This document shows, in pieces, positions 1-55,758 of a DNA stretch of 55,758 nucleotides (its first letter is position 1; every line of letters begins with the position of its first letter). The stretch covers positions 1 through 55,758 of IMG/VR virus record IMGVR_UViG_3300042922_000297. One strand, 5' to 3'. Origin of the DNA: a virus. Under the pieces are notes generated by a model. The model did not search any database, was not told where the DNA came from, and worked only from the letters and a program-made list of their open reading frames with translations. A program made the position numbers and the translations under genes.

Positions 1-127
1 GGCACATCAACGGCACCGTCCCCGGCCGCGGCGCGTGGGATTGCTTCTGCGGGATGGTCGTCAACGTGGCCGAGGACGACGTGCTGGCCCATGTGGCTGC
101 TGCTGTGGTTGACGCCCTAGGAGGACT
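1..127. repeat. Exact terminal duplication (left copy) of a circular genome
   Basis: The first 127 bases are identical to 55632-55758. An open reading frame runs without interruption across the join, so the two ends belong together on a circle. A length of exactly 127 equals a k-mer size commonly used in short-read assembly, so this is best read as the assembler's circular overlap rather than a biological terminal repeat (inference). Confidence 0.9.
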
Positions 128-299
128 CACACGCGAGACCCGGTTCGAGTACACGCACCTCGGTACCGGCAAGTCGATGATCCTCGAATCCACCGATGTG
201 CAGGTCGCGCGGAAGATCGCCGGGACAACGCATGAGCTGACCGAGGTGTCGCGTTGGGTGTCGGGTTGGGTTCGGGAACCAGCCGAGGAGGGGCAATGA
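1..299 (+). CDS. Hypothetical protein, 3' part of a gene that begins at 55559
   Basis: The first whole codon in the window is at base 3. Joined to the ATG at 55559, the full product is about 123 residues. It has a Cys pair in its N-terminal third (W-D-C-F-C-G) and an alanine/valine-rich helix after it. No family is recognised. Its TGA overlaps the ATG of the next gene (ATGA), so the two are translationally coupled. Confidence 0.75.
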   Translation, partial: HINGTVPGRGAWDCFCGMVVNVAEDDVLAHVAAAVVDALGGLTRETRFEYTHLGTGKSMILESTDVQVARKIAGTTHELTEVSRWVSGWVREPAEEGQ

Positions 300-484
300 C
301 CTCGCAGCGGGTTTGGTACGTGATCTGCGACCACTGCGGATACACCACCGATGACCTGACCGGAGCGGGATCGGCAGGTCAAGCGCGAAGGCAACTCAAG
401 GAACAGGGCTGGACACGCCCGCGCGCACATCCCGACACCGTCATGCGCATCGACTGGTGCCCTACATGCAGCAGGGAGGCGTGA
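296..484 (+). CDS. Small zinc-ribbon-like protein
   Basis: 62 residues. The ATG at 296 overlaps the previous stop, which is why it is preferred to an upstream in-frame start at 254. Two cysteine knuckles (CDHC near residue 14 and CPTC near the C-terminus) suggest a four-Cys zinc ribbon. Function unknown; it belongs to a tightly coupled run of small genes. Confidence 0.7.
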   Translation: MTSQRVWYVICDHCGYTTDDLTGAGSAGQARRQLKEQGWTRPRAHPDTVMRIDWCPTCSREA

Positions 485-735
485 TGCCTGGTTACGCGGT
501 GGGTCCGCCCGCTAAGCCTGTGGGTCCGATTGTGGATGTGTATGCGGATGGGGCGTTGGAGCGTGCGTGCGGGAACTGCGGCGCTGAGGTCAACAGCTGG
601 TGTGTGCGCCTGGATGGCTCGTTTAAGCCTGTGCCGTGCTGTGCCCGCCTCAGGGGTGGTAACGCGGCAGACGAGCCGACAGGGGCTCAGCGGGGCGCTG
701 AGGGCCAGGAATCACCATCAGGAGACAACGCATGA
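484..735 (+). CDS. Small zinc-binding protein
   Basis: 83 residues. The start ATG shares one base with the preceding TGA. A C-x-x-C pair, then W-C and C-C pairs further on (C-G-N-C, S-W-C, P-C-C-A-R) resemble the short zinc fingers frequent in actinophages. The C-terminal third is low-complexity and polar. No specific role can be assigned. Confidence 0.7.
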   Translation: MPGYAVGPPAKPVGPIVDVYADGALERACGNCGAEVNSWCVRLDGSFKPVPCCARLRGGNAADEPTGAQRGAEGQESPSGDNA

Positions 736-986
736 GCCTGTATCTCGACCTCCAAGTCAACAACGACCCCATCACGTCTATCGGCATCACCCGCATCTCA
801 TCGGTCGGCACACAACCCGACTCGGTCAACACCTACCGGTGGGTGCACTACCACGACCAAGGGCAGCGGTCTGAGGGCGAACTCCAACACCGGTACGGCG
901 ACGGAGCCATAGCCCTCGCACGAGACGTACTCGCCGCCATCGCGGCTGGGGGCTCAACAGCGACGCAAGGAGAAACAACCCCATGA
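732..986 (+). CDS. Hypothetical protein
   Basis: 84 residues, ATGA-coupled on both sides. Mixed beta-rich N-terminal half with many aromatic residues around 36-42 and an alanine-rich helix near the C-terminus. No recognised domain. Confidence 0.65.
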   Translation: MSLYLDLQVNNDPITSIGITRISSVGTQPDSVNTYRWVHYHDQGQRSEGELQHRYGDGAIALARDVLAAIAAGGSTATQGETTP

Positions 987-1186
987 CTGACCGACCGTTC
1001 GCAGCGCAAGCGCGACAGATGTGCCCCGAATCCGACGAACACCACGACGGGGTGTGGTTCTGCCAGACGTGCCGGGCGCTGGAGTCGCGGCTCACACCGA
1101 TCACGGAAGTCCTGAAGGACGTACTCGCTGATGCGGATCTGACGATCGCCAACCCGTTCGCCGCTGTTGAGGGGAACCACCCATGA
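983..1186 (+). CDS. Hypothetical protein with one CxxC knuckle
   Basis: 67 residues, ATGA-coupled. Contains an H-H-D-G-V-W-F-C-Q-T-C segment, so Cys/His metal binding is possible, followed by an amphipathic helix. Family not recognised. Confidence 0.65.
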   Translation: MTDRPFAAQARQMCPESDEHHDGVWFCQTCRALESRLTPITEVLKDVLADADLTIANPFAAVEGNHP

Positions 1187-1569
1187 CCGCCGACCTGGAC
1201 GCCATCGCCGAAGACATCGCAATGGCCAAGCGATCCGCCGAGATAGCCCGACATGTGGCGCTCGATCACGGACCCGAACTCATCTCCGAGATCAAGGGCC
1301 TACGCGCCGAAGTCGGTCTATTGCGCGGCGGCTGCAACGTCCGACCCATGACCGAAGTCGAATCCAACCTGATGACACAGGTACTCGCCCTACGTCGCGA
1401 AAACGCCCGCCTACGCGCACAAGAGCAACGGGTGCGAGACATCTGCACCGAACCCGATCACAAAAAGTGGATGCGGGAGCTGTCACGCGGCTTCGACGGC
1501 AAACCGATATGCGCGCACACCGTTCCAGTGGACGCCGTGTTGGCCGTCCTTAACGCAGAGGAGTCTTGA
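1183..1569 (+). CDS. Hypothetical coiled-coil protein
   Basis: 128 residues, ATGA-coupled to the previous gene. Residues about 35-85 have the charged heptad pattern of a coiled coil (leucine-rich with Arg/Glu/Gln). One Cys/His pair lies near the C-terminus. Probably an oligomeric accessory early protein (inference). Confidence 0.7.
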   Translation: MTADLDAIAEDIAMAKRSAEIARHVALDHGPELISEIKGLRAEVGLLRGGCNVRPMTEVESNLMTQVLALRRENARLRAQEQRVRDICTEPDHKKWMRELSRGFDGKPICAHTVPVDAVLAVLNAEES

Positions 1570-1591
1570 TGTGCGCTGATGTGTTGGTGTT

Positions 1592-1873
1592 GTGGAGGTT
1601 GCGTCGCAGGGGGCACCGGTCAAGCTGGCGGGTACGACGATGAACGGGCCGGCAGATCGGCGTGCAGTCCGCCGAATGGTCGCTGTGACCTTGCTGATGA
1701 AAAGAGAGCACCAGATTGCGGGGTTCGCCGTGGCTAGGGACTTCGCTCGGCAAGTCGGGCTGCCTGATATGTACGTCGACAACGTTGAGGTTCAGTTCCG
1801 GCTTGATGGTGCGCCTCTGAAATGGCCTGGCCGAGTTGATGCCTTCCATCTGGTCGATAGGGAACTGGGATGA
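1592..1873 (+). CDS. Hypothetical protein, start uncertain
   Basis: 93 residues from GTG at 1592; an ATG at 1640 is the alternative. An in-frame stop at 1577-1579 rules out longer versions. The nearest ribosome-binding site (AGAGGAG near 1557) instead fits an out-of-frame ATG at 1569 that opens only 24 codons, so the true start or a small frameshift here is unresolved. The central part is basic and may bind nucleic acid (inference). Confidence 0.5.
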   Translation: MEVASQGAPVKLAGTTMNGPADRRAVRRMVAVTLLMKREHQIAGFAVARDFARQVGLPDMYVDNVEVQFRLDGAPLKWPGRVDAFHLVDRELG

Positions 1874-2040
1874 GGTGCGTGTGTGGGCATGTGCATACCG
1901 ACGGATGCCCATGCGGCTGCTCGTACGTCGAGGTCGATCTTGGGCGGGATGACACCCTCAGCGGCCCCACCAACGCCCGATACCAGCCCTACACCGGGGT
2001 TTACCGCGGCCCGTACCAACTAGACCAGGAGACCCCATGA
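1870..2040 (+). CDS. Small Cys-rich protein
   Basis: 56 residues; ATG overlaps the end of the previous gene and the TGA overlaps the ATG of the next. The N-terminus holds five cysteines and two histidines in about 18 residues (M-R-C-V-C-G-H...C-P-C-G-C), a likely zinc site. The C-terminal half is tyrosine-rich. No family recognised. Confidence 0.6.
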   Translation: MRCVCGHVHTDGCPCGCSYVEVDLGRDDTLSGPTNARYQPYTGVYRGPYQLDQETP

Positions 2041-2249
2041 AGCGAGCGGCGAGATACGAAACCCTGGTTTACCCATCAAACCGACACTCGGGATACGGCG
2101 TCCCCGTCACGGTCTACGCCGACAACGTCAGCGCGGCCAAGCAGAGGGCGGTTCAAATCGGTTGGGGTGGACATCCGCCCGACGCGCGGGTCGCCATCCA
2201 GTCCGTCCACGACACCGAACCCACCCCGGACCCCGGGGAGACCGCATGA
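2037..2249 (+). CDS. Hypothetical protein
   Basis: 70 residues, ATGA-coupled on both sides. Small alpha/beta pattern with a helix rich in Ala/Lys/Arg at about 30-42. No recognised domain. Confidence 0.65.
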   Translation: MKRAARYETLVYPSNRHSGYGVPVTVYADNVSAAKQRAVQIGWGGHPPDARVAIQSVHDTEPTPDPGETA

Positions 2250-2536
2250 GCGGCTGGGATGTCGAAACGTGGAAAGCGGCATGGGGTGACAACCTGGCCA
2301 TGATATGCCGCGACGACGAGATCGCCATGCCCACACCACCCGAAGGCTTGAGTTGGCTGGTCGTCCGCGAAGTGACCGGCACCCACCCGACGTACTGCGT
2401 GTTCCTCATGGAAATCGGTGCCGTCGACACCCAGATCCTGCACCGAGGCCGCATCGACAAGACGCTCTACGGAGAGCGCGGAGTCCAAGGTTTAGCCGCA
2501 GACATGCTCGACCGAGTCAAGCGGGCCACCTCATGA
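2246..2536 (+). CDS. Hypothetical protein
   Basis: 96 residues from an ATG overlapping the previous stop. The centre resembles a compact beta sheet (W-L-V-V-R-E-V...Y-C-V-F-L-M-E). It is followed by the XRE-type gene with an ATGA overlap, so the two are likely co-produced. No family recognised. Confidence 0.65.
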   Translation: MSGWDVETWKAAWGDNLAMICRDDEIAMPTPPEGLSWLVVREVTGTHPTYCVFLMEIGAVDTQILHRGRIDKTLYGERGVQGLAADMLDRVKRATS

Positions 2537-2754
2537 CCGACCCGCGTGCCCTCATCAACCAACTCGTCGCTATCCGCCTGTCCCGCAACCTTCCCCAACG
2601 CGCCATAGCCAAACGCATGGGCATCAGCCGCCCCGCCATCAGCCGCCTCGAAAACGACCACACCCGCGACCCCAAACTCTCCACCCTGCTCCGCTACGCC
2701 GACGCGTTGGGTGTACACATCACCATCCACAACCCAGGGTCGAATAATGGCTGA
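2533..2754 (+). CDS. XRE-type helix-turn-helix DNA-binding protein
   Basis: 73 residues. Residues about 9-60 form a textbook HTH_XRE domain: R-A-I-A-K-R-M-G-I-S-R-P-A-I-S-R-L-E is the turn and recognition helix. It is too short to have a dimerisation or cleavage domain, so it is a Cro-like or antitoxin-like regulator rather than a full repressor. It closes this coupled run and is followed by the leader of the next operon, which it could regulate (inference). Confidence 0.8.
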   Translation: MTDPRALINQLVAIRLSRNLPQRAIAKRMGISRPAISRLENDHTRDPKLSTLLRYADALGVHITIHNPGSNNG

Positions 2755-2775
2755 TATTGGGGTGTTGCGGACACC

Positions 2776-2822
2776 AAAAACGTTGCGCGACAAGGTAAAA
2801 TGCCGTAAATCAAAGGAGGACC
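2776..2822 (+). promoter_or_regulatory. Leader of the 2827 operon: shared 12-mer, -10-like box, strong RBS
   Basis: The 12-mer AAAAACGTTGCG (2776-2787) also occurs at 52736-52747 before the replication genes. It is followed eight bases later by TAAAAT (2796-2801), a -10 candidate, and by AAAGGAGGA about seven bases before the ATG at 2827. No good TTGACA-like -35 is seen. Confidence 0.4.
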
Positions 2823-2826
2823 ACTC

Positions 2827-3711
2827 ATGACCGCAGCGCCCATCGAAGTCGACGAAGACGGCGACCTCATCGCCGCCATGAACGACCTCACCGCAGCAGT
2901 AGGCCGCATGGTCTCCCCACAAATCAGCTTCGTGGACTCACAAATCCGCCGAGCCCCAAGCCTCTACATGCAACTGTTCGACGCCGTCTCAGGGGAACAA
3001 GCACAGTCCGGGTCGGGCACAGGCTCCAAATCCCGGCCCCCGTTCTGGACTGACGCGTTCGACCTCAAAAACAAGATCGACATCCGCCTAGAGTTCGAGC
3101 AGATCGCATTCCAGGGTGTCCCGGCATCAGTCGGCAGGATGCGGGAACTGTTGCGGCGGGAGTGGCGGCCGCAAGACGTCCGCAAGATCGGCCAGCTCAC
3201 CGACGCCCTCCAAGAGTGGGCCGACGCCATCGTCAACACACTCTCCCCGCCACGCAAATGGTCCGTACCCAACCCATGCCCCAACTGCGGGAAAGCCGTC
3301 GTCTACCGCCCCGACTCCGGCGGGCAGATGAACCGCCAACCAGCACTGCAATTCACCACCGACGGATGCACCTGCGCCAACTGCAAATACGTGTGGGGTG
3401 TCGAACGATTCCAGATCCTTGCCGCGGCCTTGCGTCAAGACCAAGAGAAAGCGGTAACTGGTGTGACTGTCGGCGAACTAATCGAGAAACTCTCCAGTAT
3501 GGACCCGGAAACACTGGTGGTGACGGATGACACGTCGTGCTTCCACTACATCACCGACTACACGGTGAGGCGAGTCCAGGCTGAGGTGGTTGACCCCACC
3601 AACAGCCTCGGCCCACTGCTGCAACGCTTCCACCCCAAATCTAAAGGCGAACCCGTCGAAGTTGTTGTCCTGTCCAAATGGAACCAAGGCGAACAGGCCA
3701 TCGACCTGTGA
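2827..3711 (+). CDS. Hypothetical protein with central zinc ribbon
   Basis: 294 residues, with a strong RBS and its own leader. The N-terminal 100 residues are helical and acidic. A four-Cys ribbon lies in the middle (N-P-C-P-N-C-G-K near 150 and T-C-A-N-C-K near 182). The C-terminal 90 residues have a V-G-E-L-I-E-K-L start and alternating beta strands, like small phage nucleotide or protein-binding domains. The general build resembles conserved actinophage proteins of unknown function next to accessory early genes; no role is assigned. Confidence 0.75.
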   Translation: MTAAPIEVDEDGDLIAAMNDLTAAVGRMVSPQISFVDSQIRRAPSLYMQLFDAVSGEQAQSGSGTGSKSRPPFWTDAFDLKNKIDIRLEFEQIAFQGVPASVGRMRELLRREWRPQDVRKIGQLTDALQEWADAIVNTLSPPRKWSVPNPCPNCGKAVVYRPDSGGQMNRQPALQFTTDGCTCANCKYVWGVERFQILAAALRQDQEKAVTGVTVGELIEKLSSMDPETLVVTDDTSCFHYITDYTVRRVQAEVVDPTNSLGPLLQRFHPKSKGEPVEVVVLSKWNQGEQAIDL

Positions 3712-4004
3712 TCTGCGCCCGCTGCCACAAACTTATTGAGAGTGAGCATTTGTACCTCCAGGTGAAGCGGCGACTGAGCTTGCCAGAAGAGGGCCGCGGA
3801 ATGGACCCCATCGTGGATGTCCACCTCGACTGCCCCGCGGATATGCCACCCATCCCAGCAGACTTCCTCGACATGATCGGCTGCAGCTGCGGACACGCCG
3901 CCTCCCAACACCAGTACGCGATCGAAGGCGACGCGATCGTCCAACTGTCAGCGCACACGTTCTGCTCCCAATGCACCTGCCACGGATTCAACACAACATG
4001 CTGA
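3708..4004 (+). CDS. Zinc-finger-like hypothetical protein
   Basis: 98 residues from GTG at 3708 (GTGA overlap with the previous stop). Cysteines pair as C-A-R-C at the very N-terminus, C-S-C-G-H in the middle and C-S-Q-C-T-C at the C-terminus, so at least two metal sites are likely. No specific family recognised. Confidence 0.65.
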   Translation: MICARCHKLIESEHLYLQVKRRLSLPEEGRGMDPIVDVHLDCPADMPPIPADFLDMIGCSCGHAASQHQYAIEGDAIVQLSAHTFCSQCTCHGFNTTC

Positions 4005-4291
4005 CACCAAGGCGCGGAAACAAGCCATGCGTATGCGGAGCGATCCACCCATGCTGCCGATACCTCGTTGACGGTGCCTGCCCCCACCGCACACCAGGTG
4101 ACCACCACCACGCGCCACAAACGAATAGCGACGTTAAGTGCTCGCACTGCCCGCACCCAAGAAGCGCCCACGACGGCGAGGGCTGCTCGGCAACGGTCAC
4201 GGTCAATGCCTGGAAATACGAATGCGTCTGCGGATTGCTGCGAGCGCGCACTGACGACAACGGAAACTACGTCGACCCTTACTCCGATTGA
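3998..4291 (+). CDS. Cys/His-rich hypothetical protein
   Basis: 97 residues, overlapping the previous gene by seven bases. Cysteine clusters C-V-C-G, C-C, C-S-H-C-P-H and C-V-C-G-L plus histidine runs imply two or more zinc sites. The middle (C-S-H-C-P-H, then S-A-H-D-G-E-G-C) echoes the C-S-C-G-H-A-A-S-Q-H segment of its upstream neighbour, so the two may be diverged duplicates (inference). Confidence 0.6.
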   Translation: MLTPRRGNKPCVCGAIHPCCRYLVDGACPHRTPGDHHHAPQTNSDVKCSHCPHPRSAHDGEGCSATVTVNAWKYECVCGLLRARTDDNGNYVDPYSD

Positions 4292-4331
4292 TTCGGCACA
4301 AGACACGCAGATGCTGAAACAGCCTGACTGC

Positions 4332-4359
4332 TTGCTATCCAGGCAAAACGTGCAACAAT
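4332..4359 (+). promoter_or_regulatory. Possible promoter before the 4433 operon
   Basis: The 141-base gap before 4433 holds TTGCTA (4332-4337), a 16-base spacer and AACAAT (4354-4359). The match to a sigma-A promoter is partial. An RBS-like CGGAGG lies just before the ATG at 4433. Confidence 0.35.
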
Positions 4360-4432
4360 CAGAAGCGCGCGGCTGGAGTGTGTCTGAAACACGGATTCTC
4401 TAGCCGCATTCTTCGTATACACGGAGGCCACG

Positions 4433-4630
4433 ATGTCACCTACACCCGCGAAAAACGTCATGCTGACCCGCCTCGAAGCGCGGGTACTACGCATGTCCGA
4501 CCTGTTGAAACGCGCACGTGTGGATGGTGACCCGTTGTTCGTTGAGATGGCTGAGCGGGATTTGAACGCCCTGCTCGACCAGTTACCGCGCACCTCCAAA
4601 CAGCCCGAACAGCCCCTGGAGAACGCATGA
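4433..4630 (+). CDS. Hypothetical helical protein
   Basis: 65 residues, first gene after a non-coding gap, with a GGAGG site. Sequence is dominated by two amphipathic helices (L-E-A-R-V-L-R-M-S-D-L-L-K-R and E-M-A-E-R-D-L-N-A-L-L-D-Q-L), suggesting a small dimer. No family recognised. Confidence 0.65.
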   Translation: MSPTPAKNVMLTRLEARVLRMSDLLKRARVDGDPLFVEMAERDLNALLDQLPRTSKQPEQPLENA

Positions 4631-4785
4631 AGGTCAACGTGACATGCCCCGCTTGCGATGAGCCGGTCGAGTGCGAAATCGCGCTCACTGTCGGTGAAGC
4701 CAAGGCCGGCGAGAACTACGTCAATGTGGACGCTGAGATCGTGTCCGGCCCGGATGAGCACTTCGCGGATCGGCACGCGGCATGA
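4627..4785 (+). CDS. Small CxxC protein
   Basis: 52 residues, ATGA-coupled at both ends. It begins M-K-V-N-V-T-C-P-A-C, half of a zinc ribbon, with acidic strands after it. Function unknown. Confidence 0.6.
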   Translation: MKVNVTCPACDEPVECEIALTVGEAKAGENYVNVDAEIVSGPDEHFADRHAA

Positions 4786-5117
4786 ACGACTTCGATGCCG
4801 CTATTGACTGGCTCGTCCAGTCCGGCCGCGCCAAGTCCAAAGGCGACGCACGCCGACGTCTCATGGAAGGCGCAACGCAGGTCACTCCCGATGAATTCGG
4901 CATCTCTAAGGGCCTAGACCTGAACATGTCTACGTGGCTGGGGAATCTTGCCCGTGGTCTTGCTGGCGCATCACCGGCCATCGACGGCCTTGCTAAAGCA
5001 CGCCGAGACCAGGGCCGCGCCATCCAGTTCGTAGGCCAGAACGCAGGAATCGCCTACGACGCCACGATGGAGCAACTGAGGCCACGTCCTTGGTGGAAGC
5101 GGATCTTCGGTGCCTGA
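4782..5117 (+). CDS. Hypothetical protein
   Basis: 111 residues, ATGA-coupled. The N-terminal 35 residues (D-W-L-V-Q-S-G-R-A-K-S-K-G-D-A-R-R-R-L) have the look of an S4/helix-hairpin nucleic-acid-binding element. The rest is helical and ends W-W-K-R-I-F-G-A. Unassigned. Confidence 0.65.
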   Translation: MNDFDAAIDWLVQSGRAKSKGDARRRLMEGATQVTPDEFGISKGLDLNMSTWLGNLARGLAGASPAIDGLAKARRDQGRAIQFVGQNAGIAYDATMEQLRPRPWWKRIFGA

Positions 5118-5208
5118 CATCCCCGAGTGGCTTGAAGGCAGCTTCCAGGCGCCCACTCTCGGTGTGAATTTCGAACTGCCCTACGCCCTCATGCTGGACG
5201 ACGAATGA
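5110..5208 (+). CDS. Possible 32-residue protein
   Basis: GTG at 5110 overlaps the end of the previous gene by eight bases and the TGA overlaps the ATG at 5205. The fit into an otherwise gapless coupled operon is the main support. The product is acidic and hydrophobic, without a recognisable motif. Confidence 0.45.
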   Translation: MPDIPEWLEGSFQAPTLGVNFELPYALMLDDE

Positions 5209-5603
5209 ACCAGGCCGCAGTCACCCTCCTCGCCAACGCACTCGAATCCGGCGCCCTCGAACACCCCGGCGACGACAACACCCCACCACGCCCCATCATC
5301 CTGTCAGGCTTCCGCAACACGGGCATGGACGACCAACAAGCCAAAGACTTCAAAGGCGCAGCAGCGCAGCTGCAAGCCGAAGCCATCGTCCACCTCTTCG
5401 AACAAGCCGGCATCGACCTCACCCTCACCCGGGCTGAGGTGCAACAACTCCGCGCGCAAGCAGCCGAAGTGCCCGACGGCCGGCGCATCATCCACGTTCA
5501 CCCCGACAACGAGCAAAACCCCGCCGTTCTCCAACTCACTGTCACCAAAGACAGCGACCACGTCACCATCCCCAGCCGAGCACTGAAAGCCCTAACCACA
5601 TGA
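5205..5603 (+). CDS. Hypothetical protein
   Basis: 132 residues, ATGA-coupled. A helical region (about 40-85) is followed by a strand-rich C-terminus (R-R-I-I-H-V-H-P...V-L-Q-L-T-V-T-K). No domain recognised. Confidence 0.65.
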   Translation: MNQAAVTLLANALESGALEHPGDDNTPPRPIILSGFRNTGMDDQQAKDFKGAAAQLQAEAIVHLFEQAGIDLTLTRAEVQQLRAQAAEVPDGRRIIHVHPDNEQNPAVLQLTVTKDSDHVTIPSRALKALTT

Positions 5604-5881
5604 GCCGCATCCAAATCACCGCCGACGGACAAACACTCATGGACGCCACAGTCGGCGTACGCAAAGGCGAACTACCCTCCCTCGACGAACTCAAGACCTC
5701 ACTGAGCAACGCAGCCGGCGGCACCATGAAACCCTGGACGGTCTGCGCCCTCCAAGCCCTCGCACTGTCCTTGCAGCCCATGCTCGTAGGCAACACCATG
5801 GGCGACACCACGATCACCATCACCACACGCGAGCAGGGATGGACACTGGATGTGGACAGTGCCATCCAAGGGCACCACTAA
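5600..5881 (+). CDS. Hypothetical protein
   Basis: 93 residues, ATGA-coupled to the previous gene. Beta-rich, threonine-rich C-terminal half. It overlaps the start of the HNH gene by 32 bases if that gene begins at 5850. Confidence 0.65.
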   Translation: MSRIQITADGQTLMDATVGVRKGELPSLDELKTSLSNAAGGTMKPWTVCALQALALSLQPMLVGNTMGDTTITITTREQGWTLDVDSAIQGHH

Positions 5882-6146
5882 CCAACGCGGCTACGGAAGC
5901 ACCCATCAACGCGAACGGCGCGAATGGGAACCACACGTACAAGCCGGCCGAGTCAACTGCCGACGATGCAACACACCCATCAAACCCGGACAACCCTGGG
6001 ACCTCGGACACCAACAAGACCGAACAGCACCCAGACACCCCGAACACCAAGGCCGAGAATGCCCAGCCGGCGGCAACCGATCAACCGCCCAATCACGGGC
6101 AAGGCCAGCAGAACCACACCCCGGACTCAATAACCGCAGGCCATAG
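5850..6146 (+). CDS. HNH endonuclease next to the terminase
   Basis: 98 residues. The region R-G-Y-G-S-T-H-Q-R-E-R-R, a C-R-R-C pair, D-L-G-H, then H-P-E-H followed by Cys and Asn-Arg-Ser matches the small phage HNH family (beta-beta-alpha metal nucleases). HNH genes directly beside the terminase genes support terminase-mediated DNA cutting and packaging in many siphoviruses. Start is ATG 5850 or the GTG three codons later; either overlaps the upstream gene. The C-terminal tail is low-complexity. Confidence 0.75.
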   Translation: MWTVPSKGTTNQRGYGSTHQRERREWEPHVQAGRVNCRRCNTPIKPGQPWDLGHQQDRTAPRHPEHQGRECPAGGNRSTAQSRARPAEPHPGLNNRRP

Positions 6147-6302
6147 GCATAAAGGTCGAATCAAACACCCCGGCCACCACCCCTCCCCCCGACCCCAAAA
6201 CACTGACCCCGGCTCCCGCTTCTCGGTTGTTGTACGGGTCTGGTGATCGCAGTATCCCCACACGTATCTTCTGGAAGCCGTCAGGGCTGAAAGGACGCCG
6301 AC

Positions 6303-6773
6303 ATGGCTGGTAGAGGTCCGCAACCGAAGGATTCGGCGAAGCGGGTTCGACGGAATTCTGATTCTGCTGGTTTGCGTGTGTATACCGCGGAGCCGGTGGT
6401 TCAGCCGGAGTTGCCTGAGTTTGATATTCAGGTCGAGGCGGATGGTGAGTTGTTCGCTCAGCGTTTTGTGTGGCCGGAGGCTACGCGGCGTTGGTGGGCG
6501 GTGTGGGGTGATGAGCCGATGGCTCGGGATTTCACGGCGACTGACTGGGATTTCTTGTTGGATACGGCGTTGCTTCACGCGAAGGTGTGGGGTTTCGGTG
6601 ATTTGAAGTTGTTGCCTGAGTTGCGGTTGCGGGTGGCGAAGATGGGTGCCACGTCGGAGGATCGGGCTCGACTGCGTATCACGTATGCGGCGGCAGATGA
6701 GGCTGATGAGCGCCGGTCGGGGTCTGGGACTTCGTCGTCGCGATCTCGTCGGGGTCCACTAAAGGCGGTGTAG
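6303..6773 (+). CDS. terS: Terminase small subunit
   Basis: 156 residues. The N-terminus M-A-G-R-G-P-Q-P-K-D-S-A-K-R-V-R-R-N is the hallmark opening of actinophage small terminases. It is followed by a helical domain (about 60-130) and a Ser/Arg-rich tail. The small subunit recognises packaging DNA and recruits the large subunit, whose gene begins three bases after this stop. Codon use shifts here to G/T-ending codons compared with the C-rich upstream genes, marking the start of a separate late module. Confidence 0.85.
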   Translation: MAGRGPQPKDSAKRVRRNSDSAGLRVYTAEPVVQPELPEFDIQVEADGELFAQRFVWPEATRRWWAVWGDEPMARDFTATDWDFLLDTALLHAKVWGFGDLKLLPELRLRVAKMGATSEDRARLRITYAAADEADERRSGSGTSSSRSRRGPLKAV

Positions 6774-6776
6774 TCG

Positions 6777-8501
6777 GTGCCTTGGAAGCCCTCCGAAGAG
6801 GGGGAGGTTCCGACTCTCGGTTGGTACGTGCTGGACTGGATCACTGAGTATCTGGCGCGGCCGGCAGTCGGGGAGTATGAGCCGTTCGTCGCTTACCGCG
6901 AGCAGGAGGATTTCATCCTGCGCTGGTACCAGATCGACCCTTTGACAGGGCGATTCACTTACGGCCGTGGCCTACTCGGGAGGCCGCGTGGGTGGGGGAA
7001 ATCCCCGCTATTGGGTGGCCTCTGCATTGTTGAGGGCTTGGCCGATGTGTTGTTCGACGGATGGGATGCTGACGGGCAGCCGGTTGGTCGCCCGTGGAGC
7101 ACAGTGCTGACTCCGTTGGTGCATGTATCTGCGGTGTCTGAGGATCAGACGAACAACACGTGGCAGCCGATGTTGGAGATGTTGGCCGGCCCGGTGGTTG
7201 ATGCCTATCCGGGTGTCGAGCCGTTTGACACAGTGGTGAATCTGCCGCGAGGGAAGATCGAGAAGCGCACCAGTTCGGGCCGCACCGTGAAGGGCGCCCC
7301 GACTACGTTCGCGGTTCTGGATCAGACCGAGGAGTGGGTGCCGTCGAACGGCGGTCCTGCTTTGGCGCAGAAGATTCGGACGAACACTGCGAAGAATGGT
7401 GGGCGGACGATTGAGTCGCCGAACGCTTTTATTCCTGGTGAGAATTCGGTGGCTGAGAAGTCCGCGGAGACTGCTGCGGCGGCGCGTGAGGGACGCACGA
7501 AACTGGAACAGCCGATCTTGTGGGATCACCGGGAAGCTCCCGCTGAAACCGAGATGGCCGACCGCGAGTCTCTGGTTGCCGGGCTACGGGTCTCCTATGG
7601 AGATTCATCCGGGCACCCTGATGGGTGCGTTTTGCACGATCCGCCGTGCCCTCCTGGTCACGTCGATTTAGAGGCTCAGATAGCTGTCATCTGGGACCCG
7701 GCAACGGATATTCAGACGGCGCGCAGTGACTATCTGAACCAGATCACGCACGCATCGGACTCTTGGGTGTCGTCGCCTGAGTGGGGTGCGTGCTTCGCCG
7801 GCAGCCTGTTGAAGGCTGATGACTTTGTTCCATTGGCGGACAAGGATGTGATCGTCCTCGGTTTCGATGGGTCGATGGGCCGCAAGAAGGGCAAGCCGGA
7901 CGCCACCGCGTTGATTGGGTGTCGGGTTCGTGACGGTCACCTGTTTGAGATCGGTGAGCGGTCGGTGTGGGAAGCGCCGGGAAATGAGATGTCGCCGCGG
8001 GACCGATTCAAGACGGGGAATGAGTCGTCGTGGACTCCGCCGGTCGCTGAAGTTGATGCGGTAATTCGTATGGCGTTCAAGCGGTACACGGTGGTTGGGT
8101 TCTATGCGGACCCGTCTGGGTGGACTGAACACATCGCTAAGTGGGAGGCGGCTTTCGGGGCCAAGCTGAACCCGAAGGTGAAGGCGTCAGGGTCTTCCAA
8201 GATCGCGGCTTGGCCTCGCGGTAAAGACACCAACGCGGTCGAAGCAGTGAAGGCGCTACACGTCGCGATCGAGAACGGCGAGTGCAGCCATGACGGATCG
8301 TCGGCACTCACAAGGCATGTTCTGAACGCTCGGCGGCGCGCGGTCGGCAAGGGGTATCTCCTGTACAAGGCGTACCCCGAGTCGCCAGACAAGATCGACG
8401 CCGCCTACGCGGCGGTGATGGCGTGGAAAGCGCGCCTGGACGCGGTTTCGGCAGGTCTAGGACGGCGACATAAGCGACAACTCATAGGCCAAATCAGATA
8501 G
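6777..8501 (+). CDS. terL: Terminase large subunit (packaging ATPase and nuclease)
   Basis: 574 residues from GTG at 6777. A Walker A-like motif G-R-P-R-G-W-G-K-S-P lies near residues 68-77, as in the lambda/HK97-type phage terminase ATPases. The C-terminal half has a nuclease-type strand L-G-F-D-G-S with the metal-binding Asp near residue 364, and a conserved Y-A-D-P-S segment near 445. Length is normal for the family. It works with the small subunit at the portal to translocate and cut DNA in the infected cell. Confidence 0.93.
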   Translation: MPWKPSEEGEVPTLGWYVLDWITEYLARPAVGEYEPFVAYREQEDFILRWYQIDPLTGRFTYGRGLLGRPRGWGKSPLLGGLCIVEGLADVLFDGWDADGQPVGRPWSTVLTPLVHVSAVSEDQTNNTWQPMLEMLAGPVVDAYPGVEPFDTVVNLPRGKIEKRTSSGRTVKGAPTTFAVLDQTEEWVPSNGGPALAQKIRTNTAKNGGRTIESPNAFIPGENSVAEKSAETAAAAREGRTKLEQPILWDHREAPAETEMADRESLVAGLRVSYGDSSGHPDGCVLHDPPCPPGHVDLEAQIAVIWDPATDIQTARSDYLNQITHASDSWVSSPEWGACFAGSLLKADDFVPLADKDVIVLGFDGSMGRKKGKPDATALIGCRVRDGHLFEIGERSVWEAPGNEMSPRDRFKTGNESSWTPPVAEVDAVIRMAFKRYTVVGFYADPSGWTEHIAKWEAAFGAKLNPKVKASGSSKIAAWPRGKDTNAVEAVKALHVAIENGECSHDGSSALTRHVLNARRRAVGKGYLLYKAYPESPDKIDAAYAAVMAWKARLDAVSAGLGRRHKRQLIGQIR

Positions 8502-8517
8502 AAGGGGCCACATTTTG

Positions 8518-9918
8518 ATGACTCCTTCGGAGTGGTTCGACCTACTGCAATCAAAGTTCACCGAAACCACCCGACCTCGTTGGCAGGACGGCCGGACGCG
8601 GTCTGACCTCGCGGCGTGTAGCAGGGAGTTGCAGCCCCGGTTCCGGCTGCTGGATACGTTGTGGTCGTACTACGTGGGTGATCCTCCGCTTCCGGAGGTG
8701 GCTGACGAGTACAAGGATGTCTTCCGGGATGTGATGCGGAAGGCGCGCTCCAACTATGCCCCGATGAGTGTTGCGGCGATGTTGGACCGCATGGAACTCC
8801 AGGCGATCTCGACGGTCATCGACAAGGATTTGAATGGCGACGACCTAGCCACCCAGATCATGGACGAGTCCGGGTTCGGCGCGGTGTTCAAGGATCTCCT
8901 GGGGTACCTGTTCGCGATGGGTGAGTCCTACGGGATGGTCGTTCCGGGGGATCCGACACCGACCATTCATGCGATCGACCCGCGGCGCTGTGTGGGTATC
9001 CCGGACAGTCAGAACCCGGTGCGCCTCGCGGCGGCGCTGGTGAAGGGTTATGACTCCATCACCAAGGAGCAGGTGGCTCACCTTTTCCTTCCGGGGGAGA
9101 AGTGGAAGCTGACTCACGATGGCACGTCGTGGCGCAGGATCCCCGATAGTCCCGAAGCGATTAATGGTTTGGATGCGCTCGGCGGGATTCCTGTGGTGCG
9201 ATTCGAGAATGCGTTCGGTCTAGGTGAGTACGAGCCTCACATCGACCTGCTGGACCGGATCAACGACACCACCCTCCAGCGGATCGTGGGATTCTGGTAT
9301 CAGGCGCTGCGGCAGCGCGCCCTACAGGGTGATCCTGATGATGGTGAAGACGAGTACGGCGAAGATAGCGCTGAGTCCAGCACTGACACCCTGGAAGGGT
9401 TGCGGTCCAGGCTGAAAGCCGGACCCGGTTCGATGTGGATGATTCCCGCAGACTTCAAGATCTGGGAGTCCCAGCAGTCCGATTTCGGGCCGTTCATCAA
9501 CGCCAAGCGCGATGATGTGAAGGAGTTCGCGGCGGTCACTTCGACTCCGCTGCACCTGATCACACCGGATGCGGCGAACGGTTCCGCCGAGGGCGCCGGC
9601 CTGATGCGGGAATCGGCTACGGCGAAGGTCCGTGACCGTCGCGCACGGATTACCCCGTCCCTGAAGCTGCTGTGGCGTATCGCGTTCGCGATGGCTGGCG
9701 ACGCTGACCGCGGCAAGGTCATGCAGATGCACTGGGGTCCGATCGAGTTCCGCACCCTCGCGGAGATGGCGTCGGCCGCCTCGCAGGCAACAGGGACTTT
9801 GTCGGTGGAGAAGATCGGCCAGAAGATCTGGCAGATGTCTCCCACGGAGATCGACGAGAACATCGCGCAGCTCCGGTTGCCGGCTAGCAAGTTCGACGCC
9901 ACCCCGTCGAACGACTAA
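8518..9918 (+). CDS. Portal protein (SPP1 gp6-like family)
   Basis: 466 residues. The ATG at 8518 is preferred; a TTG directly before it at 8515 would add one residue. GAAGGGG lies just upstream. Position after terL, length, and the pattern of a helical N-terminal wing, a central beta region (Y-G-M-V-V-P-G-D-P-T-P-T-I-H) and a conserved segment near S-S-T-P-L-H-L-I-type (T-S-T-P-L-H-L-I at about 343) fit the portal family. It forms the DNA entry ring of the capsid vertex. Confidence 0.9.
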   Translation: MTPSEWFDLLQSKFTETTRPRWQDGRTRSDLAACSRELQPRFRLLDTLWSYYVGDPPLPEVADEYKDVFRDVMRKARSNYAPMSVAAMLDRMELQAISTVIDKDLNGDDLATQIMDESGFGAVFKDLLGYLFAMGESYGMVVPGDPTPTIHAIDPRRCVGIPDSQNPVRLAAALVKGYDSITKEQVAHLFLPGEKWKLTHDGTSWRRIPDSPEAINGLDALGGIPVVRFENAFGLGEYEPHIDLLDRINDTTLQRIVGFWYQALRQRALQGDPDDGEDEYGEDSAESSTDTLEGLRSRLKAGPGSMWMIPADFKIWESQQSDFGPFINAKRDDVKEFAAVTSTPLHLITPDAANGSAEGAGLMRESATAKVRDRRARITPSLKLLWRIAFAMAGDADRGKVMQMHWGPIEFRTLAEMASAASQATGTLSVEKIGQKIWQMSPTEIDENIAQLRLPASKFDATPSND

Positions 9919-9923
9919 GACTT

Positions 9924-9960
9924 CCACCCATTTTGGTGGTTGACCCGTCATGGGTTCTTT
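9924..9960 (+). terminator. Two small hairpins between portal and scaffold
   Basis: CCACC (9924-9928) pairs with GGTGG (9935-9939), and ACCC (9943-9946) pairs with GGGT (9952-9955), which is followed by TCTTT. A weak attenuator is possible, but the stems are short. Confidence 0.3.
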
Positions 9961-9981
9961 CATCCCGACAGGGGAGTAGCA

Positions 9982-10677
9982 GTGTCTGATCTTCCTATTC
10001 ACCCGCGCACCGGACTCCGTGCAATCGGCATTGGCAAACGTGGACCAATCTGGCCGATCGCCGGGGGATCTCAGCCAGTCGGAGAACCCCCGCTGGATCC
10101 ACCAGCGGATGATCCCAATCCGCCGGCTACCGAGGCTCCCGACAGGGGATTCCCGGAGAACACTCCGATCGTCGAGATGTCAGCGGAGGAACGCGCCAAC
10201 TACTTCAAGTTCCATGACCGCCGGAAAAGCGACACGCTGAAGGCGTATCAGGGGATAACTCCGGAGCAGGCTTTGGAGTGGAAGCAGCAGGCCGAAGCCG
10301 CAGCCAGGGAGCAGCAAACTCCGAGCGAGCGCGCCCTTGAGGACGCTCGGTCAGAAGCTGCCGCCGCAGCCCTGAATCAGGCCGCGACCGAATGGGCACC
10401 GCTACTGGCCGCCGAGATTGTCGGCCAGTTCGTACCGGAGGAAGATAAGCGTTCCGCTGTCCTCGCCGGGATCAATCCGATGACGTTCGTCAAAGACGGC
10501 AAGTTCGACAAAGACGGACTCATCGGTCATCTGACCGGTCTCGCAACCGCTTTCGGCGGTGCGAGTCAGGAACATCAACCCAGACAGTGGGGCCAATCAG
10601 GAGATCGCCCGCCGGCACCGTCGGCGAGTGAAGCAGGGTTGGCCGAGGCAAGACGCCGCGGCTTCATCAAAGACTAG
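9982..10677 (+). CDS. Capsid scaffolding protein
   Basis: 231 residues from GTG at 9982, preceded by AGGGGAG at a good distance; a longer frame from TTG 9940 is less likely. A Pro-rich N-terminal part is followed by a long charged, alanine/glutamate-rich coiled-coil region (about 60-150) and a basic C-terminus (A-R-R-R-G-F-I-K-D), the usual design of tailed-phage scaffolds. Its place between portal and decoration protein agrees. Confidence 0.8.
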   Translation: MSDLPIHPRTGLRAIGIGKRGPIWPIAGGSQPVGEPPLDPPADDPNPPATEAPDRGFPENTPIVEMSAEERANYFKFHDRRKSDTLKAYQGITPEQALEWKQQAEAAAREQQTPSERALEDARSEAAAAALNQAATEWAPLLAAEIVGQFVPEEDKRSAVLAGINPMTFVKDGKFDKDGLIGHLTGLATAFGGASQEHQPRQWGQSGDRPPAPSASEAGLAEARRRGFIKD

Positions 10678-10687
10678 GAGTTAACCG

Positions 10688-11077
10688 ATGTCATCTGACA
10701 TTTCTGTTCACTCCAGCACATACCAGGTCGAAGACCGGTCGTGGCTCGTGGGAACTCACGGCGTGGACATGACTCCTGGTATCACGCTGGACATCTCGAA
10801 GTTCACCGTCGTCAACGGCTACATCAAGTCGGGGCAGCACCTCGGCAAGATCACCGCCACTGGCCTGTACGGACCGTACGACAACACCCTGTCCAATGGT
10901 CAGGAAGTCTGCGCGGGGCTGCTGTTCAGCTCTGTCCGGGCAGTCGATTCGAATGGCACCGCCCTGGTCAAGGTTGGCGGCGCCCGCTTCATCCATGGAC
11001 TGGTCAATACCGCGAAGCTGCCGGCAACGGTGGACGCCAACGGTAAGGCCGATCTGCCCCTCATCGTGTGGCTGTGA
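10688..11077 (+). CDS. Head decoration protein
   Basis: 129 residues, directly before the major capsid gene. Gly/Thr-rich beta pattern with G-I-T-L-D-I-S near the middle and a C-A-G-L-L-F segment fits lambda gpD-like decoration proteins, which sit as trimers on the capsid surface and stabilise it. A good RBS (AGGAGTT) precedes the ATG. Confidence 0.75.
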   Translation: MSSDISVHSSTYQVEDRSWLVGTHGVDMTPGITLDISKFTVVNGYIKSGQHLGKITATGLYGPYDNTLSNGQEVCAGLLFSSVRAVDSNGTALVKVGGARFIHGLVNTAKLPATVDANGKADLPLIVWL

Positions 11078-11091
11078 GAGAGGACTAAACC

Positions 11092-12132
11092 ATGGCTATC
11101 GTCTTCGACGGTCCGATCTCCCCGGACGCGCTCACCACTTTCATTCGCAACGTGCCGGTTCAGGCCGAACTGGCACTGTCGGCGCTGTTCCCGACCCGCT
11201 ATTTCCAGAGCAACCGCATCGACTGGGCCGAGTTCGTGAAGACGAACCGGACCGCGTCGTACCGGTCGTTCGACGGCACCATTCACGTGTCCAGCCGTGA
11301 CGCCGGGTCGGGCAAGTATGTCGAGCTGATCCCGTTCTCCGACTCGCTGAGTCAGGGCGAGTACGAGCGGATTCAGGTTGAGATCGCCCGCCTGGGCGGC
11401 ACCAATAAGGCTGCCCAGGTCGCCGCCGCGTACAACGATGCGGAACGACTCAAGGGCACCATGGACAACCGCGTCGAACTTGCGTGGGGCGATGTCCTGA
11501 CCGACGGCAAGCTGACCATCAACGAGGGTGGCTTCAACGGTGAAGCCGACTACGGTGTGCCGGCCAACCAGATCGCCGCACCCGCGGGCGCCCTGTGGTC
11601 GGATCTCACCACGTCGGTGCCGCTGACCGACCTCGACGCATGGCAGGAAATCCGTATCGCCAACGGCTACGGCCGCGCGGGGAAGATGATCCTGTCCCGC
11701 GTGGTGCAGGGTTACCTGCGCCGCAACAAGCAGGTCATCGACGCCGTGTACGGGTCGACGGTCGGCAAGACCAGCGTGTCGGTGGCAGAGCTGAACACTC
11801 TGCTGGCGTCGGAGGATCTGCCCACCATCGAGCGGACCTACGACACCTCCCTGAACGTCGAGGGATCCAACACCCGCGTCCTCGCCTCGGACAAGGTCAT
11901 CCTCCTCCCGGACGATGTCGGCTCGCTCGGCTTCATGGCGTACGGCCTGTCGGCCACCGCACTGGAGTTGGCGAAGTCCAACCTGGCCGAACTGACCTTC
12001 GATGACGCTGCGGGCATCGTCGGTGTCGTGGAGAAGGTCGGCCCTCCTTACCGTGAGTTCACCTTCGTTGATGCGGTCGGCATGCCGATCCTGTCCAACG
12101 CGGGCCTGCTCAGCGTGGGGGATGTTGCCTGA
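11092..12132 (+). CDS. Major capsid protein (lambda gpE-like)
   Basis: 346 residues with RBS AGAGGA upstream. Gene order (portal, scaffold, decoration, this gene), length and the sequence layout (N-terminal arm, a long E-loop-like charged stretch, a conserved R-I-A-N-G-Y-G segment near 200 and a C-terminal A-domain) fit the gpE branch of the HK97 fold. The gene is expected to be among the most highly expressed late genes. Confidence 0.9.
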   Translation: MAIVFDGPISPDALTTFIRNVPVQAELALSALFPTRYFQSNRIDWAEFVKTNRTASYRSFDGTIHVSSRDAGSGKYVELIPFSDSLSQGEYERIQVEIARLGGTNKAAQVAAAYNDAERLKGTMDNRVELAWGDVLTDGKLTINEGGFNGEADYGVPANQIAAPAGALWSDLTTSVPLTDLDAWQEIRIANGYGRAGKMILSRVVQGYLRRNKQVIDAVYGSTVGKTSVSVAELNTLLASEDLPTIERTYDTSLNVEGSNTRVLASDKVILLPDDVGSLGFMAYGLSATALELAKSNLAELTFDDAAGIVGVVEKVGPPYREFTFVDAVGMPILSNAGLLSVGDVA

Positions 12133-12446
12133 TGTCGTCGCTGACTGCTTACGTGGCGGTGTTCGACGAGAACGGCATCGTGCATTCGTTCGGTCCCGGT
12201 AGCGATGTGCCGCCGTGGGCGAAGCGTCTGATCACCAACCCGAAGGTTTGGGATGGCGGTCTTGCTGCGGACGAGGATCCCGAAGACGGGGATTCTCCGT
12301 CTGGCCCGCCGCCCAAGGCGGGCAAGGGTTCCGGCGAGTCGGCGTGGCGCAGCTATGCCGAGGATAAGGGTGTCGATGTGTCTGGCGCTGAAGGGCGCGA
12401 CGACATCATCGACCTTCTTGACAAGGCTGGTGTCGCGGTCGAATGA
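12132..12446 (+). CDS. Small head protein with C-terminal SAP/HeH-like motif
   Basis: 104 residues; the ATG shares one base with the capsid gene stop. The N-terminus is a short beta domain, then an acidic, Pro/Gly-rich linker. The last 35 residues (W-R-S-Y-A-E-D-K-G-V-D-V...D-D-I-I-D-L-L-D-K) look like a helix-extended-loop-helix (Rho-N/HeH) motif that is often found on small proteins after the major capsid gene. Role in head completion is inferred from position. Confidence 0.65.
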   Translation: MSSLTAYVAVFDENGIVHSFGPGSDVPPWAKRLITNPKVWDGGLAADEDPEDGDSPSGPPPKAGKGSGESAWRSYAEDKGVDVSGAEGRDDIIDLLDKAGVAVE

Positions 12447-12895
12447 CCACGCCTGATCCGCCCGAGGGGAAGTTCGTCACTGTGGACGAGGCTGAGGCCC
12501 GTTACGAGGGCGACTTCCCTTCGGAGCGGCGTCAGTGGCTGATGTGGCGTCTCTTCGACGTCGAGAACGCCCTGATGGGATTGGTGCCGTCCCTGCGCAA
12601 GCCGCTGGAAGACATCATCGCGGACTCCACCGCGGCCGGCGATCCCGGCCGCGTGGACCGCGTAAAATCCCTTGTCGCCGATAAGGCGTTGCAGATGTAC
12701 CGCAACCCCTTCGGTGGATCCCTTTCCCAGCACATGCAGACCGTCGATGACGTGCAGGAGTCTCGAACGTTCCGGGGTACTTCTACTGCTGCGATCGTGT
12801 TCAGTGACGACGAGTTGAATCAGGTGCGGCTGCGGACACGGAAGCGGTCGAAACTCGGCAGCATTCCGATTGATCCGTGGCGCATCACATGCTGA
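12443..12895 (+). CDS. Head-to-tail adaptor
   Basis: 150 residues, ATGA-coupled. The helical N-terminal half followed by V-K-S-L-V-A-D-K-A-L-Q-M-Y-R-N-P-F-G and a late strand region is the signature of the Gp19/gp15-like adaptor that forms the first ring beneath the portal. Confidence 0.8.
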   Translation: MTTPDPPEGKFVTVDEAEARYEGDFPSERRQWLMWRLFDVENALMGLVPSLRKPLEDIIADSTAAGDPGRVDRVKSLVADKALQMYRNPFGGSLSQHMQTVDDVQESRTFRGTSTAAIVFSDDELNQVRLRTRKRSKLGSIPIDPWRITC

Positions 12896-13242
12896 ACATC
12901 CCCGCCGAATTCGGTAAGCAGACGCTCACGTTCGTGGCGTTTACTGCGGGTACCCGCGGATCGTTGGGGACGTACGTACCGGGCGAGGTGCCGACTGTTG
13001 TTCCAGGGTGCCGACATCGGCCGTTGTCGGCGAAGGAAACCGCTGAGTACGACCTGAATGTGTCGACAATGGTGTTCAAGACGACGGCCCCGCCTGTTGC
13101 GGGTGTACTGAACGCACAGCCTGATGGCGAGATCCGCGAGGGTAGCGAGGTTTACAAAATCATCGGCGGTCCTCAGCATCACCGAGACATGGCGGGCAAT
13201 CCGTTCAAGGTGACGATTCTGTCGCAGAAGCAGACGAGCTAG
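12889..13242 (+). CDS. Head-to-tail stopper (head closure protein)
   Basis: 117 residues from ATG at 12889; a GTG four codons upstream is possible. Small all-beta protein in the slot of the SPP1 gp16-like stopper, with V-P-G-C near residue 40 and G-S-E-V-Y-K-I-I-G near the C-terminus. It closes the connector until genome ejection. Assigned by position, size and pattern. Confidence 0.65.
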   Translation: MLNIPAEFGKQTLTFVAFTAGTRGSLGTYVPGEVPTVVPGCRHRPLSAKETAEYDLNVSTMVFKTTAPPVAGVLNAQPDGEIREGSEVYKIIGGPQHHRDMAGNPFKVTILSQKQTS

Positions 13243-13248
13243 GAGCAC

Positions 13249-13497
13249 ATGGTGGCGAAGTATCGGATTGTGAAGCCGTGCGCGTATGCGTTGGACGGCA
13301 AGGGTGTTCAGCATCGTCAGGCTGGTGCGGTGGTGGAGTTGTCGGGTGTACTCGCTGCGAAGTTGGGCGACGTGTTGGAGAAGGTCGAGTCCGAGAAGCT
13401 GAAGAATCCGGTGGCTGTCGACAAAGCCATCGCTGATGCGGCTCTGGATGTTGCATTGCTGAAGCCTCTTCTGAAGCCGGAAGGCGATGGCAAGTAG
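13249..13497 (+). CDS. Small connector-region protein
   Basis: 82 residues. N-terminal strand-rich part with K-P-C-A-Y, then a helical Lys/Ala/Val-rich C-terminus. Proteins of this size between stopper and tail-completion protein are common in actinophages but uncharacterised. Confidence 0.65.
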   Translation: MVAKYRIVKPCAYALDGKGVQHRQAGAVVELSGVLAAKLGDVLEKVESEKLKNPVAVDKAIADAALDVALLKPLLKPEGDGK

Positions 13498-13861
13498 CAG
13501 TTCTCGCGAGATCCAACGCGAGATTGAGGCGCAGATCCGCAAGGACGCCGAGTTGCGCTTGAAGACCAAGGAAGCCGCCGAGGGCATCCGTGATGAAGTC
13601 CGCGCGGAAACCCCGGTTGATACAGGCCGGGCGGCGGCTTCGGTGCAGGTAGAGAAGCGTAAGGATCGTGGCGGCCTGCCAACCTGGTGGGTTGGCTCAA
13701 GGTTGTGGTACTTCCACTTCCTGGAGAACGGCACCGGACCCGACCCTGCTGACAGTAAGTCGCGGTTCGGCCCTGATACACCCACCAAGGAATATGCGCC
13801 GTTCGCGAAGGTGGCGCACCGTCACGGGGGCACGAAGGATGGCATCGAGGTCGACGGGTGA
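13487..13861 (+). CDS. HK97 gp10-like tail-completion (neck) protein
   Basis: 124 residues. Residues about 35-90 carry the family signature: E-T-P-V-D-T-G-R-A-A-A-S followed by W-Y-F-H-F-L-E-N-G-T-G. These proteins help join the tail to the head. The N-terminal 35 residues are a charged helix. It overlaps the upstream gene by 11 bases. Confidence 0.8.
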   Translation: MASSSSREIQREIEAQIRKDAELRLKTKEAAEGIRDEVRAETPVDTGRAAASVQVEKRKDRGGLPTWWVGSRLWYFHFLENGTGPDPADSKSRFGPDTPTKEYAPFAKVAHRHGGTKDGIEVDG

Positions 13862-14280
13862 GCGCATCCGATGAAGCGCCCGATGATGTCGAAGAGGCGT
13901 TGACCGCCTACCTGACCGGGTTACGGACCACGGCGATCTCGCGGCGACCGAGAGACCCGCTGCCGTTCAATCTGATCCGCAATATCGGTGGTGGGGAAGA
14001 CCCGGAGTTGGGTTTCTCTGATCCACTCGTCTCGGTGCGGACGTTGTGCGACAAGAAACTTGGCGAAGACGTCGCCGCCGGGCACTGCGCCGAAACACAT
14101 AAGTGGATGATCAACCTGGCACGCGTCCAGGAGGACATCGCCATCAGCGGTGGCCGGATCGTCAACTTCGACTACGTCACCGTCGTTGAGATGCCGCACT
14201 GGATCGAATTCCCCGATGACCAGGTGCTGTGCAAGTTGGGCCGATACGGAATCGGCCTGTCCTACGTCAAACAGCCCTAA
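13858..14280 (+). CDS. Tail terminator protein
   Basis: 140 residues from GTG (GTGA overlap). Position between the gp10-like protein and the major tail gene and the strand-rich core (I-V-N-F-D-Y-V-T-V-V-E-M) fit the tail terminator that caps the tail tube. Confidence 0.7.
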   Translation: MSASDEAPDDVEEALTAYLTGLRTTAISRRPRDPLPFNLIRNIGGGEDPELGFSDPLVSVRTLCDKKLGEDVAAGHCAETHKWMINLARVQEDIAISGGRIVNFDYVTVVEMPHWIEFPDDQVLCKLGRYGIGLSYVKQP

Positions 14281-14302
14281 CACAGCCGAACCCTAATACC
14301 CG

Positions 14303-14321
14303 CCGCAACACCGTGTTGTGG
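14303..14321. promoter_or_regulatory. Inverted repeat upstream of the major tail gene
   Basis: In the 112-base gap before 14393, CCGCAACAC faces GTGTTGTGG with almost no loop, so the innermost pairs would open. AAGGAG lies just before the next ATG. An attenuator or mRNA-stabilising hairpin is possible; no promoter consensus is seen. Confidence 0.3.
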
Positions 14322-14392
14322 CGTGCGGCCTGATGCCGCAATTAGCCGGAACTCCCCTCCGGTAGTTCACCATCCGATAAGGAGAAAGCACA

Positions 14393-15454
14393 ATGGCTCA
14401 ACCGGCTACCGGCGTCAGTCTCACCAATTCGGCCCTGGCCCGCTTCAACGCTCTGCGTGTCCGTCGCGGCGGCAAGTGGTCGCTTCTGGTCCGCGACTAT
14501 GACGGCCTGCGCACCAACATCAGCCCCGGCGGCGACTTCGTGTCCCCGATGGCAGCGGACGGCCTGTGGCGTGACGACCTGCTCGCGGTGAAGACCGTGA
14601 ACGGCAAGCAGGTGTACAACCAGACCGCCAACGAGGGCTTCCACAAGATCGGCTGCTCCAGCCCGGATGGTTTCGTGCAGGAGCACGACATCAACGTGGA
14701 CGCCCTGGAGATTCTGCAGTCCATCGACCCGGCCCGCGTCGACCTCACCAGCCGTGAGAAGCGGGTGGTGTTCACCGGTTTCGAGAACAACCGGGTGCTG
14801 CACCGCCTGCTGAACGATCTGCCGCTCACCAACATCCTGCACCCCTCACGGGCCGGCGCGACGTATGTGGTGGAGGAGAACGACGAGATTGACTTCATCG
14901 AGCGTCAGTTCATCCTGATCCACGAGGACAAGGCAGCCGGGCAGGTGGAGCGCACCGCGTTCGGCCTGTCGCGTGCGGTGCGGTCGAATATCGGGAACCT
15001 GGTCGGCACCAAGACCGATCCGACGTCGGCCGAGTTGTCGTTCACCCGCCTGATCGACCCGCACTTCATCGGGACGAAGCAGCAGCCGCTGATCTCCTGC
15101 ATGTGGGTGTCCGGTGAGGCGTGGGAAGAGTACGACACTCCCGCCTTGACGTTCGTTCCTCCCGGCCCCGTCGGTACCGCCCTGACGGCGACCACCGCGG
15201 AACTGGTGTTCGACGAGCCGATCGGCGGCGTCGGTACCTACGCGTACACGGTGGCGAAGTCGGCGTCCGCGCTGATGACCACGCCGAGCGCGGCGACCGT
15301 CGGTTCGACCACCGTCGAGGACGGTGTGGTGACCCTCGGCCTGACCGGGCTGACCGGTTCGTCCACCTCGTACTTCCAGGTGACCACCGAGGACGACGAA
15401 GAGGACACCGCAGTGTCGGGAGTCTCGAACGCGGTGGTTCAGCCGGCCCCGTAG
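14393..15454 (+). CDS. Major tail tube protein with C-terminal Ig/FN3-like domain
   Basis: 353 residues. The N-terminal ~250 residues have the look of a siphovirus tube protein (alternating strands, R-L-L-N-D-L-P-L, L-I-D-P-H-F-I-G). From about 255 a separate domain follows, rich in Thr/Ser/Val (T-A-T-T-A-E-L-V-F-D, then T-G-L-T-G-S-S-T-S-Y-F-Q-V), typical of Ig- or FN3-like domains displayed on tail tubes and thought to aid weak surface binding. Own leader, strong RBS and a terminator behind suggest separate high expression. Confidence 0.85.
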   Translation: MAQPATGVSLTNSALARFNALRVRRGGKWSLLVRDYDGLRTNISPGGDFVSPMAADGLWRDDLLAVKTVNGKQVYNQTANEGFHKIGCSSPDGFVQEHDINVDALEILQSIDPARVDLTSREKRVVFTGFENNRVLHRLLNDLPLTNILHPSRAGATYVVEENDEIDFIERQFILIHEDKAAGQVERTAFGLSRAVRSNIGNLVGTKTDPTSAELSFTRLIDPHFIGTKQQPLISCMWVSGEAWEEYDTPALTFVPPGPVGTALTATTAELVFDEPIGGVGTYAYTVAKSASALMTTPSAATVGSTTVEDGVVTLGLTGLTGSSTSYFQVTTEDDEEDTAVSGVSNAVVQPAP

Positions 15455-15461
15455 TGAATGT

Positions 15462-15501
15462 CCCCTGGGTGGTCGTTCCTCGGCTGGCACCCACCCAGGG
15501 G
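15462..15501 (+). terminator. Rho-independent-type terminator after the major tail gene
   Basis: CCCCTGGGTGG (15462-15472) pairs perfectly with CCACCCAGGGG (15491-15501), an 11-bp GC-rich stem with an 18-base loop, followed by a weak pyrimidine tract CTTCACCCTTTG. Likely limits readthrough from the abundant capsid and tail-tube transcripts. Confidence 0.6.
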
Positions 15502-15548
15502 GCTTCACCCTTTGTCAGCCGAGTACAGCCGAGAAGAAAGCCGAAATC

Positions 15549-16061
15549 ATGAGTGAAGCCGAAGCGCAGGAACAGGCCAACGAGTACAACGGGTTCGCCC
15601 GCACCGGGGAGATCACCGGCGAGAACGGCGAGAAGTTCACCGTCAAGAACCCCATGTTCTTCAACGCCAAACAGCATGTGGCGTACGAGAAGTTGCATCA
15701 CCGCATGAACAAATGTGACCGCTGGCCCGACAGCGAGAAGCCCGAGCAGCGGATGTCCACCCACCAGCCGGACGGGACCAAGGTGGAGACGTTCGTGGGG
15801 GCGTACACGCAGCGCGGCGACTACATCGAGCCCTACCAGGAGGACGGCGTGCTGGTGGATCCGCCGTACGCGATCCAGGTGGCGCAGATCGTCCTGGGTG
15901 ACGAGTACCACAAGTTTGAGGATGCGGGCGGGTCTCCGTGGGAACTGGTGGAGAAGCTGGCCGAACTGCGTCGCGGTGTGCAGAAGCGGGTTGATGCGGA
16001 CCCCAAAAGTGATGCACGCGATGGCGTTCTGGCAGCGGTTCCCGCGCCAGATAGCAAGTGA
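15549..16061 (+). CDS. Tail assembly chaperone gpG
   Basis: 170 residues, immediately upstream of the tape measure region, as lambda G. The sequence is hydrophilic with a helical core (about 100-150: A-I-Q-V-A-Q-I-V-L-G). It coats the tape measure before tail tube assembly. The frame ends shortly after the proposed slip site at 16001-16008. Confidence 0.85.
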   Translation: MSEAEAQEQANEYNGFARTGEITGENGEKFTVKNPMFFNAKQHVAYEKLHHRMNKCDRWPDSEKPEQRMSTHQPDGTKVETFVGAYTQRGDYIEPYQEDGVLVDPPYAIQVAQIVLGDEYHKFEDAGGSPWELVEKLAELRRGVQKRVDADPKSDARDGVLAAVPAPDSK

Positions 16062-16443
16062 CCTAAGACGGTTCTTTCCCGGCTGCCACATCAAGGATTG
16101 GCATCAAGGCCGGATGTCCAGCTACGAGCTGCTGGAACTTTTCGGGGTCACCGTCACTGATGATCCCGAGGCTGAAACCCGAACCCTCACCATTGACTTC
16201 GCCCCGGAGGACGGGGCGGTGTCGGGGGTGATGCGTGACGGTGAGCGTCCGGAGTGGAAGCAGGCCATCAACCAGATCGCGAACATTTCCGCGTTGTTCA
16301 GGTCGGCTAAGTTCCCGAACGCCGAGCACGAACAGTATGGCGAGCGAATGTTCTTGCCTGCCGCGAAGATCCGTCAGTTCATTGAAGATCAGGAACTCAT
16401 CGCCGCCGGTGATTCTCTGATCATGTTCCCAGGGGAGGGGTAG
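15549..16443 (+). CDS. Tail assembly chaperone gpGT, made by probable +1 frameshift
   Basis: A second frame, open from before 15715 to 16443, overlaps the end of gpG but lacks an RBS of its own. It lies one base ahead of the gpG frame. At 16001-16008 the sequence CCCCAAAA (gpG frame GAC-CCC-AAA-AGT) lets tRNA-Lys on AAA slip forward to AAA and continue in the second frame with GTG-ATG. The added 145-residue T part contains F-F-P-G-C-H-I-K-D-W and S-Y-E-L-L-E-L-F-G-V. Lambda uses -1 here; a -2 shift would reach the same frame as +1. Exact slip site is inferred. Confidence 0.7.
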
Positions 16444-16457
16444 TCATCGCCATTCAC

Positions 16458-19400
16458 TTGGACGTCTACACCCGCCTCAAGGACGGGGATATTCGCCGCG
16501 ACGCGCAGAAAATCGAGCAGGTCTTCGATAAGGCTGGGGATCGTGCTGGCCGGGCGTTCGGCGAGAATCTGTCTGCAGGGATTGAGCGGTCGGCGCCGAA
16601 GGTTGAGCGCAACGCGGCGCGGATGGAGAAGGCGACCAGCAAGGTCGCGGACGCTATCAGCCGTACCCGTGTCGAGCAGGCGAAATACGATGAGGTGGCG
16701 AAGAAGTCCGACGCGACTGACCGGCAGAAGATTGAGCGGTCGGAGGCGTTGGCGAAGGCGAAACGCGCTGAGGCGTCGGCTATTCGGGAAGCATCCCGGG
16801 TTCATCAGGACAGTAGCCGCGAGATCCTGAACATTTCGCGGGCTGGCAGTGAAGCTACGGGCACGCTGGCGCAGATGGGCACTGTGGTGGGCTCCCTCGG
16901 TCGTGTCGCTGGGCCTGCCGGTATCGGGGTGTTGGCGGGTTCGATCGGCGCGTTGGCGGGTGTGGCTGCCGCGGCGTCCGGTGTGATTGGTGCGCTTCCG
17001 GGTGTGATCGGTGGTGCGGCTGCGGCGTTCGGGACGTTGAAGATCGCGACGCTCGGTTTCGGCGAAGCGATGGAGAACCTCCGCGACACCGAGAAGTTCA
17101 ACGAGGCGATCCGCCAGTTGTCGCCAAACGCGCGTGAAGCGGCGTTGTCGATCCGCAGCTTGATGCCGGCGTTCGACAATTTGAAGAACGCCACCCAGGA
17201 CGCCCTGTTCGCGAATGTCGGCCCGCAGATCGAGGCGCTGTCAGCGCAGTTCCTTCCCGCGTTGCAGCGGATGACGACGGGCATCTCTAGCGCGTTCAAC
17301 AGCATGTTCATGGGCATCACGAACCAGTTGATGACCCCGGAGATGACGAAGGTCATCGAGAACATCACCGGCAATATCACTGCGGCGTTCCAGAATCTCG
17401 CCCCGGCGGCAACGTCGATGACGAACGCCTTCGCCCAGTTGACCAGTGTGGGATCGAACTTCCTGCCCGGGCTTGCTACGGCCGCCGCGTCTGCTGCGGA
17501 GTCGTTCTCCAAGTTCATCACGGAGGCGGCGAATTCGGGTCAGTTGCAGCAGTGGATTCAGACCGGCATGGACATGATGAAGCAGCTCGGGGCTGCGACG
17601 TTGAACGTGCTGGAGGCGTTCGTCGCGATGGCCCCGGTGGGTGAGCGGATCATGCCTGCGATTGTCAATGCCACTGAGGTTTTGGTGGATTTGATGCCGG
17701 TCCTGAATTCGTTGATTGTGCCGATTTCGCCGTTGTTGACGGGGTGGGCTCCGGCTATCGAGGGTGCTTCGGGTGCTGTTTCTGGGCTGATGGCGGTGAT
17801 GTCGCCGTTGTTGGCTACGGTGACGGCGATTGCCGATGCGTGGGCGTATATCCGTGGCGAGTCCCGTACCGGTGGCGGGGGTGGTCGGACGCTGCGCGCC
17901 CCGGGTGGCGGTGCGGGCGTTCCTGGTAGTCTGCCGGGCGGTATTGGTGGCATTGGCGGCGGCGCGGGGATGCCGCAGGGTGTTGGCGGTACCGGTGGCC
18001 GGGGTATCGGTGAAATCTCGCCGTGGTCAGGCAATCCGATCAACAACGGTCGCGGCGGCGCAGGCGCTGGCGCGGGTGGGCTTCCTGAAGCCCCTGTGTT
18101 GCCGTTGGGGCCGATGGCGAACCCGAATCAGTCTGCCACCCTGTTTTCGGCTGAGCAGTCCGTGTTGGATGCGCGGCACAGCGTTGAGGAGAAACGCGCC
18201 CGCCTGAATCAGTTGGAGGGGTCGGCTGCGGCTTCGGCGAATGACATTCAGGACGCCCGCAACGACGTGTTACGCGCGGAGCAGTCCGAACTTGAAGCGC
18301 AGATGCGGCTGAATGAGGCCCGCAAGACTGCGGCTGAGCGCGGCATGAAGCAGTTGGACGGCTTGTCGTCGGACCTTGGGCAGATCGGCGCCCAACTGGA
18401 CGCTGACTTCGGTATCTCCAAGGGCCTTGGTGGTATCGCGGAAAACATCACGAAGTTCGTCGCGAATCTTGCCGCGGCGCCACTATTGGGCCAGTTGGGT
18501 GCAATCTCGGCGGCAAACCCCTCCAAGGGTGGTCACGGCATCATGGGAATGCTGGCCGCCCAGGGGGCGTTCGGCCCGAACCATACCGGCATCCAACAGC
18601 AGTCCTACGCATACCAGGCGTCGGCTATGGGTCCGATGCCCGTGGGTGCCAGTGGTGGCGCGTACCCCGGTGACGCTGCACTGCTGTCGAACGTGCCAGT
18701 CGGCCGCTACACCCAATCTGAGCGCGGCGACCTCACCCAAGGGTTGGCCGACTGCTCCAGCGCCATCGAGGATCTGGTCAATCTCATGGACGGCCGCCCC
18801 ACGAGCGGGGCGTCGATGTACACCGGCAACGCTGCGGAGTTCTTGCAGTCCCGAGGGTTCCAGCCCGGCATGGGCGGGCTGGGTGATATGCGGGTCGGAT
18901 ACAACTCCGGTCACATGCAAGCCACGTTGCCCGGAGGGACACCATTCAACTGGGGTTCCAACGCTTCAGCAGCGAACCGTGGGATCGGCGGGACAGGCGC
19001 GGACGATCCCTCGTTCACCGACCACTGGTACCGGCCCGCGGCGTTCACGGGTGCAGAAAACACGGGCGCTGTCGGCCCGCCAACCCCGTACAACGCCAAC
19101 TACCCCACGGGTGGCGGCAACTTCAACCCGAACATGCAGATCGACACCAGCCGCGCATCTGTCGCGCCACCGTTCAACCCCAACGCCATCACCCCGTGGT
19201 CGCTAGGCCAGAACACAGTCGGCGACAACGGACTAGCACCAGGAGAAGGCGTACCCGGACAGGGCGGCCCACTGGCAGCTATGGCCCCCACCCGCATCGG
19301 CGGTGTCGAACCAAACCGAGGCACCGGGGGCGGCGGTATCGGAATGGCATCCGGCGGGCTGCTTGACATGGGCATGCAGGCCGGCGGCATGGCCTTAGAT

Positions 19401-19808
19401 GTCATGGCCCCCGGCGCTGGGCAAGCCGCGCAGATGGGCATGAAACTCGCCAACCGAGCTATCGAGTTCGGCGGACAGGCCGCCGGTATCGGCGCACAAG
19501 GCCTGATTGACACGTTCCTGCCCATCGGCGGATCACAGTTGGCGTCCAACAACTGGCTGACGAAGATCGCTGGCGGCCTTGCAGGCGCAGGAGCGGCCAT
19601 CCCCAACGTCGCCGGGCAGTCCAGCCAGCCCACCCCTGAACAACTCGCAGGGCAGCCCTCAGCGCCGCAACAGAGCGGCGTCGGTGGGCAGGCGGCGCAG
19701 ATCAGCCACCAGACCACCATCAACGCCGGCAAGGACCGATCCGGGGCAGGAATCGCCCGCGACTTCGAGTACCACACCAGCGCCGCATCACGCGGGCCAG
19801 GAATGTGA
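16458..19808 (+). CDS. Tape measure protein
   Basis: 1116 residues from TTG 16458, the longest gene. A charged coiled-coil N-terminus (1-120) is followed by a hydrophobic Gly/Ala/Val region (about 150-200) with probable membrane segments, then a Gly/Pro-rich linker and another coiled coil near 560-640. Near residue 766 a D-C-S-S motif and near 819 a G-H-M-Q-A-T-L-P-G-G motif resemble the Cys and His boxes of NlpC/P60-like peptidases, often carried on tape measures to open the cell wall. The RBS AGGGGAGGGG (16431-16440) is too far from TTG 16458; ATC 16446 or ATT 16452 in frame are better spaced, so the start may be non-canonical. Confidence 0.9.
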   Translation: MDVYTRLKDGDIRRDAQKIEQVFDKAGDRAGRAFGENLSAGIERSAPKVERNAARMEKATSKVADAISRTRVEQAKYDEVAKKSDATDRQKIERSEALAKAKRAEASAIREASRVHQDSSREILNISRAGSEATGTLAQMGTVVGSLGRVAGPAGIGVLAGSIGALAGVAAAASGVIGALPGVIGGAAAAFGTLKIATLGFGEAMENLRDTEKFNEAIRQLSPNAREAALSIRSLMPAFDNLKNATQDALFANVGPQIEALSAQFLPALQRMTTGISSAFNSMFMGITNQLMTPEMTKVIENITGNITAAFQNLAPAATSMTNAFAQLTSVGSNFLPGLATAAASAAESFSKFITEAANSGQLQQWIQTGMDMMKQLGAATLNVLEAFVAMAPVGERIMPAIVNATEVLVDLMPVLNSLIVPISPLLTGWAPAIEGASGAVSGLMAVMSPLLATVTAIADAWAYIRGESRTGGGGGRTLRAPGGGAGVPGSLPGGIGGIGGGAGMPQGVGGTGGRGIGEISPWSGNPINNGRGGAGAGAGGLPEAPVLPLGPMANPNQSATLFSAEQSVLDARHSVEEKRARLNQLEGSAAASANDIQDARNDVLRAEQSELEAQMRLNEARKTAAERGMKQLDGLSSDLGQIGAQLDADFGISKGLGGIAENITKFVANLAAAPLLGQLGAISAANPSKGGHGIMGMLAAQGAFGPNHTGIQQQSYAYQASAMGPMPVGASGGAYPGDAALLSNVPVGRYTQSERGDLTQGLADCSSAIEDLVNLMDGRPTSGASMYTGNAAEFLQSRGFQPGMGGLGDMRVGYNSGHMQATLPGGTPFNWGSNASAANRGIGGTGADDPSFTDHWYRPAAFTGAENTGAVGPPTPYNANYPTGGGNFNPNMQIDTSRASVAPPFNPNAITPWSLGQNTVGDNGLAPGEGVPGQGGPLAAMAPTRIGGVEPNRGTGGGGIGMASGGLLDMGMQAGGMALDVMAPGAGQAAQMGMKLANRAIEFGGQAAGIGAQGLIDTFLPIGGSQLASNNWLTKIAGGLAGAGAAIPNVAGQSSQPTPEQLAGQPSAPQQSGVGGQAAQISHQTTINAGKDRSGAGIARDFEYHTSAASRGPGM

Positions 19809-19818
19809 GGACTGACCT

Positions 19819-22206
19819 GTGACGCTGCCGTGGACACTGCCCCAAGAACTAGAGGGCGGCACCTACGTGCCGGGCAAGAAACGCTACCCAGCAGGGGAAA
19901 TCACCGCCGCCGGCTGGTGGCACCTGGTCAACGGCACCCGCCCCTTCATGCAACTGAAGGCGTACGACTCGTCGATCACGTTCATGCTGACCGGCGGACT
20001 CGCACCACCGTTCCACGATCCGACCACCCCGGAATGCGTTGAACTCAAATCGTTGAAGGGTTTGATCCCGCCGTGGCGACACATCATGCAGAAGGGCGCC
20101 ACACAGGACGGCTCCACCCACGTCGACGCCATCTACGACCCCACCGAGGTCGAGCTGGTCGTTGAGTGTGTCGGTAAGGGGTGGCGCGGTAAAGCGCAGG
20201 TGGTCCGTGACCTGCTCGCGTCGATCGACGCCAACAAGCAGTCCGAGGTCGGGTTCTTCGACCGGGACGCCGGCTACTGGTGGTCGATGCTGCGCTGGTA
20301 CCAGGGCGCGCCCCCGGACGCCCTGAATCTGGTGAACAACGGGCAACCCTTGTCGCTGCGGCTTCTGGCTGATGATGCGTTGTGGCGCACCTACGACCAC
20401 ACGGCCATGTTCGGGTTCTCCTACGCCGACATGATCGACGAGTTCAGCATCGACTACGACGGTGATCTCGGCCCGAACTGGCCGCAGTACTACACCGGTT
20501 CGGGTGCTGGGTTCAGTTATGTCGGTGGTGGCGCGGCGAAGTGGCAGGACGACCCGGACCGCATGTTCTTCACCGGTTCTCGCCGCGTGGTGGCAGGCCC
20601 GTTCCGCAGCTTCTACGCCGCCGCCGATGACGTGGATGTGTCGTTTCAGGTTAATAACACCCCCGAGTTCACCGTGGGTACGGGTGCCGCGAATGATGCG
20701 TGGGCTCGGATGGGACGCGATGTGGATGGAAACTGGGATGGCTCCGGTGTGCGAGCCCGCATCGGCTGGGGTTTCGTCCGCCTGTCGGTGTTCAAGGACT
20801 TCGCCGAGGTGTGGCATTACCAGTCGATTGTGGCGATTCCCCCGCTTGCTGGTGAGGAGTTCATTCTCCGCTGTATCGGACGCACATACTCGCTGATCCG
20901 GTCATCGAGCGGCGGTACGTACACGATGCTGACGCGCACCGAAACCGGCAGCAACCTGTCGTTCATGGATTCCGATCACCGAGGTATCGGGTTCGGTATG
21001 CAGGCTGGGGGCGCGTTGATCACGCAGGCCACCCCGGCGCAGGTGCGTCAGGTCGTTGTGGATGGCGCGGTCATCGACTCGTTCAATGTGACCACCAGTA
21101 ACGATCTGGGTGGGGACTGGCCGCTGCGCTACTCGGGCGTGAACGACGCCTACGTGCGCGCGGTCAGTGGGTCGGCGGTGTGGATCGACAACGCCGGCAC
21201 CAACACCCAAGAGGTTGTGAACGGACCGTACAAGGACTTCCACACGGTGACCGACTATCAGGTCGCGTCGATGGTGTTCGGGTCCATGCAGGAATGGTCG
21301 TTGCCCGCGGGCGCTGCCAACGATGTGTGGGTGCGGATGGGCCGCAACGTAGACGGTTCGTGGGACGGCAACGGTGTGCGGCTGCGGTTGGAGAACAACA
21401 TTCTGAAGTTGTCGCGCTGCAACAACTTCGTTCACACCATGATGAGGCAGCAGGTGGTGTTGGTGCCGCCGCTGATCGGGGAGAAGTTCACTCTGGCCGC
21501 CGGTGTGGAGGGCAACCCGAGGTTGTTCAAGGTGTACCGCAATGGCGTGGAGGCGATGGCGTTCAAGGAACGCGATACGGCCTCGCTGATGGGCGTTAAC
21601 TACCGCGGCGTCGGGTTCGGTATGCAGGCGGGGGCGGCGTTGATCACCCAAGCCACCCCGGGCGCGATGCGCCGCATCGAAGCCGGGGATAACTCGACTG
21701 TGTCTCAGTCGGGCTGGCTGGAACGCGTGAATGTCGGCGATCAGCCGATGTATGACGACTACACCCTGTTCGGTCCGGGCACCTTCAAGATTTGGGACGG
21801 GCCCGGGAGTGACGAGTTCGTGGAGTTCGGGCCGCTGCTGGACAACCAAACGGTGTTCCTGCGGACTGATCCGCGGTCGAATACCACTCTGGTACAGGAC
21901 ATGACGACAGTCCCGCCAACACCGCAGCAGTTGTCAGGATTTCAGCAGGCCATCCGAAAACTGGTCAGCTTCTTCTCATCCAAGAATGCCTTCACCGACC
22001 ATTTCACGTCGATGTTCGGGATCGCTTCACCGCAGGGCAATTTCTACAAGTACCTGAATGGCCGGTTCTCTGATAATTCGGCGATTCCGCCGAAGTCGCC
22101 CGGTGCTGCGGCGAAGCCGTACTACGTGAAGGTGGAGATCGACGACGGCAACGCCGACTCGAAGATTATCTGCTCGGGCACTCCGAAGCGGCGGTACCCA
22201 CTCTAG
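19819..22206 (+). CDS. Distal tail protein with two inserted domain copies
   Basis: 795 residues from GTG. The N-terminal ~200 residues (P-F-M-Q-L-K-A-Y-D, then R-D-A-G-Y-W-W-S, R-L-L-A-D-D-A-L-W) match the Dit-type protein after the tape measure that forms the baseplate hub ring. It is longer than usual because two related beta-rich domains follow, about 205-410 and 420-610. Both contain G-A-A-N-D-x-W-x-R-M-G-R, D-V/N-V-D-G-x-W-D-G and G-F-G-M-Q-A-G-x-A-L-I-T-Q-A-T-P. They are probably carbohydrate- or receptor-binding (inference). The extreme C-terminus resumes the Dit-like core. Confidence 0.8.
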   Translation: MTLPWTLPQELEGGTYVPGKKRYPAGEITAAGWWHLVNGTRPFMQLKAYDSSITFMLTGGLAPPFHDPTTPECVELKSLKGLIPPWRHIMQKGATQDGSTHVDAIYDPTEVELVVECVGKGWRGKAQVVRDLLASIDANKQSEVGFFDRDAGYWWSMLRWYQGAPPDALNLVNNGQPLSLRLLADDALWRTYDHTAMFGFSYADMIDEFSIDYDGDLGPNWPQYYTGSGAGFSYVGGGAAKWQDDPDRMFFTGSRRVVAGPFRSFYAAADDVDVSFQVNNTPEFTVGTGAANDAWARMGRDVDGNWDGSGVRARIGWGFVRLSVFKDFAEVWHYQSIVAIPPLAGEEFILRCIGRTYSLIRSSSGGTYTMLTRTETGSNLSFMDSDHRGIGFGMQAGGALITQATPAQVRQVVVDGAVIDSFNVTTSNDLGGDWPLRYSGVNDAYVRAVSGSAVWIDNAGTNTQEVVNGPYKDFHTVTDYQVASMVFGSMQEWSLPAGAANDVWVRMGRNVDGSWDGNGVRLRLENNILKLSRCNNFVHTMMRQQVVLVPPLIGEKFTLAAGVEGNPRLFKVYRNGVEAMAFKERDTASLMGVNYRGVGFGMQAGAALITQATPGAMRRIEAGDNSTVSQSGWLERVNVGDQPMYDDYTLFGPGTFKIWDGPGSDEFVEFGPLLDNQTVFLRTDPRSNTTLVQDMTTVPPTPQQLSGFQQAIRKLVSFFSSKNAFTDHFTSMFGIASPQGNFYKYLNGRFSDNSAIPPKSPGAAAKPYYVKVEIDDGNADSKIICSGTPKRRYPL

Positions 22207-22267
22207 TGGCCGAGCTTGTCAGCCTGGGTGACCCCCAGGCCGATCAGTCATGCCTAGGGGAGGTCTT

Positions 22268-23989
22268 GTGATCTCCAAGATGACGATGGCGCAGCAGCAG
22301 GCGGAGTGGACGCGCGCCATTCAGTCGGGTAATCCGGCGTTCATCGCGAAGAAGGCCCGCGAACTGACCGAAGCAAGGTCGAAGGTAGACACCGACTTCC
22401 GGTTCACGGTGTACGACAAATTGTGGACCCCGATCGCCGGCATCGGCTCGGATCTCATGGAGGCGTCGGGCGCGGATCCACGCAACGACACCCCCACCGG
22501 CCGACTCGTCCTCAAGGGCAACAGTCAGCTGATCCCGATGTTCATGGACTGCCGCAAAACGATGGTGGGCTGCACTGTCGAGACCGCAGGCCTGCGGTAT
22601 GCGTTCTACACGAAGTCGCACTCGTATGAGTACAACGAGGGCGAGTGGACGGGAACTGTTGAACTCAAGGGCATTTGGGACATACTCAACTACTACGTGA
22701 TTTGGCCTTCATGGTGGCTTCCGTTGGCTGCCCAGCCGTTCTCGCACGCGATCTTCATTTGGGCGATGCGGACTGCCATCGAGAACATGGTGGCCGAGTG
22801 CTCTTTCCGTATCCAGATGGGCTGGATGGAGTTCATCAACAACGGCCTGTCCTTGAACTTTGATGTGCGGACGTGGTTCGGTGCAGTGCTACAGGGTTTG
22901 AAGCAGCACGGCATGTCTCCGGCGACTTTCGGGAAGATGCTGTCGACGCCGACGTTCGTGTCGCGCACCAACCCGTTCACTGATGGTTCGCCGTTTATGG
23001 CCCGGACTGTGCGGATGGAGACCGTGGGAGCGGTCATCAAGGATGTGACGCGCCCGTATGGCGTGGACACGGCGATGGACTTGTGGCTTCCGGGGGACGA
23101 TCAGCCGGACAAGTATTCGCGGTTGTCGGTGCCGACGTATGTGTTTAAAACGCATGACCGGTCGCAGATTACGGGTCCGACGAAGACGGTTCTGGATTCG
23201 GTGTTGCGGACGGTCATCGATTTGGGCGGGTCGCTTGGCGGTATTTTCAAGCCGATAGCCCGTCAGGTGCCTGGTATGTCGGGGACGTTCTACAGCCCCG
23301 CTTTGGGTGTGGATTTTGAGCAACCCTACGCCTACCTGGTGGCACCGGAGCCGGGCGAGGACTCGAACATCATGTCGGCGAAGATTGTTGACCACACCCC
23401 CGAGGGTTGGCAGCACATCATTGGAGGTCGTTCCCCGAAGTGGTTGAACGACTTGATGAATGCTACTTTCGCGTGGCTGATCGATTCGCTGATGATCGTC
23501 ATCGGGTTCACGGGAATCCCCTCGGACCTGCTGGCGGGGTTTCTCAATAATTCGTTCCTCGCATTCCAGCTCGTCCAGCACTATGACCGACGCGATGAGG
23601 TAGGCCCCTACCATCCCGCGATCGAACGATTCCACGCCACCGCGTCGGCTCCGTACAACATCGAGACGACGTTTGCGTTCATCAACGCGCTGTTTGACTC
23701 GGCGGGCTACACGACGGCCCAGGTGGTGTTCCGCAACGGCGACCAGTACGCGTTGGGACGAGACATCTTCCGTGGCGGTTTGATGAGCCTGGTCTACATG
23801 TCCCGTTCGCGGATGGTCACCGATTACGTCGAGAACGTGATGTGGCGTATCTCCCCGGATGAGCGGGTCGTGATGGTTCAGCTCGGCGATGGCCGCCGGG
23901 ACGAAGCGCCCCTCGCTAAGCATCAACGTCTGATCACAGGAATGTTCGAAGCGTTGAACGTGGTCACGCTAGCTCCCCAAAACGGTTAG
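22268..23989 (+). CDS. Tail hub/minor tail protein (ReqiPepy6 gp37-like)
   Basis: 573 residues from GTG at 22268, chosen because GGGGAGG (22257-22263) sits five bases upstream; ATG 22250 would place the RBS inside the gene. Strand-rich protein with D-x-R-F-T-V-Y-D-K-L-W-T-P-I near the start and R-S-R-M-V-T-D-Y-V-E-N-V near the end, as in the Gp37-like hub family of actinobacterial siphoviruses. Follows the distal tail gene as expected. Confidence 0.75.
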   Translation: MISKMTMAQQQAEWTRAIQSGNPAFIAKKARELTEARSKVDTDFRFTVYDKLWTPIAGIGSDLMEASGADPRNDTPTGRLVLKGNSQLIPMFMDCRKTMVGCTVETAGLRYAFYTKSHSYEYNEGEWTGTVELKGIWDILNYYVIWPSWWLPLAAQPFSHAIFIWAMRTAIENMVAECSFRIQMGWMEFINNGLSLNFDVRTWFGAVLQGLKQHGMSPATFGKMLSTPTFVSRTNPFTDGSPFMARTVRMETVGAVIKDVTRPYGVDTAMDLWLPGDDQPDKYSRLSVPTYVFKTHDRSQITGPTKTVLDSVLRTVIDLGGSLGGIFKPIARQVPGMSGTFYSPALGVDFEQPYAYLVAPEPGEDSNIMSAKIVDHTPEGWQHIIGGRSPKWLNDLMNATFAWLIDSLMIVIGFTGIPSDLLAGFLNNSFLAFQLVQHYDRRDEVGPYHPAIERFHATASAPYNIETTFAFINALFDSAGYTTAQVVFRNGDQYALGRDIFRGGLMSLVYMSRSRMVTDYVENVMWRISPDERVVMVQLGDGRRDEAPLAKHQRLITGMFEALNVVTLAPQNG

Positions 23990-24001
23990 GAGACAACAAC
24001 T

Positions 24002-24832
24002 ATGGCCTGGCCTATCGTTGACTGGAATGGTGTGCCGCACTATCAGGCGCAGGGTGATTTCTTGGTGCCAGTCGACCCGGATACGGGTGCGGCGATCATC
24101 ATGCTCAAGCAGGACGGTGGGGTCGGGGCGGGGTTCGCTGCCATCGAGCAGGGTCCCCCCGGTATGCACGCAGAGTTGCAGGAGGCGATCAATCTTACGC
24201 CTTTGGCGCATGATGATCCGTCTCCCGCGTCGGCCAGTTGGACGACGATCGCGCCTGCCGGTACATCGACACCGGCGACGTACCGGTTGAACCTGGCGAT
24301 CCATGAGGGCGAGCCCGGCGAGGACGGCGATACGGTTCTGGACCCGGCCGATTATGGCGGCGGCGTTCCCGGCCAGATCCTTCAGGTCAACGGCGACAGC
24401 GACGGATTCGAGTTGGTCGCGCAGAAGGTCACGGAGTTCTTCTTTCCCGCGACGGTGGTGAACACGCCATCTGGGAACGTGAATTACACGTTGGCGGGGG
24501 TGAACATTCCGGCCCGGCCGTATCCGCGGCGTGTCATTGCGCACGGCGGCACGGTGGTGACGGGTGAGGGTTCGGATGTGCGGGTCGACCTGCTGGCGCG
24601 TCTAGATGGGGAGACTGGCGGCAACATTGTTGCTCAGTGTCCGGGTATCGCGCAGACGGATCGGTTGACGTTGTGGCCGGGGAAGGCTGCGGGTCAGGCT
24701 GATTCGTATGATCAGATCGCGGCCAATGCGACGGGGACGGTCCACTTCCGTTGCGAGCGCCGCGCTGGCACCACGACGTACACGACGACGAACTCGTTCA
24801 CTCGGTTCATGGTTGAGGTCATCGCGCTGTGA
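24002..24832 (+). CDS. Minor tail protein
   Basis: 276 residues, RBS AGGAGAC. The N-terminal part (V-D-W-N-G-V-P-H-Y) and a central Gly/Asp-rich linker are followed from about 145 by a compact beta domain (F-F-F-P-A-T-V-V-N-T...F-M-V-E-V-I-A-L) like those that trimerise tail tip proteins. Assigned by position and composition. Confidence 0.75.
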   Translation: MAWPIVDWNGVPHYQAQGDFLVPVDPDTGAAIIMLKQDGGVGAGFAAIEQGPPGMHAELQEAINLTPLAHDDPSPASASWTTIAPAGTSTPATYRLNLAIHEGEPGEDGDTVLDPADYGGGVPGQILQVNGDSDGFELVAQKVTEFFFPATVVNTPSGNVNYTLAGVNIPARPYPRRVIAHGGTVVTGEGSDVRVDLLARLDGETGGNIVAQCPGIAQTDRLTLWPGKAAGQADSYDQIAANATGTVHFRCERRAGTTTYTTTNSFTRFMVEVIAL

Positions 24833-26502
24833 CCAATCCGCTCATTGATCCTGAGTGGTCGTCGGAGATTCCGTCTGCCCCGGTGCATAAGGGTCAGTCT
24901 CAGGGTGGGTTGACTCGTCCGTTTTCGGCTCAGCAGTTGGTTGAGTTCGGGATTGAGTTGATTGAGCAGTTTTTGCGGCGTGTGGTTAATGCGGTTGTGG
25001 GGTTTTTCATTCCGGGTGGTGGTCCGGCGTTTGATCAGTTGGCTGATTGGGCTGGCGGGATTAATGATGGGTTGCAGAACTTCGCTTCGTTGGTGACGGG
25101 TATCGATTTCAATCAGACGCCTGCGCAGGTGTGGCACGACATCATGCAGGTGTTCCTTAAGCCGTTGAATGTGTTCGCGGAGTTGATCGGCGGGTTCATT
25201 TCGTCGTTGCAGATACCAACCCTTGACCCGACGAAGATCCTGAATCTGCCTGGTCTGTTTTCGGATTTCGGGAACACGATCGAGGGGTTCTTTCAGGCGT
25301 TGACGGGTCAGTCTGGTGCGACGTCGTATGTGGATCCTGTTGAGGCGTTGACGTATTTGGCTGATCAGGTGTCGGGGTCTGCGCAGGCTATCGCGGAGTT
25401 GCAGGCCGCGAATGCGGGTTCGGAGAATAGTGGCCTGTCTGGTGGCGACAACTTTCAGACGCCGTACACGGGGAGTCTTGGCCCGGGTTGGAGTCTGACT
25501 TCGACTAACGGGATCACGTCGTATGTGGATACGTCGACTGGTAAGGCGGAGTGGCACAACAGCGGTAATGCGACGCCGACTGTGACAGCGCGCAGGATCA
25601 ATCCTGCCGATGCGAAGACGTTGACGGAGTTCCAGAAGATCACGGTGACGTTGACGACGCCTACGGGTCAGACGTTCGGGCGGATTCGGTTGCAGGGGCG
25701 GACTTCTGATGATGGCCTGCACTATGTGGTGGCTTATGCGTCGCCGGGTGGTGTCGCGATTGCGTATGCGGCTGGTGGCGCTGAGGTGGTCCTGGATTCA
25801 GGGCCGTTGCCGGGCGGGCAGAAACTGACAAACGGCACCGTGATCTCATTTGAGCCCGGCACGGCCGAGGGCCAGAACGAGTACGACGTCAAACTGAATG
25901 GCGTTAATGCCCAGTCGTATACAGACACTGGCAACTTGATCACCACTTCAGTGAACTACGCCGCTCGGGGCCTAGCTGAAGCGCCGAAAGGTTGGGCTAT
26001 CGGTTGGGCGGCGGCCCTGGAGTTGGGGCAGTGGCGACGCCCGCCGTCCCTGTCTGGTTGCACTATCGCTGACAACATTCCCGCCGAGATCAAGGGTCAC
26101 GGTTTCCGGGTGTATCGGGAATCGACCACCGGTGAGGAACTGACACTGGATGAGATCCTGTGCCCGCATTACGACGAAATCGACTACATCACTCCGGGTT
26201 CGGCGTGGTCGTCGGCGGGCTATGTCGTACCCAAGGCTGGTATGTGGTCGTTCTCGCACAGGTTCATCCGGACGGCGGCGAACTGGACGTATGTGGTGGT
26301 CGGGCTGCATGTCAACGGGGCTATCAGAGCTGCCGGGGGGATTCACTCGGGCGTCAACATCGCCCAGGACACGTTCCTGATGTACTGCGAGGAAGGCGAC
26401 GTCGTTGACCTGCGCATCAACCAAAAGAGCGGCACTGTCGCGATGGTTGGCTCCTCCACTGGTGCTGATTCCTACTTTGCGGGGGCGCTGATGTCGTCAT
26501 GA
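24829..26502 (+). CDS. Minor tail protein with lectin-like and C1q-like domains
   Basis: 557 residues from GTG (GTGA overlap). Residues 1-190 are a helical region with hydrophobic stretches (V-V-N-A-V-V-G-F-F-I-P-G-G). Residues about 205-425 form a jelly-roll-like domain (D-N-F-Q-T-P-Y-T-G-S-L-G-P-G-W through G-W-A-I-G-W-A-A), a type common in actinophage tail tips. The last ~110 residues (Y-V-V-P-K-A-G-M-W-S-F-S...S-Y-F-A-G-A-L-M-S-S) resemble C1q/TNF-like trimer heads used for receptor binding. Confidence 0.75.
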   Translation: MTNPLIDPEWSSEIPSAPVHKGQSQGGLTRPFSAQQLVEFGIELIEQFLRRVVNAVVGFFIPGGGPAFDQLADWAGGINDGLQNFASLVTGIDFNQTPAQVWHDIMQVFLKPLNVFAELIGGFISSLQIPTLDPTKILNLPGLFSDFGNTIEGFFQALTGQSGATSYVDPVEALTYLADQVSGSAQAIAELQAANAGSENSGLSGGDNFQTPYTGSLGPGWSLTSTNGITSYVDTSTGKAEWHNSGNATPTVTARRINPADAKTLTEFQKITVTLTTPTGQTFGRIRLQGRTSDDGLHYVVAYASPGGVAIAYAAGGAEVVLDSGPLPGGQKLTNGTVISFEPGTAEGQNEYDVKLNGVNAQSYTDTGNLITTSVNYAARGLAEAPKGWAIGWAAALELGQWRRPPSLSGCTIADNIPAEIKGHGFRVYRESTTGEELTLDEILCPHYDEIDYITPGSAWSSAGYVVPKAGMWSFSHRFIRTAANWTYVVVGLHVNGAIRAAGGIHSGVNIAQDTFLMYCEEGDVVDLRINQKSGTVAMVGSSTGADSYFAGALMSS

Positions 26503-26696
26503 CGATTCCCGAAGTGCGTCAAGACCAACGCGAAGGCTCACCAACGTTCGGTGCGAGCGCACACAAACTACCCGAAACCTCACCGCACTACCTCGCAGGC
26601 CGCCACGAATGGGGCTACATGACCAGCGACAACGGCGGCGGATTCGCCTCCGACGCACAAGTGGCGGACTGGACCATCATGACCGGGGAGGAATAA
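26499..26696 (+). CDS. Small tail-region protein
   Basis: 65 residues, ATGA-coupled between two tail genes. Polar, with R-H-E-W-G-Y-M-T-S-D-N-G in the middle. Similar very small genes between fibre genes are usual but unassigned. Confidence 0.65.
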   Translation: MTIPEVRQDQREGSPTFGASAHKLPETSPHYLAGRHEWGYMTSDNGGGFASDAQVADWTIMTGEE

Positions 26697-26699
26697 GAC

Positions 26700-27995
26700 G
26701 TGCCACTCAAAGATGACTGGGCGGTAGGACAAAAAGTCCAACCCGGCGACCTGAACGCCATCGCCACACAAGTCAACGCCAACACCGAAGCCATCGAAAG
26801 CCTCCCCGGCGGCGGCGGATCAGGCGACATGCTCGCATCCGTCTACGACCCCACCAACGTCGCAGGCGACGCGTTCGACCAGGACAACATGGTCAACGGG
26901 ACAGCAAACAAAAATTTCTCGGCGGGTGAACAAACCAAACTAGCCGGGATTGAAAACCTCGCCGACGTCACAGACGCCGCCAACGTTGCTGCAGCCGGCG
27001 CGCAGATGACCTCCGGGAAGAACGCCAACAACGGCTACGCAGGCCTCGACAGCTCGGGGCTAGTTCCGGCCTCCCTGCTGCCCTCCTACGTCGATGACGT
27101 CATCGAGGCCGCCAACTTCGCCGCCCTCACAGGTGGTGTCGCAGGCAAAATCTATGTGACTCTGGACAACAACAAGACCTACCGCTGGTCGGGATCAGCG
27201 TTCGTCGAGATCAGCCCCTCTCCGGGTTCAACAGACTCGGTGACTGAGGGTTCCACCAACCTGTACTACACACAGGCCCGCGCCGACGCCCGCGTTGTTG
27301 CGGGAATCACCGGCAAGGCCGACAAAGCCACGACCATCTCAGCGGGCACCGGCCTGACTGGTGGTGGCGATCTGTCGACCAACCGGACACTGGCCGTCTC
27401 GTACGGCACCGCAGCCGGTACGGCGGCGCAGGGCAACGACGCCCGCCTCTCCGACGAACGGGTACCCACCAACAACTCAGTCACCAACGCCAAAATGGCC
27501 GACGACGCCATCGGCATCGACGAACTGTCAGCAACAGGCACCCCCAGCAGCAACACCTACCTGCGCGGCGACAACACATGGTCGGCACCCTCCATAGGCG
27601 GACTCACAGCTCAAGCGGCATACACCGCCACCGCAGAAACCATTGCATCCGGTGGGGCGTACGCAGACCTGACCACCACCACGGATCAGGTCACCATCGA
27701 CGTGGGACCTGCCGGTGTCGCGGTCGTCTCTATCGGGGCGTGGTTCGGGGCGAGCGCCGCGAACGCTCAGGCGTACATATCATTTGCCGTGTCAGGTGCT
27801 AACACATCTGTGGCTGCCGACTCGAAATGTGTGTACGTGCGCGCCGTCGCCGGGTCATCGGTGATCGGCGGCACCGAGTCCTCGTTCACCCTCACCGGGC
27901 TCACCCCCGGATCCACGACGTTCAAGATGAAGTACAAGGCAGCGGGCGGTACCGGTACGTACGAGCACCGCCGCATCTCAGTCCTGACCTTCTAA
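26700..27995 (+). CDS. Tail fibre-like minor tail protein
   Basis: 431 residues from GTG. The first 33 residues (D-W-A-V-G-Q-K-V-Q-P-G-D-L-N-A-I, then N-A-N-T-E-A-I-E) are shared with the product of 28010, so they are probably a docking adaptor. The body is a repetitive Ala/Thr/Asp-rich fibre with T-G-L-T-G-G-G-D-L-S-T-N-R-T-L and F-S-A-G-E-Q-T-K-L-A-G-I, motifs of many fibre shafts. The last ~120 residues are a beta-rich head. Likely receptor-binding. Confidence 0.8.
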   Translation: MPLKDDWAVGQKVQPGDLNAIATQVNANTEAIESLPGGGGSGDMLASVYDPTNVAGDAFDQDNMVNGTANKNFSAGEQTKLAGIENLADVTDAANVAAAGAQMTSGKNANNGYAGLDSSGLVPASLLPSYVDDVIEAANFAALTGGVAGKIYVTLDNNKTYRWSGSAFVEISPSPGSTDSVTEGSTNLYYTQARADARVVAGITGKADKATTISAGTGLTGGGDLSTNRTLAVSYGTAAGTAAQGNDARLSDERVPTNNSVTNAKMADDAIGIDELSATGTPSSNTYLRGDNTWSAPSIGGLTAQAAYTATAETIASGGAYADLTTTTDQVTIDVGPAGVAVVSIGAWFGASAANAQAYISFAVSGANTSVAADSKCVYVRAVAGSSVIGGTESSFTLTGLTPGSTTFKMKYKAAGGTGTYEHRRISVLTF

Positions 27996-28009
27996 CGCTA
28001 GGAACTGAT

Positions 28010-29701
28010 GTGGCTGAACTGAAGCAGGATTGGCGACTCGGGCAGAAAGTACAGCCCGGGGATATGAACGCCGTCGCAGCGCAACTGAACGCCAACACGC
28101 AGGCCATCGAGGACGGCATCCCGACGTCCGTGGATTCCGCGTCTATAACCGATGCGGGTGAAGCCGGCAAGGTGTTAGTGCAGGCCGACACCGCGGATGA
28201 CGTACTCGACATCCTCGATGCCACCACCACCGGCCGTGACATCCTCACCGGCACACCCGAAGAAGCTGTTACGGCGCTCGGGGCCACTGAAACTGGCGCG
28301 GCGGTCCTCACCGGGGATGCGGCGGAGGGCCGCGCGGCGCTGAATGCGGTAGCGAAACTCCCAGCGGGGCACTACACGCCGACAGGGAAACCCAACGGCA
28401 CTGTCACAGCACTGGATAGCGGCCAGACAGTGGCGACGTTCGGCGATTCACCAGGTGTGGTGTCATCGGGGGTGTTGGTCACCACGGCTACCGGCTCGCC
28501 GCCACACGGCACCTACTACCAAGCCGACATGGGCGCGACAGTGCGCCGTATCGGTTGTGAGGTGAAGTGGCCGGCCAACGCGGTCGGAGCGCTGGCATTC
28601 GTGCTGCCAGTATCAGCGTGGGGTCCACCTGGTGGGCATCCGTCGGGGGATAACTCTGCGGGCGCGAACGCCGGGGTCCACCTCACCCTGTACGGCAACG
28701 GCATTTGGGATTGCGGCAACTGGAACGCCCTAGCCGGGACCGTCACAAGCTATGCGAGTAGCACCACACACGGCCGGTACGGCACCGTGTGGGACGGCGA
28801 GTTCCATGATGTCGAAATTTGGGTTGATCCCGACGCGGAGAAGATGACCGTCCGTTTCCCGGATGGTTCTTTCACGACGATCGAGAACGCCGCTGTTGGT
28901 GATGTGACGTCGTGGGTGATCTGGGAGCAGTTCGAGTCGAATACCGCGGATGTTCCGTGTGTGCTGCGGAATTTGTGGGCGGATACCGAGGCCCGGCGGG
29001 CAGATTCATTCGCTGTCACGAGGGTGGATATCGCTGAGGCTGTGGCCGCGATCCGCAAGGGGTACGACCTTGAGTATGTGACCACGTCCGGTGGCACAAA
29101 GACGATGACGGCGGCATCTCCTCAGATCCAAGTTCCTTTTGGTACCGCTGCCCACACGATTGTCCTTCCCGGGGATGTCAAAAAGGGCTACGGGGTCATA
29201 GTTTCTAACACGTCAACCGGCGTGGTGACGGTTAACTCGTCCGACGGAACGTTCGTCACGGCAATAGCTTCCAATGGTGAGGGCGTTTTCACGGCGTACG
29301 CGGACAATCCCGTTTTGGGGTCGAACTGGAAAGCCTCGCTTACTGCAACTACAAATGGTGTGCAGACGTTGACTCAAACGCGCCTAGATCCGCGGGTGAC
29401 ATCCACAACGTCCGCGTCGTCGTTGACCCCGTCCTACTCGTCCAAGGATCTGTACGTGTACACGGCGTTGGCGGCGAACCTCACCTTGAACGCACCGTCG
29501 GGCACTACGAACGGTGGGCGGCTGCGGCTCCGGATCAAGGACGACGGTGTGTCACGAACCCTGACGTGGAACGCGATCTACCGGGGCATCGGTGTCACAT
29601 TGCCTGCTGCGACGACGGCGGGGAAGTGGATGTACGTCGACATGAATTACAACCCCACGGATACCCGTTGGGATGTGACCGACGTGAAGATCGAGGCTTA
29701 G
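28010..29701 (+). CDS. Minor tail/fibre protein with shared N-terminal adaptor
   Basis: 563 residues. GTG at 28010 is preferred because TAGGAA precedes it and because the product then begins like the protein of 26700. After the adaptor (D-W-R-L-G-Q-K-V-Q-P-G-D-M-N-A-V) comes a helical shaft (35-125), then a jelly-roll-like domain (about 130-340, with P-P-G-G-H-P-S-G-D-N) and a C-terminal beta domain (about 360-563). The TAG stop overlaps the stop of the oppositely oriented lipoprotein gene. Confidence 0.78.
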   Translation: MAELKQDWRLGQKVQPGDMNAVAAQLNANTQAIEDGIPTSVDSASITDAGEAGKVLVQADTADDVLDILDATTTGRDILTGTPEEAVTALGATETGAAVLTGDAAEGRAALNAVAKLPAGHYTPTGKPNGTVTALDSGQTVATFGDSPGVVSSGVLVTTATGSPPHGTYYQADMGATVRRIGCEVKWPANAVGALAFVLPVSAWGPPGGHPSGDNSAGANAGVHLTLYGNGIWDCGNWNALAGTVTSYASSTTHGRYGTVWDGEFHDVEIWVDPDAEKMTVRFPDGSFTTIENAAVGDVTSWVIWEQFESNTADVPCVLRNLWADTEARRADSFAVTRVDIAEAVAAIRKGYDLEYVTTSGGTKTMTAASPQIQVPFGTAAHTIVLPGDVKKGYGVIVSNTSTGVVTVNSSDGTFVTAIASNGEGVFTAYADNPVLGSNWKASLTATTNGVQTLTQTRLDPRVTSTTSASSLTPSYSSKDLYVYTALAANLTLNAPSGTTNGGRLRLRIKDDGVSRTLTWNAIYRGIGVTLPAATTAGKWMYVDMNYNPTDTRWDVTDVKIEA

Positions 29702-30441
29702 CCGACCGGTTGGAGTGGTTGGCCGTCTTCAACAGCCCAGACGGTGTCGAAGTCGAATGTTGTTGATGCTGGTGGGGGTTTGATGTATTCCTCCCAGAAT
29801 GCGCGGTCGCCTAGGAGGCCGGTGGTGTCGACGGGGTGTGTGGATTCGTGGCCGGGCACAGTGACGGTGACTGTGTCGTCGGTCGCGGCGATGGCGAATG
29901 TGTAGTCCCGGCCGATCGTGAGCGGTGGGCTGAACACACCTTTCGCGACTGGCTCGAACGGGCCGCCCCGTCGCACCGTCAGTTCCCAGGTGGAGCGGTT
30001 GGCGGCGAAGTGCACCATATCCATCACCAGCCGATCGTCAGGTGTGATGGCCATCGCCAGGGTGGTGTCAGCATTGCCGTCGCGGATCTGCCGCCATTGT
30101 CCGGTTGTTCCCACGCTGCGGACGGTGCCGCGGAACTGGCGGGCCGCGTACACGGTGTCGTTCCCGGCGTAGGTGAACGCACCGTCTCGGATGAGTCCGT
30201 CGGTGGCTGCGGGCATCGGGAAGCGGTCTACGTACCCGGCGCGCATATCCCAACCGTCGCCCAGTCCCGCGGTGGTGTCGGGCCGGTTGAAGGTGTCGAA
30301 CCACGACGTCTGGACTGGTGGTGCTTGGGCTGTGGTGGTCGTCGTTCCGGTGGTGTCGGTGATCTTCGACTCGTACGGCGGTGGTTCCTTCGTGCAGCCG
30401 ACCAGCATCAGGGCCGTAATCAGCGTCCACGCAATTTTCAC
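29698..30441 (-). CDS. Phage-encoded lipoprotein with lectin-like ectodomain
   Basis: 247 residues from GTG at 30441. A short basic start, a hydrophobic segment and the lipobox L-V-G-C (Cys 16) show a lipoprotein signal. A Thr-rich linker leads to a jelly-roll-like domain starting F-D-T-F-N-R-P-D-T-T-A-G-L-G-D-G-W, similar in layout to the middle domain of the 24829 tail protein. It runs against the late genes, so it is not part of their transcript. A TACGGT box lies six bases before the GTG. This suggests expression from the prophage, perhaps to block adsorption of related phages (inference). Confidence 0.8.
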   Translation of the reverse strand: MKIAWTLITALMLVGCTKEPPPYESKITDTTGTTTTTAQAPPVQTSWFDTFNRPDTTAGLGDGWDMRAGYVDRFPMPAATDGLIRDGAFTYAGNDTVYAARQFRGTVRSVGTTGQWRQIRDGNADTTLAMAITPDDRLVMDMVHFAANRSTWELTVRRGGPFEPVAKGVFSPPLTIGRDYTFAIAATDDTVTVTVPGHESTHPVDTTGLLGDRAFWEEYIKPPPASTTFDFDTVWAVEDGQPLQPVG

Positions 30442-30447
30442 CCGTCC

Positions 30448-30453
30448 ACCGTA
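30448..30453 (-). promoter_or_regulatory. -10 box for the lipoprotein gene, leaderless arrangement
   Basis: On the minus strand TACGGT is followed by six bases and then the GTG start, so the transcript should begin at or next to the start codon. No clear -35. The same spacing recurs in the lysogeny region. Confidence 0.45.
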
Positions 30454-30493
30454 AAGCCCCACCCCCCGCACTGCTGCCTGAATGGAGGTTTCG

Positions 30494-31369
30494 ATGCTCG
30501 GAACCAACCAGTCCGACCTGTGCCAACTCGCCCCGGCGGATTTGGATCGTGTGTGCGCAGATATCGCGGCCTATGGGTTTGAGTCGGTGCGGTTCGCGGT
30601 GGATTGGGGGTGGCTGTCCAATCTGTGGGGGAGTGTGAATTACGGGCCGGTGGAGCGGGTCGCGAAGACTCTCGCGAAGCACAAGCTCATCCCGTTGCCG
30701 GCGGTGGGGATTCATTACCCGTGGAAACACTCACCGGAAGCCTTCGGGGCGTTCACTAAGAGGGTCGTCAGCATCTTCGGGCCGTTGCCCGCGTATGAGG
30801 TGTGGAACGAACCCAACCTTCCCGGGTTTGGTATCGGCACCCCCGCACAGTTCCTCACCTACCTGCGGGCCGCCGCACCTGTCATCCGGGCTGCCGGGTC
30901 CGCTGTGATCCACGGCGGGCTCGCCGCGTTCCCCGACCGTCGTGGCTGGTGGACACGGGACTACAGCCCCACCACCTGGCTAGGGGCACTGTATGCGGCG
31001 GGTGAGCGCAACGACTACGACCTGTTCGGCTACCACCCCTACAGCTTCGACACCGTCCAGAAGTGGTGTGATCCTGCTGGCCGCCCGTTCGGTATCGACC
31101 AAATCACACAGCTGGATGCGGCCCGCACACGCCGTGGCGACACCCGCCCCTACGCGTTCACTGAAATCGGGTACGACACCAACAAAGTCGATGCCGTCAC
31201 CGCAGCCCGCTACCTGTCCGCTCAGATGCCCGCCATGCGTGAACGGTCCAATCACAACTGGCTGTTCTGCTGGCGCGACACGGTTGGCGATGGCGGCAAA
31301 TACGGACTCGTCCACGCCAACAATGCGCCCAAACTCCCGCTGTACAACGCCGTCAGAGGCTTGCTGTGA
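30494..31369 (+). CDS. Glycoside hydrolase, TIM-barrel (clan GH-A-like)
   Basis: 291 residues. ATG 30494 is chosen because GGAGG (30484-30488) is correctly spaced; ATG 30482 would overlap the RBS. The sequence has F-A-V-D-W, Y-E-V-W-N-E-P-N with the probable acid/base Glu 106, G-Y-H-P-Y and T-E-I-G-Y with the probable nucleophile Glu 224, the order found in GH5/GH39-type hydrolases. No signal peptide, so it acts on the virion or during lysis, perhaps on arabinogalactan or capsule (inference). Confidence 0.8.
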   Translation: MLGTNQSDLCQLAPADLDRVCADIAAYGFESVRFAVDWGWLSNLWGSVNYGPVERVAKTLAKHKLIPLPAVGIHYPWKHSPEAFGAFTKRVVSIFGPLPAYEVWNEPNLPGFGIGTPAQFLTYLRAAAPVIRAAGSAVIHGGLAAFPDRRGWWTRDYSPTTWLGALYAAGERNDYDLFGYHPYSFDTVQKWCDPAGRPFGIDQITQLDAARTRRGDTRPYAFTEIGYDTNKVDAVTAARYLSAQMPAMRERSNHNWLFCWRDTVGDGGKYGLVHANNAPKLPLYNAVRGLL

Positions 31370-31518
31370 AGCTCGACCTGTACGGCACCGACCAACCAGG
31401 CTTCCGCAAACCCCGCGCCGGCCGCTGCCACCTATGCGGCCGGCCATGCCTCGAACACCCCGCGATCCGCCACCGCTTCTGGGCGCTCGTTGCCCTGCTC
31501 GTTTCATTTAAGCGGTAA
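31366..31518 (+). CDS. Small Cys-knuckle protein with C-terminal hydrophobic helix
   Basis: 50 residues from GTG (GTGA overlap with the hydrolase). C-H-L-C-G-R-P-C is a likely metal site and F-W-A-L-V-A-L-L-V-S-F is a short membrane-type segment. Unassigned. Confidence 0.55.
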   Translation: MKLDLYGTDQPGFRKPRAGRCHLCGRPCLEHPAIRHRFWALVALLVSFKR

Positions 31519-31543
31519 CTCCTCACACGGCTGCATATAGCCG

Positions 31544-31573
31544 TTGACCTGCGCTGACTCATTTCAGATGTAT
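31544..31573 (+). promoter_or_regulatory. Candidate promoter of the lysis operon
   Basis: TTGACC (31544-31549), an 18-base spacer and ATGTAT (31568-31573) lie in the 167-base gap before the lysis genes. A small hairpin ACGGCT/AGCCGT (31527-31544) sits directly upstream. Confidence 0.4.
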
Positions 31574-31622
31574 CTGCGCCTTTCCTTAACGGGCCGCGTT
31601 TCTGCGCCCGTGCTTTAAGCCA

Positions 31623-31662
31623 GCAGCCGGCCCCGCACACCCCCCGAGGCGGGGTCGGCTGC
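31623..31662 (+). terminator. Strong hairpin before the lysis genes
   Basis: GCAGCCGGCCCCGC (31623-31636) pairs with GCGGGGTCGGCTGC (31649-31662), 14 bp with one G-T pair. No T-run follows and an RBS (CGGAGA) comes soon after, so it may be an attenuator, RNA-processing or stability element rather than a true terminator. Confidence 0.45.
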
Positions 31663-31685
31663 CCACGCCCCGAACGGAGACCACC

Positions 31686-31988
31686 ATGGGATTCCTCGAC
31701 ACCATCGTTGATGCCGTCTGGAAACGGCTGAAGCCAGAGATCGACGAAATGCAGGCCACCGCGAAAACCGAACTGGACGAGTGGCAGGTCATCGCCGAAC
31801 AACAGTTGGATGAGTGGCGCACCGAAGCCATGGCCATGCTCAAAGAAGCCCTCCCCGAGATGGCCGGTGCCATCGCTGAGCAGGCAGTCAAGACAGTCTT
31901 CGAACACACGCAGGTCGATGAAGCCGCCGACGCCGTGTCCGGTGTCATCACCGACATCGTCGGACGCCTCGGATTCGGCCTCCGATGA
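31686..31988 (+). CDS. Hypothetical amphipathic helical protein upstream of lysin A
   Basis: 100 residues, almost wholly helical, with regularly spaced Trp and acidic residues (E-L-D-E-W-Q...Q-L-D-E-W-R, a repeated unit) and a hydrophobic C-terminal half. Its ATGA coupling to lysin A hints at a lysis or endolysin-chaperone role (inference); mycobacteriophages often carry such a small gene here. Confidence 0.65.
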   Translation: MGFLDTIVDAVWKRLKPEIDEMQATAKTELDEWQVIAEQQLDEWRTEAMAMLKEALPEMAGAIAEQAVKTVFEHTQVDEAADAVSGVITDIVGRLGFGLR

Positions 31989-33184
31989 CCTACGGCCTAC
32001 CGACCGGGACGCGCATCACATACGGCGCCAAGGGTTTCCCGCAGTGGGTGTACGACCTCGGCAAGGCGTTCAACCTCAAAGCCTCCACCTATCCGGGGCA
32101 TCAGGAAACGAACCACGCCGAACCCGGCTTCGTCGCCAACCCGCAGAAACTCAACCGCGGCATCGACTGGGCTGGCTCCGTCGCCGATATGCAGCGGTTC
32201 GCCGACTACCTCATGGGCATCAAATCATCCCTGGAGCAGGTCATCTGGGAGAACCCGACCAACGGGCGGCGGGCCGGTGTCGCGGGCGGCAAAGACGTCA
32301 CCGCGTCCGCTTACTACGCCTACGACGGTGGCTACAACGGCCACCGAGACCACGTACACACACGCCAATCAGCACCCATACCCCTCCCGTCAGGAGCACC
32401 CGTGGCCGACAACAAACCCGCGTTCAACGAGTTCCCGATCTGGTCGAAGAACAACAGCGCCCGCGCATCCAAGGTCGACGCCTTTCTTCTGCACACACAG
32501 GAAGGTGGCGGCGGAAACGCAGCCGCGGAGAACCTCGCCAAGTGGTTCCAGAACGCCAACAACGTCTCCTACCACTACACCATCAGCCAGGCCGCTGACG
32601 GCGGAGTGACCGTAGTCGATTGCGTCGACACCGACCGGGCATCCTGGTCCGTGCTGTCCGCGAACGGGCGATCCATCAACCTGTGCTTCGCCGGCTCCCG
32701 CGCAGCGTGGACCCGGGTGGACTGGCTGAAGCAAGCCAAAGCGATCGACGTGGCCGCCTACCTCGCGGTGCAGGACGCCAGGAAGTACGGCTTCCCGACC
32801 ACGGTTATCGCACCGCCGTACACAGGACGCCTTCCTGGTATCTCGGATCACCGCTACGTGACCAAGGTGCTCGGCGACGGCACCCACACCGATGTCGGCG
32901 ACGGCTTCCCCTGGGACGTGTTCTCCGCGGCGGTGGCTAAGTACAGCGGCAAGCAAGCACCTCCCGTGCCACCTCCCCCCGGCACCACACCCACTCCCGT
33001 GCCGCCCCTGTCCGACAGTCAACTGTTGCAGCAGATCGCCAACGATGTCGCCTGGCTCCGTCAACAGCATGACGTTGGCCTCGACGCGTGGGGCGAAGAC
33101 GGCGACCTCGGCCGCAACGCCAAAGGTCAGCGCCGCACCCTCCGCGCCGGGCTGGCCGCACTCATCCGCAAGGTTGGTGCCTGA
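31985..33184 (+). CDS. lysA: Lysin A (endolysin): peptidase-like plus amidase domains
   Basis: 399 residues. Residues 1-128 hold G-H-Q-E-T-N-H near 39-44, R-G-I-D-W near 59 and G-H-R-D-H-V-H near 119-125, a probable metallopeptidase domain. Residues about 145-315 form an amidase_2/PGRP domain with likely zinc ligands in F-L-L-H-T (His 170), S-D-H-R (His 289) and the H-T-D-V-G-D-G-F-P-W segment. A Pro-rich linker (325-342) leads to a helical C-terminal tail. It cuts peptidoglycan after holin action. Confidence 0.92.
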   Translation: MTYGLPTGTRITYGAKGFPQWVYDLGKAFNLKASTYPGHQETNHAEPGFVANPQKLNRGIDWAGSVADMQRFADYLMGIKSSLEQVIWENPTNGRRAGVAGGKDVTASAYYAYDGGYNGHRDHVHTRQSAPIPLPSGAPVADNKPAFNEFPIWSKNNSARASKVDAFLLHTQEGGGGNAAAENLAKWFQNANNVSYHYTISQAADGGVTVVDCVDTDRASWSVLSANGRSINLCFAGSRAAWTRVDWLKQAKAIDVAAYLAVQDARKYGFPTTVIAPPYTGRLPGISDHRYVTKVLGDGTHTDVGDGFPWDVFSAAVAKYSGKQAPPVPPPPGTTPTPVPPLSDSQLLQQIANDVAWLRQQHDVGLDAWGEDGDLGRNAKGQRRTLRAGLAALIRKVGA

Positions 33185-34194
33185 TGGCTTGGGCGCCGCC
33201 GTCGAAGCCGGGTGACACTCACCCGTCTGTAGCGGAGGCGAAGAAGAAGCTGCGGGTCTACAGCTACGGCAAAACCCTCGGCGATTCCGACGTCTACAGC
33301 GTCGAATTCGGTGTCGCGCTCACCCAGTTCAAAGTCAACCGCAACGACCAGATCATGCGCGGCTCCGTCCGAGACATGCCCGGCATGCCCCTCAACACCG
33401 AACTGGACTGGGCCACAAAGAAGAACCTGCGGATCCTGCCCGAGCAGAACATTCCGCCCGCCGTGTCCCGGAAAGTCGTCGTCACCATCAACGGGCACAT
33501 GGGCGGCCTGTTCGACGGGCCCGCTTACTTCACCGCCCGCGTGTTGGAGGAACAGGGCCGCGTTCGTGTGCAGCCCGTCGGCTACAACAACACGAAGAAG
33601 CCGTTCGATAACGCCAGCGGTGTCCGCGAGATGGACCGAATCGTCAACGATCCCATCATCCTGCCGCAAGGCACCGACTGGGCCATCCTCTCCCATTCTC
33701 AAGGGTCGGTGGTGGAGTGCGACTTCTACGAGCAGCGCATCGAACCCAACCGCGACCGCTGGCCCTACAGCCACTACAAGGGTGGTGTCCGATTCGGAAA
33801 CCCCCGCCGGCCCATGAACACAGTCGCCCCCTGGATCCTGGACCCGCCACCACAAGGCACCGAAGGCCTCGACCCGAACTGCCTCAAACAGGCGACACCC
33901 GGCGTCATGGAATGCAGCAGGGACGGCGACCTCTACGCCAACAAGAAACCAGGACTCGCCGCCGACTACAAAGAAGCCGTCTACATGGCCGTCTGCCGCG
34001 GCAAATTCATGGGAGCCAACACGCTCGCCGCCGAACTGGGGGAACTCGCAACCCGATTCAGCAACCCCATGGAGATATTCGCGCTGTTCCAGGCCATCAT
34101 CTCCGGCGTCTCTGGGCTCATCACATTGCGTGAACACGGCGAGTTTGACCTTCGCCCCTGTATCGATCACACCGCTCGAATCCTCGGCGTCTGA
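33184..34194 (+). CDS. lysB: Lysin B (mycolyl-arabinogalactan esterase)
   Basis: 336 residues. The ATG shares one base with the lysin A stop. An N-terminal peptidoglycan-binding-like region (about 12-90) precedes an alpha/beta hydrolase with V-V-V-T-I-N-G-H and the nucleophile elbow S-H-S-Q-G-S (Ser 172; the first Gly of G-x-S-x-G is Ser here), a D near R-D-G-D-L-Y, and a His near the C-terminal I-D-H-T-A-R-I-L. It detaches the mycolic-acid outer layer, which ties the host to the Mycobacteriales. Confidence 0.92.
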   Translation: MAWAPPSKPGDTHPSVAEAKKKLRVYSYGKTLGDSDVYSVEFGVALTQFKVNRNDQIMRGSVRDMPGMPLNTELDWATKKNLRILPEQNIPPAVSRKVVVTINGHMGGLFDGPAYFTARVLEEQGRVRVQPVGYNNTKKPFDNASGVREMDRIVNDPIILPQGTDWAILSHSQGSVVECDFYEQRIEPNRDRWPYSHYKGGVRFGNPRRPMNTVAPWILDPPPQGTEGLDPNCLKQATPGVMECSRDGDLYANKKPGLAADYKEAVYMAVCRGKFMGANTLAAELGELATRFSNPMEIFALFQAIISGVSGLITLREHGEFDLRPCIDHTARILGV

Positions 34195-34205
34195 AAGGCC
34201 CTGAC

Positions 34206-34442
34206 ATGTGGACTAAGCAGTTTTGGCAGGACGCGATCGAGAGGGCTACGAAGACGTTCGCCCAAACCCTGGCAGCGGTCCTCGGGGCTGGCGCGGTGGA
34301 TGTGCTGGCCGTCGACTGGAAATCCGCTTTGGCTGTCGCTGCTGGCGCCGGGCTGGTGTCGGTGCTGACCTCGCTCGGGTCCGAACCGTTCGGGCGCGGC
34401 GGCACAGCATCCCTGACCAAGGCTGTTGAGCCTGCGCCGTGA
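34206..34442 (+). CDS. Holin, r1t-like
   Basis: 78 residues. The opening W-T-K-Q-F-W-Q-D-A-I-E-R-A-T-K-T-F-A-Q is typical of the r1t holin family. Two membrane segments (about 18-36 and 40-57) follow. It permeabilises the inner membrane and times lysis. Confidence 0.85.
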   Translation: MWTKQFWQDAIERATKTFAQTLAAVLGAGAVDVLAVDWKSALAVAAGAGLVSVLTSLGSEPFGRGGTASLTKAVEPAP

Positions 34443-34924
34443 TGGTCCGGCGGATCAGATGGATCGGGCACCGGGTAGCGAACCGGTTCTTCGCCATCCT
34501 CGACTCCGAGGGTGTCGCGTTCTTCCAAACCCTCGTCTACACCCACCTCGCCGTCGGTGGCGCGTACGGACTGCTCGTCGCCCGCGGCGTCCCCGACACA
34601 GTCGGTGACGCACTAGGCAACTCCGGTGACACCGCCTGGCTGATGCTGTGCATGGGTGCCACGATCTGCATTGCTGGGAAGGTGATGTCGTGGTCGCACC
34701 GCCGCTACTGGGTGCGCACCGCCGGCCTCTACCTCCAGTTTGCGGGGGATCTGTGCGCGTTCGGGTCGTTCACCGGGTACGTGCTGTCGACGTGGCAGGA
34801 AAGCAACTGGGGGCAACCGTTGGTGGCGGTGTGGGTGTTCGCGGCCCTGGCCGATTGCGCGTTCTTTCTGTGCTGGCGTGACCTGCGCCGGATCCGTGAA
34901 GCTGAGAGGGCGGGGAAGTCGTGA
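34439..34924 (+). CDS. Four-helix membrane protein of the lysis cassette
   Basis: 161 residues from GTG 34439 (ATG 34442 possible). Four membrane segments lie at about 30-49, 65-84, 96-118 and 127-146, with a charged C-terminal tail. A second membrane protein after the holin is common in actinophage lysis cassettes and may be a holin partner or antiholin (inference). Confidence 0.75.
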   Translation: MMVRRIRWIGHRVANRFFAILDSEGVAFFQTLVYTHLAVGGAYGLLVARGVPDTVGDALGNSGDTAWLMLCMGATICIAGKVMSWSHRRYWVRTAGLYLQFAGDLCAFGSFTGYVLSTWQESNWGQPLVAVWVFAALADCAFFLCWRDLRRIREAERAGKS

Positions 34925-35232
34925 ATGCTGCGCTGGCGACGGTGATCGCTTCGGCTTTGGGCGCTATCGGCCTGATTATCGGGGCAGTGTTGTCGTCGTA
35001 CCTCAACCGGCACAAGGATGATGCTGCGGTCGCCGATCAGGTGTCGAAAGCGTGGACACCGTTGGTGTCTGAGCTGCGGACTGAGGTTGCGGAGACGAAG
35101 AGGGAGTGTGTGGATTGCCGTAAGGAGTTGGGGCAGGTGAAGCGGGCGTTGCGTACGGCTATCAGTGCGTGGCATTCGAAGGATCCTGACTTGATTGACG
35201 CGGCGATCGAAGCGGCGCGGGACCTGTTGTGA
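34921..35232 (+). CDS. One-helix membrane protein with coiled-coil tail
   Basis: 103 residues from GTG (GTGA overlap). A single N-terminal membrane helix (about 5-27) is followed by a charged helical region with C-V-D-C. This N-in, spanin- or holin-like topology and the position suggest a third lysis membrane protein. Confidence 0.7.
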   Translation: MNAALATVIASALGAIGLIIGAVLSSYLNRHKDDAAVADQVSKAWTPLVSELRTEVAETKRECVDCRKELGQVKRALRTAISAWHSKDPDLIDAAIEAARDLL

Positions 35233-35337
35233 TGGTTGCGGGCGCGGCGATACTCGCCTACGCCATCACACGGTAGTAAACTGGCCGGGTGCCCAGGTGG
35301 GGCGCGGAACCGTATCCCTCCACCGAAAGGCAATCCC

Positions 35338-35604
35338 ATGCAACGCATCACCATCGGCCGCTACAAGCCCACTCCCGGCGGTCCGTTCACCGACCTCCCC
35401 TTTCCGGTCGAAAACGAGGGCACGGTTTACTCCACGACTGACGTTTCGGCGTACTTCGACGGCTGGGTTGAAGGCGTCCGTGATGACGGGTCCACGTGGA
35501 TCATGTGGCTCGACTCCAAGGGAAACCCGACCGTGTTCTACGCCAACCGGGATGAAGACGGCGGCGTGGACGATGCCAGTCGAATCGATCTGTCACTAGA
35601 CTGA
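35338..35604 (+). CDS. Hypothetical protein ending the late operon
   Basis: 88 residues. ATG 35338 is chosen for the RBS GAAAGG eight bases upstream; an in-frame GTG at 35236 gives a poor low-complexity N-terminus. Beta-rich, with D-G-S-T-W-I-M-W-L-D and acidic C-terminus. Unassigned. Confidence 0.65.
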   Translation: MQRITIGRYKPTPGGPFTDLPFPVENEGTVYSTTDVSAYFDGWVEGVRDDGSTWIMWLDSKGNPTVFYANRDEDGGVDDASRIDLSLD

Positions 35605-35691
35605 TTCCCATCGATCTACCCCTAAGACGGGTAACCGCGTAAGCGGTCCAGCACGGCAGCTCTGCTGGGCTCCATGAACCTGCCACCTATC

Positions 35692-35729
35692 GCCGCCCCT
35701 GACTTCGGCTGGGGGCGGCCTTCCTTCGT
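35692..35729 (+). terminator. Terminator of the late/lysis operon
   Basis: GCCGCCCC (35692-35699) pairs with GGGGCGGC (35712-35719), loop TGACTTCGGCTG, followed by CTTCCTTCGTTG. It is the expected end of the rightward late transcript. Confidence 0.65.
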
Positions 35730-35764
35730 TGTGTGTGCGTGCCTTCGCAACTGATTGCGGTGTG

Positions 35765-36040
35765 GTGCGCGATGATATTGACGTGAAGGTCACTCTGCGC
35801 ACCGGGGATCGCGCCATACTGATCGGTGCCGCAGCGATCATCTGGTACGAACGAGCTGTCGCCGACGACGCCGACCTCATCTCCTCCCGCGTGTCCGCAT
35901 ACCGGCAACACCTCCCCGGCCGCTTAGTGACTGACGCCGTGATCCTCGCAACCGCACTCCACCTCGCCGAAGCGCTGTCGCCTGAGTGGGATCTGTACCA
36001 CGTCGCCATGCGCTGGTTGCGCCGGCAAGTCGCCGAGTAA
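35765..36040 (+). CDS. Small hydrophobic protein, DUF7427-like
   Basis: 91 residues from GTG 35765; GTG 35783 is the alternative. Two hydrophobic stretches flank a basic loop (A-I-L-I-G-A-A-A-I-I-W-Y-E, and L-V-T-D-A-V-I-L-A-T-A-L-H-L-A-E). The W-Y-E...L-I-S-S-R-V...A-L-H-L pattern recalls a small protein family often found between lysis and integrase genes of actinophages. Upstream at 35747-35760 lies the palindrome CGCAA-CTGA-TTGCG, a possible operator. Confidence 0.6.
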   Translation: MRDDIDVKVTLRTGDRAILIGAAAIIWYERAVADDADLISSRVSAYRQHLPGRLVTDAVILATALHLAEALSPEWDLYHVAMRWLRRQVAE

Positions 36041-36046
36041 ACGGTA

Positions 36047-36074
36047 TTGACAACTGAATGGTAAGCGGTATCGT
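36047..36074 (+). promoter_or_regulatory. Sigma-A promoter giving a probable leaderless mRNA
   Basis: TTGACA (36047-36052), 16-base spacer, TATCGT (36069-36074). The expected start site falls at about 36081-36082, exactly at the ATG at 36082. This is the best promoter consensus in the window. Confidence 0.65.
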
Positions 36075-36081
36075 TAACGCC

Positions 36082-36264
36082 ATGACAGCCTCCCGACGAA
36101 CTCGCATCACGCTTCAGAACGTCTACGACTGCACGTGCGTATACAGTTGTCGCGATCATCCCGCAACGATGTGCGGATTGTCCGGCGAGTGGCACGTGCA
36201 TCCCCGCGTGAACGGCGACTTCGGCCCATGCCCCATCCACCCCGACGCCCCCGGCGACCTGTGA
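36082..36264 (+). CDS. Small Cys/His-rich protein, probably leaderless
   Basis: 60 residues. The ATG at 36082 is chosen because an upstream ATG at 36058 would lie inside the promoter. D-C-T-C-V-Y-S-C-R-D-H and C-G, C-P-I-H make a likely zinc site. GTGA coupling links it to the ribbon-helix-helix gene. Confidence 0.6.
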   Translation: MTASRRTRITLQNVYDCTCVYSCRDHPATMCGLSGEWHVHPRVNGDFGPCPIHPDAPGDL

Positions 36265-36446
36265 GCCCCGGCGGTCGCCCCGAAATCGGGCCACCCATCA
36301 ACATCCGCCTCGGTGACGACCTCCTCGCCCTCGTAGACGACTACGCCGCGCACAACAGCCAGACCCGCGCACAAGCCATCCGGTTCCTACTCACCGCGGC
36401 CTTGTCCGAACGCCACGGCAGCGCTCCGTCCGGACAGACTCGATGA
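36261..36446 (+). CDS. Ribbon-helix-helix (CopG/Arc-type) regulator
   Basis: 61 residues from GTG (GTGA overlap). P-I-N-I-R-L-G-D-D-L-L-A-L-V-D-D-Y is the ribbon and first helix; the second helix is T-R-A-Q-A-I-R-F-L-L-T. Such dimers bind short operator repeats. No toxin gene follows, so an autonomous regulator is more likely than an antitoxin. Confidence 0.7.
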   Translation: MSPGGRPEIGPPINIRLGDDLLALVDDYAAHNSQTRAQAIRFLLTAALSERHGSAPSGQTR

Positions 36447-36487
36447 CCGCCATGCGCTACATACGCCGCAACGTCGGCGGGCAGGAA

Positions 36488-36493
36488 TAGACT
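36488..36493 (+). promoter_or_regulatory. -10 box TAGACT, leaderless arrangement
   Basis: TAGACT is followed by six bases (AGGCAG) and the ATG at 36500. The block TAG-A-CT-AGG reappears as TAGGCTAGG before 37181. No clear -35. Confidence 0.45.
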
Positions 36494-36499
36494 AGGCAG

Positions 36500-36958
36500 A
36501 TGGCCAAGGGCATCGAGGGCACAGCTTTCCCGCTTGACCTCATGCCGAACTGGCGGCTCCCAAGCCAACTTGGATTCGGCCCAGGAATGCAGCCCGACCC
36601 CTACGCGCTCGGCGATCTGTGGGTTCGGCGGCACAGAGAAGGCCCCAACGTCGAGTACATCACCGTAAACGACGACGCCAGCCCCCAGGTACTTATCGGT
36701 GATGAATTACTCCGGGACATCCAGTTCGACATCCGCCGGTACAACACCAGCGCCTGGGTGACCCTTGAGAACCTTTGGGACCACACTCCGTCCGACTGCC
36801 CGACATGCACGTGGGCCAAGGACCACCTGAGTGATCGGCCCAGCCACTGTTTCTCGGGAATGCTGATGCTGATCAATGCCCGGAACCGGCAGCTGATCTA
36901 CCGCATCGGCCAGTACCGCCCTCAAAGCAGAACGTGGGAAGCGACGTGGCCCGACTAG
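36500..36958 (+). CDS. Hypothetical protein in the lysogeny region
   Basis: 152 residues with no RBS but a -10-like box six bases upstream. Mixed alpha/beta; C-P-T-C-T-W near residue 95 and C-F-S-G further on could bind metal. Its own promoter and terminator suggest expression from the prophage. Function unknown. Confidence 0.7.
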   Translation: MAKGIEGTAFPLDLMPNWRLPSQLGFGPGMQPDPYALGDLWVRRHREGPNVEYITVNDDASPQVLIGDELLRDIQFDIRRYNTSAWVTLENLWDHTPSDCPTCTWAKDHLSDRPSHCFSGMLMLINARNRQLIYRIGQYRPQSRTWEATWPD

Positions 36959-37035
36959 CGCCGCCGTCTCCATAGCCACACGCCGAGCGCCACTAGCACT
37001 GCCACGCCCACTGGTCCTACCGGCGACTTAACCAT
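36955..37035 (-). CDS. Possible 26-residue membrane peptide
   Basis: On the minus strand ATG 37035 opens 26 codons whose product has one hydrophobic helix (V-G-P-V-G-V-A-V-L-V-A-L-G-V-W-L-W) ending in four Arg. Its stop overlaps the stop of the convergent 36500 gene (CTAG). The frame is open further upstream, so it could also be chance. Confidence 0.25.
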   Translation of the reverse strand: MVKSPVGPVGVAVLVALGVWLWRRRR

Positions 37036-37093
37036 CCACCGTTGATACCCCACAGACAGCCGGTGTAACCCGTGTAGTCGTCCACCTGTGACC

Positions 37094-37133
37094 GCCCCGC
37101 TAGATCCCCGTGATCTGGCGGGGCTGCTTTTTT
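37094..37133 (+). terminator. Strong rho-independent terminator
   Basis: GCCCCGCTAGATC (37094-37106) pairs with GATCTGGCGGGGC (37112-37124), 13 bp with one G-T pair and a five-base loop, followed by TGC and six T. The clearest intrinsic terminator in the window; it closes the 36500 gene. Confidence 0.85.
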
Positions 37134-37168
37134 GTGCGTGGTGTATGCACACCGGAGGGGTTGTGGAG

Positions 37169-37174
37169 TAGGCT
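37169..37174 (+). promoter_or_regulatory. -10 box TAGGCT, leaderless arrangement
   Basis: TAGGCT, six bases, then ATG 37181. It follows the terminator directly, so this gene needs its own promoter. Confidence 0.45.
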
Positions 37175-37180
37175 AGGTGT

Positions 37181-37465
37181 ATGAACACCAGAGCCGCGTC
37201 ACATGACACCACGTGCGGCGTGGGGAGCAGTGGAAGTTGTTTCGTCCCGTGGTGCACCTGCCATTGCCACGACGCGGGTGTTGTGACACCTACACTGCGG
37301 TCTATGCCGAATCGGCCCCGCACACCCATCCGAGGCATCCGCGTTCCGGACGAGTTATGGGCCGCAGCGCAGCAGGTCGCAGCGGACAAAGGGGAGACCG
37401 TTTCCGATGAGGTGCGGCGGTCCCTTGAGCGGTACGTCAAGAAAGTGCGGAGGGGGAAGGCATGA
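37181..37465 (+). CDS. Ribbon-helix-helix regulator with Cys/His N-terminal extension
   Basis: 94 residues. The N-terminal 41 residues hold C-F-V-P-W-C-T-C-H-C-H-D, a dense metal-binding cluster. The C-terminal half is a CopG/Arc domain (I-R-G-I-R-V-P-D-E-L-W-A-A-A). An internal in-frame ATG at 37304 would make only the DNA-binding half; it is preceded by TACACT (37291-37296) and seven bases, so two forms may be produced from two promoters. Confidence 0.65.
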   Translation: MNTRAASHDTTCGVGSSGSCFVPWCTCHCHDAGVVTPTLRSMPNRPRTPIRGIRVPDELWAAAQQVAADKGETVSDEVRRSLERYVKKVRRGKA

Positions 37466-37656
37466 ACGCCAAACTGGACGACTGGTTGCAGGATGGCCCC
37501 GCGTTGGTTCACAAGGGCGGGGCGTGGCGCATCGAGCCGGGGTGGACGGGCATCGGCGCTGAACTGTTCCAACGCACACCAACGGGCGGGTGGACGGTTC
37601 TGTTGGTGTTCGATTCCGCGGCCGAAGCTGAGGCTTACGTGGAGCGGGTGCGGTAG
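37462..37656 (+). CDS. Hypothetical protein
   Basis: 64 residues, ATGA-coupled to the regulator. W-R-I-E-P-G-W-T-G-I-G then a strand V-L-L-V-F-D and a helix A-A-E-A-E-A-Y-V-E-R suggest a small alpha/beta fold. Unassigned; possibly the partner of the upstream regulator. Confidence 0.6.
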   Translation: MNAKLDDWLQDGPALVHKGGAWRIEPGWTGIGAELFQRTPTGGWTVLLVFDSAAEAEAYVERVR

Positions 37657-37658
37657 CC

Positions 37659-37847
37659 GTGAGTTTCACGTCCCGCTTAGGCGGTGCCGCGCTCACTCAA
37701 TGTGGTTACTTGTCGCAGATCGCGTCCATGCCCGATGCCACGGAGATAGCCACCGACGGACCGCTACGAAGCCTGCGCGCTGATCGCTTAATCTGGGACG
37801 CAGGCCGATTGCGCGATGACCAGCGATCCTGTGGACGTGCCGCCTGA
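37659..37847 (+). CDS. Doubtful small ORF
   Basis: 62 codons from GTG, two bases after the previous stop. No RBS, weak codon pattern and no motif. Kept only because the stretch has no better gene; otherwise the segment 37657-37920 appears to be non-coding between convergent genes. Confidence 0.3.
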   Translation: MSFTSRLGGAALTQCGYLSQIASMPDATEIATDGPLRSLRADRLIWDAGRLRDDQRSCGRAA

Positions 37848-37920
37848 TCCCGCGACGTCCTGTACGGGCCACCACTCACCACCCACTGCACCGTACGAAC
37901 CGGACCCGACGAACGCTAAG

Positions 37921-38235
37921 TCAGTGCCGCCGGCCGCGCAACGTGTGCTGAATCGCGAACGCCGTCCAGATGACAGTCCACATCCCACCCCACAGGAACC
38001 ACAGCACACCCATCCCGACCGCGATACTGCCCGACTCCTCATCGGCCTGCGCGACCAACGGAATGCCGAACAGCAGCGTCCCGAGTAACGAGAACACCGC
38101 GAGCAGCCCAAACCCGTAATGGATGGTGAACCGGCGCTCGGCAGGTGCTGCGGGTGGTGGCAGGGCGAGCCACTGCTGGCCGTCCCAGTAGCGCTGCGCG
38201 CCGGACGGGTCGGGATACCAGCCGGGCGCAGTCAC
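37921..38235 (-). CDS. DUF2510 membrane protein
   Basis: 104 residues from GTG 38235. The N-terminus P-G-W-Y-P-D-P-S-G...R-Y-W-D-G-Q-Q-W is the DUF2510 signature. Two membrane helices follow (about 44-62 and 73-97). Such proteins are common in actinobacteria and near actinophage integrases. Opposite orientation and its own promoter suggest prophage expression, perhaps altering entry of other phages (inference). An eight-residue leader ORF ends at its GTG. Confidence 0.82.
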   Translation of the reverse strand: MTAPGWYPDPSGAQRYWDGQQWLALPPPAAPAERRFTIHYGFGLLAVFSLLGTLLFGIPLVAQADEESGSIAVGMGVLWFLWGGMWTVIWTAFAIQHTLRGRRH

Positions 38236-38258
38236 GCCAGCACCGCCGTTTCTGTCAT
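38232..38258 (-). CDS. Eight-residue leader peptide before the DUF2510 gene
   Basis: Minus-strand ATG 38258 encodes M-T-E-T-A-V-L-A and its TGA overlaps the GTG of the DUF2510 gene. With the -10 box six bases upstream of the ATG, the ribosome could start leaderless on the small ORF and reinitiate on the GTG. Confidence 0.4.
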   Translation of the reverse strand: MTETAVLA

Positions 38259-38264
38259 GGATGG

Positions 38265-38270
38265 ATCGTA
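38265..38270 (-). promoter_or_regulatory. -10 box TACGAT for the DUF2510 gene
   Basis: On the minus strand TACGAT is followed by six bases and the leader ATG at 38258, the same layout as other lysogeny-region genes. Confidence 0.45.
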
Positions 38271-38411
38271 ATTGTCGATCATGACATTCACCGCCTGATT
38301 CCCTATCTGCCGTGTTGTCGGCAACAACATGGCGTTGCGTTGGTGCTGGTGGGTCCGGGTGGCTCGTTGTTTTTCCCGGTTACGTATCCGCAGGTGGTGA
38401 TACAAAAGACC

Positions 38412-38447
38412 AGGTGGGCAAGGGGTTCGAATCCCCTTAGCTCCACC
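38412..38447 (+). other. attP: Phage attachment site (attP core) carrying a tmRNA/tRNA 3' end
   Basis: A complete T-arm (AGGGG TTCGAAT CCCCT, 38421-38437) is followed by TAGCTCC-A-CC (38438-38447), the acceptor 3' strand, discriminator and CC. The rest of the RNA gene is absent. This is how integrating phages restore the host gene they enter. The ending AGCTCCACC is typical of tmRNA (ssrA), so tmRNA is the favoured target; a tRNA is possible. The integrase starts 64 bases downstream. Confidence 0.8.
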
Positions 38448-38499
38448 GTTGACCTGCTAAAACAGGGGTCCAAATACGAAACAACGGCACAAAACAACA

Positions 38500-38505
38500 T
38501 ATGCT
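38500..38505 (+). promoter_or_regulatory. -10 box TATGCT of the integrase gene, leaderless arrangement
   Basis: TATGCT is followed by GTTGGG and the ATG at 38512. No purine-rich RBS precedes the ATG, so leaderless translation is likely. Confidence 0.5.
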
Positions 38506-38511
38506 GTTGGG

Positions 38512-39678
38512 ATGGCGTCCATTCGTGAGGTCCCAAGGAACGACGGCACCACCGCACACACCGTCCTCTACCGCCTCGATGGCAGGCAGAGAACGCTCGT
38601 CTTCGACGACCCGAAGGCCGCCGAAGTCTTCAGGGACACCATCAACGTCCACGGCCCGAAACGTGCGATGGAGATGCACAACATCGACCCTGAGCCACGC
38701 CGGCGCAACAAAGTCCATGTGATGACCGTCGCCGAATGGGTCCGCCACCACATCGACCACCTCACCGGCGTCGAACAGACCACCATCGACAAATACGACG
38801 ACTACCTGAAGAACGACATCGAACCCCACCTCGGCCACATCCCACTCAAGGAACTATCGAGCGACGACCTCGCTCGATGGGTCAAACACATGGAAACCCA
38901 CGGCGGGCGCAAGGGCACCGGGCACGCCCCGAAGACCCTCGCCAACAAATACGGGTTCCTCTCCGGTGCGCTGAATGCCGCCGTGACACGCAAACCGAAA
39001 CCGTTGATCGAGTCCAACCCGGCGGCAGGCCGCAAACTCTCCAGGGCCGAAGCGCCCGACTCCGAAGATGACGAAGACATCCGAATCCTCACCCACGACG
39101 AGTTCGACGTCCTACTCGATGCTGTCACCGACTACTGGAAGCTGCTGATCGAGTTCATGGTCACCACCGGCCTACGGTGGGGGGAGGCCGCCGCCCTGGA
39201 GCCTAAGCACGTGAACCTCGCGGACGGGACGATCAAGATCCGGCAGGCGTGGAAGTATTCGCGCACGAACGGCTACTACCTCGGTCCTCCGAAGACGAAG
39301 CGGTCCCGTCGGACGGTGGACGTTCCCACGGAGATGCTGGATCGCCTGGACCTGTCGGACGAGTTCGTGTTCATGAACACCACCGGGGGCCCTGTCCGGT
39401 ATCACGGGTTCAAGCGCAGGGTGTGGGATGCCGCGGTGAAGAAGTCCGGCCTGGACCCGCGCCCCACTCCGCACGATCTGCGGCACACGTACGCGTCGTG
39501 GCAGCTCATCGGTGGTACTCCTATCACGGTGGTGTCGAGGCAGCTCGGTCACGAGAGCATTCAGGTCACGGTCGACATCTACGGCGACGTGGACAGGGCG
39601 TCGGCGAAGGTGGCATCGGAGTACATGTCCCGGACGCTGGCTGCGCGGAAGCAGCCAAACCCTAAACCTCAACTCTAG
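38512..39678 (+). CDS. int: Tyrosine integrase
   Basis: 388 residues. An N-terminal arm-binding domain (1-60), a SAM-like core-binding domain (about 70-180) and a catalytic domain are visible. Catalytic residues are Arg 222 (G-L-R-W-G-E), His 321 and Arg 324 (H-D-L-R-H-T-Y), His 347 (L-G-H-E-S) and nucleophile Tyr 357 (D-I-Y-G-D-V). It recombines attP, just upstream, with the host attB. Confidence 0.96.
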   Translation: MASIREVPRNDGTTAHTVLYRLDGRQRTLVFDDPKAAEVFRDTINVHGPKRAMEMHNIDPEPRRRNKVHVMTVAEWVRHHIDHLTGVEQTTIDKYDDYLKNDIEPHLGHIPLKELSSDDLARWVKHMETHGGRKGTGHAPKTLANKYGFLSGALNAAVTRKPKPLIESNPAAGRKLSRAEAPDSEDDEDIRILTHDEFDVLLDAVTDYWKLLIEFMVTTGLRWGEAAALEPKHVNLADGTIKIRQAWKYSRTNGYYLGPPKTKRSRRTVDVPTEMLDRLDLSDEFVFMNTTGGPVRYHGFKRRVWDAAVKKSGLDPRPTPHDLRHTYASWQLIGGTPITVVSRQLGHESIQVTVDIYGDVDRASAKVASEYMSRTLAARKQPNPKPQL

Positions 39679-39777
39679 CTTGGGAACCCGCGTTGTCGGT
39701 TCACTGGAATTTGCCCGGCGCGTCATTTAGAGTTCACCCTATTCGGGCCGGGGGCAGTCCGACGGAAGGCTCAACCG

Positions 39778-40053
39778 ATGTTGGAAAACGAAAACGGCCG
39801 CGCCCCCGGTATGTTCGGAAGCCAGATCGACAAGGCGCTCGCCCTAATGCCTGACGCCGACGGCGAAGCCAACCTAGATGAGCACGTTCGCTGGGAACTG
39901 CACGCAGTCCTAAGCCGATTGTGCCTAACCGACTTCACCACCAGAGAGGTCATGGCCCTCCTTGCCGTCCTTTGTCCCATCCACTCGCGTGTGATCCGGC
40001 AGCATAACGGCCCCGAGATTATCGGGCCGGTTATCCAGCTGGTCCGCACGTAA
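39778..40053 (+). CDS. Hypothetical protein overlapping the repressor gene antisense
   Basis: 91 residues with RBS GGAAGG. Helical, with H-V-R-W-E-L-H-A-V-L-S-R-L and F-T-T-R-E-V-M-A-L-L-A-V-L. Its last 129 bases are antisense to the 3' end of the minus-strand repressor gene. Similar small proteins occur near actinophage immunity genes; function unknown. Confidence 0.6.
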   Translation: MLENENGRAPGMFGSQIDKALALMPDADGEANLDEHVRWELHAVLSRLCLTDFTTREVMALLAVLCPIHSRVIRQHNGPEIIGPVIQLVRT

Positions 40054-40455
40054 CCGAGCCTCCTGGGCTTCCGCTTCAGCCGATGCTCCCGCCGCCGCGG
40101 CCGAATCACGCAGGTGGCGCAGCAGTGCCAGCACAGATTCTTTGTCTCGGTTGGAGAGTGTGGTGTCGAGCTTGACCGCTTGCTCGGGGGTGGGCAGCTC
40201 ATGCTGGGGAAGATGGACCCCCATGCTTTCGATGGCGGCGACAGCAACCTGGGACGGTGCGACCCGTAGGCCGGCTGCGAGGGCGAGGATGACTTCGCCC
40301 TTGATGGACACCACCGGATTGCGGAATCGCGAGATGTTGGATTTCGATAGGACATGGCCCTTCTCCTTTGCGTTACGCACCAGGTCGGGGTCGGACCAGT
40401 CGTTGGCGTCTTTGACGCCGTCGATCAGCCGTGCGAGCTGGTGGGCTGTTGCCAT
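39925..40455 (-). CDS. Immunity repressor candidate (HTH)
   Basis: 176 residues. An XRE-like N-terminus (about 5-75: Q-L-A-R-L-I...V-L-S-K-S-N-I-S-R-F-R-N-P) with recognition helix S-K-S-N-I-S-R-F, then a helical region (V-K-L-D-T-T-L-S-N-R-D-K-E-S-V-L-A-L-L) and a polar Ala/Glu-rich tail. No LexA-type Ser-Lys peptidase signature, so induction would need an antirepressor, present at 41030. Divergent from the Cro-like gene across a 255-base control region. Confidence 0.78.
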   Translation of the reverse strand: MATAHQLARLIDGVKDANDWSDPDLVRNAKEKGHVLSKSNISRFRNPVVSIKGEVILALAAGLRVAPSQVAVAAIESMGVHLPQHELPTPEQAVKLDTTLSNRDKESVLALLRHLRDSAAAAGASAEAEAQEARLRADQLDNRPDNLGAVMLPDHTRVDGTKDGKEGHDLSGGEVG

Positions 40456-40471
40456 GTCGTAGACGCTCCCG

Positions 40472-40491
40472 CTTCCTGTCCGTGGCGTCCA
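40472..40491 (-). promoter_or_regulatory. Operator candidate, repressor side
   Basis: On the minus strand TGGACGCCACGGACAGGAAG matches the plus-strand 40644-40663 at 17 of 20 positions. It lies 17 bases before the repressor ATG. Confidence 0.55.
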
Positions 40492-40601
40492 CTGGGGTGG
40501 GCACCGAAACTCTCCAGATGTTGGGCACTAGAAGTATCGAAAGATTCTTCTGGATAGTCGCAGGTGGGCGGCTATCTCGCAAAATACATCGGTGTAGTTA
40601 C

Positions 40602-40630
40602 TTGCGCCGTGGGCACCGGACCTGTATCAA
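40602..40630 (+). promoter_or_regulatory. Early rightward promoter candidate (PR-like)
   Basis: TTGCGC (40602-40607), a 17-base spacer that contains TGGGCACC, and TATCAA (40625-40630). TGGACAGG repeats start directly at the expected transcription start, so a bound repressor would block it. Confidence 0.55.
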
Positions 40631-40643
40631 TGGACAGGAAAGC

Positions 40644-40663
40644 TGGACACCATGGACAGGAGG
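40644..40663 (+). promoter_or_regulatory. Operator candidate, Cro-like side
   Basis: TGGACACCATGGACAGGAGG, the mirror partner of 40472-40491. A shorter copy TGGACAGGAAAGC lies at 40631-40643, and related TGGGCACC/TGGGCACT boxes lie at 40498, 40522 and 40610. The 3' end doubles as a possible RBS for ATG 40669. Confidence 0.55.
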
Positions 40664-40710
40664 ATGTAATGTCGACCACGTCGCAGTTATCACTACTCGG
40701 GGAGGTGTAT

Positions 40711-40971
40711 ATGGAACTCCGGGATCGCAAGAAGCTTGCTCGGTTGATGATCGTGCAGGAGGAAACGCACCGATCACTGGCGCGGGCCGCAGGGTGGAAG
40801 TCCCATTCGTATCTCGGCCGGCTGCTGCGGGGCGAGGTCAAGACGCTGGACACTGACGCGGCGTTGCGCATCGCGCACAAACTGCGCGTACCTGTCGATG
40901 ATCTCTTTTTGATCCGAGTGGACAGCATTGATGTCCAGCGCGAACCGAAAAATAAGTCGTCCGCCGCATAA
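40711..40971 (+). CDS. Cro-like HTH protein
   Basis: 86 residues from ATG 40711 with RBS GGGGAGG; a start at ATG 40669, also with an RBS, would add 14 residues. M-E-L-R-D-R-K-K-L-A-R-L-M then R-S-L-A-R-A-A-G-W-K-S-H-S-Y-L-G-R-L-L-R-G-E is a typical actinophage early XRE regulator, ending in V-D-D-L-F. First gene of the rightward early operon. Confidence 0.8.
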   Translation: MELRDRKKLARLMIVQEETHRSLARAAGWKSHSYLGRLLRGEVKTLDTDAALRIAHKLRVPVDDLFLIRVDSIDVQREPKNKSSAA

Positions 40972-40976
40972 CAAAA

Positions 40977-41006
40977 GGCCGCCACCCGCGGTAACGGGTG
41001 ACGGCC
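40977..41006 (+). promoter_or_regulatory. Leader hairpin before the antirepressor gene
   Basis: GGCCGCCACCCG (40977-40988) pairs with CGGGTGACGGCC (40995-41006) with one mismatch and a six-base loop. There is no T-run; the RBS of the next gene follows at about 41020. Similar leader hairpins stand before 46374 and 52875. Confidence 0.5.
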
Positions 41007-41029
41007 ACGACCAGAGAACAGGAGTCTCC

Positions 41030-41800
41030 GTGTCAGACATACAGCATATCGGCGATCAGTCGCCATTCGACACCATCAGGCGCGTCCGCCCCGATGGAAC
41101 CGAGTATTGGACCGCCCGCGATCTCTGCCAGGTCGTCGAATACGAGACGTGGCGCAACTTCGCCGCCGCTGTGGAGCGCGCCAAAATCGCCCTGAAGAAC
41201 AGCGGCGAGGACGTGACCAGCCACGTTGTTGACGCCGGCACTCTGGTTCAGCGGCCGCAAGGGGGATCGGTCCCGCGCGAGGACTACGAACTGTCCCGGC
41301 ATGGCGCCTACATCACGCTGATGAATGGCGACCCGAGTAAGCCGCGGATCGCAGAAGCTCACAACTACTTCGCCCGCCGCACTCGTCAGGCCGAAGTGGT
41401 CCAGATGGCCATCACCGCCGAGGATCGAGCGATCAAGAGGTTGGCCGTGCTTCAGGCGGCTAAGGGGCTGATTGATTCCAGGCACCTTGAGGCGAAGGCG
41501 CGCTGCCAGCTCGCGATCGGGCTTGGGGAAGCCCCCGAGTTGGACGTGTCGTGCCGCCCGCTGTACTCGCAGACATACCTGGAAGAGCGTGGACTGTCCC
41601 GGAAGCAGATCAAGGCGCTGTCCGGGATGTTCGGGAAGCGGCTGAAGGCGGCGTTCCTGGAGCAGCACGGCACCGCGCCGAAGCAGTATCCACTGGAGAC
41701 CGGTTCCGGTCAGATCCGAAACGTGAACGCCTACACCGAGGCTGATCGGTCCTTGATGGATGCGGTTTGGGATCGGTTCTACGCGGGGGTTGCAGTATGA
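41030..41800 (+). CDS. Antirepressor, BRO-N/DinD-like
   Basis: 256 residues from GTG with AGGAG upstream. The N-terminal ~120 residues (S-P-F-D-T-I-R-R-V, W-T-A-R-D-L-C-Q-V-V-E-Y, Y-E-L-S-R-H-G-A-Y-I-T-L-M-N-G-D-P) match the BRO-N/DinD type domain; R-I-A-E-A-H-N-Y-F-A follows. The C-terminal half is a basic helical domain. Such proteins bind and inactivate the repressor on induction. Confidence 0.85.
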   Translation: MSDIQHIGDQSPFDTIRRVRPDGTEYWTARDLCQVVEYETWRNFAAAVERAKIALKNSGEDVTSHVVDAGTLVQRPQGGSVPREDYELSRHGAYITLMNGDPSKPRIAEAHNYFARRTRQAEVVQMAITAEDRAIKRLAVLQAAKGLIDSRHLEAKARCQLAIGLGEAPELDVSCRPLYSQTYLEERGLSRKQIKALSGMFGKRLKAAFLEQHGTAPKQYPLETGSGQIRNVNAYTEADRSLMDAVWDRFYAGVAV

Positions 41801-42078
41801 GCGCCCATTCGTTGCAGTCTCTGGTCGACGAAGGCTATGCCCCGTCTGTTCGGTGGCTGGCCGAGGGCATTAAGCGCGGCGACGTACCGGGCCACCGCAT
41901 CGGCCGGTACTGGAAGAACTGGATGCTGACCGATGACGACCTGGAACAGTTCCTCACGGGCACACAAACCGCACCGGTCACACCGGAAGCCGCTGATGTG
42001 GAACAGGTTTCGGAGCCTGATCTGATCATGGCGGGCTTATCGTCTCGGACCGCCCGCCGACTGAGGAGGGCGTCGTGA
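41797..42078 (+). CDS. Excisionase-like winged-helix protein
   Basis: 93 residues, ATGA-coupled. S-V-R-W-L-A-E-G-I-K-R-G-D-V-P-G-H-R-I-G-R-Y-W-K then M-L-T-D-D-D-L-E-Q-F-L is the MerR-like HTH_17 layout of excisionases. It probably bends attL/attR DNA to drive integrase toward excision; a general regulator is the alternative. Confidence 0.7.
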   Translation: MSAHSLQSLVDEGYAPSVRWLAEGIKRGDVPGHRIGRYWKNWMLTDDDLEQFLTGTQTAPVTPEAADVEQVSEPDLIMAGLSSRTARRLRRAS

Positions 42079-42197
42079 GTTTCCTTGCCGGGCTGCCTCT
42101 GGACGATCAGTTGCGTGTGTTTTACGTGTTGGCGGGGGTGTTTGTGTTGTTGGTGTGTGTGGGGATGGGCGAGGACTCGTACGGGACCGGGTCATGA
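42075..42197 (+). CDS. Small membrane protein
   Basis: 40 residues from GTG (GTGA overlap) with one hydrophobic helix (V-F-Y-V-L-A-G-V-F-V-L-L-V-C-V-G). Coupled by ATGA to the next gene. Confidence 0.6.
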   Translation: MSFLAGLPLDDQLRVFYVLAGVFVLLVCVGMGEDSYGTGS

Positions 42198-42493
42198 GCG
42201 CCGAACTTAGGGACGCCATAACCCCTGTCTTAGCCAGGATTTGGACGTACTCCCTTTTTGATCCCGAGCGTGACACGGCGCTGATCCTTGCCGCAATCCA
42301 GGACGCTGACCTGTTCTGGGATCGCGTGGAAGACGCGGTCGAGACGGCGGTATGGGGTCATGAACGCCAGGACGGCGACGGGTCTTGCCGGTGTGGCGCG
42401 GTCAACAACATGGACGGTGATGTCTTGCCGAGCCACCGTGTTGGGGCTGTGACCGAAGCAATTCAGAAGGCATTCTTCGGGGAGCCGTCGTGA
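42194..42493 (+). CDS. Hypothetical protein
   Basis: 99 residues from the ATGA-overlapping ATG. Helical with E-D-A-V-E-T-A-V-W-G-H and a C-R-C-G element. Unassigned. Confidence 0.65.
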   Translation: MSAELRDAITPVLARIWTYSLFDPERDTALILAAIQDADLFWDRVEDAVETAVWGHERQDGDGSCRCGAVNNMDGDVLPSHRVGAVTEAIQKAFFGEPS

Positions 42494-42801
42494 CTGTTGA
42501 GTCTGACATTGCTTCCCTGGGCGAGCTTTTGGCGTCGACTAAGCGGGCGTTCGAGGATGAGCAGCGGGCGCATGGGGACACCATCTCGGACCTTGGCTGG
42601 GCGTTGGAGCGCGCGGATCGGTTAGAGGTCCGTGTGCAGGAGTTGGAGGCGGAGGTTGCGGCGTCGACTGCGGTGGATTTGTTGGGGCGGTATCGGAGGG
42701 CGTGTATCGAGAACGCTGCCCTGACACGCAGGGTGGCTGAGTTGGAGTCGCGTGCGGCTACTGCTGGTGCGGCTGCGGAAGCACTGAAAGGCAACCGATG
42801 A
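42490..42801 (+). CDS. Coiled-coil protein
   Basis: 103 residues from GTG. Nearly continuous heptads (E-R-A-D-R-L-E-V-R-V-Q-E-L-E-A-E-V) suggest a long helical dimer. Function unknown. Confidence 0.65.
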   Translation: MTVESDIASLGELLASTKRAFEDEQRAHGDTISDLGWALERADRLEVRVQELEAEVAASTAVDLLGRYRRACIENAALTRRVAELESRAATAGAAAEALKGNR

Positions 42802-43019
42802 ACACGCGTGTGGTTCCTCAGCATCCGGTGATCGTGGACGACGCGGCCCTGGATTCCCTGCCGGTGGGCTCGATCATCCGTGACGCGGAGGGCAACGCCG
42901 TCCAGTGTGAGAAGCGTGTGGGTGCTTGGTTTTATCCGCGGGAGCGGTATCAGTTCACGTCGGATGACATTCCATTGCCGGCGCACCTGTTGTGGAACCC
43001 GGATTGGGGAATCGAATGA
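42798..43019 (+). CDS. Hypothetical protein, paralogue of 46917
   Basis: 73 residues. The pattern L-D-S-L-P-V-G-S-I-I-R-D-A-E-G...L-P-A-H-L-L-W-N-P-D-W matches the C-terminal part of the 46917 product (L-D-H-V-P-A-R-A-I-V-R...L-P-A-L-L-L-W-H-P-D-W). A small beta-rich domain; unassigned. Confidence 0.65.
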   Translation: MNTRVVPQHPVIVDDAALDSLPVGSIIRDAEGNAVQCEKRVGAWFYPRERYQFTSDDIPLPAHLLWNPDWGIE

Positions 43020-43213
43020 GCGTCATCGATTGGATCTTGTTGGTCGGGGTGGTGTGGGTGTTGGTGTCGGTGGCTTTCATGGCGGGTTCGGCGTGGGGCT
43101 CGACTGCGACGGCTAGCCGGTTCATCGAGGACCAGGATCACGGCCGGTTCGAGCGTGATGAGCGGGTGCGGGATGCGGCGGAGATGGCGCTAGACGGGAT
43201 CGACTGGCCATGA
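43016..43213 (+). CDS. Small membrane protein
   Basis: 65 residues, ATGA-coupled. One N-terminal membrane helix (about 5-25) and a charged cytoplasmic tail. Confidence 0.6.
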   Translation: MSVIDWILLVGVVWVLVSVAFMAGSAWGSTATASRFIEDQDHGRFERDERVRDAAEMALDGIDWP

Positions 43214-43395
43214 AGTACAGGTTTTGGCAGAGACGTTTTCGCGCGGCATTCGTAAGCGGCTTGTTGGGCGCAAAGTCCGGCTACATGGTCCTGGATAGGG
43301 ACGATCCGGTTGCGTTCTATGACGACGTACACGATGCCCGTGATGCGGCCCGTGATGCGAACCGGCGCGGGTACCTGAAGGGGCATGCGCTGTGA
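43210..43395 (+). CDS. Hypothetical protein
   Basis: 61 residues, ATGA-coupled. Basic start (K-Y-R-F-W-Q-R-R-F-R) and an Asp/Ala/Arg-rich helix (D-V-H-D-A-R-D-A-A-R-D-A-N-R-R). Unassigned. Confidence 0.6.
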   Translation: MKYRFWQRRFRAAFVSGLLGAKSGYMVLDRDDPVAFYDDVHDARDAARDANRRGYLKGHAL

Positions 43396-43478
43396 ACGCG
43401 GTTGCGTTGGTGATCGTCGTGGGCTTGTCGTTGTTGGCGGGCTGGCTACTACTCGGAGAACGGAAGACAGAACGATGA
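43392..43478 (+). CDS. 28-residue membrane peptide
   Basis: GTG overlaps the previous stop and the TGA overlaps the next ATG. A single hydrophobic helix (A-V-A-L-V-I-V-V-G-L-S-L-L-A-G-W-L-L-L) ending in a basic tail. Confidence 0.5.
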   Translation: MNAVALVIVVGLSLLAGWLLLGERKTER

Positions 43479-43870
43479 GCATTGCCGAGGCAATCGCGCT
43501 GACAGGTATGGCGCACATGGTGGGCGACTATCTGATTCAGTCGCATTGGATGGCGAACGCCAAGACTAAGCAGTGGTGGCCCGCGATCCTGCATGGGGTT
43601 ACGTACACGCTGCCGTTCATTCTGATCACCCAGTCTTGGTTGGCGTTGCTTGTGATTGGTGGGACGCACATCCTGATCGATCATTATCGGCTGGCCCGGT
43701 ATGTGGTGTGGTTCCGAAATCAGTTGGCGCCGCGTGGTTGGCGCCCGTCGCTGAGTGAGCCGACAGGAACGCCGCCGGAAGCGCCGGTGTGGTTATCGAC
43801 GTGGCTGCTGTTCATCGCCGACAACATCCTGCATGTGGCCATCAACGTCGCTGCGGTGGTGTGGCTATGA
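43475..43870 (+). CDS. DUF3307-like membrane protein
   Basis: 131 residues. A-H-M-V-G-D-Y-L-I-Q-S-H-W-M-A, then L-H-G-V-T-Y-T-L-P-F and G-T-H-I-L-I-D-H-Y-R are the His/Asp-rich motifs of the DUF3307 family, with about three membrane helices. Role unknown. Confidence 0.75.
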   Translation: MSIAEAIALTGMAHMVGDYLIQSHWMANAKTKQWWPAILHGVTYTLPFILITQSWLALLVIGGTHILIDHYRLARYVVWFRNQLAPRGWRPSLSEPTGTPPEAPVWLSTWLLFIADNILHVAINVAAVVWL

Positions 43871-43962
43871 GGACTGCGGGTGGTTGGGGTGATTGTGGGT
43901 GGGGTGACGGCATGTTCCCGGACAGGTACGGACACACCGACACCGAGGAGGCCGGCGAATGA
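43867..43962 (+). CDS. 31-residue peptide
   Basis: ATG and TGA overlap both neighbours (ATGA). Gly/Trp-rich start and acidic end. Support comes only from its fit into the coupled operon. Confidence 0.4.
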   Translation: MRTAGGWGDCGWGDGMFPDRYGHTDTEEAGE

Positions 43963-44303
43963 GCGGCAAGGATGGACGTCGATGCGTCTATGTCGCCGGG
44001 CCGATGACCGGGCTGCCCGAGTTCAACTTCCCGGCATTCAAAGCGGCCGCCGAAGAGTTGCGCGCCGAAGGTTTGGAAGTTCGCTCACCAACCGAAATCT
44101 CCGACGATGCGGCGCCAGACTCGTACACAAGCGCCAAGCCATATGCGTACTACCTACGCCTTAGCCTGCGGATGCTCTTGGAGTGTGACGCTGTTGTGCT
44201 TCTGCCGGGCTGGGATGGATCACGTGGGGCTTGCCTTGAGAAGGCAATAGCCGAACACCTTGGCATGAGCATCAGTGAATGGCCCGCGGGCGGTGTCGCG
44301 TGA
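43959..44303 (+). CDS. DUF4406 / nucleoside deoxyribosyltransferase-like protein
   Basis: 114 residues. V-Y-V-A-G-P-M-T-G-L-P...N-F-P-A-F at the N-terminus and D-A-V-V-L-L-P-G-W-D-G-S-R-G-A near 80 are the DUF4406 signature, related to nucleoside 2-deoxyribosyltransferases. It may act on nucleotide pools. Stands directly before a DNA methylase gene. Confidence 0.8.
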   Translation: MSGKDGRRCVYVAGPMTGLPEFNFPAFKAAAEELRAEGLEVRSPTEISDDAAPDSYTSAKPYAYYLRLSLRMLLECDAVVLLPGWDGSRGACLEKAIAEHLGMSISEWPAGGVA

Positions 44304-44809
44304 GCGCGGGGGTTGGTATTGGGGGTCATCAATCCGCCCGTATGGCAACGGATGTGTGGCTGACTCCGCGTTACATTTTGGATGCACTGGGCAGGTTCGA
44401 TTTAGATCCGTGCTCGGCGCCCGATCCACAGTTGTGGCCAACCGCCAGAGAGCACATCACTCTGCCACGTGACGGGCTATCTGAGCCGTGGCGTGGACGG
44501 GTATGGGTCAACCCGCCATACAACCAGCACGCCTATAAGTGGCTGGAGCGGCTGGCGCTACACGGAACGGGGACGGCCCTGGTGTTCGCCCGCACTGAGA
44601 CAGCTGGGTTTGTGGATCACGTGTGGAATGCCGCTGACGCCATCATGTTCCTGCATGGGCGTCTGCATTTCCATCACGCGGGTGGTGAGCGCGCGCGAAT
44701 GAATGCGGGCGCGCCGTCTTGCCTCGTTGCTTATGGGTGGCGAGACGCGGCCAGGCTGTGCAACTCGGGTCTGTCCGGGACGTTCTTATCTGATTGGAGG
44801 ACGTCGTGA
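44300..44809 (+). CDS. DNA N6-adenine methyltransferase (phage Dam-like)
   Basis: 169 residues from GTG (GTGA overlap). W-L-T-P-R-Y-I-L-D-A-L near 20, F-D-L-D-P-C near 33 and the catalytic W-V-N-P-P-Y motif (71-74) match the small phage adenine methylase family. Methylation could protect phage DNA from host restriction. Confidence 0.85.
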   Translation: MSAGVGIGGHQSARMATDVWLTPRYILDALGRFDLDPCSAPDPQLWPTAREHITLPRDGLSEPWRGRVWVNPPYNQHAYKWLERLALHGTGTALVFARTETAGFVDHVWNAADAIMFLHGRLHFHHAGGERARMNAGAPSCLVAYGWRDAARLCNSGLSGTFLSDWRTS

Positions 44810-45579
44810 GGTCGTTGTCGGATGCTGTGGTGTTGCTTGCTGCTGATGGTTTGGTGGCTGCCGGTCGGGTGTTGGGTGGGTTGCGGCGTAGGTGTGACAC
44901 GGAGCGGCGAGCGGATGCGCTGGCTGTGGCGGAGGAGTCACGGGAATGCTGGGAACCCAACGAACTATGTGCCAGCTCCGAAGTCGGGGCTAAAGCGCCG
45001 AAATGGGTCCGCGACTCACTCGACATGAACCGCCACAGCCTCGCCGCCATCGACGAGTTGACCGGCACTCGCTGGTGCTACGCGCATAAAAGCTTGTCTC
45101 GGGACTGCCTGCACGAACCAACATTTTGTCGTTTGCGGTATTACCCCGGCGACCGGGCTCCGGGCATGTGTGATCTGGAGGAGAAGCCGTGTGATCCGGT
45201 GTGCCCGTCGTGCGTGAAGGACTGGGCCGCCCAGCGTTCGGCGGCGGTGACCGTTCCCGCCGCCGACAACACCCCCGACTGCGGATGCGGCTCGGGTGAA
45301 AGATGCCCGGACCCCATCACATGCCCTGACGCGGTAGTAGCAGCGATGGCCGAGGACACCGCAGCAGCAGACGGCACCCAATTGTTCGACTCCATCGTCG
45401 CGCTCTGGGACTACCACACCCTTAGACACGACTGGTCCGATATCGGCTGGTGGGGTTGCGACGGATGCAACTGGACGGGCGTGGGGGAGCGCCAACACCT
45501 GCTGCAACGCCTCGCCCTAATCGCCGACATGAAAGCCGCCACCACACGAGTGCAGCAGCGATTAGGAGGCGCTTCATGA
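44806..45579 (+). CDS. Cys-rich hypothetical protein
   Basis: 257 residues from GTG (GTGA overlap). About 18 cysteines in several groups (C-W-E, W-C-Y-A-H, C-D-P-V-C-P-S-C, C-G-C-G-S-G-E-R-C, W-W-G-C-D-G-C) suggest multiple zinc sites. Codon use changes sharply from G/T-rich to C-rich near 44950, hinting at a fused or recombined gene. Unassigned. Confidence 0.65.
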   Translation: MRSLSDAVVLLAADGLVAAGRVLGGLRRRCDTERRADALAVAEESRECWEPNELCASSEVGAKAPKWVRDSLDMNRHSLAAIDELTGTRWCYAHKSLSRDCLHEPTFCRLRYYPGDRAPGMCDLEEKPCDPVCPSCVKDWAAQRSAAVTVPAADNTPDCGCGSGERCPDPITCPDAVVAAMAEDTAAADGTQLFDSIVALWDYHTLRHDWSDIGWWGCDGCNWTGVGERQHLLQRLALIADMKAATTRVQQRLGGAS

Positions 45580-45791
45580 TTCCCAACGGCCATGCGGAGC
45601 GCGGGAATTGGTTCCGCCAGTTAGCCCACGTGATCCATCTAGGCCGCTGCACTGAGTTCCCCTATGGGCGGTGCACACGACATGAAGAAGCCGAGTACTT
45701 CACACCCAAAGACAACGACATCGCGTCGGTCGTCATCAAGTGGCTGGAGTTCGACGCACGAGTACAGGAACAGCTAGGCGGCACAGCATGA
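45576..45791 (+). CDS. Hypothetical protein
   Basis: 71 residues, ATGA-coupled. C-T-E-F-P-Y-G-R-C-T-R-H could bind metal. Unassigned. Confidence 0.6.
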   Translation: MIPNGHAERGNWFRQLAHVIHLGRCTEFPYGRCTRHEEAEYFTPKDNDIASVVIKWLEFDARVQEQLGGTA

Positions 45792-46087
45792 AGTACCCAA
45801 CTGACATCGTGAACGACGACGGGTGGGGACGAATCCACAAGGGGCATGGCCTAGATCGCGGCGAGTTACACCGCGACCTTGAACACCATGCCGGTAACCC
45901 ACAACGTCCTGGCGAGACACTGAAGGTCGAAGAGGTCTACTTCCGATACGTGCCGCGCGTGAAGTGGTGCGCGAACTTCGGTTGGCCGTGCGACAACGAG
46001 GGTGAATGGCATAGCCACTGGGAGGCTGTGCGCCCCAATCCTGAATGCGCCTTCACGGTCGTCAACTGGTCCCGAGAAGCGACATGA
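45788..46087 (+). CDS. Hypothetical protein
   Basis: 99 residues, ATGA-coupled. His/Glu-rich with several tryptophans and two Cys in W-C-A-N-F-G-W-P-C. Unassigned. Confidence 0.6.
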   Translation: MKYPTDIVNDDGWGRIHKGHGLDRGELHRDLEHHAGNPQRPGETLKVEEVYFRYVPRVKWCANFGWPCDNEGEWHSHWEAVRPNPECAFTVVNWSREAT

Positions 46088-46287
46088 GCGCGACGTTCAA
46101 CGCCAAGTACGGAGGCCGTTGCGGTGGGTGTGACGGCGGGATCAAGGTCGACGATCTAGTCACCTACCGGGATGACGAACTGGTCCACGTCGACTGTGAA
46201 GCCTCCGAGGTTGACCCGCTGAAGCCCGGACGCAACGAACGGCAGTGCGGTTCCTGCTTCACGTTCCATGCAGGCGAGTGCCTGTGA
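46084..46287 (+). CDS. Zinc-ribbon protein
   Basis: 67 residues, ATGA-coupled. Y-G-G-R-C-G-G-C...H-V-D-C and a second pair C-G-S-C near the C-terminus form a likely treble-clef or ribbon (the F-N-A-K-Y-G-G-R-C start is common in phage zinc proteins). Confidence 0.65.
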   Translation: MSATFNAKYGGRCGGCDGGIKVDDLVTYRDDELVHVDCEASEVDPLKPGRNERQCGSCFTFHAGECL

Positions 46288-46303
46288 ACCACCAGATGTA
46301 AGG

Positions 46304-46334
46304 GCGGTCCCGGAGTTGTGACCTCCGGGACCGC
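46304..46334 (+). promoter_or_regulatory. Perfect 12-bp leader hairpin
   Basis: GCGGTCCCGGAG (46304-46315) pairs perfectly with CTCCGGGACCGC (46323-46334), loop TTGTGAC, in the only sizeable gap of this operon. No T-run, so an RNA stability, processing or attenuation element is likelier than a terminator. Confidence 0.55.
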
Positions 46335-46373
46335 GACACCCCAGGAAACACCCACTAGAGAGGAATCCCTGAA

Positions 46374-46415
46374 ATGCCAAACCAGATTCTAGCCAGGAGG
46401 TCGAGCACATGCTGA
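46374..46415 (+). CDS. 13-residue leader peptide
   Basis: ATG 46374, with GAGAGGAA upstream, encodes M-P-N-Q-I-L-A-R-R-S-S-T-C; its stop overlaps the ATG of 46409, so translation of the two is coupled. Lies between the hairpin and the next gene. Confidence 0.4.
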   Translation: MPNQILARRSSTC

Positions 46416-46747
46416 TCTCCGCGTTCCCCCAGTGGTGGCGAGCCAAGTTTTGCAGCCTCCGCACCGTCCAATCCCTGCCTCAGTTGCCGTTGATGGACGG
46501 CGACATCGCAGACCTCCAGCAGAAGGCCGACCAGCTCATGCAGGTGGCCGAGGACGCGGTCCACAGCCTTGACACGTGGGTGTGGTCGCACGAGTTGTTC
46601 GCCGCGATGCATCGCATCACTGAGTTGCGGTTGATGTGCAACGTGGAGATGTCGGCGGAGTTTGAGCCGGTGGAGGCGTTGTTCGTTCCGAAGTTCGGCG
46701 AGGACTTCCAGCAGATGTGGGACGCAGCAGGCCAGGTGGCGTCATGA
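46409..46747 (+). CDS. Hypothetical helical protein
   Basis: 112 residues. The RBS AGGAGG is well placed. Helical throughout, with A-D-Q-L-M-Q-V-A-E-D-A-V-H-S-L-D and aromatic N-terminus. Unassigned. Confidence 0.65.
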   Translation: MLISAFPQWWRAKFCSLRTVQSLPQLPLMDGDIADLQQKADQLMQVAEDAVHSLDTWVWSHELFAAMHRITELRLMCNVEMSAEFEPVEALFVPKFGEDFQQMWDAAGQVAS

Positions 46748-46920
46748 CCGCGCACCCGTTGCGGTTGATGCGTCAGTACCGCAGGTCGCGAACCAGGCTT
46801 GGCAGGGCGTGGGATCGGGCGAGGTTTTGGGTGCGCGAACAGCTCATCCCGATCAGCCTGCTTGTGGGCACACTCGCCATCCCCGCCACCGCCGTGATGG
46901 TTCAGGCGGTCGGATCATGA
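46744..46920 (+). CDS. Small basic membrane protein
   Basis: 58 residues, ATGA-coupled. Arg-rich first half and a C-terminal membrane helix (I-S-L-L-V-G-T-L-A-I-P-A-T-A-V-M-V). Confidence 0.6.
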   Translation: MTAHPLRLMRQYRRSRTRLGRAWDRARFWVREQLIPISLLVGTLAIPATAVMVQAVGS

Positions 46921-47225
46921 GCGGCGAGTTCCCCACGCTGGCCGATGTGGTAACTGCCACGCTGAATGAATGCGGCATTGACGATGCGGACATGGTCGAG
47001 ACGCCAGACATCATTCGTGCGTGGCGTGAGGCCCGCACGGTCCGCACCGTAGAAGACCTGGATCATGTTCCAGCCCGCGCGATCGTCCGATCCGAGGCTG
47101 GCACCATCGCGTGCCGGTTCGACGGACGCAACGGTGTGGTGTTCGGCGACGACCGCCCGTTCCCGTGGCACAAACTCGCTCTCCCCGCGCTGCTGCTGTG
47201 GCACCCCGACTGGAGTCAGTCATGA
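46917..47225 (+). CDS. Hypothetical protein, paralogue of 42798
   Basis: 102 residues, ATGA-coupled. An N-terminal helical extension (about 45 residues) precedes the domain shared with the 42798 product, ending L-L-W-H-P-D-W. Unassigned. Confidence 0.65.
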   Translation: MSGEFPTLADVVTATLNECGIDDADMVETPDIIRAWREARTVRTVEDLDHVPARAIVRSEAGTIACRFDGRNGVVFGDDRPFPWHKLALPALLLWHPDWSQS

Positions 47226-47491
47226 CGAACATCTTCCAAACCCCGAACCTGCTCCGAATCAGCGGCGACGTAACACTCCTCGCACACTTCGGGAACCTGC
47301 TCGCAGTCACCCCATACAGGATGCCCGGATCCGATCCCTACGATCACGTCACTGTCGCATTCCGCGGACTGCACCTGGAGTTCACCGCGCAAGACGCACG
47401 CCTGCTATCCGCCGGCCTTTTCACTGCTGCACGAAAAGTCAGGGACATGCCCGACTACAGCGGCATCGCCCACCTGGAGGGGCAGTCATGA
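47222..47491 (+). CDS. Hypothetical protein
   Basis: 89 residues, ATGA-coupled. Strands V-T-V-A-F-R-G-L-H-L-E-F-T followed by a helix A-R-L-L-S-A-G-L-F-T-A-A. Unassigned. Confidence 0.6.
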   Translation: MTNIFQTPNLLRISGDVTLLAHFGNLLAVTPYRMPGSDPYDHVTVAFRGLHLEFTAQDARLLSAGLFTAARKVRDMPDYSGIAHLEGQS

Positions 47492-47838
47492 TCGGGCCGC
47501 GCATCCAAACCCACCACCGGCTCCGAATCGCCCGACTCGAAGCCAAACTCACCCAACGCGCCCTCGCCGAATACATCGGCACCAACATCCGCAACATCGA
47601 AAACTGGGAACAAGGACGCAACCACATCCCCGGCTACGCACTCACCAAACTCGCCCGCATCTGCGGCGTCGACCCCGACTGGATCCTCGACGGCGGAGCA
47701 TCATTCATCGAATTCCGCGACATCTGCCCCGTCTGCAAACAAGACACACCCATCATCGGCCTCGACCGCACATACGCAGTCCACGGCGACAAAGCTGGCA
47801 ACGAGTGCCCTATGGGCGCAAGGCGGGTCGCAGCATGA
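47488..47838 (+). CDS. XRE-type HTH protein with zinc knuckle
   Basis: 116 residues, ATGA-coupled. An HTH (about 10-65: L-T-Q-R-A-L-A-E-Y-I-G-T-N-I-R-N-I-E-N-W) is followed by C-P-V-C-K and N-E-C-P-M-G. A transcription factor for phage or host genes; directly precedes two WhiB genes. Confidence 0.78.
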   Translation: MIGPRIQTHHRLRIARLEAKLTQRALAEYIGTNIRNIENWEQGRNHIPGYALTKLARICGVDPDWILDGGASFIEFRDICPVCKQDTPIIGLDRTYAVHGDKAGNECPMGARRVAA

Positions 47839-48188
47839 TGACCACCGCATGGAAAACCCAAGGCCTGTGCTTCGGGCACCCCGACCCCGATCTGTGGTTC
47901 CCCGCCGACGCGCGCCGACGCGGCACCTTCGAAGCGGCCCTAGCTGTCTGCGCTCAATGCCCGGTAATCGATAAATGTTGGGAGTACGCCGAGGAGACTG
48001 GCGTGACCCACGGAGTGTGGGCCGGCGTTAACCGGAGCAAGCCGGCCAAAACAACCGACCACCCCCCGCAGCACGGCACAGAAGCGCGCGCCCGCAGGCA
48101 CAGGAGGGCCGGGGAAGATCCATGCCCCGCCTGCCTAGAAGGGGAGCGGTCAGCTCGCCGCCTCCGCGAAACCCGGAGGCCGGCATGA
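47835..48188 (+). CDS. WhiB-family Fe-S protein (first copy)
   Basis: 117 residues. Four cysteines in WhiB order: Cys 12, Cys 39, Cys 42 (C-A-Q-C) and Cys 48, then G-V-W-A-G (60-64). The usual C-terminal basic DNA-contact region is replaced by a longer tail with C-P-A-C-L. WhiB proteins bind a 4Fe-4S cluster and the sigma factor; phage copies can reprogram host transcription. Confidence 0.85.
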   Translation: MMTTAWKTQGLCFGHPDPDLWFPADARRRGTFEAALAVCAQCPVIDKCWEYAEETGVTHGVWAGVNRSKPAKTTDHPPQHGTEARARRHRRAGEDPCPACLEGERSARRLRETRRPA

Positions 48189-48442
48189 GCATCATCGGAG
48201 ACCTGGAGGGTCTGATCAACCGCGAACCCTGGACCGACGGTGCGCTCTGCACGCAGGTCGACAGCGGCGATCTGTTTTTCCCTGAGAAGGGCGGCTCCAC
48301 CGTCGAAGCGAAACGCATCTGCAATCGCTGCGATGTCACCGCAGAGTGCCTCGCGTATGCGTTGAAAAACAAGATAGCCAGAGGTATTTGGGGGGCGAAG
48401 TCGGAACGGGAACGCCGCGACATGCTCAAGAGGTCGGCGTGA
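48185..48442 (+). CDS. WhiB-family Fe-S protein (second copy)
   Basis: 85 residues, ATGA-coupled to the first. Cys 22, Cys 46, Cys 49, Cys 55 and G-I-W-G (67-70) give a canonical short WhiB, with a basic end (S-E-R-E-R-R-D-M-L-K-R). Confidence 0.88.
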   Translation: MSIIGDLEGLINREPWTDGALCTQVDSGDLFFPEKGGSTVEAKRICNRCDVTAECLAYALKNKIARGIWGAKSERERRDMLKRSA

Positions 48443-48663
48443 TGCCCGGCCGGTTGGATACCGCCATCGCGGAACTGAAATGCGGTCTAGCCGCCATCGA
48501 CGACGCCCGCTGCCTCCTGCACGAGTTGGGTTGGGAAACCCCCGCAGACGTGCGCTCGCAGCTGGTGTTCCAGCAGCAACACCACAACGCCAACAAACTC
48601 ATCCAGCGGGGAGACGCCATGCTCGGCGCCCTCACCAGACAACAAGACAAGGAACCAACATGA
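48442..48663 (+). CDS. Hypothetical helical protein
   Basis: 73 residues from ATG 48442 (GTG 48439 possible). Helical, with C-G-L-A-A-I-D-D-A-R-C and Gln/His-rich end. Unassigned. Confidence 0.6.
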   Translation: MPGRLDTAIAELKCGLAAIDDARCLLHELGWETPADVRSQLVFQQQHHNANKLIQRGDAMLGALTRQQDKEPT

Positions 48664-48923
48664 AACGACCTATCTACGTGAGTCAGCGGGAAAACCTCGA
48701 GGGTGACTTTTGGTACACGGTGCGCGGGGGTAACGCCGAGAACGTCCTGACGTCGAAGATGTACAAGCAGCGGTGGCGTGCGGTGCGTGCTGCCCGCGCT
48801 TTCATCGAGTCGGTTGAGCCTGCCCCGGTGTCGTTCTCGTGGTGGTCCGGACCGACTGATGCGGCAGTGAAGTCCGGGACCGCCCGCGGCGCGATCCACC
48901 ATCACACGGAGCGTCTCCGATGA
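48660..48923 (+). CDS. Hypothetical protein
   Basis: 87 residues, ATGA-coupled. Aromatic, beta-rich first part (F-W-Y-T-V-R-G-G-N) and a basic helix (R-W-R-A-V-R-A-A-R-A-F). Unassigned. Confidence 0.6.
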   Translation: MKRPIYVSQRENLEGDFWYTVRGGNAENVLTSKMYKQRWRAVRAARAFIESVEPAPVSFSWWSGPTDAAVKSGTARGAIHHHTERLR

Positions 48924-49087
48924 TCGTGGAGTGGTGCAGGTCTAAGCATCTCGCCAACTCTGGTGGTAGATGCCAACTCGAAGCCGGCCATGACGGTCCG
49001 CATGAGCGGACGATTCGGGGGGTTCGTTACGAGTGGACCGACGAGTCCGAAGCCGCCCACAAGAAGACGTGGAGGCCCGCGTCATGA
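48920..49087 (+). CDS. Small Cys/His protein
   Basis: 55 residues, ATGA-coupled both sides. C-R-S-K-H...G-R-C-Q-L-E-A-G-H-D-G-P-H is a compact zinc-type motif that occurs in many actinophage small proteins. Confidence 0.6.
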   Translation: MIVEWCRSKHLANSGGRCQLEAGHDGPHERTIRGVRYEWTDESEAAHKKTWRPAS

Positions 49088-49563
49088 GCCAAGACCCAGC
49101 AGCCCAACTGATCCTCTCCAAGTGGATCACCGACCGGGCGAAGGAATGGGAGGCAGAGGCCAAGCAGCAGTTGGGGTTGTTGCCGGGGGAGCGTAAGGCC
49201 GCTGTGGTGAATGGTCAGGTGTTGGGGCATGTGTCGATGGTGAAGGGACGCAGCGCCGGGTCTGTCGCCAACGCTGAAGCCCTGTTGGCGTATGTGAAGG
49301 CCCACCACCCCACCGAGGTCGAGGAAGTCAGGGAGGAGCGGATCCGGCCGGCGTTCCTCAAAGCGCTGTTGGATGACGCGGCGAAGAAAGGCGCGTTCGT
49401 CGACACGGATGGTGTGGTGATCGACGGCCTGATCGACGTCCGGCAGGGCGACCCGTATCCGTCCCGGAAACTCGCGGAGGACGCCGACATCCTCATCGCC
49501 GGACTCATGCCCAAGGGCGCGTTGGGTGTGTCCGGTCTGCGCGAATTGGAGGCCGGGGAATGA
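49084..49563 (+). CDS. Recombination-module protein upstream of the RecA-like ATPase
   Basis: 159 residues, ATGA-coupled. N-terminal helix (D-R-A-K-E-W-E-A-E-A-K-Q-Q-L) and a strand-rich centre (V-V-N-G-Q-V-L-G-H-V-S). Proteins of this type regularly sit just before Sak4-like ATPases in actinophages, so a role in phage recombination or replication is inferred. Confidence 0.7.
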   Translation: MSQDPAAQLILSKWITDRAKEWEAEAKQQLGLLPGERKAAVVNGQVLGHVSMVKGRSAGSVANAEALLAYVKAHHPTEVEEVREERIRPAFLKALLDDAAKKGAFVDTDGVVIDGLIDVRQGDPYPSRKLAEDADILIAGLMPKGALGVSGLRELEAGE

Positions 49564-49775
49564 GCAGCTACCTGACGTCCTACAGCCGACTACTCGATGG
49601 ATTCGTCAGCAACACGGTGCAACGCATGACATCCGATCCCGCAGAGGTCGCCGACCGCGTTGACGCAATCTTCGGGTCACTGGCGCATCAACGTCTGGAC
49701 GAGATCCAACTGACAGCCCTCTTGTCTATCGCTGTGGATCGGCTCGCCACAAGCAAGATCGGAGCACCCGAATGA
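49560..49775 (+). CDS. Hypothetical helical protein
   Basis: 71 residues, ATGA-coupled between the two recombination-module genes. All helical. Unassigned. Confidence 0.6.
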   Translation: MSSYLTSYSRLLDGFVSNTVQRMTSDPAEVADRVDAIFGSLAHQRLDEIQLTALLSIAVDRLATSKIGAPE

Positions 49776-50749
49776 GCCCCCGCTTGAGGAAGCCGAACGG
49801 TATCCCGAACTGGCCCATGATCCTCCTCGAAGGCCCCGACAGTGTGGGGAAGTCCTACCAGTCAGCCCAATTCACCGGCAGCTCGAAGACCGGGCAGGCG
49901 TACTGGCTGGATGTGGGTGAAGGCGCGGCGGACGAGTACATCAACGTTCCCGGCGCTGACTACATGATCGTCGATCACGACGGGTCGTGGCAGGACATCA
50001 TCGCCCAAATCCACGAGATCACCGAAGCCGAGCAGGACTCGAAGAAGCCGGCGGTGCTGGTGGTGGATTCGGCGTCGAACGTGTGGGACATGCTCAAAGC
50101 CTGGGTCAATTCACGTGCACGGAACTCGAAGAACGGGAAACGGACTCTCGCCGCTGATCCTGATGCGGAAATCAAGCCGTCCCCGAATCTGTGGAACGAC
50201 GCCAACGACAGGCACGCCGCCTTCGTCACCGCCCTGTCCCGTTTTCCGGGCATCGTCGTCCTCACTGCACGGGGGAAAGAGACGATGGCTGTGGATGGTG
50301 AGGGTCGGCCGATTCAGGGGCAGCGGGACTACTCCGTGGAGGCCAACAAGTCGTTGCCGTTCAAGGTCAACGCCCACGTCCGACTGTCTCGGGAGGATCC
50401 CCCGGTGGTGGTGTCGTTCCGGTCGGCAACCAACGGTTTAAGGCCGGGCGTGGATAAACCGCAGAGGTACCCCGAGTTCACCCTTGAGCACCTGGTGTTC
50501 GAGGTGATGGGTCTAGAGAAGGCCCAGACGCGGGATGTCACGGAGTTGGTGACGGACGAGAAGGCGTTGGCCGATTCTGCCCGCCTGGAGCTGCGCCAGT
50601 GGTGCGAGGCGAACGGCCTGGACCTGAAGGCGGTGGCTGACCGCTTCTACGAGTCTCAGGAGGAAACCCTTGGGGCGACGGGTGATGCGTCGGCGGTGCG
50701 GAACCTGTTGCAGTCGTTGCAGGACGAACATGCAAAGGCGGCGTCATGA
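49772..50749 (+). CDS. RecA-like AAA ATPase, Sak4 type
   Basis: 325 residues. Walker A G-P-D-S-V-G-K-S (21-28) and Walker B A-V-L-V-V-D-S (94-100), then V-V-L-T-A-R-G-K-E near 165. Sak4-type ATPases are single-strand annealing or strand-exchange partners in phage recombination. The C-terminal third is helical. Confidence 0.85.
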   Translation: MSPRLRKPNGIPNWPMILLEGPDSVGKSYQSAQFTGSSKTGQAYWLDVGEGAADEYINVPGADYMIVDHDGSWQDIIAQIHEITEAEQDSKKPAVLVVDSASNVWDMLKAWVNSRARNSKNGKRTLAADPDAEIKPSPNLWNDANDRHAAFVTALSRFPGIVVLTARGKETMAVDGEGRPIQGQRDYSVEANKSLPFKVNAHVRLSREDPPVVVSFRSATNGLRPGVDKPQRYPEFTLEHLVFEVMGLEKAQTRDVTELVTDEKALADSARLELRQWCEANGLDLKAVADRFYESQEETLGATGDASAVRNLLQSLQDEHAKAAS

Positions 50750-50916
50750 GGTTCGAAGTTTCGTGCCCTGCCTGCCCCACCCACATCAACCCGTCCGTGT
50801 TCCCTGACCGTGACGGCGCTGAAGCGTATGTGCGTCGCCATCACATCGTGGGGGATAAGCACAGGGCCGTGGTGGAGCCGGTGTTCGAGACACCGTTTGA
50901 AGGGCTGGTGTGCTGA
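50746..50916 (+). CDS. Small CxxC protein
   Basis: 56 residues, ATGA-coupled. S-C-P-A-C-P-T-H near the start and V-R-R-H-H form a probable zinc finger. Confidence 0.6.
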   Translation: MRFEVSCPACPTHINPSVFPDRDGAEAYVRRHHIVGDKHRAVVEPVFETPFEGLVC

Positions 50917-51098
50917 TGAGCGCCACTGCGTGCAAGAACTGCGGTCTGTCAATCACTCTGGTGCCCTACGCGCTGGGTCCGAAGTGGATGCACAATCCTC
51001 CCGGCTACACGGGTCACAAGATGGGCGGCGGTGCGTACAACGTGTACGAGCACTGCCGCGGGATGGTCGCTGAACCACCTGTTGGAGGTGTGCTGTGA
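50916..51098 (+). CDS. Zinc-ribbon-like protein
   Basis: 60 residues; the ATG shares a base with the previous stop. A-C-K-N-C-G-L at the start and H-C near residue 47, with W-M-H in between. Unassigned. Confidence 0.6.
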   Translation: MSATACKNCGLSITLVPYALGPKWMHNPPGYTGHKMGGGAYNVYEHCRGMVAEPPVGGVL

Positions 51099-51283
51099 TG
51101 GCCGGATCTGTCCATGTCGGCGGCAACGGCTCTTGGATGCCGCTGAGGCTCGTCCGAGAGTTCGTTGAGGCCACGAAGGATTGGCCTGACGATAACTGGG
51201 TTCAGGCTGGAGTGGTCGGCCTGGAGCAGCGGATGTCGATTGAGTACACCACCCTTCAAGGCTTGAGGGCGGTGCGGAAATGA
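51098..51283 (+). CDS. Hypothetical protein
   Basis: 61 residues; ATG 51098 with RBS GGAGG (GTG 51095 possible). L-V-R-E-F-V-E-A-T-K-D-W-P-D-D-N-W is distinctive but not recognised. Confidence 0.6.
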   Translation: MAGSVHVGGNGSWMPLRLVREFVEATKDWPDDNWVQAGVVGLEQRMSIEYTTLQGLRAVRK

Positions 51284-51666
51284 GCCGGCCGCAGGGGTTC
51301 ACCCCCGCCACCCGCGCCCTGATCGCCGACCGGGCATCCGACTACAACGGCTGGCCTGTCTGTGAGGTGATGGCGGTCTGTCAAGGCGTCGCAGCTGAGG
51401 CGGTGCATCACAGGAGGCCCAGAGCAGCCGGCGGTAGCAAGCGCCCGGACACGAACAAGGCGGCGAACGGGATCGCCACCTGTAATGCCGACCATGAGTG
51501 GATTGAGTCGCACCGCGAGGAGGCGTTGCTTAACGGCTGGTTGGTGCTGCAATGCGAAGCCCCCGCCACCATCCCCGCCCTCCGGCGCGGTGTCTGGGTG
51601 CTGTTGGACAACGACGGCGGCTGGGTGCGGTGTGCGGCTCCGGGCGTACAGGGAGAAGCATCATGA
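51280..51666 (+). CDS. HNH endonuclease-like protein (accessory region)
   Basis: 128 residues, ATGA-coupled. C-E-V-M-A-V-C, then V-H-H-R-R-P-R-A-A-G-G, N-K-A-A-N-G-I-A-T-C and H-E-W-I-E-S-H follow HNH order (His-His pair, Asn, His). A nicking or homing-type nuclease is likely; a second one besides the terminase-side HNH. Confidence 0.78.
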   Translation: MSRPQGFTPATRALIADRASDYNGWPVCEVMAVCQGVAAEAVHHRRPRAAGGSKRPDTNKAANGIATCNADHEWIESHREEALLNGWLVLQCEAPATIPALRRGVWVLLDNDGGWVRCAAPGVQGEAS

Positions 51667-52427
51667 AAACGTTCTATCTGGGGGCTCATCACCCGAACTG
51701 GCTCGCTAAGGCCGGGGTGCCCCTGTTCATCTCCCATAGGAGGCTACAGGGCTACAAAACGCTCCCCAAGGCCATTGAGCATTGGGCGTTGGATTCCGGT
51801 GGTTTCTCCGAGATTTCGCAGTTCGGGAAGTGGACCACCACACCAGAGCAGTACGTGCAGGCCGTTAAACGCTACGACCAGGAGATCGGGCATCTGGGTT
51901 GGGCGGCGCCGCAGGACTGGATGTGCGAACCAGACATGCTCACCAAAACTGGGCTCACAGTCCGGGAACACCAGCAGCGTACAGTCCGCAACTTCCTCCA
52001 GCTGCAACAACTCTGGGGGGACGACAGCCCGTTCATGCCGGTCCTGCAAGGCTGGACAGTCGACGACTACCTCCACTGTATGGAGTTGTACAACATCGCC
52101 GGTATCGATTTGGAATCTTTCCCGTTGGTGGGTGTCGGCTCGGTGTGTAGGAGGCAAGCGACCGGGGAGATCGGGATGATCTTTCAATCCATCCTCAAGC
52201 ACCAAGACCTGCTGATTCACGGGTTCGGGGTCAAACTCCGCGGCCTCCAAGACTATGGGCACCTACTCAACTCGGCCGACTCCATGGCCTGGTCCTACTG
52301 GGCACGAAGAGACCCCCCCCATGCCGGGCTGCACCGAACACAAGTCGTGTTCAAACTGCATCAAGTACGCGATGTGGTGGCGCGCGAAGGTCGACCGCAT
52401 CCAATACCGCCACCAACTGTCCTTTGA
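51663..52427 (+). CDS. DpdA-family deazaguanine transglycosylase, interrupted at a C-run
   Basis: 254 residues in this frame. Y-L-G-A-H-H-P-N-W, F-I-S-H-R-R-L, W-A-L-D-S-G-G-F-S-E, A-A-P-Q-D-W-M-C-E-P and V-G-V-G-S-V-C-R-R-Q are the conserved blocks of the TGT-like DpdA/DUF7221 family, which swaps guanine for a 7-deazaguanine in DNA. The expected zinc-binding end (P-G-C-T-E-H-K-S-C-S-N-C) is present but one frame away after CCCCCCCC at 52313-52320. With seven C the product would run to 52452. No preQ0-synthesis genes are seen, so the base would come from the host (inference). Confidence 0.75.
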   Translation: MKTFYLGAHHPNWLAKAGVPLFISHRRLQGYKTLPKAIEHWALDSGGFSEISQFGKWTTTPEQYVQAVKRYDQEIGHLGWAAPQDWMCEPDMLTKTGLTVREHQQRTVRNFLQLQQLWGDDSPFMPVLQGWTVDDYLHCMELYNIAGIDLESFPLVGVGSVCRRQATGEIGMIFQSILKHQDLLIHGFGVKLRGLQDYGHLLNSADSMAWSYWARRDPPHAGLHRTQVVFKLHQVRDVVAREGRPHPIPPPTVL

Positions 52428-52452
52428 CTATGACGAAGCGGTCGTCGCGTGA
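52321..52452 (+). CDS. C-terminal zinc-binding part of the DpdA-like protein, shifted frame
   Basis: 43 codons from an ATG directly after the C-run: C-T-E-H-K-S-C-S-N-C-I-K-Y-A-M-W-W-R. Its TGA (52450-52452) overlaps the GTG of the next gene as GTGA, exactly like its neighbours, whereas the stop of the main frame at 52427 does not. So the ancestral gene ended here. No RBS precedes the ATG. Confidence 0.6.
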   Translation: MPGCTEHKSCSNCIKYAMWWRAKVDRIQYRHQLSFDYDEAVVA

Positions 52453-52586
52453 TCGCCCTGGTCTGTGACGGCCAGACCATCGCCCGGTTCGATAGCTACC
52501 CGGAAGCAGCAGCACACCGGTTGGAGGTGTGCCCGTCGTGGGGTTTGGTGCGGGGCGGGTACCGGATCGTGGGGGTCACCGGGTGA
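52449..52586 (+). CDS. Small hypothetical protein
   Basis: 45 residues from GTG. Strand A-L-V-C-D-G-Q-T-I-A-R-F and helix A-A-A-H-R-L. Coupled by GTGA to both neighbours. Confidence 0.55.
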   Translation: MIALVCDGQTIARFDSYPEAAAHRLEVCPSWGLVRGGYRIVGVTG

Positions 52587-52732
52587 GCGCGTGCGAGTGG
52601 TGCGGGGGGATCGACGGCCACGAGAACGGCTGCCGGTTAGGTCTGGGCCCGGACGAGATCGCCGAACGTCAGCCGTGCTGTCCGTGCGGTTTGAAGACGC
52701 GTCCCGGTAGCTGCGGGTGGTGCGAGGAATGA
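52583..52732 (+). CDS. Small multi-CxxC zinc protein
   Basis: 49 residues from GTG. C-E-W-C-G...C, C-C-P-C-G and C-G-W-C give two to three knuckles. Last gene before the replication leader. Confidence 0.6.
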   Translation: MSACEWCGGIDGHENGCRLGLGPDEIAERQPCCPCGLKTRPGSCGWCEE

Positions 52733-52735
52733 CCG

Positions 52736-52842
52736 AAAAACGTTGCGGGAACAGCGCATACATGAACAACAACGGTGGGATTCAAGGTATGCTAGAGGGG
52801 CAAAAAGTAAGGCCCCGGCGACAGCTTGCGACTGCCCCGGGG
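52736..52842 (+). promoter_or_regulatory. Leader of the replication operon: shared 12-mer, -10 box, hairpin
   Basis: AAAAACGTTGCG (52736-52747) repeats 2776-2787. TATGCT (52788-52793), identical to the integrase -10 box, may start transcription. A hairpin follows: CCCCGG (52813-52818) with CCGGGG (52837-52842). The RBS AAGGAGA lies before GTG 52875. Confidence 0.45.
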
Positions 52843-52874
52843 GATGACCGAATCTCAAGCAAGGAGATCCGATA

Positions 52875-53117
52875 GTGATAGATGATAGCGCGCCACCCGA
52901 CAGGGTTCGAGAGCAGATAGAGGCCGACGCCAGAACCGTCGCCTATCTGGACGCCGAGCAGAACGCACGGGTCATTGCCAGGGTTCGGGAACTCGCCTGG
53001 AAATGGGATTCAGCGACCAGTCTGACGACCGGACAACCGAACACCGTGGCCAAGGCATTCGCTTCGGAACTGTTCTGCGCCCTCGCCATCCACAAGACCG
53101 ACAGCGGTGACGCCTGA
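52875..53117 (+). CDS. Hypothetical helical protein, first gene of replication operon
   Basis: 80 residues from GTG with a strong RBS. Helical, with E-Q-N-A-R-V-I-A-R-V-R-E-L-A-W-K-W. Unassigned. Confidence 0.65.
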   Translation: MIDDSAPPDRVREQIEADARTVAYLDAEQNARVIARVRELAWKWDSATSLTTGQPNTVAKAFASELFCALAIHKTDSGDA

Positions 53118-53482
53118 TGCCCGACTCGATCCCCGCGTTCAAGGTCGGCGACAAAGTGCTGCTCGTCAAACGCACCCACCGCCGCTACGAACCCGAAGCC
53201 GAAATCGAAACCACCGTCACCAAAGTCGGCCGCAAGTACTTCACCGTCGAACACGGACTCCACTACCAAAAGTTCCACCTCGACAGCGGCTTCGAGGTAT
53301 CCAACTACTCGGCGTCCTGCTACGTCACCACACCCGAACGACAAGCCGAAAAGGCCCTTGTGAGCTACCTGGTCGACGCACTGCGCAAGCAGGGTGTCAC
53401 CTTTGATGGACATCACCGGAACTTCACATCCAAATCGCTGAAGGCGATCCTCGGCGCGGTACTCGCAGAGGGCGGTGCCTGA
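53117..53482 (+). CDS. Hypothetical protein, SH3/beta-barrel-like N-terminus
   Basis: 121 residues; start shares a base with the previous stop. F-K-V-G-D-K-V-L-L-V-K then I-E-T-T-V-T-K-V-G-R-K-Y-F-T-V looks like a small barrel (KOW/Tudor-like), followed by a helical C-terminus. Nucleic-acid binding is possible. Confidence 0.65.
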   Translation: MPDSIPAFKVGDKVLLVKRTHRRYEPEAEIETTVTKVGRKYFTVEHGLHYQKFHLDSGFEVSNYSASCYVTTPERQAEKALVSYLVDALRKQGVTFDGHHRNFTSKSLKAILGAVLAEGGA

Positions 53483-54528
53483 TGGCAAGGGATCACACGA
53501 GAGTGAACCTCGACATCTGGGGTGACGACGACTTTCGCGACCTACCCGTCGACTCCCAAAACCTCTACTGGACGCTCTGGACATCACCCGACAGGACATA
53601 CTGCGGCGCCCATGAGTGGAGGCCAGGGAAGCTCTCTCAGTGCGCCGAGGACTGGACGCTGCCAAGGCTTCTCACCGCCGCCACCGTCCTATCTGAGCGT
53701 CTGTTCGTGTTGTTCGACGACGTGACCGAGGAGTGCCTAATCCGGTCATGGATCAAGCACGACGGGCTGTGGCGAACCCCGAACTTGGCAGTGACGATCG
53801 CCAACGCGAGGGCCGCTATGGGGTCGAAAACGTTGCGCGGTGTCGTCGTTCATGAGGTCAAAAAGCTGGTGCGGGCCGAGCCGGAATTGAACGGTTGGAA
53901 GCGCGATGAGGTCGTGAAGATGCTCTCCCAGAGGGACGTTGACCCGGCCGACATACCCCCGTACAACCCCGGACCTAATGGGGGCATTAACCCCAGCTCT
54001 AACCCCACGGTTAACCCCACCGCTAACCCTTACGACCGGAACGGCGTTAACCCCCCGCCTAACCCCCCCTCTACTACAGCTACCTCTACACCTACAGCTA
54101 CAGCTACAAACCCCCCCGCTCACGTCGACTACGAACCGGAACCACCCCAGCGGTACAGCGGGAGACGAACGGGGGCAGAACTCGCACTGGCACGCTTCTC
54201 GATGATCCCAAGCCATCACTCACAGATCGCCCGCGACATCGTCCGCCAGTACAGCGACAGCCTGGATACGCCTATCGACGCTAAGACGGCCCGTGAGATC
54301 GCACAGGCCGTCGATGGCGGGATTCAGGCCGGCCAGTCGCCCGAGGCGATCTCGGCAGGCATCGAGGACTGGGCCAAGTCGGATTCGTTCTCACCCACCC
54401 AGATCGCGAAGTACATCACCAAGGCCGCCGCCCGAAGGCGCAACAACGGCGTCGGGAAACCCACACTCAAAGCCGTCCAGAACGGCCAACTCGCAGAAGA
54501 ACTCATCGCCGAAATGGATGACCAATGA
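53482..54528 (+). CDS. Replication initiator (winged-helix, lambda O/DnaD-like arrangement)
   Basis: 348 residues. The N-terminal ~150 residues (V-N-L-D-I-W-G-D-D-D-F-R-D-L, L-L-T-A-A-T-V-L-S-E-R-L-F-V, W-I-K-H-D-G-L-W-R-T-P-N) fit the winged-helix DNA-binding domain of phage replication initiators. A disordered linker of N-P-x-x tetrapeptides and Thr/Ala repeats (about 160-215) is encoded by the iteron array. A helical C-terminal domain (about 225-348) could bind the helicase loader. The plan is that of lambda O, whose gene carries the origin. Confidence 0.75.
   Translation: MARDHTRVNLDIWGDDDFRDLPVDSQNLYWTLWTSPDRTYCGAHEWRPGKLSQCAEDWTLPRLLTAATVLSERLFVLFDDVTEECLIRSWIKHDGLWRTPNLAVTIANARAAMGSKTLRGVVVHEVKKLVRAEPELNGWKRDEVVKMLSQRDVDPADIPPYNPGPNGGINPSSNPTVNPTANPYDRNGVNPPPNPPSTTATSTPTATATNPPAHVDYEPEPPQRYSGRRTGAELALARFSMIPSHHSQIARDIVRQYSDSLDTPIDAKTAREIAQAVDGGIQAGQSPEAISAGIEDWAKSDSFSPTQIAKYITKAAARRRNNGVGKPTLKAVQNGQLAEELIAEMDDQ
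53964..54066. repeat. 12-bp iteron array, probable origin of replication
   Basis: TAACCCC starts at 53988, 54000, 54012, 54048 and 54060, with TAACCCT at 54024; degenerate units keep the phase at 53964 (CAACCCC) and 53976 (TAATGGG); 54036 is lost. The spacing is exactly 12 bp or multiples. The array lies in the linker of the initiator gene and is followed by a less GC-rich CTACAG-type repeat (about 54070-54110), a candidate unwinding region. Confidence 0.7.
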
Positions 54529-55055
54529 ACCTCAACGCCACACCCGACACCTTGCGGGCAATCGCAAAAGCCCTCCAACGAGCCGGATTCCTCGACGACC
54601 GCATCGGGCAACCCGACAAAGCCCGCATCGCAGCATGGGCCGAACAAATCCAGCCCTACCGTTTCACCGACGGCGACATGCTCGACGGCGTGTCCCGGTA
54701 CTACTCCGGGCCTGTCGATCGGGCGATCGGGATCGGTGACTTGATCCACCACTCGAAGCAGGCCCGCGTGGATCGGACGGCGAGCGAGACCCGGGAGCAG
54801 CGTGAGGCCCGGCAGGAAGCGTTGTCGGCGAAGGCGGCTGAGGACATTGAGGCGTTGGCTGAGCGCAAGGGCTTGAGACTGGGCGCGGACCGGGTGTTTC
54901 TGCGTGGCGGCCCGGATACTGCGAAATCGGTTGTGTGCCCGTGGTGCAAGGCCCGCCCCGGACAGCCGTGCGTCGAACCATCGTCTGGGAAGCCGTTGAC
55001 TCACACCCCGTATCACCCGGGGCGTGTTGATGCATGGGGAGGGAAAACCGCATGA
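54525..55055 (+). CDS. Replication-associated protein with C-terminal zinc finger
   Basis: 176 residues, ATGA-coupled to the initiator. A helical N-terminus (P-D-T-L-R-A-I-A-K-A-L-Q-R-A-G-F), a charged coiled coil (about 85-125) and a zinc finger C-P-W-C-K-A-R-P-G-Q-P-C...H-T-P-Y-H-P-G-R. Its place equals that of lambda P, so a helicase-loading partner is a reasonable inference; no AAA motif is present. Confidence 0.65.
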   Translation: MNLNATPDTLRAIAKALQRAGFLDDRIGQPDKARIAAWAEQIQPYRFTDGDMLDGVSRYYSGPVDRAIGIGDLIHHSKQARVDRTASETREQREARQEALSAKAAEDIEALAERKGLRLGADRVFLRGGPDTAKSVVCPWCKARPGQPCVEPSSGKPLTHTPYHPGRVDAWGGKTA

Positions 55056-55216
55056 GCGACACCCGCTGCAAGCACTGCAACCGCCGCATCATCCGAATCG
55101 GCCTGACGGAGTGGGGTCACGTACCGACGACGCCACGCGAATCACTATCCCGTCAATGCCGACCACCCGCCGCCCGCCGAACCGCCAACCCCGCCGGGGG
55201 GTCTCGTCATGCCTGA
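55052..55216 (+). CDS. Small zinc-knuckle protein
   Basis: 54 residues, ATGA-coupled. C-K-H-C-N-R-R-I-I...W-G-H with a later Cys is half of a zinc ribbon; Arg/Pro-rich end. Confidence 0.55.
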   Translation: MSDTRCKHCNRRIIRIGLTEWGHVPTTPRESLSRQCRPPAARRTANPAGGSRHA

Positions 55217-55562
55217 CCTGAAAACGGTACTCACCGAAGCGTTGCGTGAGCATGACATCGGCTATCAACGCTGCAAGTGCGGATGGTTTACGGAGCACGG
55301 TGTTGTTGCGGACGCCGTTGCCGCCCATCTTGCGGATGTCCTGCTGTCCCTTCCGGGTGTGGCGGTAACCCAACTCCCCGAACCCATCGGCACAAACGGC
55401 AACGACAACCGCGTCTGGGAAAACGGGCCGAACTACATCGAGCAAGAGTTCGAGGGCGACGTGATCATCAACGACCGCCTGGGAATCGACGCCGAGCACC
55501 TCCGCGCAACTGCCGCAATCCTGCTCGCTGCGGTTGTTCTCTCTGAGGGGGAAACCCGATGA
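55209..55562 (+). CDS. Hypothetical protein
   Basis: 117 residues, overlapping the previous gene by eight bases. C-K-C-G-W-F near residue 22, then a helix A-V-A-A-H-L-A-D-V-L and a second helical end. Unassigned. Confidence 0.65.
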   Translation: MPDLKTVLTEALREHDIGYQRCKCGWFTEHGVVADAVAAHLADVLLSLPGVAVTQLPEPIGTNGNDNRVWENGPNYIEQEFEGDVIINDRLGIDAEHLRATAAILLAAVVLSEGETR

Positions 55563-55758
55563 GCGGCGGCGGTGCGGTGTTGGTTGTTGCCGACACACTC
55601 CGCAACCACATGCCCGTGTTCGACGAGAACGGGCACATCAACGGCACCGTCCCCGGCCGCGGCGCGTGGGATTGCTTCTGCGGGATGGTCGTCAACGTGG
55701 CCGAGGACGACGTGCTGGCCCATGTGGCTGCTGCTGTGGTTGACGCCCTAGGAGGACT
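55559..55758 (+). CDS. Hypothetical protein, 5' part of the gene that ends at 299
   Basis: ATG overlaps the previous stop (ATGA). The frame runs off the window and continues at base 1 of the window after removal of the 127-base duplicate. N-terminus V-F-D-E-N-G-H-I-N-G-T, then W-D-C-F-C-G-M. See the 3' part. Confidence 0.75.
   Translation, partial: MSGGGAVLVVADTLRNHMPVFDENGHINGTVPGRGAWDCFCGMVVNVAEDDVLAHVAAAVVDALGG
55632..55758. repeat. Exact terminal duplication (right copy)
   Basis: Identical to 1-127; see that entry. Confidence 0.9.

What the first reader, a model, noticed from the sequence alone, without database searches (positions are those of the whole stretch)
30441..38512. Recurrent leaderless-start signature for prophage-expressed genes
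A TANNNT box lies 6-7 bases before the start codon of the lipoprotein (TACGGT-6-GTG, minus), 36082 (TATCGT-7-ATG with TTGACA), 36500 (TAGACT-6), 37181 (TAGGCT-6), internal start 37304 (TACACT-7), the DUF2510 leader (TACGAT-6, minus) and integrase (TATGCT-6). Early and late operon genes instead have purine-rich RBSs or ATGA coupling. This suggests that lysogenic genes use leaderless mRNAs, perhaps because they tolerate changes of initiation machinery in the lysogen.
Basis: partly seen in the sequence, partly recalled or inferred. Interest (0 to 1): 0.7.

Follow-up and report, generated by a model that had tools for sequence, protein, structure and literature searches.

The report
Leaderless promoters around a phage integrase
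Several genes in the central part of this mycobacteriophage-like genome have the ordinary mycobacterial promoter box placed so close to the start codon that their messages should have no leader; the pattern is real and recurs in relatives, but it marks genes with their own promoter rather than genes used only in the dormant (prophage) state.

Summary
All seven TANNNT-6/7-start sites are present. In an unbiased scan, 8 of the window's 10 such sites with an open frame of at least 40 codons lie in 30.4-38.6 kb (expected 1.1, p 2e-5). No gene called elsewhere in the window carries the box. In 47 cluster F relatives the same spacing is 4.8-fold enriched in the 3.5 kb before integrase (p 2e-13) and absent from the early operon.

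The geometry is the standard SigA leaderless promoter, and leaderless mRNAs make up about 24% of M. smegmatis transcripts. It follows position at the head of a transcription unit, not the lysogenic state. The divergent early gene cro has the box in 32 of 47 relatives and in Sbash, while the repressor has it in only 9 of 47 and not in this window. Two of five operons shown by RNA-seq to be expressed in Sbash lysogens lack it. Where an HNH gene sits directly before integrase, HNH carries the box and integrase does not. Nothing supports changed translation initiation in lysogens.

Verdict: a real new example of a known layout, of moderate use for finding transcription units and correcting start codons.

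The parts
30448..30453 (-). -10 box TACGGT, 6 nt before GTG 30441
   Evidence: start of a 247-codon frame with a lipobox (LVGC); reverse-strand gene before the lysis cassette, the same place where relatives have reverse-strand HTH genes with TANNNT-7-start
29698..30441 (-). predicted lipoprotein gene, leaderless candidate
   Evidence: no PHROGs or Pfam family
35277..35282 (+).
   Evidence: and sequence
35783..36040 (+). 85-codon gene with a degenerate box GATGAT 6 nt before GTG; further leaderless candidate
   Evidence: homologue at 67% in L106 with an A/T-rich box in the same place; preceded by a terminator-like hairpin near 35710
36047..36074 (+). TTGACA-16-TATCGT promoter, 7 nt before ATG 36082
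   Evidence: the only sigma-70-type match with both hexamers in 35.2-40.8 kb (one found, 1.5 expected in shuffles)
36082..36264 (+). 60-codon Cys-rich frame, overlapping (GTGA) the ribbon-helix-helix gene 36261-36446
   Evidence: phrog_4738 1.3e-17 for the downstream gene; no homologue of the 60-mer
36488..36493 (+). -10 box TAGACT, 6 nt before ATG 36500
   Evidence: the gene 36500-36958 has a 63% identical homologue in Firehouse51, which is operon-internal there and has no box
36500..36958 (+). 152-codon gene of unknown function, leaderless candidate
37094..37132 (+). intrinsic terminator (13-bp stem plus T run) closing the 36500 unit just before the next promoter
37169..37174 (+). -10 box TAGGCT, 6 nt before ATG 37181
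37291..37296 (+). -10 box TACACT, 7 nt before ATG 37304, the more likely start of the Arc-type repressor
   Evidence: phrog_6506 match begins at residue 42, this ATG; homologues in Gordonia phages have GATAAT-7-ATG, CACAAT-7-GTG and CATACT-7-GTG at the equivalent codon (read from the sequences printed)
38265..38270 (-). -10 box TACGAT, 6 nt before ATG 38258 of an 8-codon frame overlapping DUF2510 GTG 38235
   Evidence: DUF2510 homologues in MichelleMyBell and Charlie have TAATAT-8-ATG at their own start
37921..38235 (-). DUF2510 protein
   Evidence: Pfam PF10708 34.5 bits (cut-off 24); phrog_1712 8.7e-23
38417..38443 (+). presumed attP core (AAGGGGTTCGAATCCCCTTAGCTCCAC), the same in cluster F phages
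38500..38505 (+). -10 box TATGCT, 6 nt before integrase ATG 38512
   Evidence: TAGAAT-6/7-ATG in 41 of 47 cluster F integrases
38512..39678 (+). tyrosine integrase
   Evidence: 67% identical to cluster F integrases
39925..40455 (-). immunity repressor by position and weak profile match; no TANNNT at 6-7, purine-rich RBS (counter-example)
   Evidence: phrog_12831 5.4e-4; synteny with MooMoo gp42 and Juniper1 gp42
40669..40971 (+). Cro-position HTH gene, AGGAGG RBS, no box in this window
   Evidence: HTH_3 1e-4

Best explanation
The central region of this temperate mycobacteriophage-like genome (end of the lysis cassette to the integrase, on both sides of attP) is split into several short transcription units. 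Many begin at their own host SigA promoter whose -10 box lies 6-7 nt before the first start codon, so transcription starts on that codon and the mRNA is translated without a leader, as for about a quarter of mycobacterial transcripts. Downstream genes in the same unit rely on overlap (ATGA/GTGA) or an RBS. The layout belongs to the first gene of a unit; it is common in the lysogeny-expressed region because that region consists of many small units with their own promoters, and it is also used by the early gene cro in relatives. Shown: box position, chance statistics, conservation before integrase homologues. Inferred: that these are active SigA promoters, where transcription starts, leaderless translation, and expression in the lysogen.
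For: Box positions. Enrichment only at spacing 6-7 and only in the central region of the window. The same in 47 cluster F loci: 34 against 7.0 expected (p 2e-13) for -3.5 kb to integrase, 0 against 6.6 expected in the early operon. TAGAAT-6/7-ATG before integrase in 41 of 47; the six exceptions have an HNH gene directly upstream that carries TAACAT-6-ATG and ends in a TGATG overlap with integrase. A homologue of the 36500 gene that is operon-internal in Firehouse51 has no box. cro has TANNNT-7-ATG in 32 of 47 relatives and in Sbash. A terminator stands between the 36500 unit and the next promoter. Host precedent: TANNNT 7-12 nt upstream of 73% of M. tuberculosis primary TSSs (PMC3898074), 24% leaderless in M. 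smegmatis (PMC6448022).
Against: No transcription start is mapped for this phage. The host is inferred to be mycobacterial only from similarity. Some boxes may be chance: 37181 is an alternative start of the same frame, and 38258 heads only an 8-codon frame. Cluster F records share ancestry, so their counts are not fully independent even after merging identical contexts.
Confidence: 0.82

Rival explanations
1. Leaderless starts are a signature of lysogenic genes as such, selected because translation initiation differs in the lysogen.
For: The box is concentrated in the region where lysogenically expressed genes lie in relatives (location of such genes from PMC6426596). In M. tuberculosis leaderless mRNAs increase in growth arrest (PMC3898074).
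Against: The window's repressor lacks the box; cro has it more often than the repressor in relatives; Sbash lysogenic operon heads 30 and 35 lack it while gene 44 at the Cro position has it; cluster O has it at other operons (PMC4351075).
Confidence: 0.08
2. The boxes are promoters but the proteins are translated from other, RBS-bearing starts further downstream, so that the mRNAs are in effect leadered and the box-linked start codons are coincidental.
For: The TAAACT box before 35338 serves an RBS-bearing gene 49 nt further on. The DUF2510 gene begins 23 nt after its box-linked ATG in another frame. A weak AGGA lies upstream of 36500.
Against: Integrase and Arc-type homologues align from the box-linked codon; no SD tetramer upstream of 30441, 37304 or 38512.
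Confidence: 0.07
3. Chance: an AT-richer, partly intergenic region yields TANNNT boxes near start codons.
Against: Only spacings 6-7 are enriched, in the window and in relatives; shuffles of the same upstream DNA never reach the observed count.
Confidence: 0.03

Closest known systems
Leaderless SigA transcripts of mycobacteria (PMC3898074; PMC6448022)
   Same: TANNNT -10 box, start of transcription expected on the first base of an ATG or GTG, no RBS, no required -35 box
   Different: Here on a phage genome and inferred from sequence only
Predicted leaderless SigA-like promoters PL1, PR2 and PL2 of cluster O mycobacteriophages (PMC4351075)
   Same: Phage operon heads with transcription start on the first codon
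   Different: Not tied to an integration region there; here the box is concentrated around attP and the integrase
Adephagia P90 (HicAB-like region, PMC11373665)
   Same: Predicted leaderless phage gene with its own promoter
   Different: Single toxin-antitoxin gene in a cluster K phage
Lambda cI from PRM (own knowledge, not looked up here)
   Same: A lysogenic gene with a leaderless mRNA
   Different: There the repressor; here the repressor lacks the TANNNT layout, while integrase and accessory genes have it

Membership tests
Mycobacterial SigA leaderless promoter | TANNNT (or ANNNT) -10 element about 6-7 nt before the transcription start | tested here: met
   spacing 6-7 to the start codon, the enriched spacing
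Mycobacterial SigA leaderless promoter | Transcription starts on (or within 5 nt of) the start codon | not testable with these tools
   needs 5'-end mapping
Mycobacterial SigA leaderless promoter | No Shine-Dalgarno upstream of the start | tested here: met
   no SD tetramer upstream of 30441, 37304 and 38512; 36500 has a weak AGGA further upstream
Mycobacterial SigA leaderless promoter | Host uses leaderless translation | tested here: inconclusive
   host inferred as mycobacterial from integrase and terminase relatives; host literature
   window repressor lacks it; 9 of 47 relatives have it
   cro in 32 of 47 relatives and Sbash gene 44
   0 against 6.6 expected in the early operon of relatives; this also fits plain promoters

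The most novel reading that the evidence does not exclude
Translation in the lysogen (or a prophage-encoded factor) favours leaderless mRNAs, and temperate mycobacteriophages exploit this to keep accessory prophage genes on while their leadered lytic genes are translated less well.
Probability: 0.03. Interest if true: 0.75.

Novelty: new member of a known kind. Interest (0 to 1): 0.3.

Why it matters
If confirmed by 5'-end mapping, the rule gives a cheap way to find transcription units in the poorly annotated centre of temperate mycobacteriophage genomes, where defence and accessory genes lie, and to correct start codons. Likely corrections already visible: Cro of Juniper1 probably starts 34 codons upstream of its annotated start, and the Arc-type repressors of Ecliptus and Kamaru start downstream of theirs. 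It would not reveal a new mechanism.

Tried and rejected
Closest-relative search with the integrase alone in viral contigs found nothing; the alignment found 44 loci, nearly all cluster F-type. The genome-contig scan gave only distant integrases. The Cys-rich 60-mer at 36082 has no homologue; a resemblance to host cysteine-responsive leaderless leader peptides was considered from memory and not pursued, as its cysteines are scattered. Accessions tried for BPs and Che9c were not in the collection; no paper in the library held all four of mycobacteriophage, lysogen, RNAseq and leaderless. A simple first-gene versus internal-gene comparison in the window was uninformative because my gene caller left gaps in the early operon, so many internal genes counted as first genes (4 of 39 against 1 of 35, p 0.36); the region-based and spacing-based tests were used instead. 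A box hit in L005 near cro lies in another frame and was not counted.
Full report
What the window is. The window is a virus record of 55,758 bases. The order is terminase, portal, capsid, tape measure, tail genes, lysins, integrase, repressor (minus), Cro-position gene, antirepressor and early genes. The integrase is 67% identical to those of cluster F mycobacteriophages, the terminase is up to 91% identical to an IMG/VR phage record, and the presumed attP core is the same as in cluster F phages. It is a temperate phage, most likely of a mycobacterium.

The observation. All seven boxes are present at the stated spacing. The same reading frame is counted twice at 37181 and 37304, and the site at 38258 heads an 8-codon frame rather than the DUF2510 gene. 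An unbiased scan of every ATG or GTG with at least 40 codons, both strands, was run for box-to-start spacings 0-40. In 30.4-38.6 kb spacing 6+7 gives 8 sites where the other 39 spacings predict 1.08 (p 1.7e-5). In the rest of the window there are 2 where 4.15 are predicted, and both lie antisense to called genes. Dinucleotide shuffles of the 60 nt before ten central starts average 0.11 hits, maximum 2 in 3000, against 5 observed.

Relatives. Forty-seven loci around cluster F-type integrases were scanned the same way, counting identical contexts once. From -3.5 kb to the integrase start there are 34 sites at spacing 6-7 against 7.0 expected (p 2e-13). Upstream, around the lysis cassette, there are 18 against 7.4, many of them short reverse-strand genes in the position of this window's lipoprotein gene. 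In the early operon there are 0 against 6.6. Sixteen stretches from relatives found by terminase show the same peak at 6 and 7 (17 and 22 against about 7 per spacing). Integrase has TAGAAT-6/7-ATG in 41 of 47 records.

Position, not lysogeny. Four results separate the two. First, in the six records where integrase lacks the box, an HNH endonuclease gene precedes it, has TAACAT-6-ATG, and its stop overlaps the integrase ATG (TGATG): the box is at the head of the unit. Second, the gene at 36500 has a 63% identical homologue in Firehouse51 that is operon-internal (its ATG overlaps the stop of the gene before it), and there no box precedes it. Third, the divergent early gene at the Cro position has TACAGT-7-ATG or TACATT-7-ATG in 32 of 47 relatives, whereas the repressor has the layout in only 9, and not in this window. 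Fourth, RNA-seq of a Sbash lysogen defined five lysogenic gene groups (PMC6426596). Of their heads, gene 39 has TAATAT-7-ATG at an in-frame start 9 nt downstream, gene 34 has TAGGGT-8-ATG at an in-frame start 39 nt upstream of its RBS-bearing start, the repressor gene 43 has only the degenerate CAGACT-6-ATG, and genes 30 and 35 have nothing at 6-8; gene 42, inside the repressor-integrase group, has TAGCTT-8-ATG. Gene 44, at the Cro position and not among the lysogenic groups, has TATCTT-7-ATG. That cro is a lytic gene in the other relatives is inferred from its position ahead of the antirepressor and early operon.

Supporting anatomy. A 13-bp intrinsic terminator at 37094-37124 closes the 36500 unit just before the TAGGCT and TACACT promoters, and another hairpin near 35710 precedes a gene at 35783 with a degenerate box GATGAT-6-GTG. 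For the Arc-type repressor, the profile match begins at residue 42, the ATG at 37304, and Gordonia phage homologues show GATAAT-7-ATG (Phistory), CACAAT-7-GTG (Ecliptus) and CATACT-7-GTG (Kamaru) at the equivalent codon (read from the sequences). So 37304 is probably the real start, and the annotated starts of Ecliptus and Kamaru are probably too far upstream. DUF2510 homologues in MichelleMyBell and Charlie have TAATAT-8-ATG at their start, so the 8-codon frame in the window is either a coupled leader or the remains of such a start after a one-base change.

Known background. TANNNT is the SigA -10 element found upstream of 73% of M. tuberculosis primary starts (PMC3898074), and 24% of M. smegmatis transcripts are leaderless (PMC6448022). 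Leaderless promoters have been predicted for operons of cluster O mycobacteriophages (PMC4351075) and in Adephagia (PMC11373665). The finding is therefore a well-supported instance of a known layout. What is added here is the spacing statistics, the conservation before integrase, and the evidence that the layout follows unit heads, including early lytic ones. The proposed reason for it (altered initiation in lysogens) is unsupported.

Noticed in passing
L003 (Juniper1) 10622-10724: The annotated Cro start (GTG 10724) is probably 34 codons too far downstream; an in-frame ATG at 10622 has TACATT 7 nt before it and encodes a longer HTH protein, as in L020 and L104.
   Followed up: partly
L102 (Firehouse51) about 2998-3441: An unannotated frame encodes a 63% identical homologue of the window's 36500 gene, overlapping the stop of annotated gene 40.
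   Followed up: partly
36082-36446: A 60-codon Cys-rich frame overlaps (GTGA) a ribbon-helix-helix gene; the 37181 frame likewise joins a Cys-rich stretch to an Arc-type domain.
   Followed up: partly
40497-40511 and 40609-40623: A 15-nt direct repeat (GTGGGCACCG...) lies in the repressor-cro interval, a possible operator pair.
   Followed up: no
51663-52427: Queuine tRNA-ribosyltransferase family gene (phrog_1279, E 7e-103).
   Followed up: no
35277-35338: A TAAACT box gives a 49-nt leader before an RBS-bearing gene, with an out-of-frame 50-codon GTG frame starting at the expected transcription start.
   Followed up: no

What the first reader, a model, noticed from the sequence alone, without database searches (positions are those of the whole stretch)
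53964..54110. Phage origin hidden in the initiator gene as a strict 12-bp iteron array
TAACCCC recurs at 53988, 54000, 54012, 54024 (one change), 54048 and 54060, with in-phase remnants at 53964 and 53976. In protein terms this is only an N-P-x-x linker, but the codon before each Asn always ends in T (ATT, TCT, GTT, GCT, GTT, CCT) in a GC-rich gene, so selection seems to act on the DNA. A less GC-rich CTACAG repeat follows directly. This is the layout of lambda ori inside gene O, with a different repeat.
Basis: partly seen in the sequence, partly recalled or inferred. Interest (0 to 1): 0.78.

Follow-up and report, generated by a model that had tools for sequence, protein, structure and literature searches.

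The report
Phage replication origin inside its initiator gene
This actinobacterial virus appears to keep its DNA-replication start site as a row of 12-letter repeats inside the gene for the protein that starts replication, and comparison with relatives shows that the DNA repeats, not the protein they encode, are what evolution preserves.

Summary
TAACCCC stands at 53988, 54000, 54012, 54048 and 54060 (TAACCCT at 54024), in 12-bp register, inside a 348-aa actinophage replication-initiator gene (53482-54528). None of 20,000 codon-preserving shuffles reached the five exact copies. Relatives show that the DNA is selected. Over 39 non-redundant linkers TAACCC occurs 112 times against 10.5 expected, is read in two reading frames (Asn-Pro or Thr-Pro), and is flipped in register elsewhere. 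In Arthrobacter phages of the Martha group the gene stops before the array, and the array lies where no gene is annotated. A triplet tract (CTACT...) follows 11 nt after the last repeat; in the window it is the least stable DNA of the gene. The next gene, overlapping by ATGA, resembles SPP1 helicase loader G39P. I read this as a lambda-O/SPP1-oriL-type origin: the initiator's N-terminal domain binds the iterons and the adjacent tract melts. A second initiator family has the same layout with other repeats (TCGCGA, 11 bp); repeat type follows the N-domain, while C-domains are shared. No binding or replication was tested. New variant of a known kind; I found no published description in the open-access library.

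The parts
53482..54528 (+). Replication initiator gene (348 aa, P0001): N-domain, disordered linker, helical C-domain
   Evidence: PHROG 3171 'replication initiation protein' E 8e-73 over residues 1-227, PHROGs 2149 and 27344 over the C-terminus; tblastn finds 319 phage records, actinobacterial hosts; AlphaFold2 model
53482..53931 (+). Coding for the N-domain (residues about 1-150), presumed iteron-binding, winged-helix-like
   Evidence: mostly pLDDT above 90, helices followed by a two-strand wing; only weak PDB matches, mostly MarR/Zur/Zbeta-type; repeat type follows this domain in relatives
53964..54066 (+). 12-bp iteron array: CAACCCC 53964, TAATGGG 53976, TAACCCC 53988, TAACCCC 54000, TAACCCC 54012, TAACCCT 54024, empty 54036, TAACCCC 54048, TAACCCC 54060
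   Evidence: conserved as DNA in relatives
54067..54070 (+). C-rich spacer between the last iteron and the triplet tract (usually GGCC in relatives); CTACT starts 11 nt after the T of the last TAAC, as in most relatives
   Evidence: alignment of 39 linkers
54071..54108 (+). Triplet/CTACAG tract, candidate unwinding element; bottom strand reads 3'-GAT-GAT-GTC-GAT...
   Evidence: 12 of 15 codons end in A or T against 4.1 expected, 0 of 20,000 draws as high; least stable DNA of the gene; CTACT or CTACA in 39 of 39 relatives
54172..54525 (+). Coding for the C-domain (residues about 231-348), of a type shared with initiators that have an unrelated N-domain
   Evidence: helical, pLDDT about 80-93 over most of 241-320; C-terminal cluster mixes families A, B and C; C-terminal profile match only
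54525..55055 (+). Next gene (176 aa): G39P-like helicase-loader candidate with a C-terminal phage zinc-binding domain; start ATG overlaps the initiator stop (ATGA)
   Evidence: profile best PDB hit 1no1_A (SPP1 G39P) E 0.024; Foldseek best hit 1no1_A prob 0.93, TM 0.76 of target, rmsd 2.2 over 67 residues, E 0.76; PF24623 E 2e-12

Best explanation
53964-54108 is the phage's origin of replication, placed in the stretch of the initiator gene that encodes the disordered linker between the DNA-binding N-domain and the C-domain. Copies of the initiator bind the 12-bp iterons through the N-domain; the nucleoprotein complex melts the weak triplet tract 54071-54108 just beyond the last iteron; the C-domain and the G39P-like product of the next gene bring the replicative helicase onto the opened DNA. 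Shown here: the array, its 12-bp register, selection on the DNA rather than the protein, the fixed distance to the weak tract, the coupling of repeat type to N-domain type, and the G39P resemblance. Inferred: binding, melting, helicase loading and origin activity.
For: (1) Codon-preserving null: 5 exact copies against 0.23 expected, 0 of 20,000. (2) 39 non-redundant relatives: TAACCC 112 against 10.5 +/- 3.1 (largest of 3,000 draws 24), 75 read as Asn-Pro and 37 as Thr-Pro; the reverse complement GGGTTA 18 against 1.1; control regions of the same genes 0 against 2.2 and 0 against 1.6. (3) Spacing 12 bp in 114 of 180 neighbouring pairs, then multiples, with 25 and 37 where the frame changes. 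(4) Arrays change in concert across frames: L031 is TGACCC in both frames; L064 and L068 are TAGCCC. (5) Martha-group Arthrobacter phages: initiator homologue stops before the array, which lies in an unannotated gap in 12-bp register and both orientations. (6) Fixed 11-nt gap to a CTACT tract with third-position T/A (33 of 39 at 7 or more of 8 codons, 0.04% in the null). (7) Repeat type follows N-domain (A: 70 TAACCC-type, 0 TCGCGA-type; B: 110 TCGCGA-type, 0 TAACCC-type), while the four largest C-terminal clusters mix A and B. (8) G39P-like gene next door.
Against: No binding, melting or replication data. 'Replication initiator' is itself an annotation by homology; no tested member was found. 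The functionally tested mycobacteriophage RepA (Miko, PMC7157519) looked unrelated when I read its sequence; I ran no formal comparison. Coupling of repeat and N-domain could partly be physical linkage. G39P resemblance is below strict significance in each method alone. Family B uses a different, 8-bp repeat tract, so the tract is not uniform.
Confidence: 0.85

Rival explanations
1. The repeats are only the trace of a low-complexity Asn/Pro linker in the protein, with ordinary codon choice or slippage.
For: The linker is predicted disordered (pLDDT 43-65 for residues about 161-230) and tandem codon repeats can arise by slippage.
Against: Codon-preserving nulls fail; the same DNA is read in different frames and orientations with different residues; in Martha-group phages the array lies outside the initiator gene; other parts of the gene show none.
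Confidence: 0.03
2. The sites bind the initiator (or another phage or host protein) to regulate transcription or copy number, not to start replication.
For: Plasmid iterons often also act in autoregulation or handcuffing (general knowledge); no origin activity was tested here.
Against: The array lies in the middle of the gene, not at its promoter; a weak tract follows at fixed distance; the loader-like gene follows. Regulation in addition to origin function is not excluded.
Confidence: 0.08
3. The sites are a partition (parS-like) or recombination/packaging site that happens to lie in the gene.
For: parS arrays in mycobacteriophages are also direct repeats (8-bp motif in RedRock, PMC7157519).
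Against: Repeat type follows the initiator's own N-domain, which is expected for an initiator site; I made no systematic search for parA/parB near the gene.
Confidence: 0.03

Closest known systems
Bacillus phage SPP1 oriL / gp38 / gp39
   Same: Direct repeats plus unwinding element inside the initiator gene; helicase-loader gene immediately downstream with a 4-nt overlap (gene 38 ends 36,350, gene 39 starts 36,347; PMC6316719); downstream product resembles G39P.
   Different: Repeat sequence, G+C-rich 12-bp units, triplet rather than plain A+T-rich tract; no gp38 homology shown; I did not look for a phage DnaB-like gene next to it.
Lambda ori in gene O
   Same: Iterons in the coding stretch between the DNA-binding N-domain and C-domain, weak tract beside them, loader gene next (lambda layout from general knowledge; ori within O stated in PMC6022878).
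   Different: 18-19-bp iterons in lambda (from memory) against 12 bp; the downstream protein matches G39P better than lambda P (9oa1, E 6).
RepA of extrachromosomal mycobacteriophage prophages (Miko, Rachaly, Jeeves)
   Same: Phage initiator of similar length; its authors suggested the origin lies in or just upstream of repA, as in lambda, but found no repeats (PMC7157519).
   Different: Miko RepA shows no visible likeness to this protein (no formal comparison run).
DnaA-box plus DnaA-trio unwinding system (BUS) of bacterial oriC
   Same: Binding sites, G+C-rich spacer, then a run of triplets; bottom strand 3'-GAT-5' nearest the sites; L002 shares TACTTCTACTA with the B. subtilis strand quoted in PMC10201434.
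   Different: No DnaA boxes within 1-2 kb except one 1-mismatch site at 53045; in the window GAT alternates with other triplets; analogy only.

Membership tests
Phage origin-in-initiator-gene class (lambda O / SPP1 gp38 type, by layout) | Initiator gene carries direct repeats within its coding sequence | tested here: met
Phage origin-in-initiator-gene class (lambda O / SPP1 gp38 type, by layout) | Repeats are selected as DNA | tested here: met
   frame and strand switches, codon nulls, unannotated arrays in Arthrobacter phages
Phage origin-in-initiator-gene class (lambda O / SPP1 gp38 type, by layout) | Weak (unwinding) tract next to the repeats | tested here: met
   thermodynamic stability profile and fixed spacing
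Phage origin-in-initiator-gene class (lambda O / SPP1 gp38 type, by layout) | Helicase-loader gene adjacent | tested here: inconclusive
   1no1_A best hit by two methods, E 0.024 and E 0.76/prob 0.93
Phage origin-in-initiator-gene class (lambda O / SPP1 gp38 type, by layout) | Initiator binds the repeats and the fragment replicates | not testable with these tools
   needs the bench
Actinophage replication initiator family PHROG 3171 | Sequence homology over the N-domain and linker | tested here: met
   E 8.3e-73
Mycobacteriophage RepA of Wetzel et al. 2020 (Miko type) | Sequence homology to Miko RepA | tested here: inconclusive
   read by eye only; no likeness seen
BUS / DnaA-trio unwinding element | Repeating 3'-GAT-5' triplets next to DnaA boxes | tested here: not met
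   triplets present but iterons are not DnaA boxes and GAT alternates in the window
SPP1 gp38 or lambda O protein family | Protein homology | not tested
   no gp38 or O sequence was compared; no Pfam match at 0.01 for the window initiator

The most novel reading that the evidence does not exclude
Actinophages share a class of movable origin cassettes in which an N-domain and its cognate 12-bp (or 11-bp) iterons are inherited together and joined to interchangeable C-domains and loaders. The interdomain linker of the protein is a by-product of the origin DNA, and the TAACCC version opens a DnaA-trio-like triplet element, so a phage origin would reuse the bacterial unwinding code with its own binding sites.
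Probability: 0.25. Interest if true: 0.8.

Novelty: new variant of a known kind. Interest (0 to 1): 0.63.

Why it matters
It proposes exact origin coordinates for a large set of sequenced Mycobacterium, Gordonia, Rhodococcus and Arthrobacter phages (225 phage records match the N-domain), where the one origin study I found reported no repeats for its RepA phages (PMC7157519). It gives an immediate test (synonymous recoding, minimal plasmids) and possible new actinobacterial replicons, and it is a clear case of a protein linker written by DNA constraints, in two or three reading frames.

Tried and rejected
Linker-only reading: rejected by codon nulls and frame switches. Miko RepA as a tested homologue: by eye not related, so its plasmid data are not evidence here. 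Host DnaA boxes: only one 1-mismatch site, at 53045. Pfam for the initiator: nothing significant. PDB fold search of the whole initiator model: no E below 1, weak winged-helix matches only. Profile search of the initiator alignment in PDB matched only low-complexity Asn-Pro repeats. Motif subtype on the N-domain tree: clustered (9 changes, shuffled mean 16.1), but near copies contribute, BarretLemon was labelled TAA by default and mislabels its array, and no residue was mapped, so not used. Cumulative GC skew peaks at 53,007, near the proposed origin, but the record is linear and may be a fragment, so not used. Whole genome and relatives could not be used: the window is a virus record. The genome-contig scan gave only 8 loci. 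Papers: no description of these repeats found, but subscription journals and preprints are not held.

Full report
What is there. The gene is 53482-54528, 348 aa, in the actinophage 'replication initiation protein' family (PHROG 3171, E 8e-73). Five exact TAACCCC and one TAACCCT keep a 12-bp register; slot 54036 is empty; 53964 is CAACCCC and 53976 is a weak TAATGGG. With the protein held fixed and the window's codon usage, five exact copies were reached in 0 of 20,000 draws (mean 0.23). The paired pattern occurs nowhere else in the 55,758-base record.

DNA or protein? This is the central question, and relatives answer it. I collected loci from IMG/VR, GTDB genomes and phage records. Across 39 non-redundant linkers TAACCC occurs 112 times (null 10.5, sd 3.1, largest of 3,000 draws 24): 75 with T as third codon base (Asn-Pro) and 37 with TA as second and third bases (Thr-Pro, preceded by codons ending in TA such as CTA, TTA and GTA, which are rare in the window's genes). 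The reverse complement GGGTTA occurs 18 times against 1.1. The same count in the N-domain and in the C-terminal part of the same genes is 0 against 2.2 and 0 against 1.6. Arrays also change as a whole: TGACCC in L031 in both frames, TAGCCC in L064 and L068. In Thermobifida phage P1312 the unit is GAACCCTTCCAG, read Glu-Pro-Phe-Gln, or flipped as Glu-Gly-Phe. Of 180 neighbouring pairs, 114 are 12 bp apart; most others are 24, 25, 36 or 37, the odd values marking a frame change.

A natural experiment. In Arthrobacter phages of the Martha group the homologous gene (29-31% identical over the N-domain) ends just after the N-domain. Directly after its stop lies a 12-bp array, TTAGCCCC with in-register inverted copies (TTAGGGGC), where no gene is annotated; the initiator frame and one more forward frame carry several stops, the third is open only to 2232 in L242. 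BarretLemon and Piccoletto keep repeated units and the downstream AACAACAGACAAC tract while the unit itself differs, in BarretLemon throughout the array. Mufasa8 has two 12-bp blocks of AACCCTT/AAGGGTT, but the blocks overlap an annotated hypothetical gene (gp50) in another frame, so it is weaker evidence.

Layout. Aligning the 39 family A genes on the tract gives: iteron, iteron, usually GGCC, then CTACT (38 of 39; CTACA in the other) and a run of NCT/NCA codons. In most genes CTACT starts 11 nt after the T of the last repeat. In 33 of 39 genes at least 7 of 8 codons are NC[TA]; 0.04% of codon-preserving draws do this. In the window this tract is the least stable 40 bp of the gene. The reading frame of the tract is constant, so mRNA-level reasons are not strictly excluded for the tract alone. 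Its bottom strand resembles DnaA-trios (3'-GAT-5'; PMC8287927), and its top strand resembles the B. subtilis DRE strand (PMC10201434). I treat this as a lead, not a membership.

Neighbouring gene. 54525-55055 starts inside the initiator's stop (ATGA). Its family profile has SPP1 G39P (1no1_A) as best PDB hit (E 0.024), and its model has the same entry as best Foldseek hit (prob 0.93, TM 0.76 of the target, 2.2 A over 67 residues, E 0.76). Neither is conclusive alone; together with gene order they make a helicase-loader role likely. SPP1 has oriL in gene 38 with loader gene 39 next (PMC6316719).

A second family. Ksquared, Phrann, WinkNick and Whitty carry an initiator with a different N-domain upstream of a homologue of the same downstream gene. 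Across 82 non-redundant members TCGCGA occurs 196 times (null 22.6, sd 4.5) in all three frames (95/50/51), 76 times at 11-bp and 28 times at 10-bp spacing. It is followed by GGAACAGG in 8-bp steps (GGAACAG 308 against 15.7). Profile comparison finds only C-terminal similarity between the families. Repeat type follows the N-domain without exception among typed genes (A 70 to 0; B 110 to 0; 6 and 28 untyped), while the four largest C-terminal clusters contain both families. These counts include near copies, and part of the coupling is physical linkage; still, no crossed combination was seen.

Structure. The initiator model has a confident N-domain (helices and a two-strand wing), a linker of very low confidence (residues about 161-230) exactly where the array is encoded, and a helical C-domain. 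Fold search gave no significant match, so 'winged helix' is a description, not an assignment.

Judgement. The evidence supports an origin inside the initiator gene, of the lambda-O/SPP1 kind, with a repeat and a tract I have not found described. In the library searched, the one experimental study of mycobacteriophage prophage origins concerns what looks like another RepA type, reported no repeats and guessed a lambda-like position (PMC7157519). Binding, melting and origin activity are inferred.

Noticed in passing
L083 (Ksquared), L084, L085, L086 and about 140 further loci L087-L231: Second initiator family with TCGCGA iterons at 10-11 bp and a GGAACAGG 8-bp repeat tract, each read in all three frames; the protein string GTGEQGNRGTGEQ is simply this DNA repeat translated.
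   Followed up: partly
L041 2253-3206 (Nitzel gp69): A third initiator variant with a GATGGGGAT-rich linker, sharing the window's C-domain and downstream gene; repeats not analysed.
   Followed up: no
L001-L038, after the tract (for example L018): GGTTACGTAAGT (Gly-Tyr-Val-Ser) is almost unvarying in DNA just downstream of the tract in relatives with the Cys-rich C-domain; Arthrobacter phages have CACCTAAGTAACGC in a like position. Absent from the window; possibly a third origin element.
   Followed up: no
L241 1947-2255 (Mufasa8 gp50): Annotated hypothetical gene consists largely of the 12-bp array; probably not a real gene.
   Followed up: partly
window 51552-52427: DpdA-family protein (PF23859, E 9e-102), suggesting 7-deazaguanine DNA modification in this phage; the true start is probably later than the ORF start.
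   Followed up: no
window 53007: Cumulative GC skew peaks at 53,007, about 1 kb before the array; the record is linear and may be a fragment.
   Followed up: no
window 49772-50749: AAA_24 / Sak4-like ATPase (PF13479) upstream in the early region.
   Followed up: no
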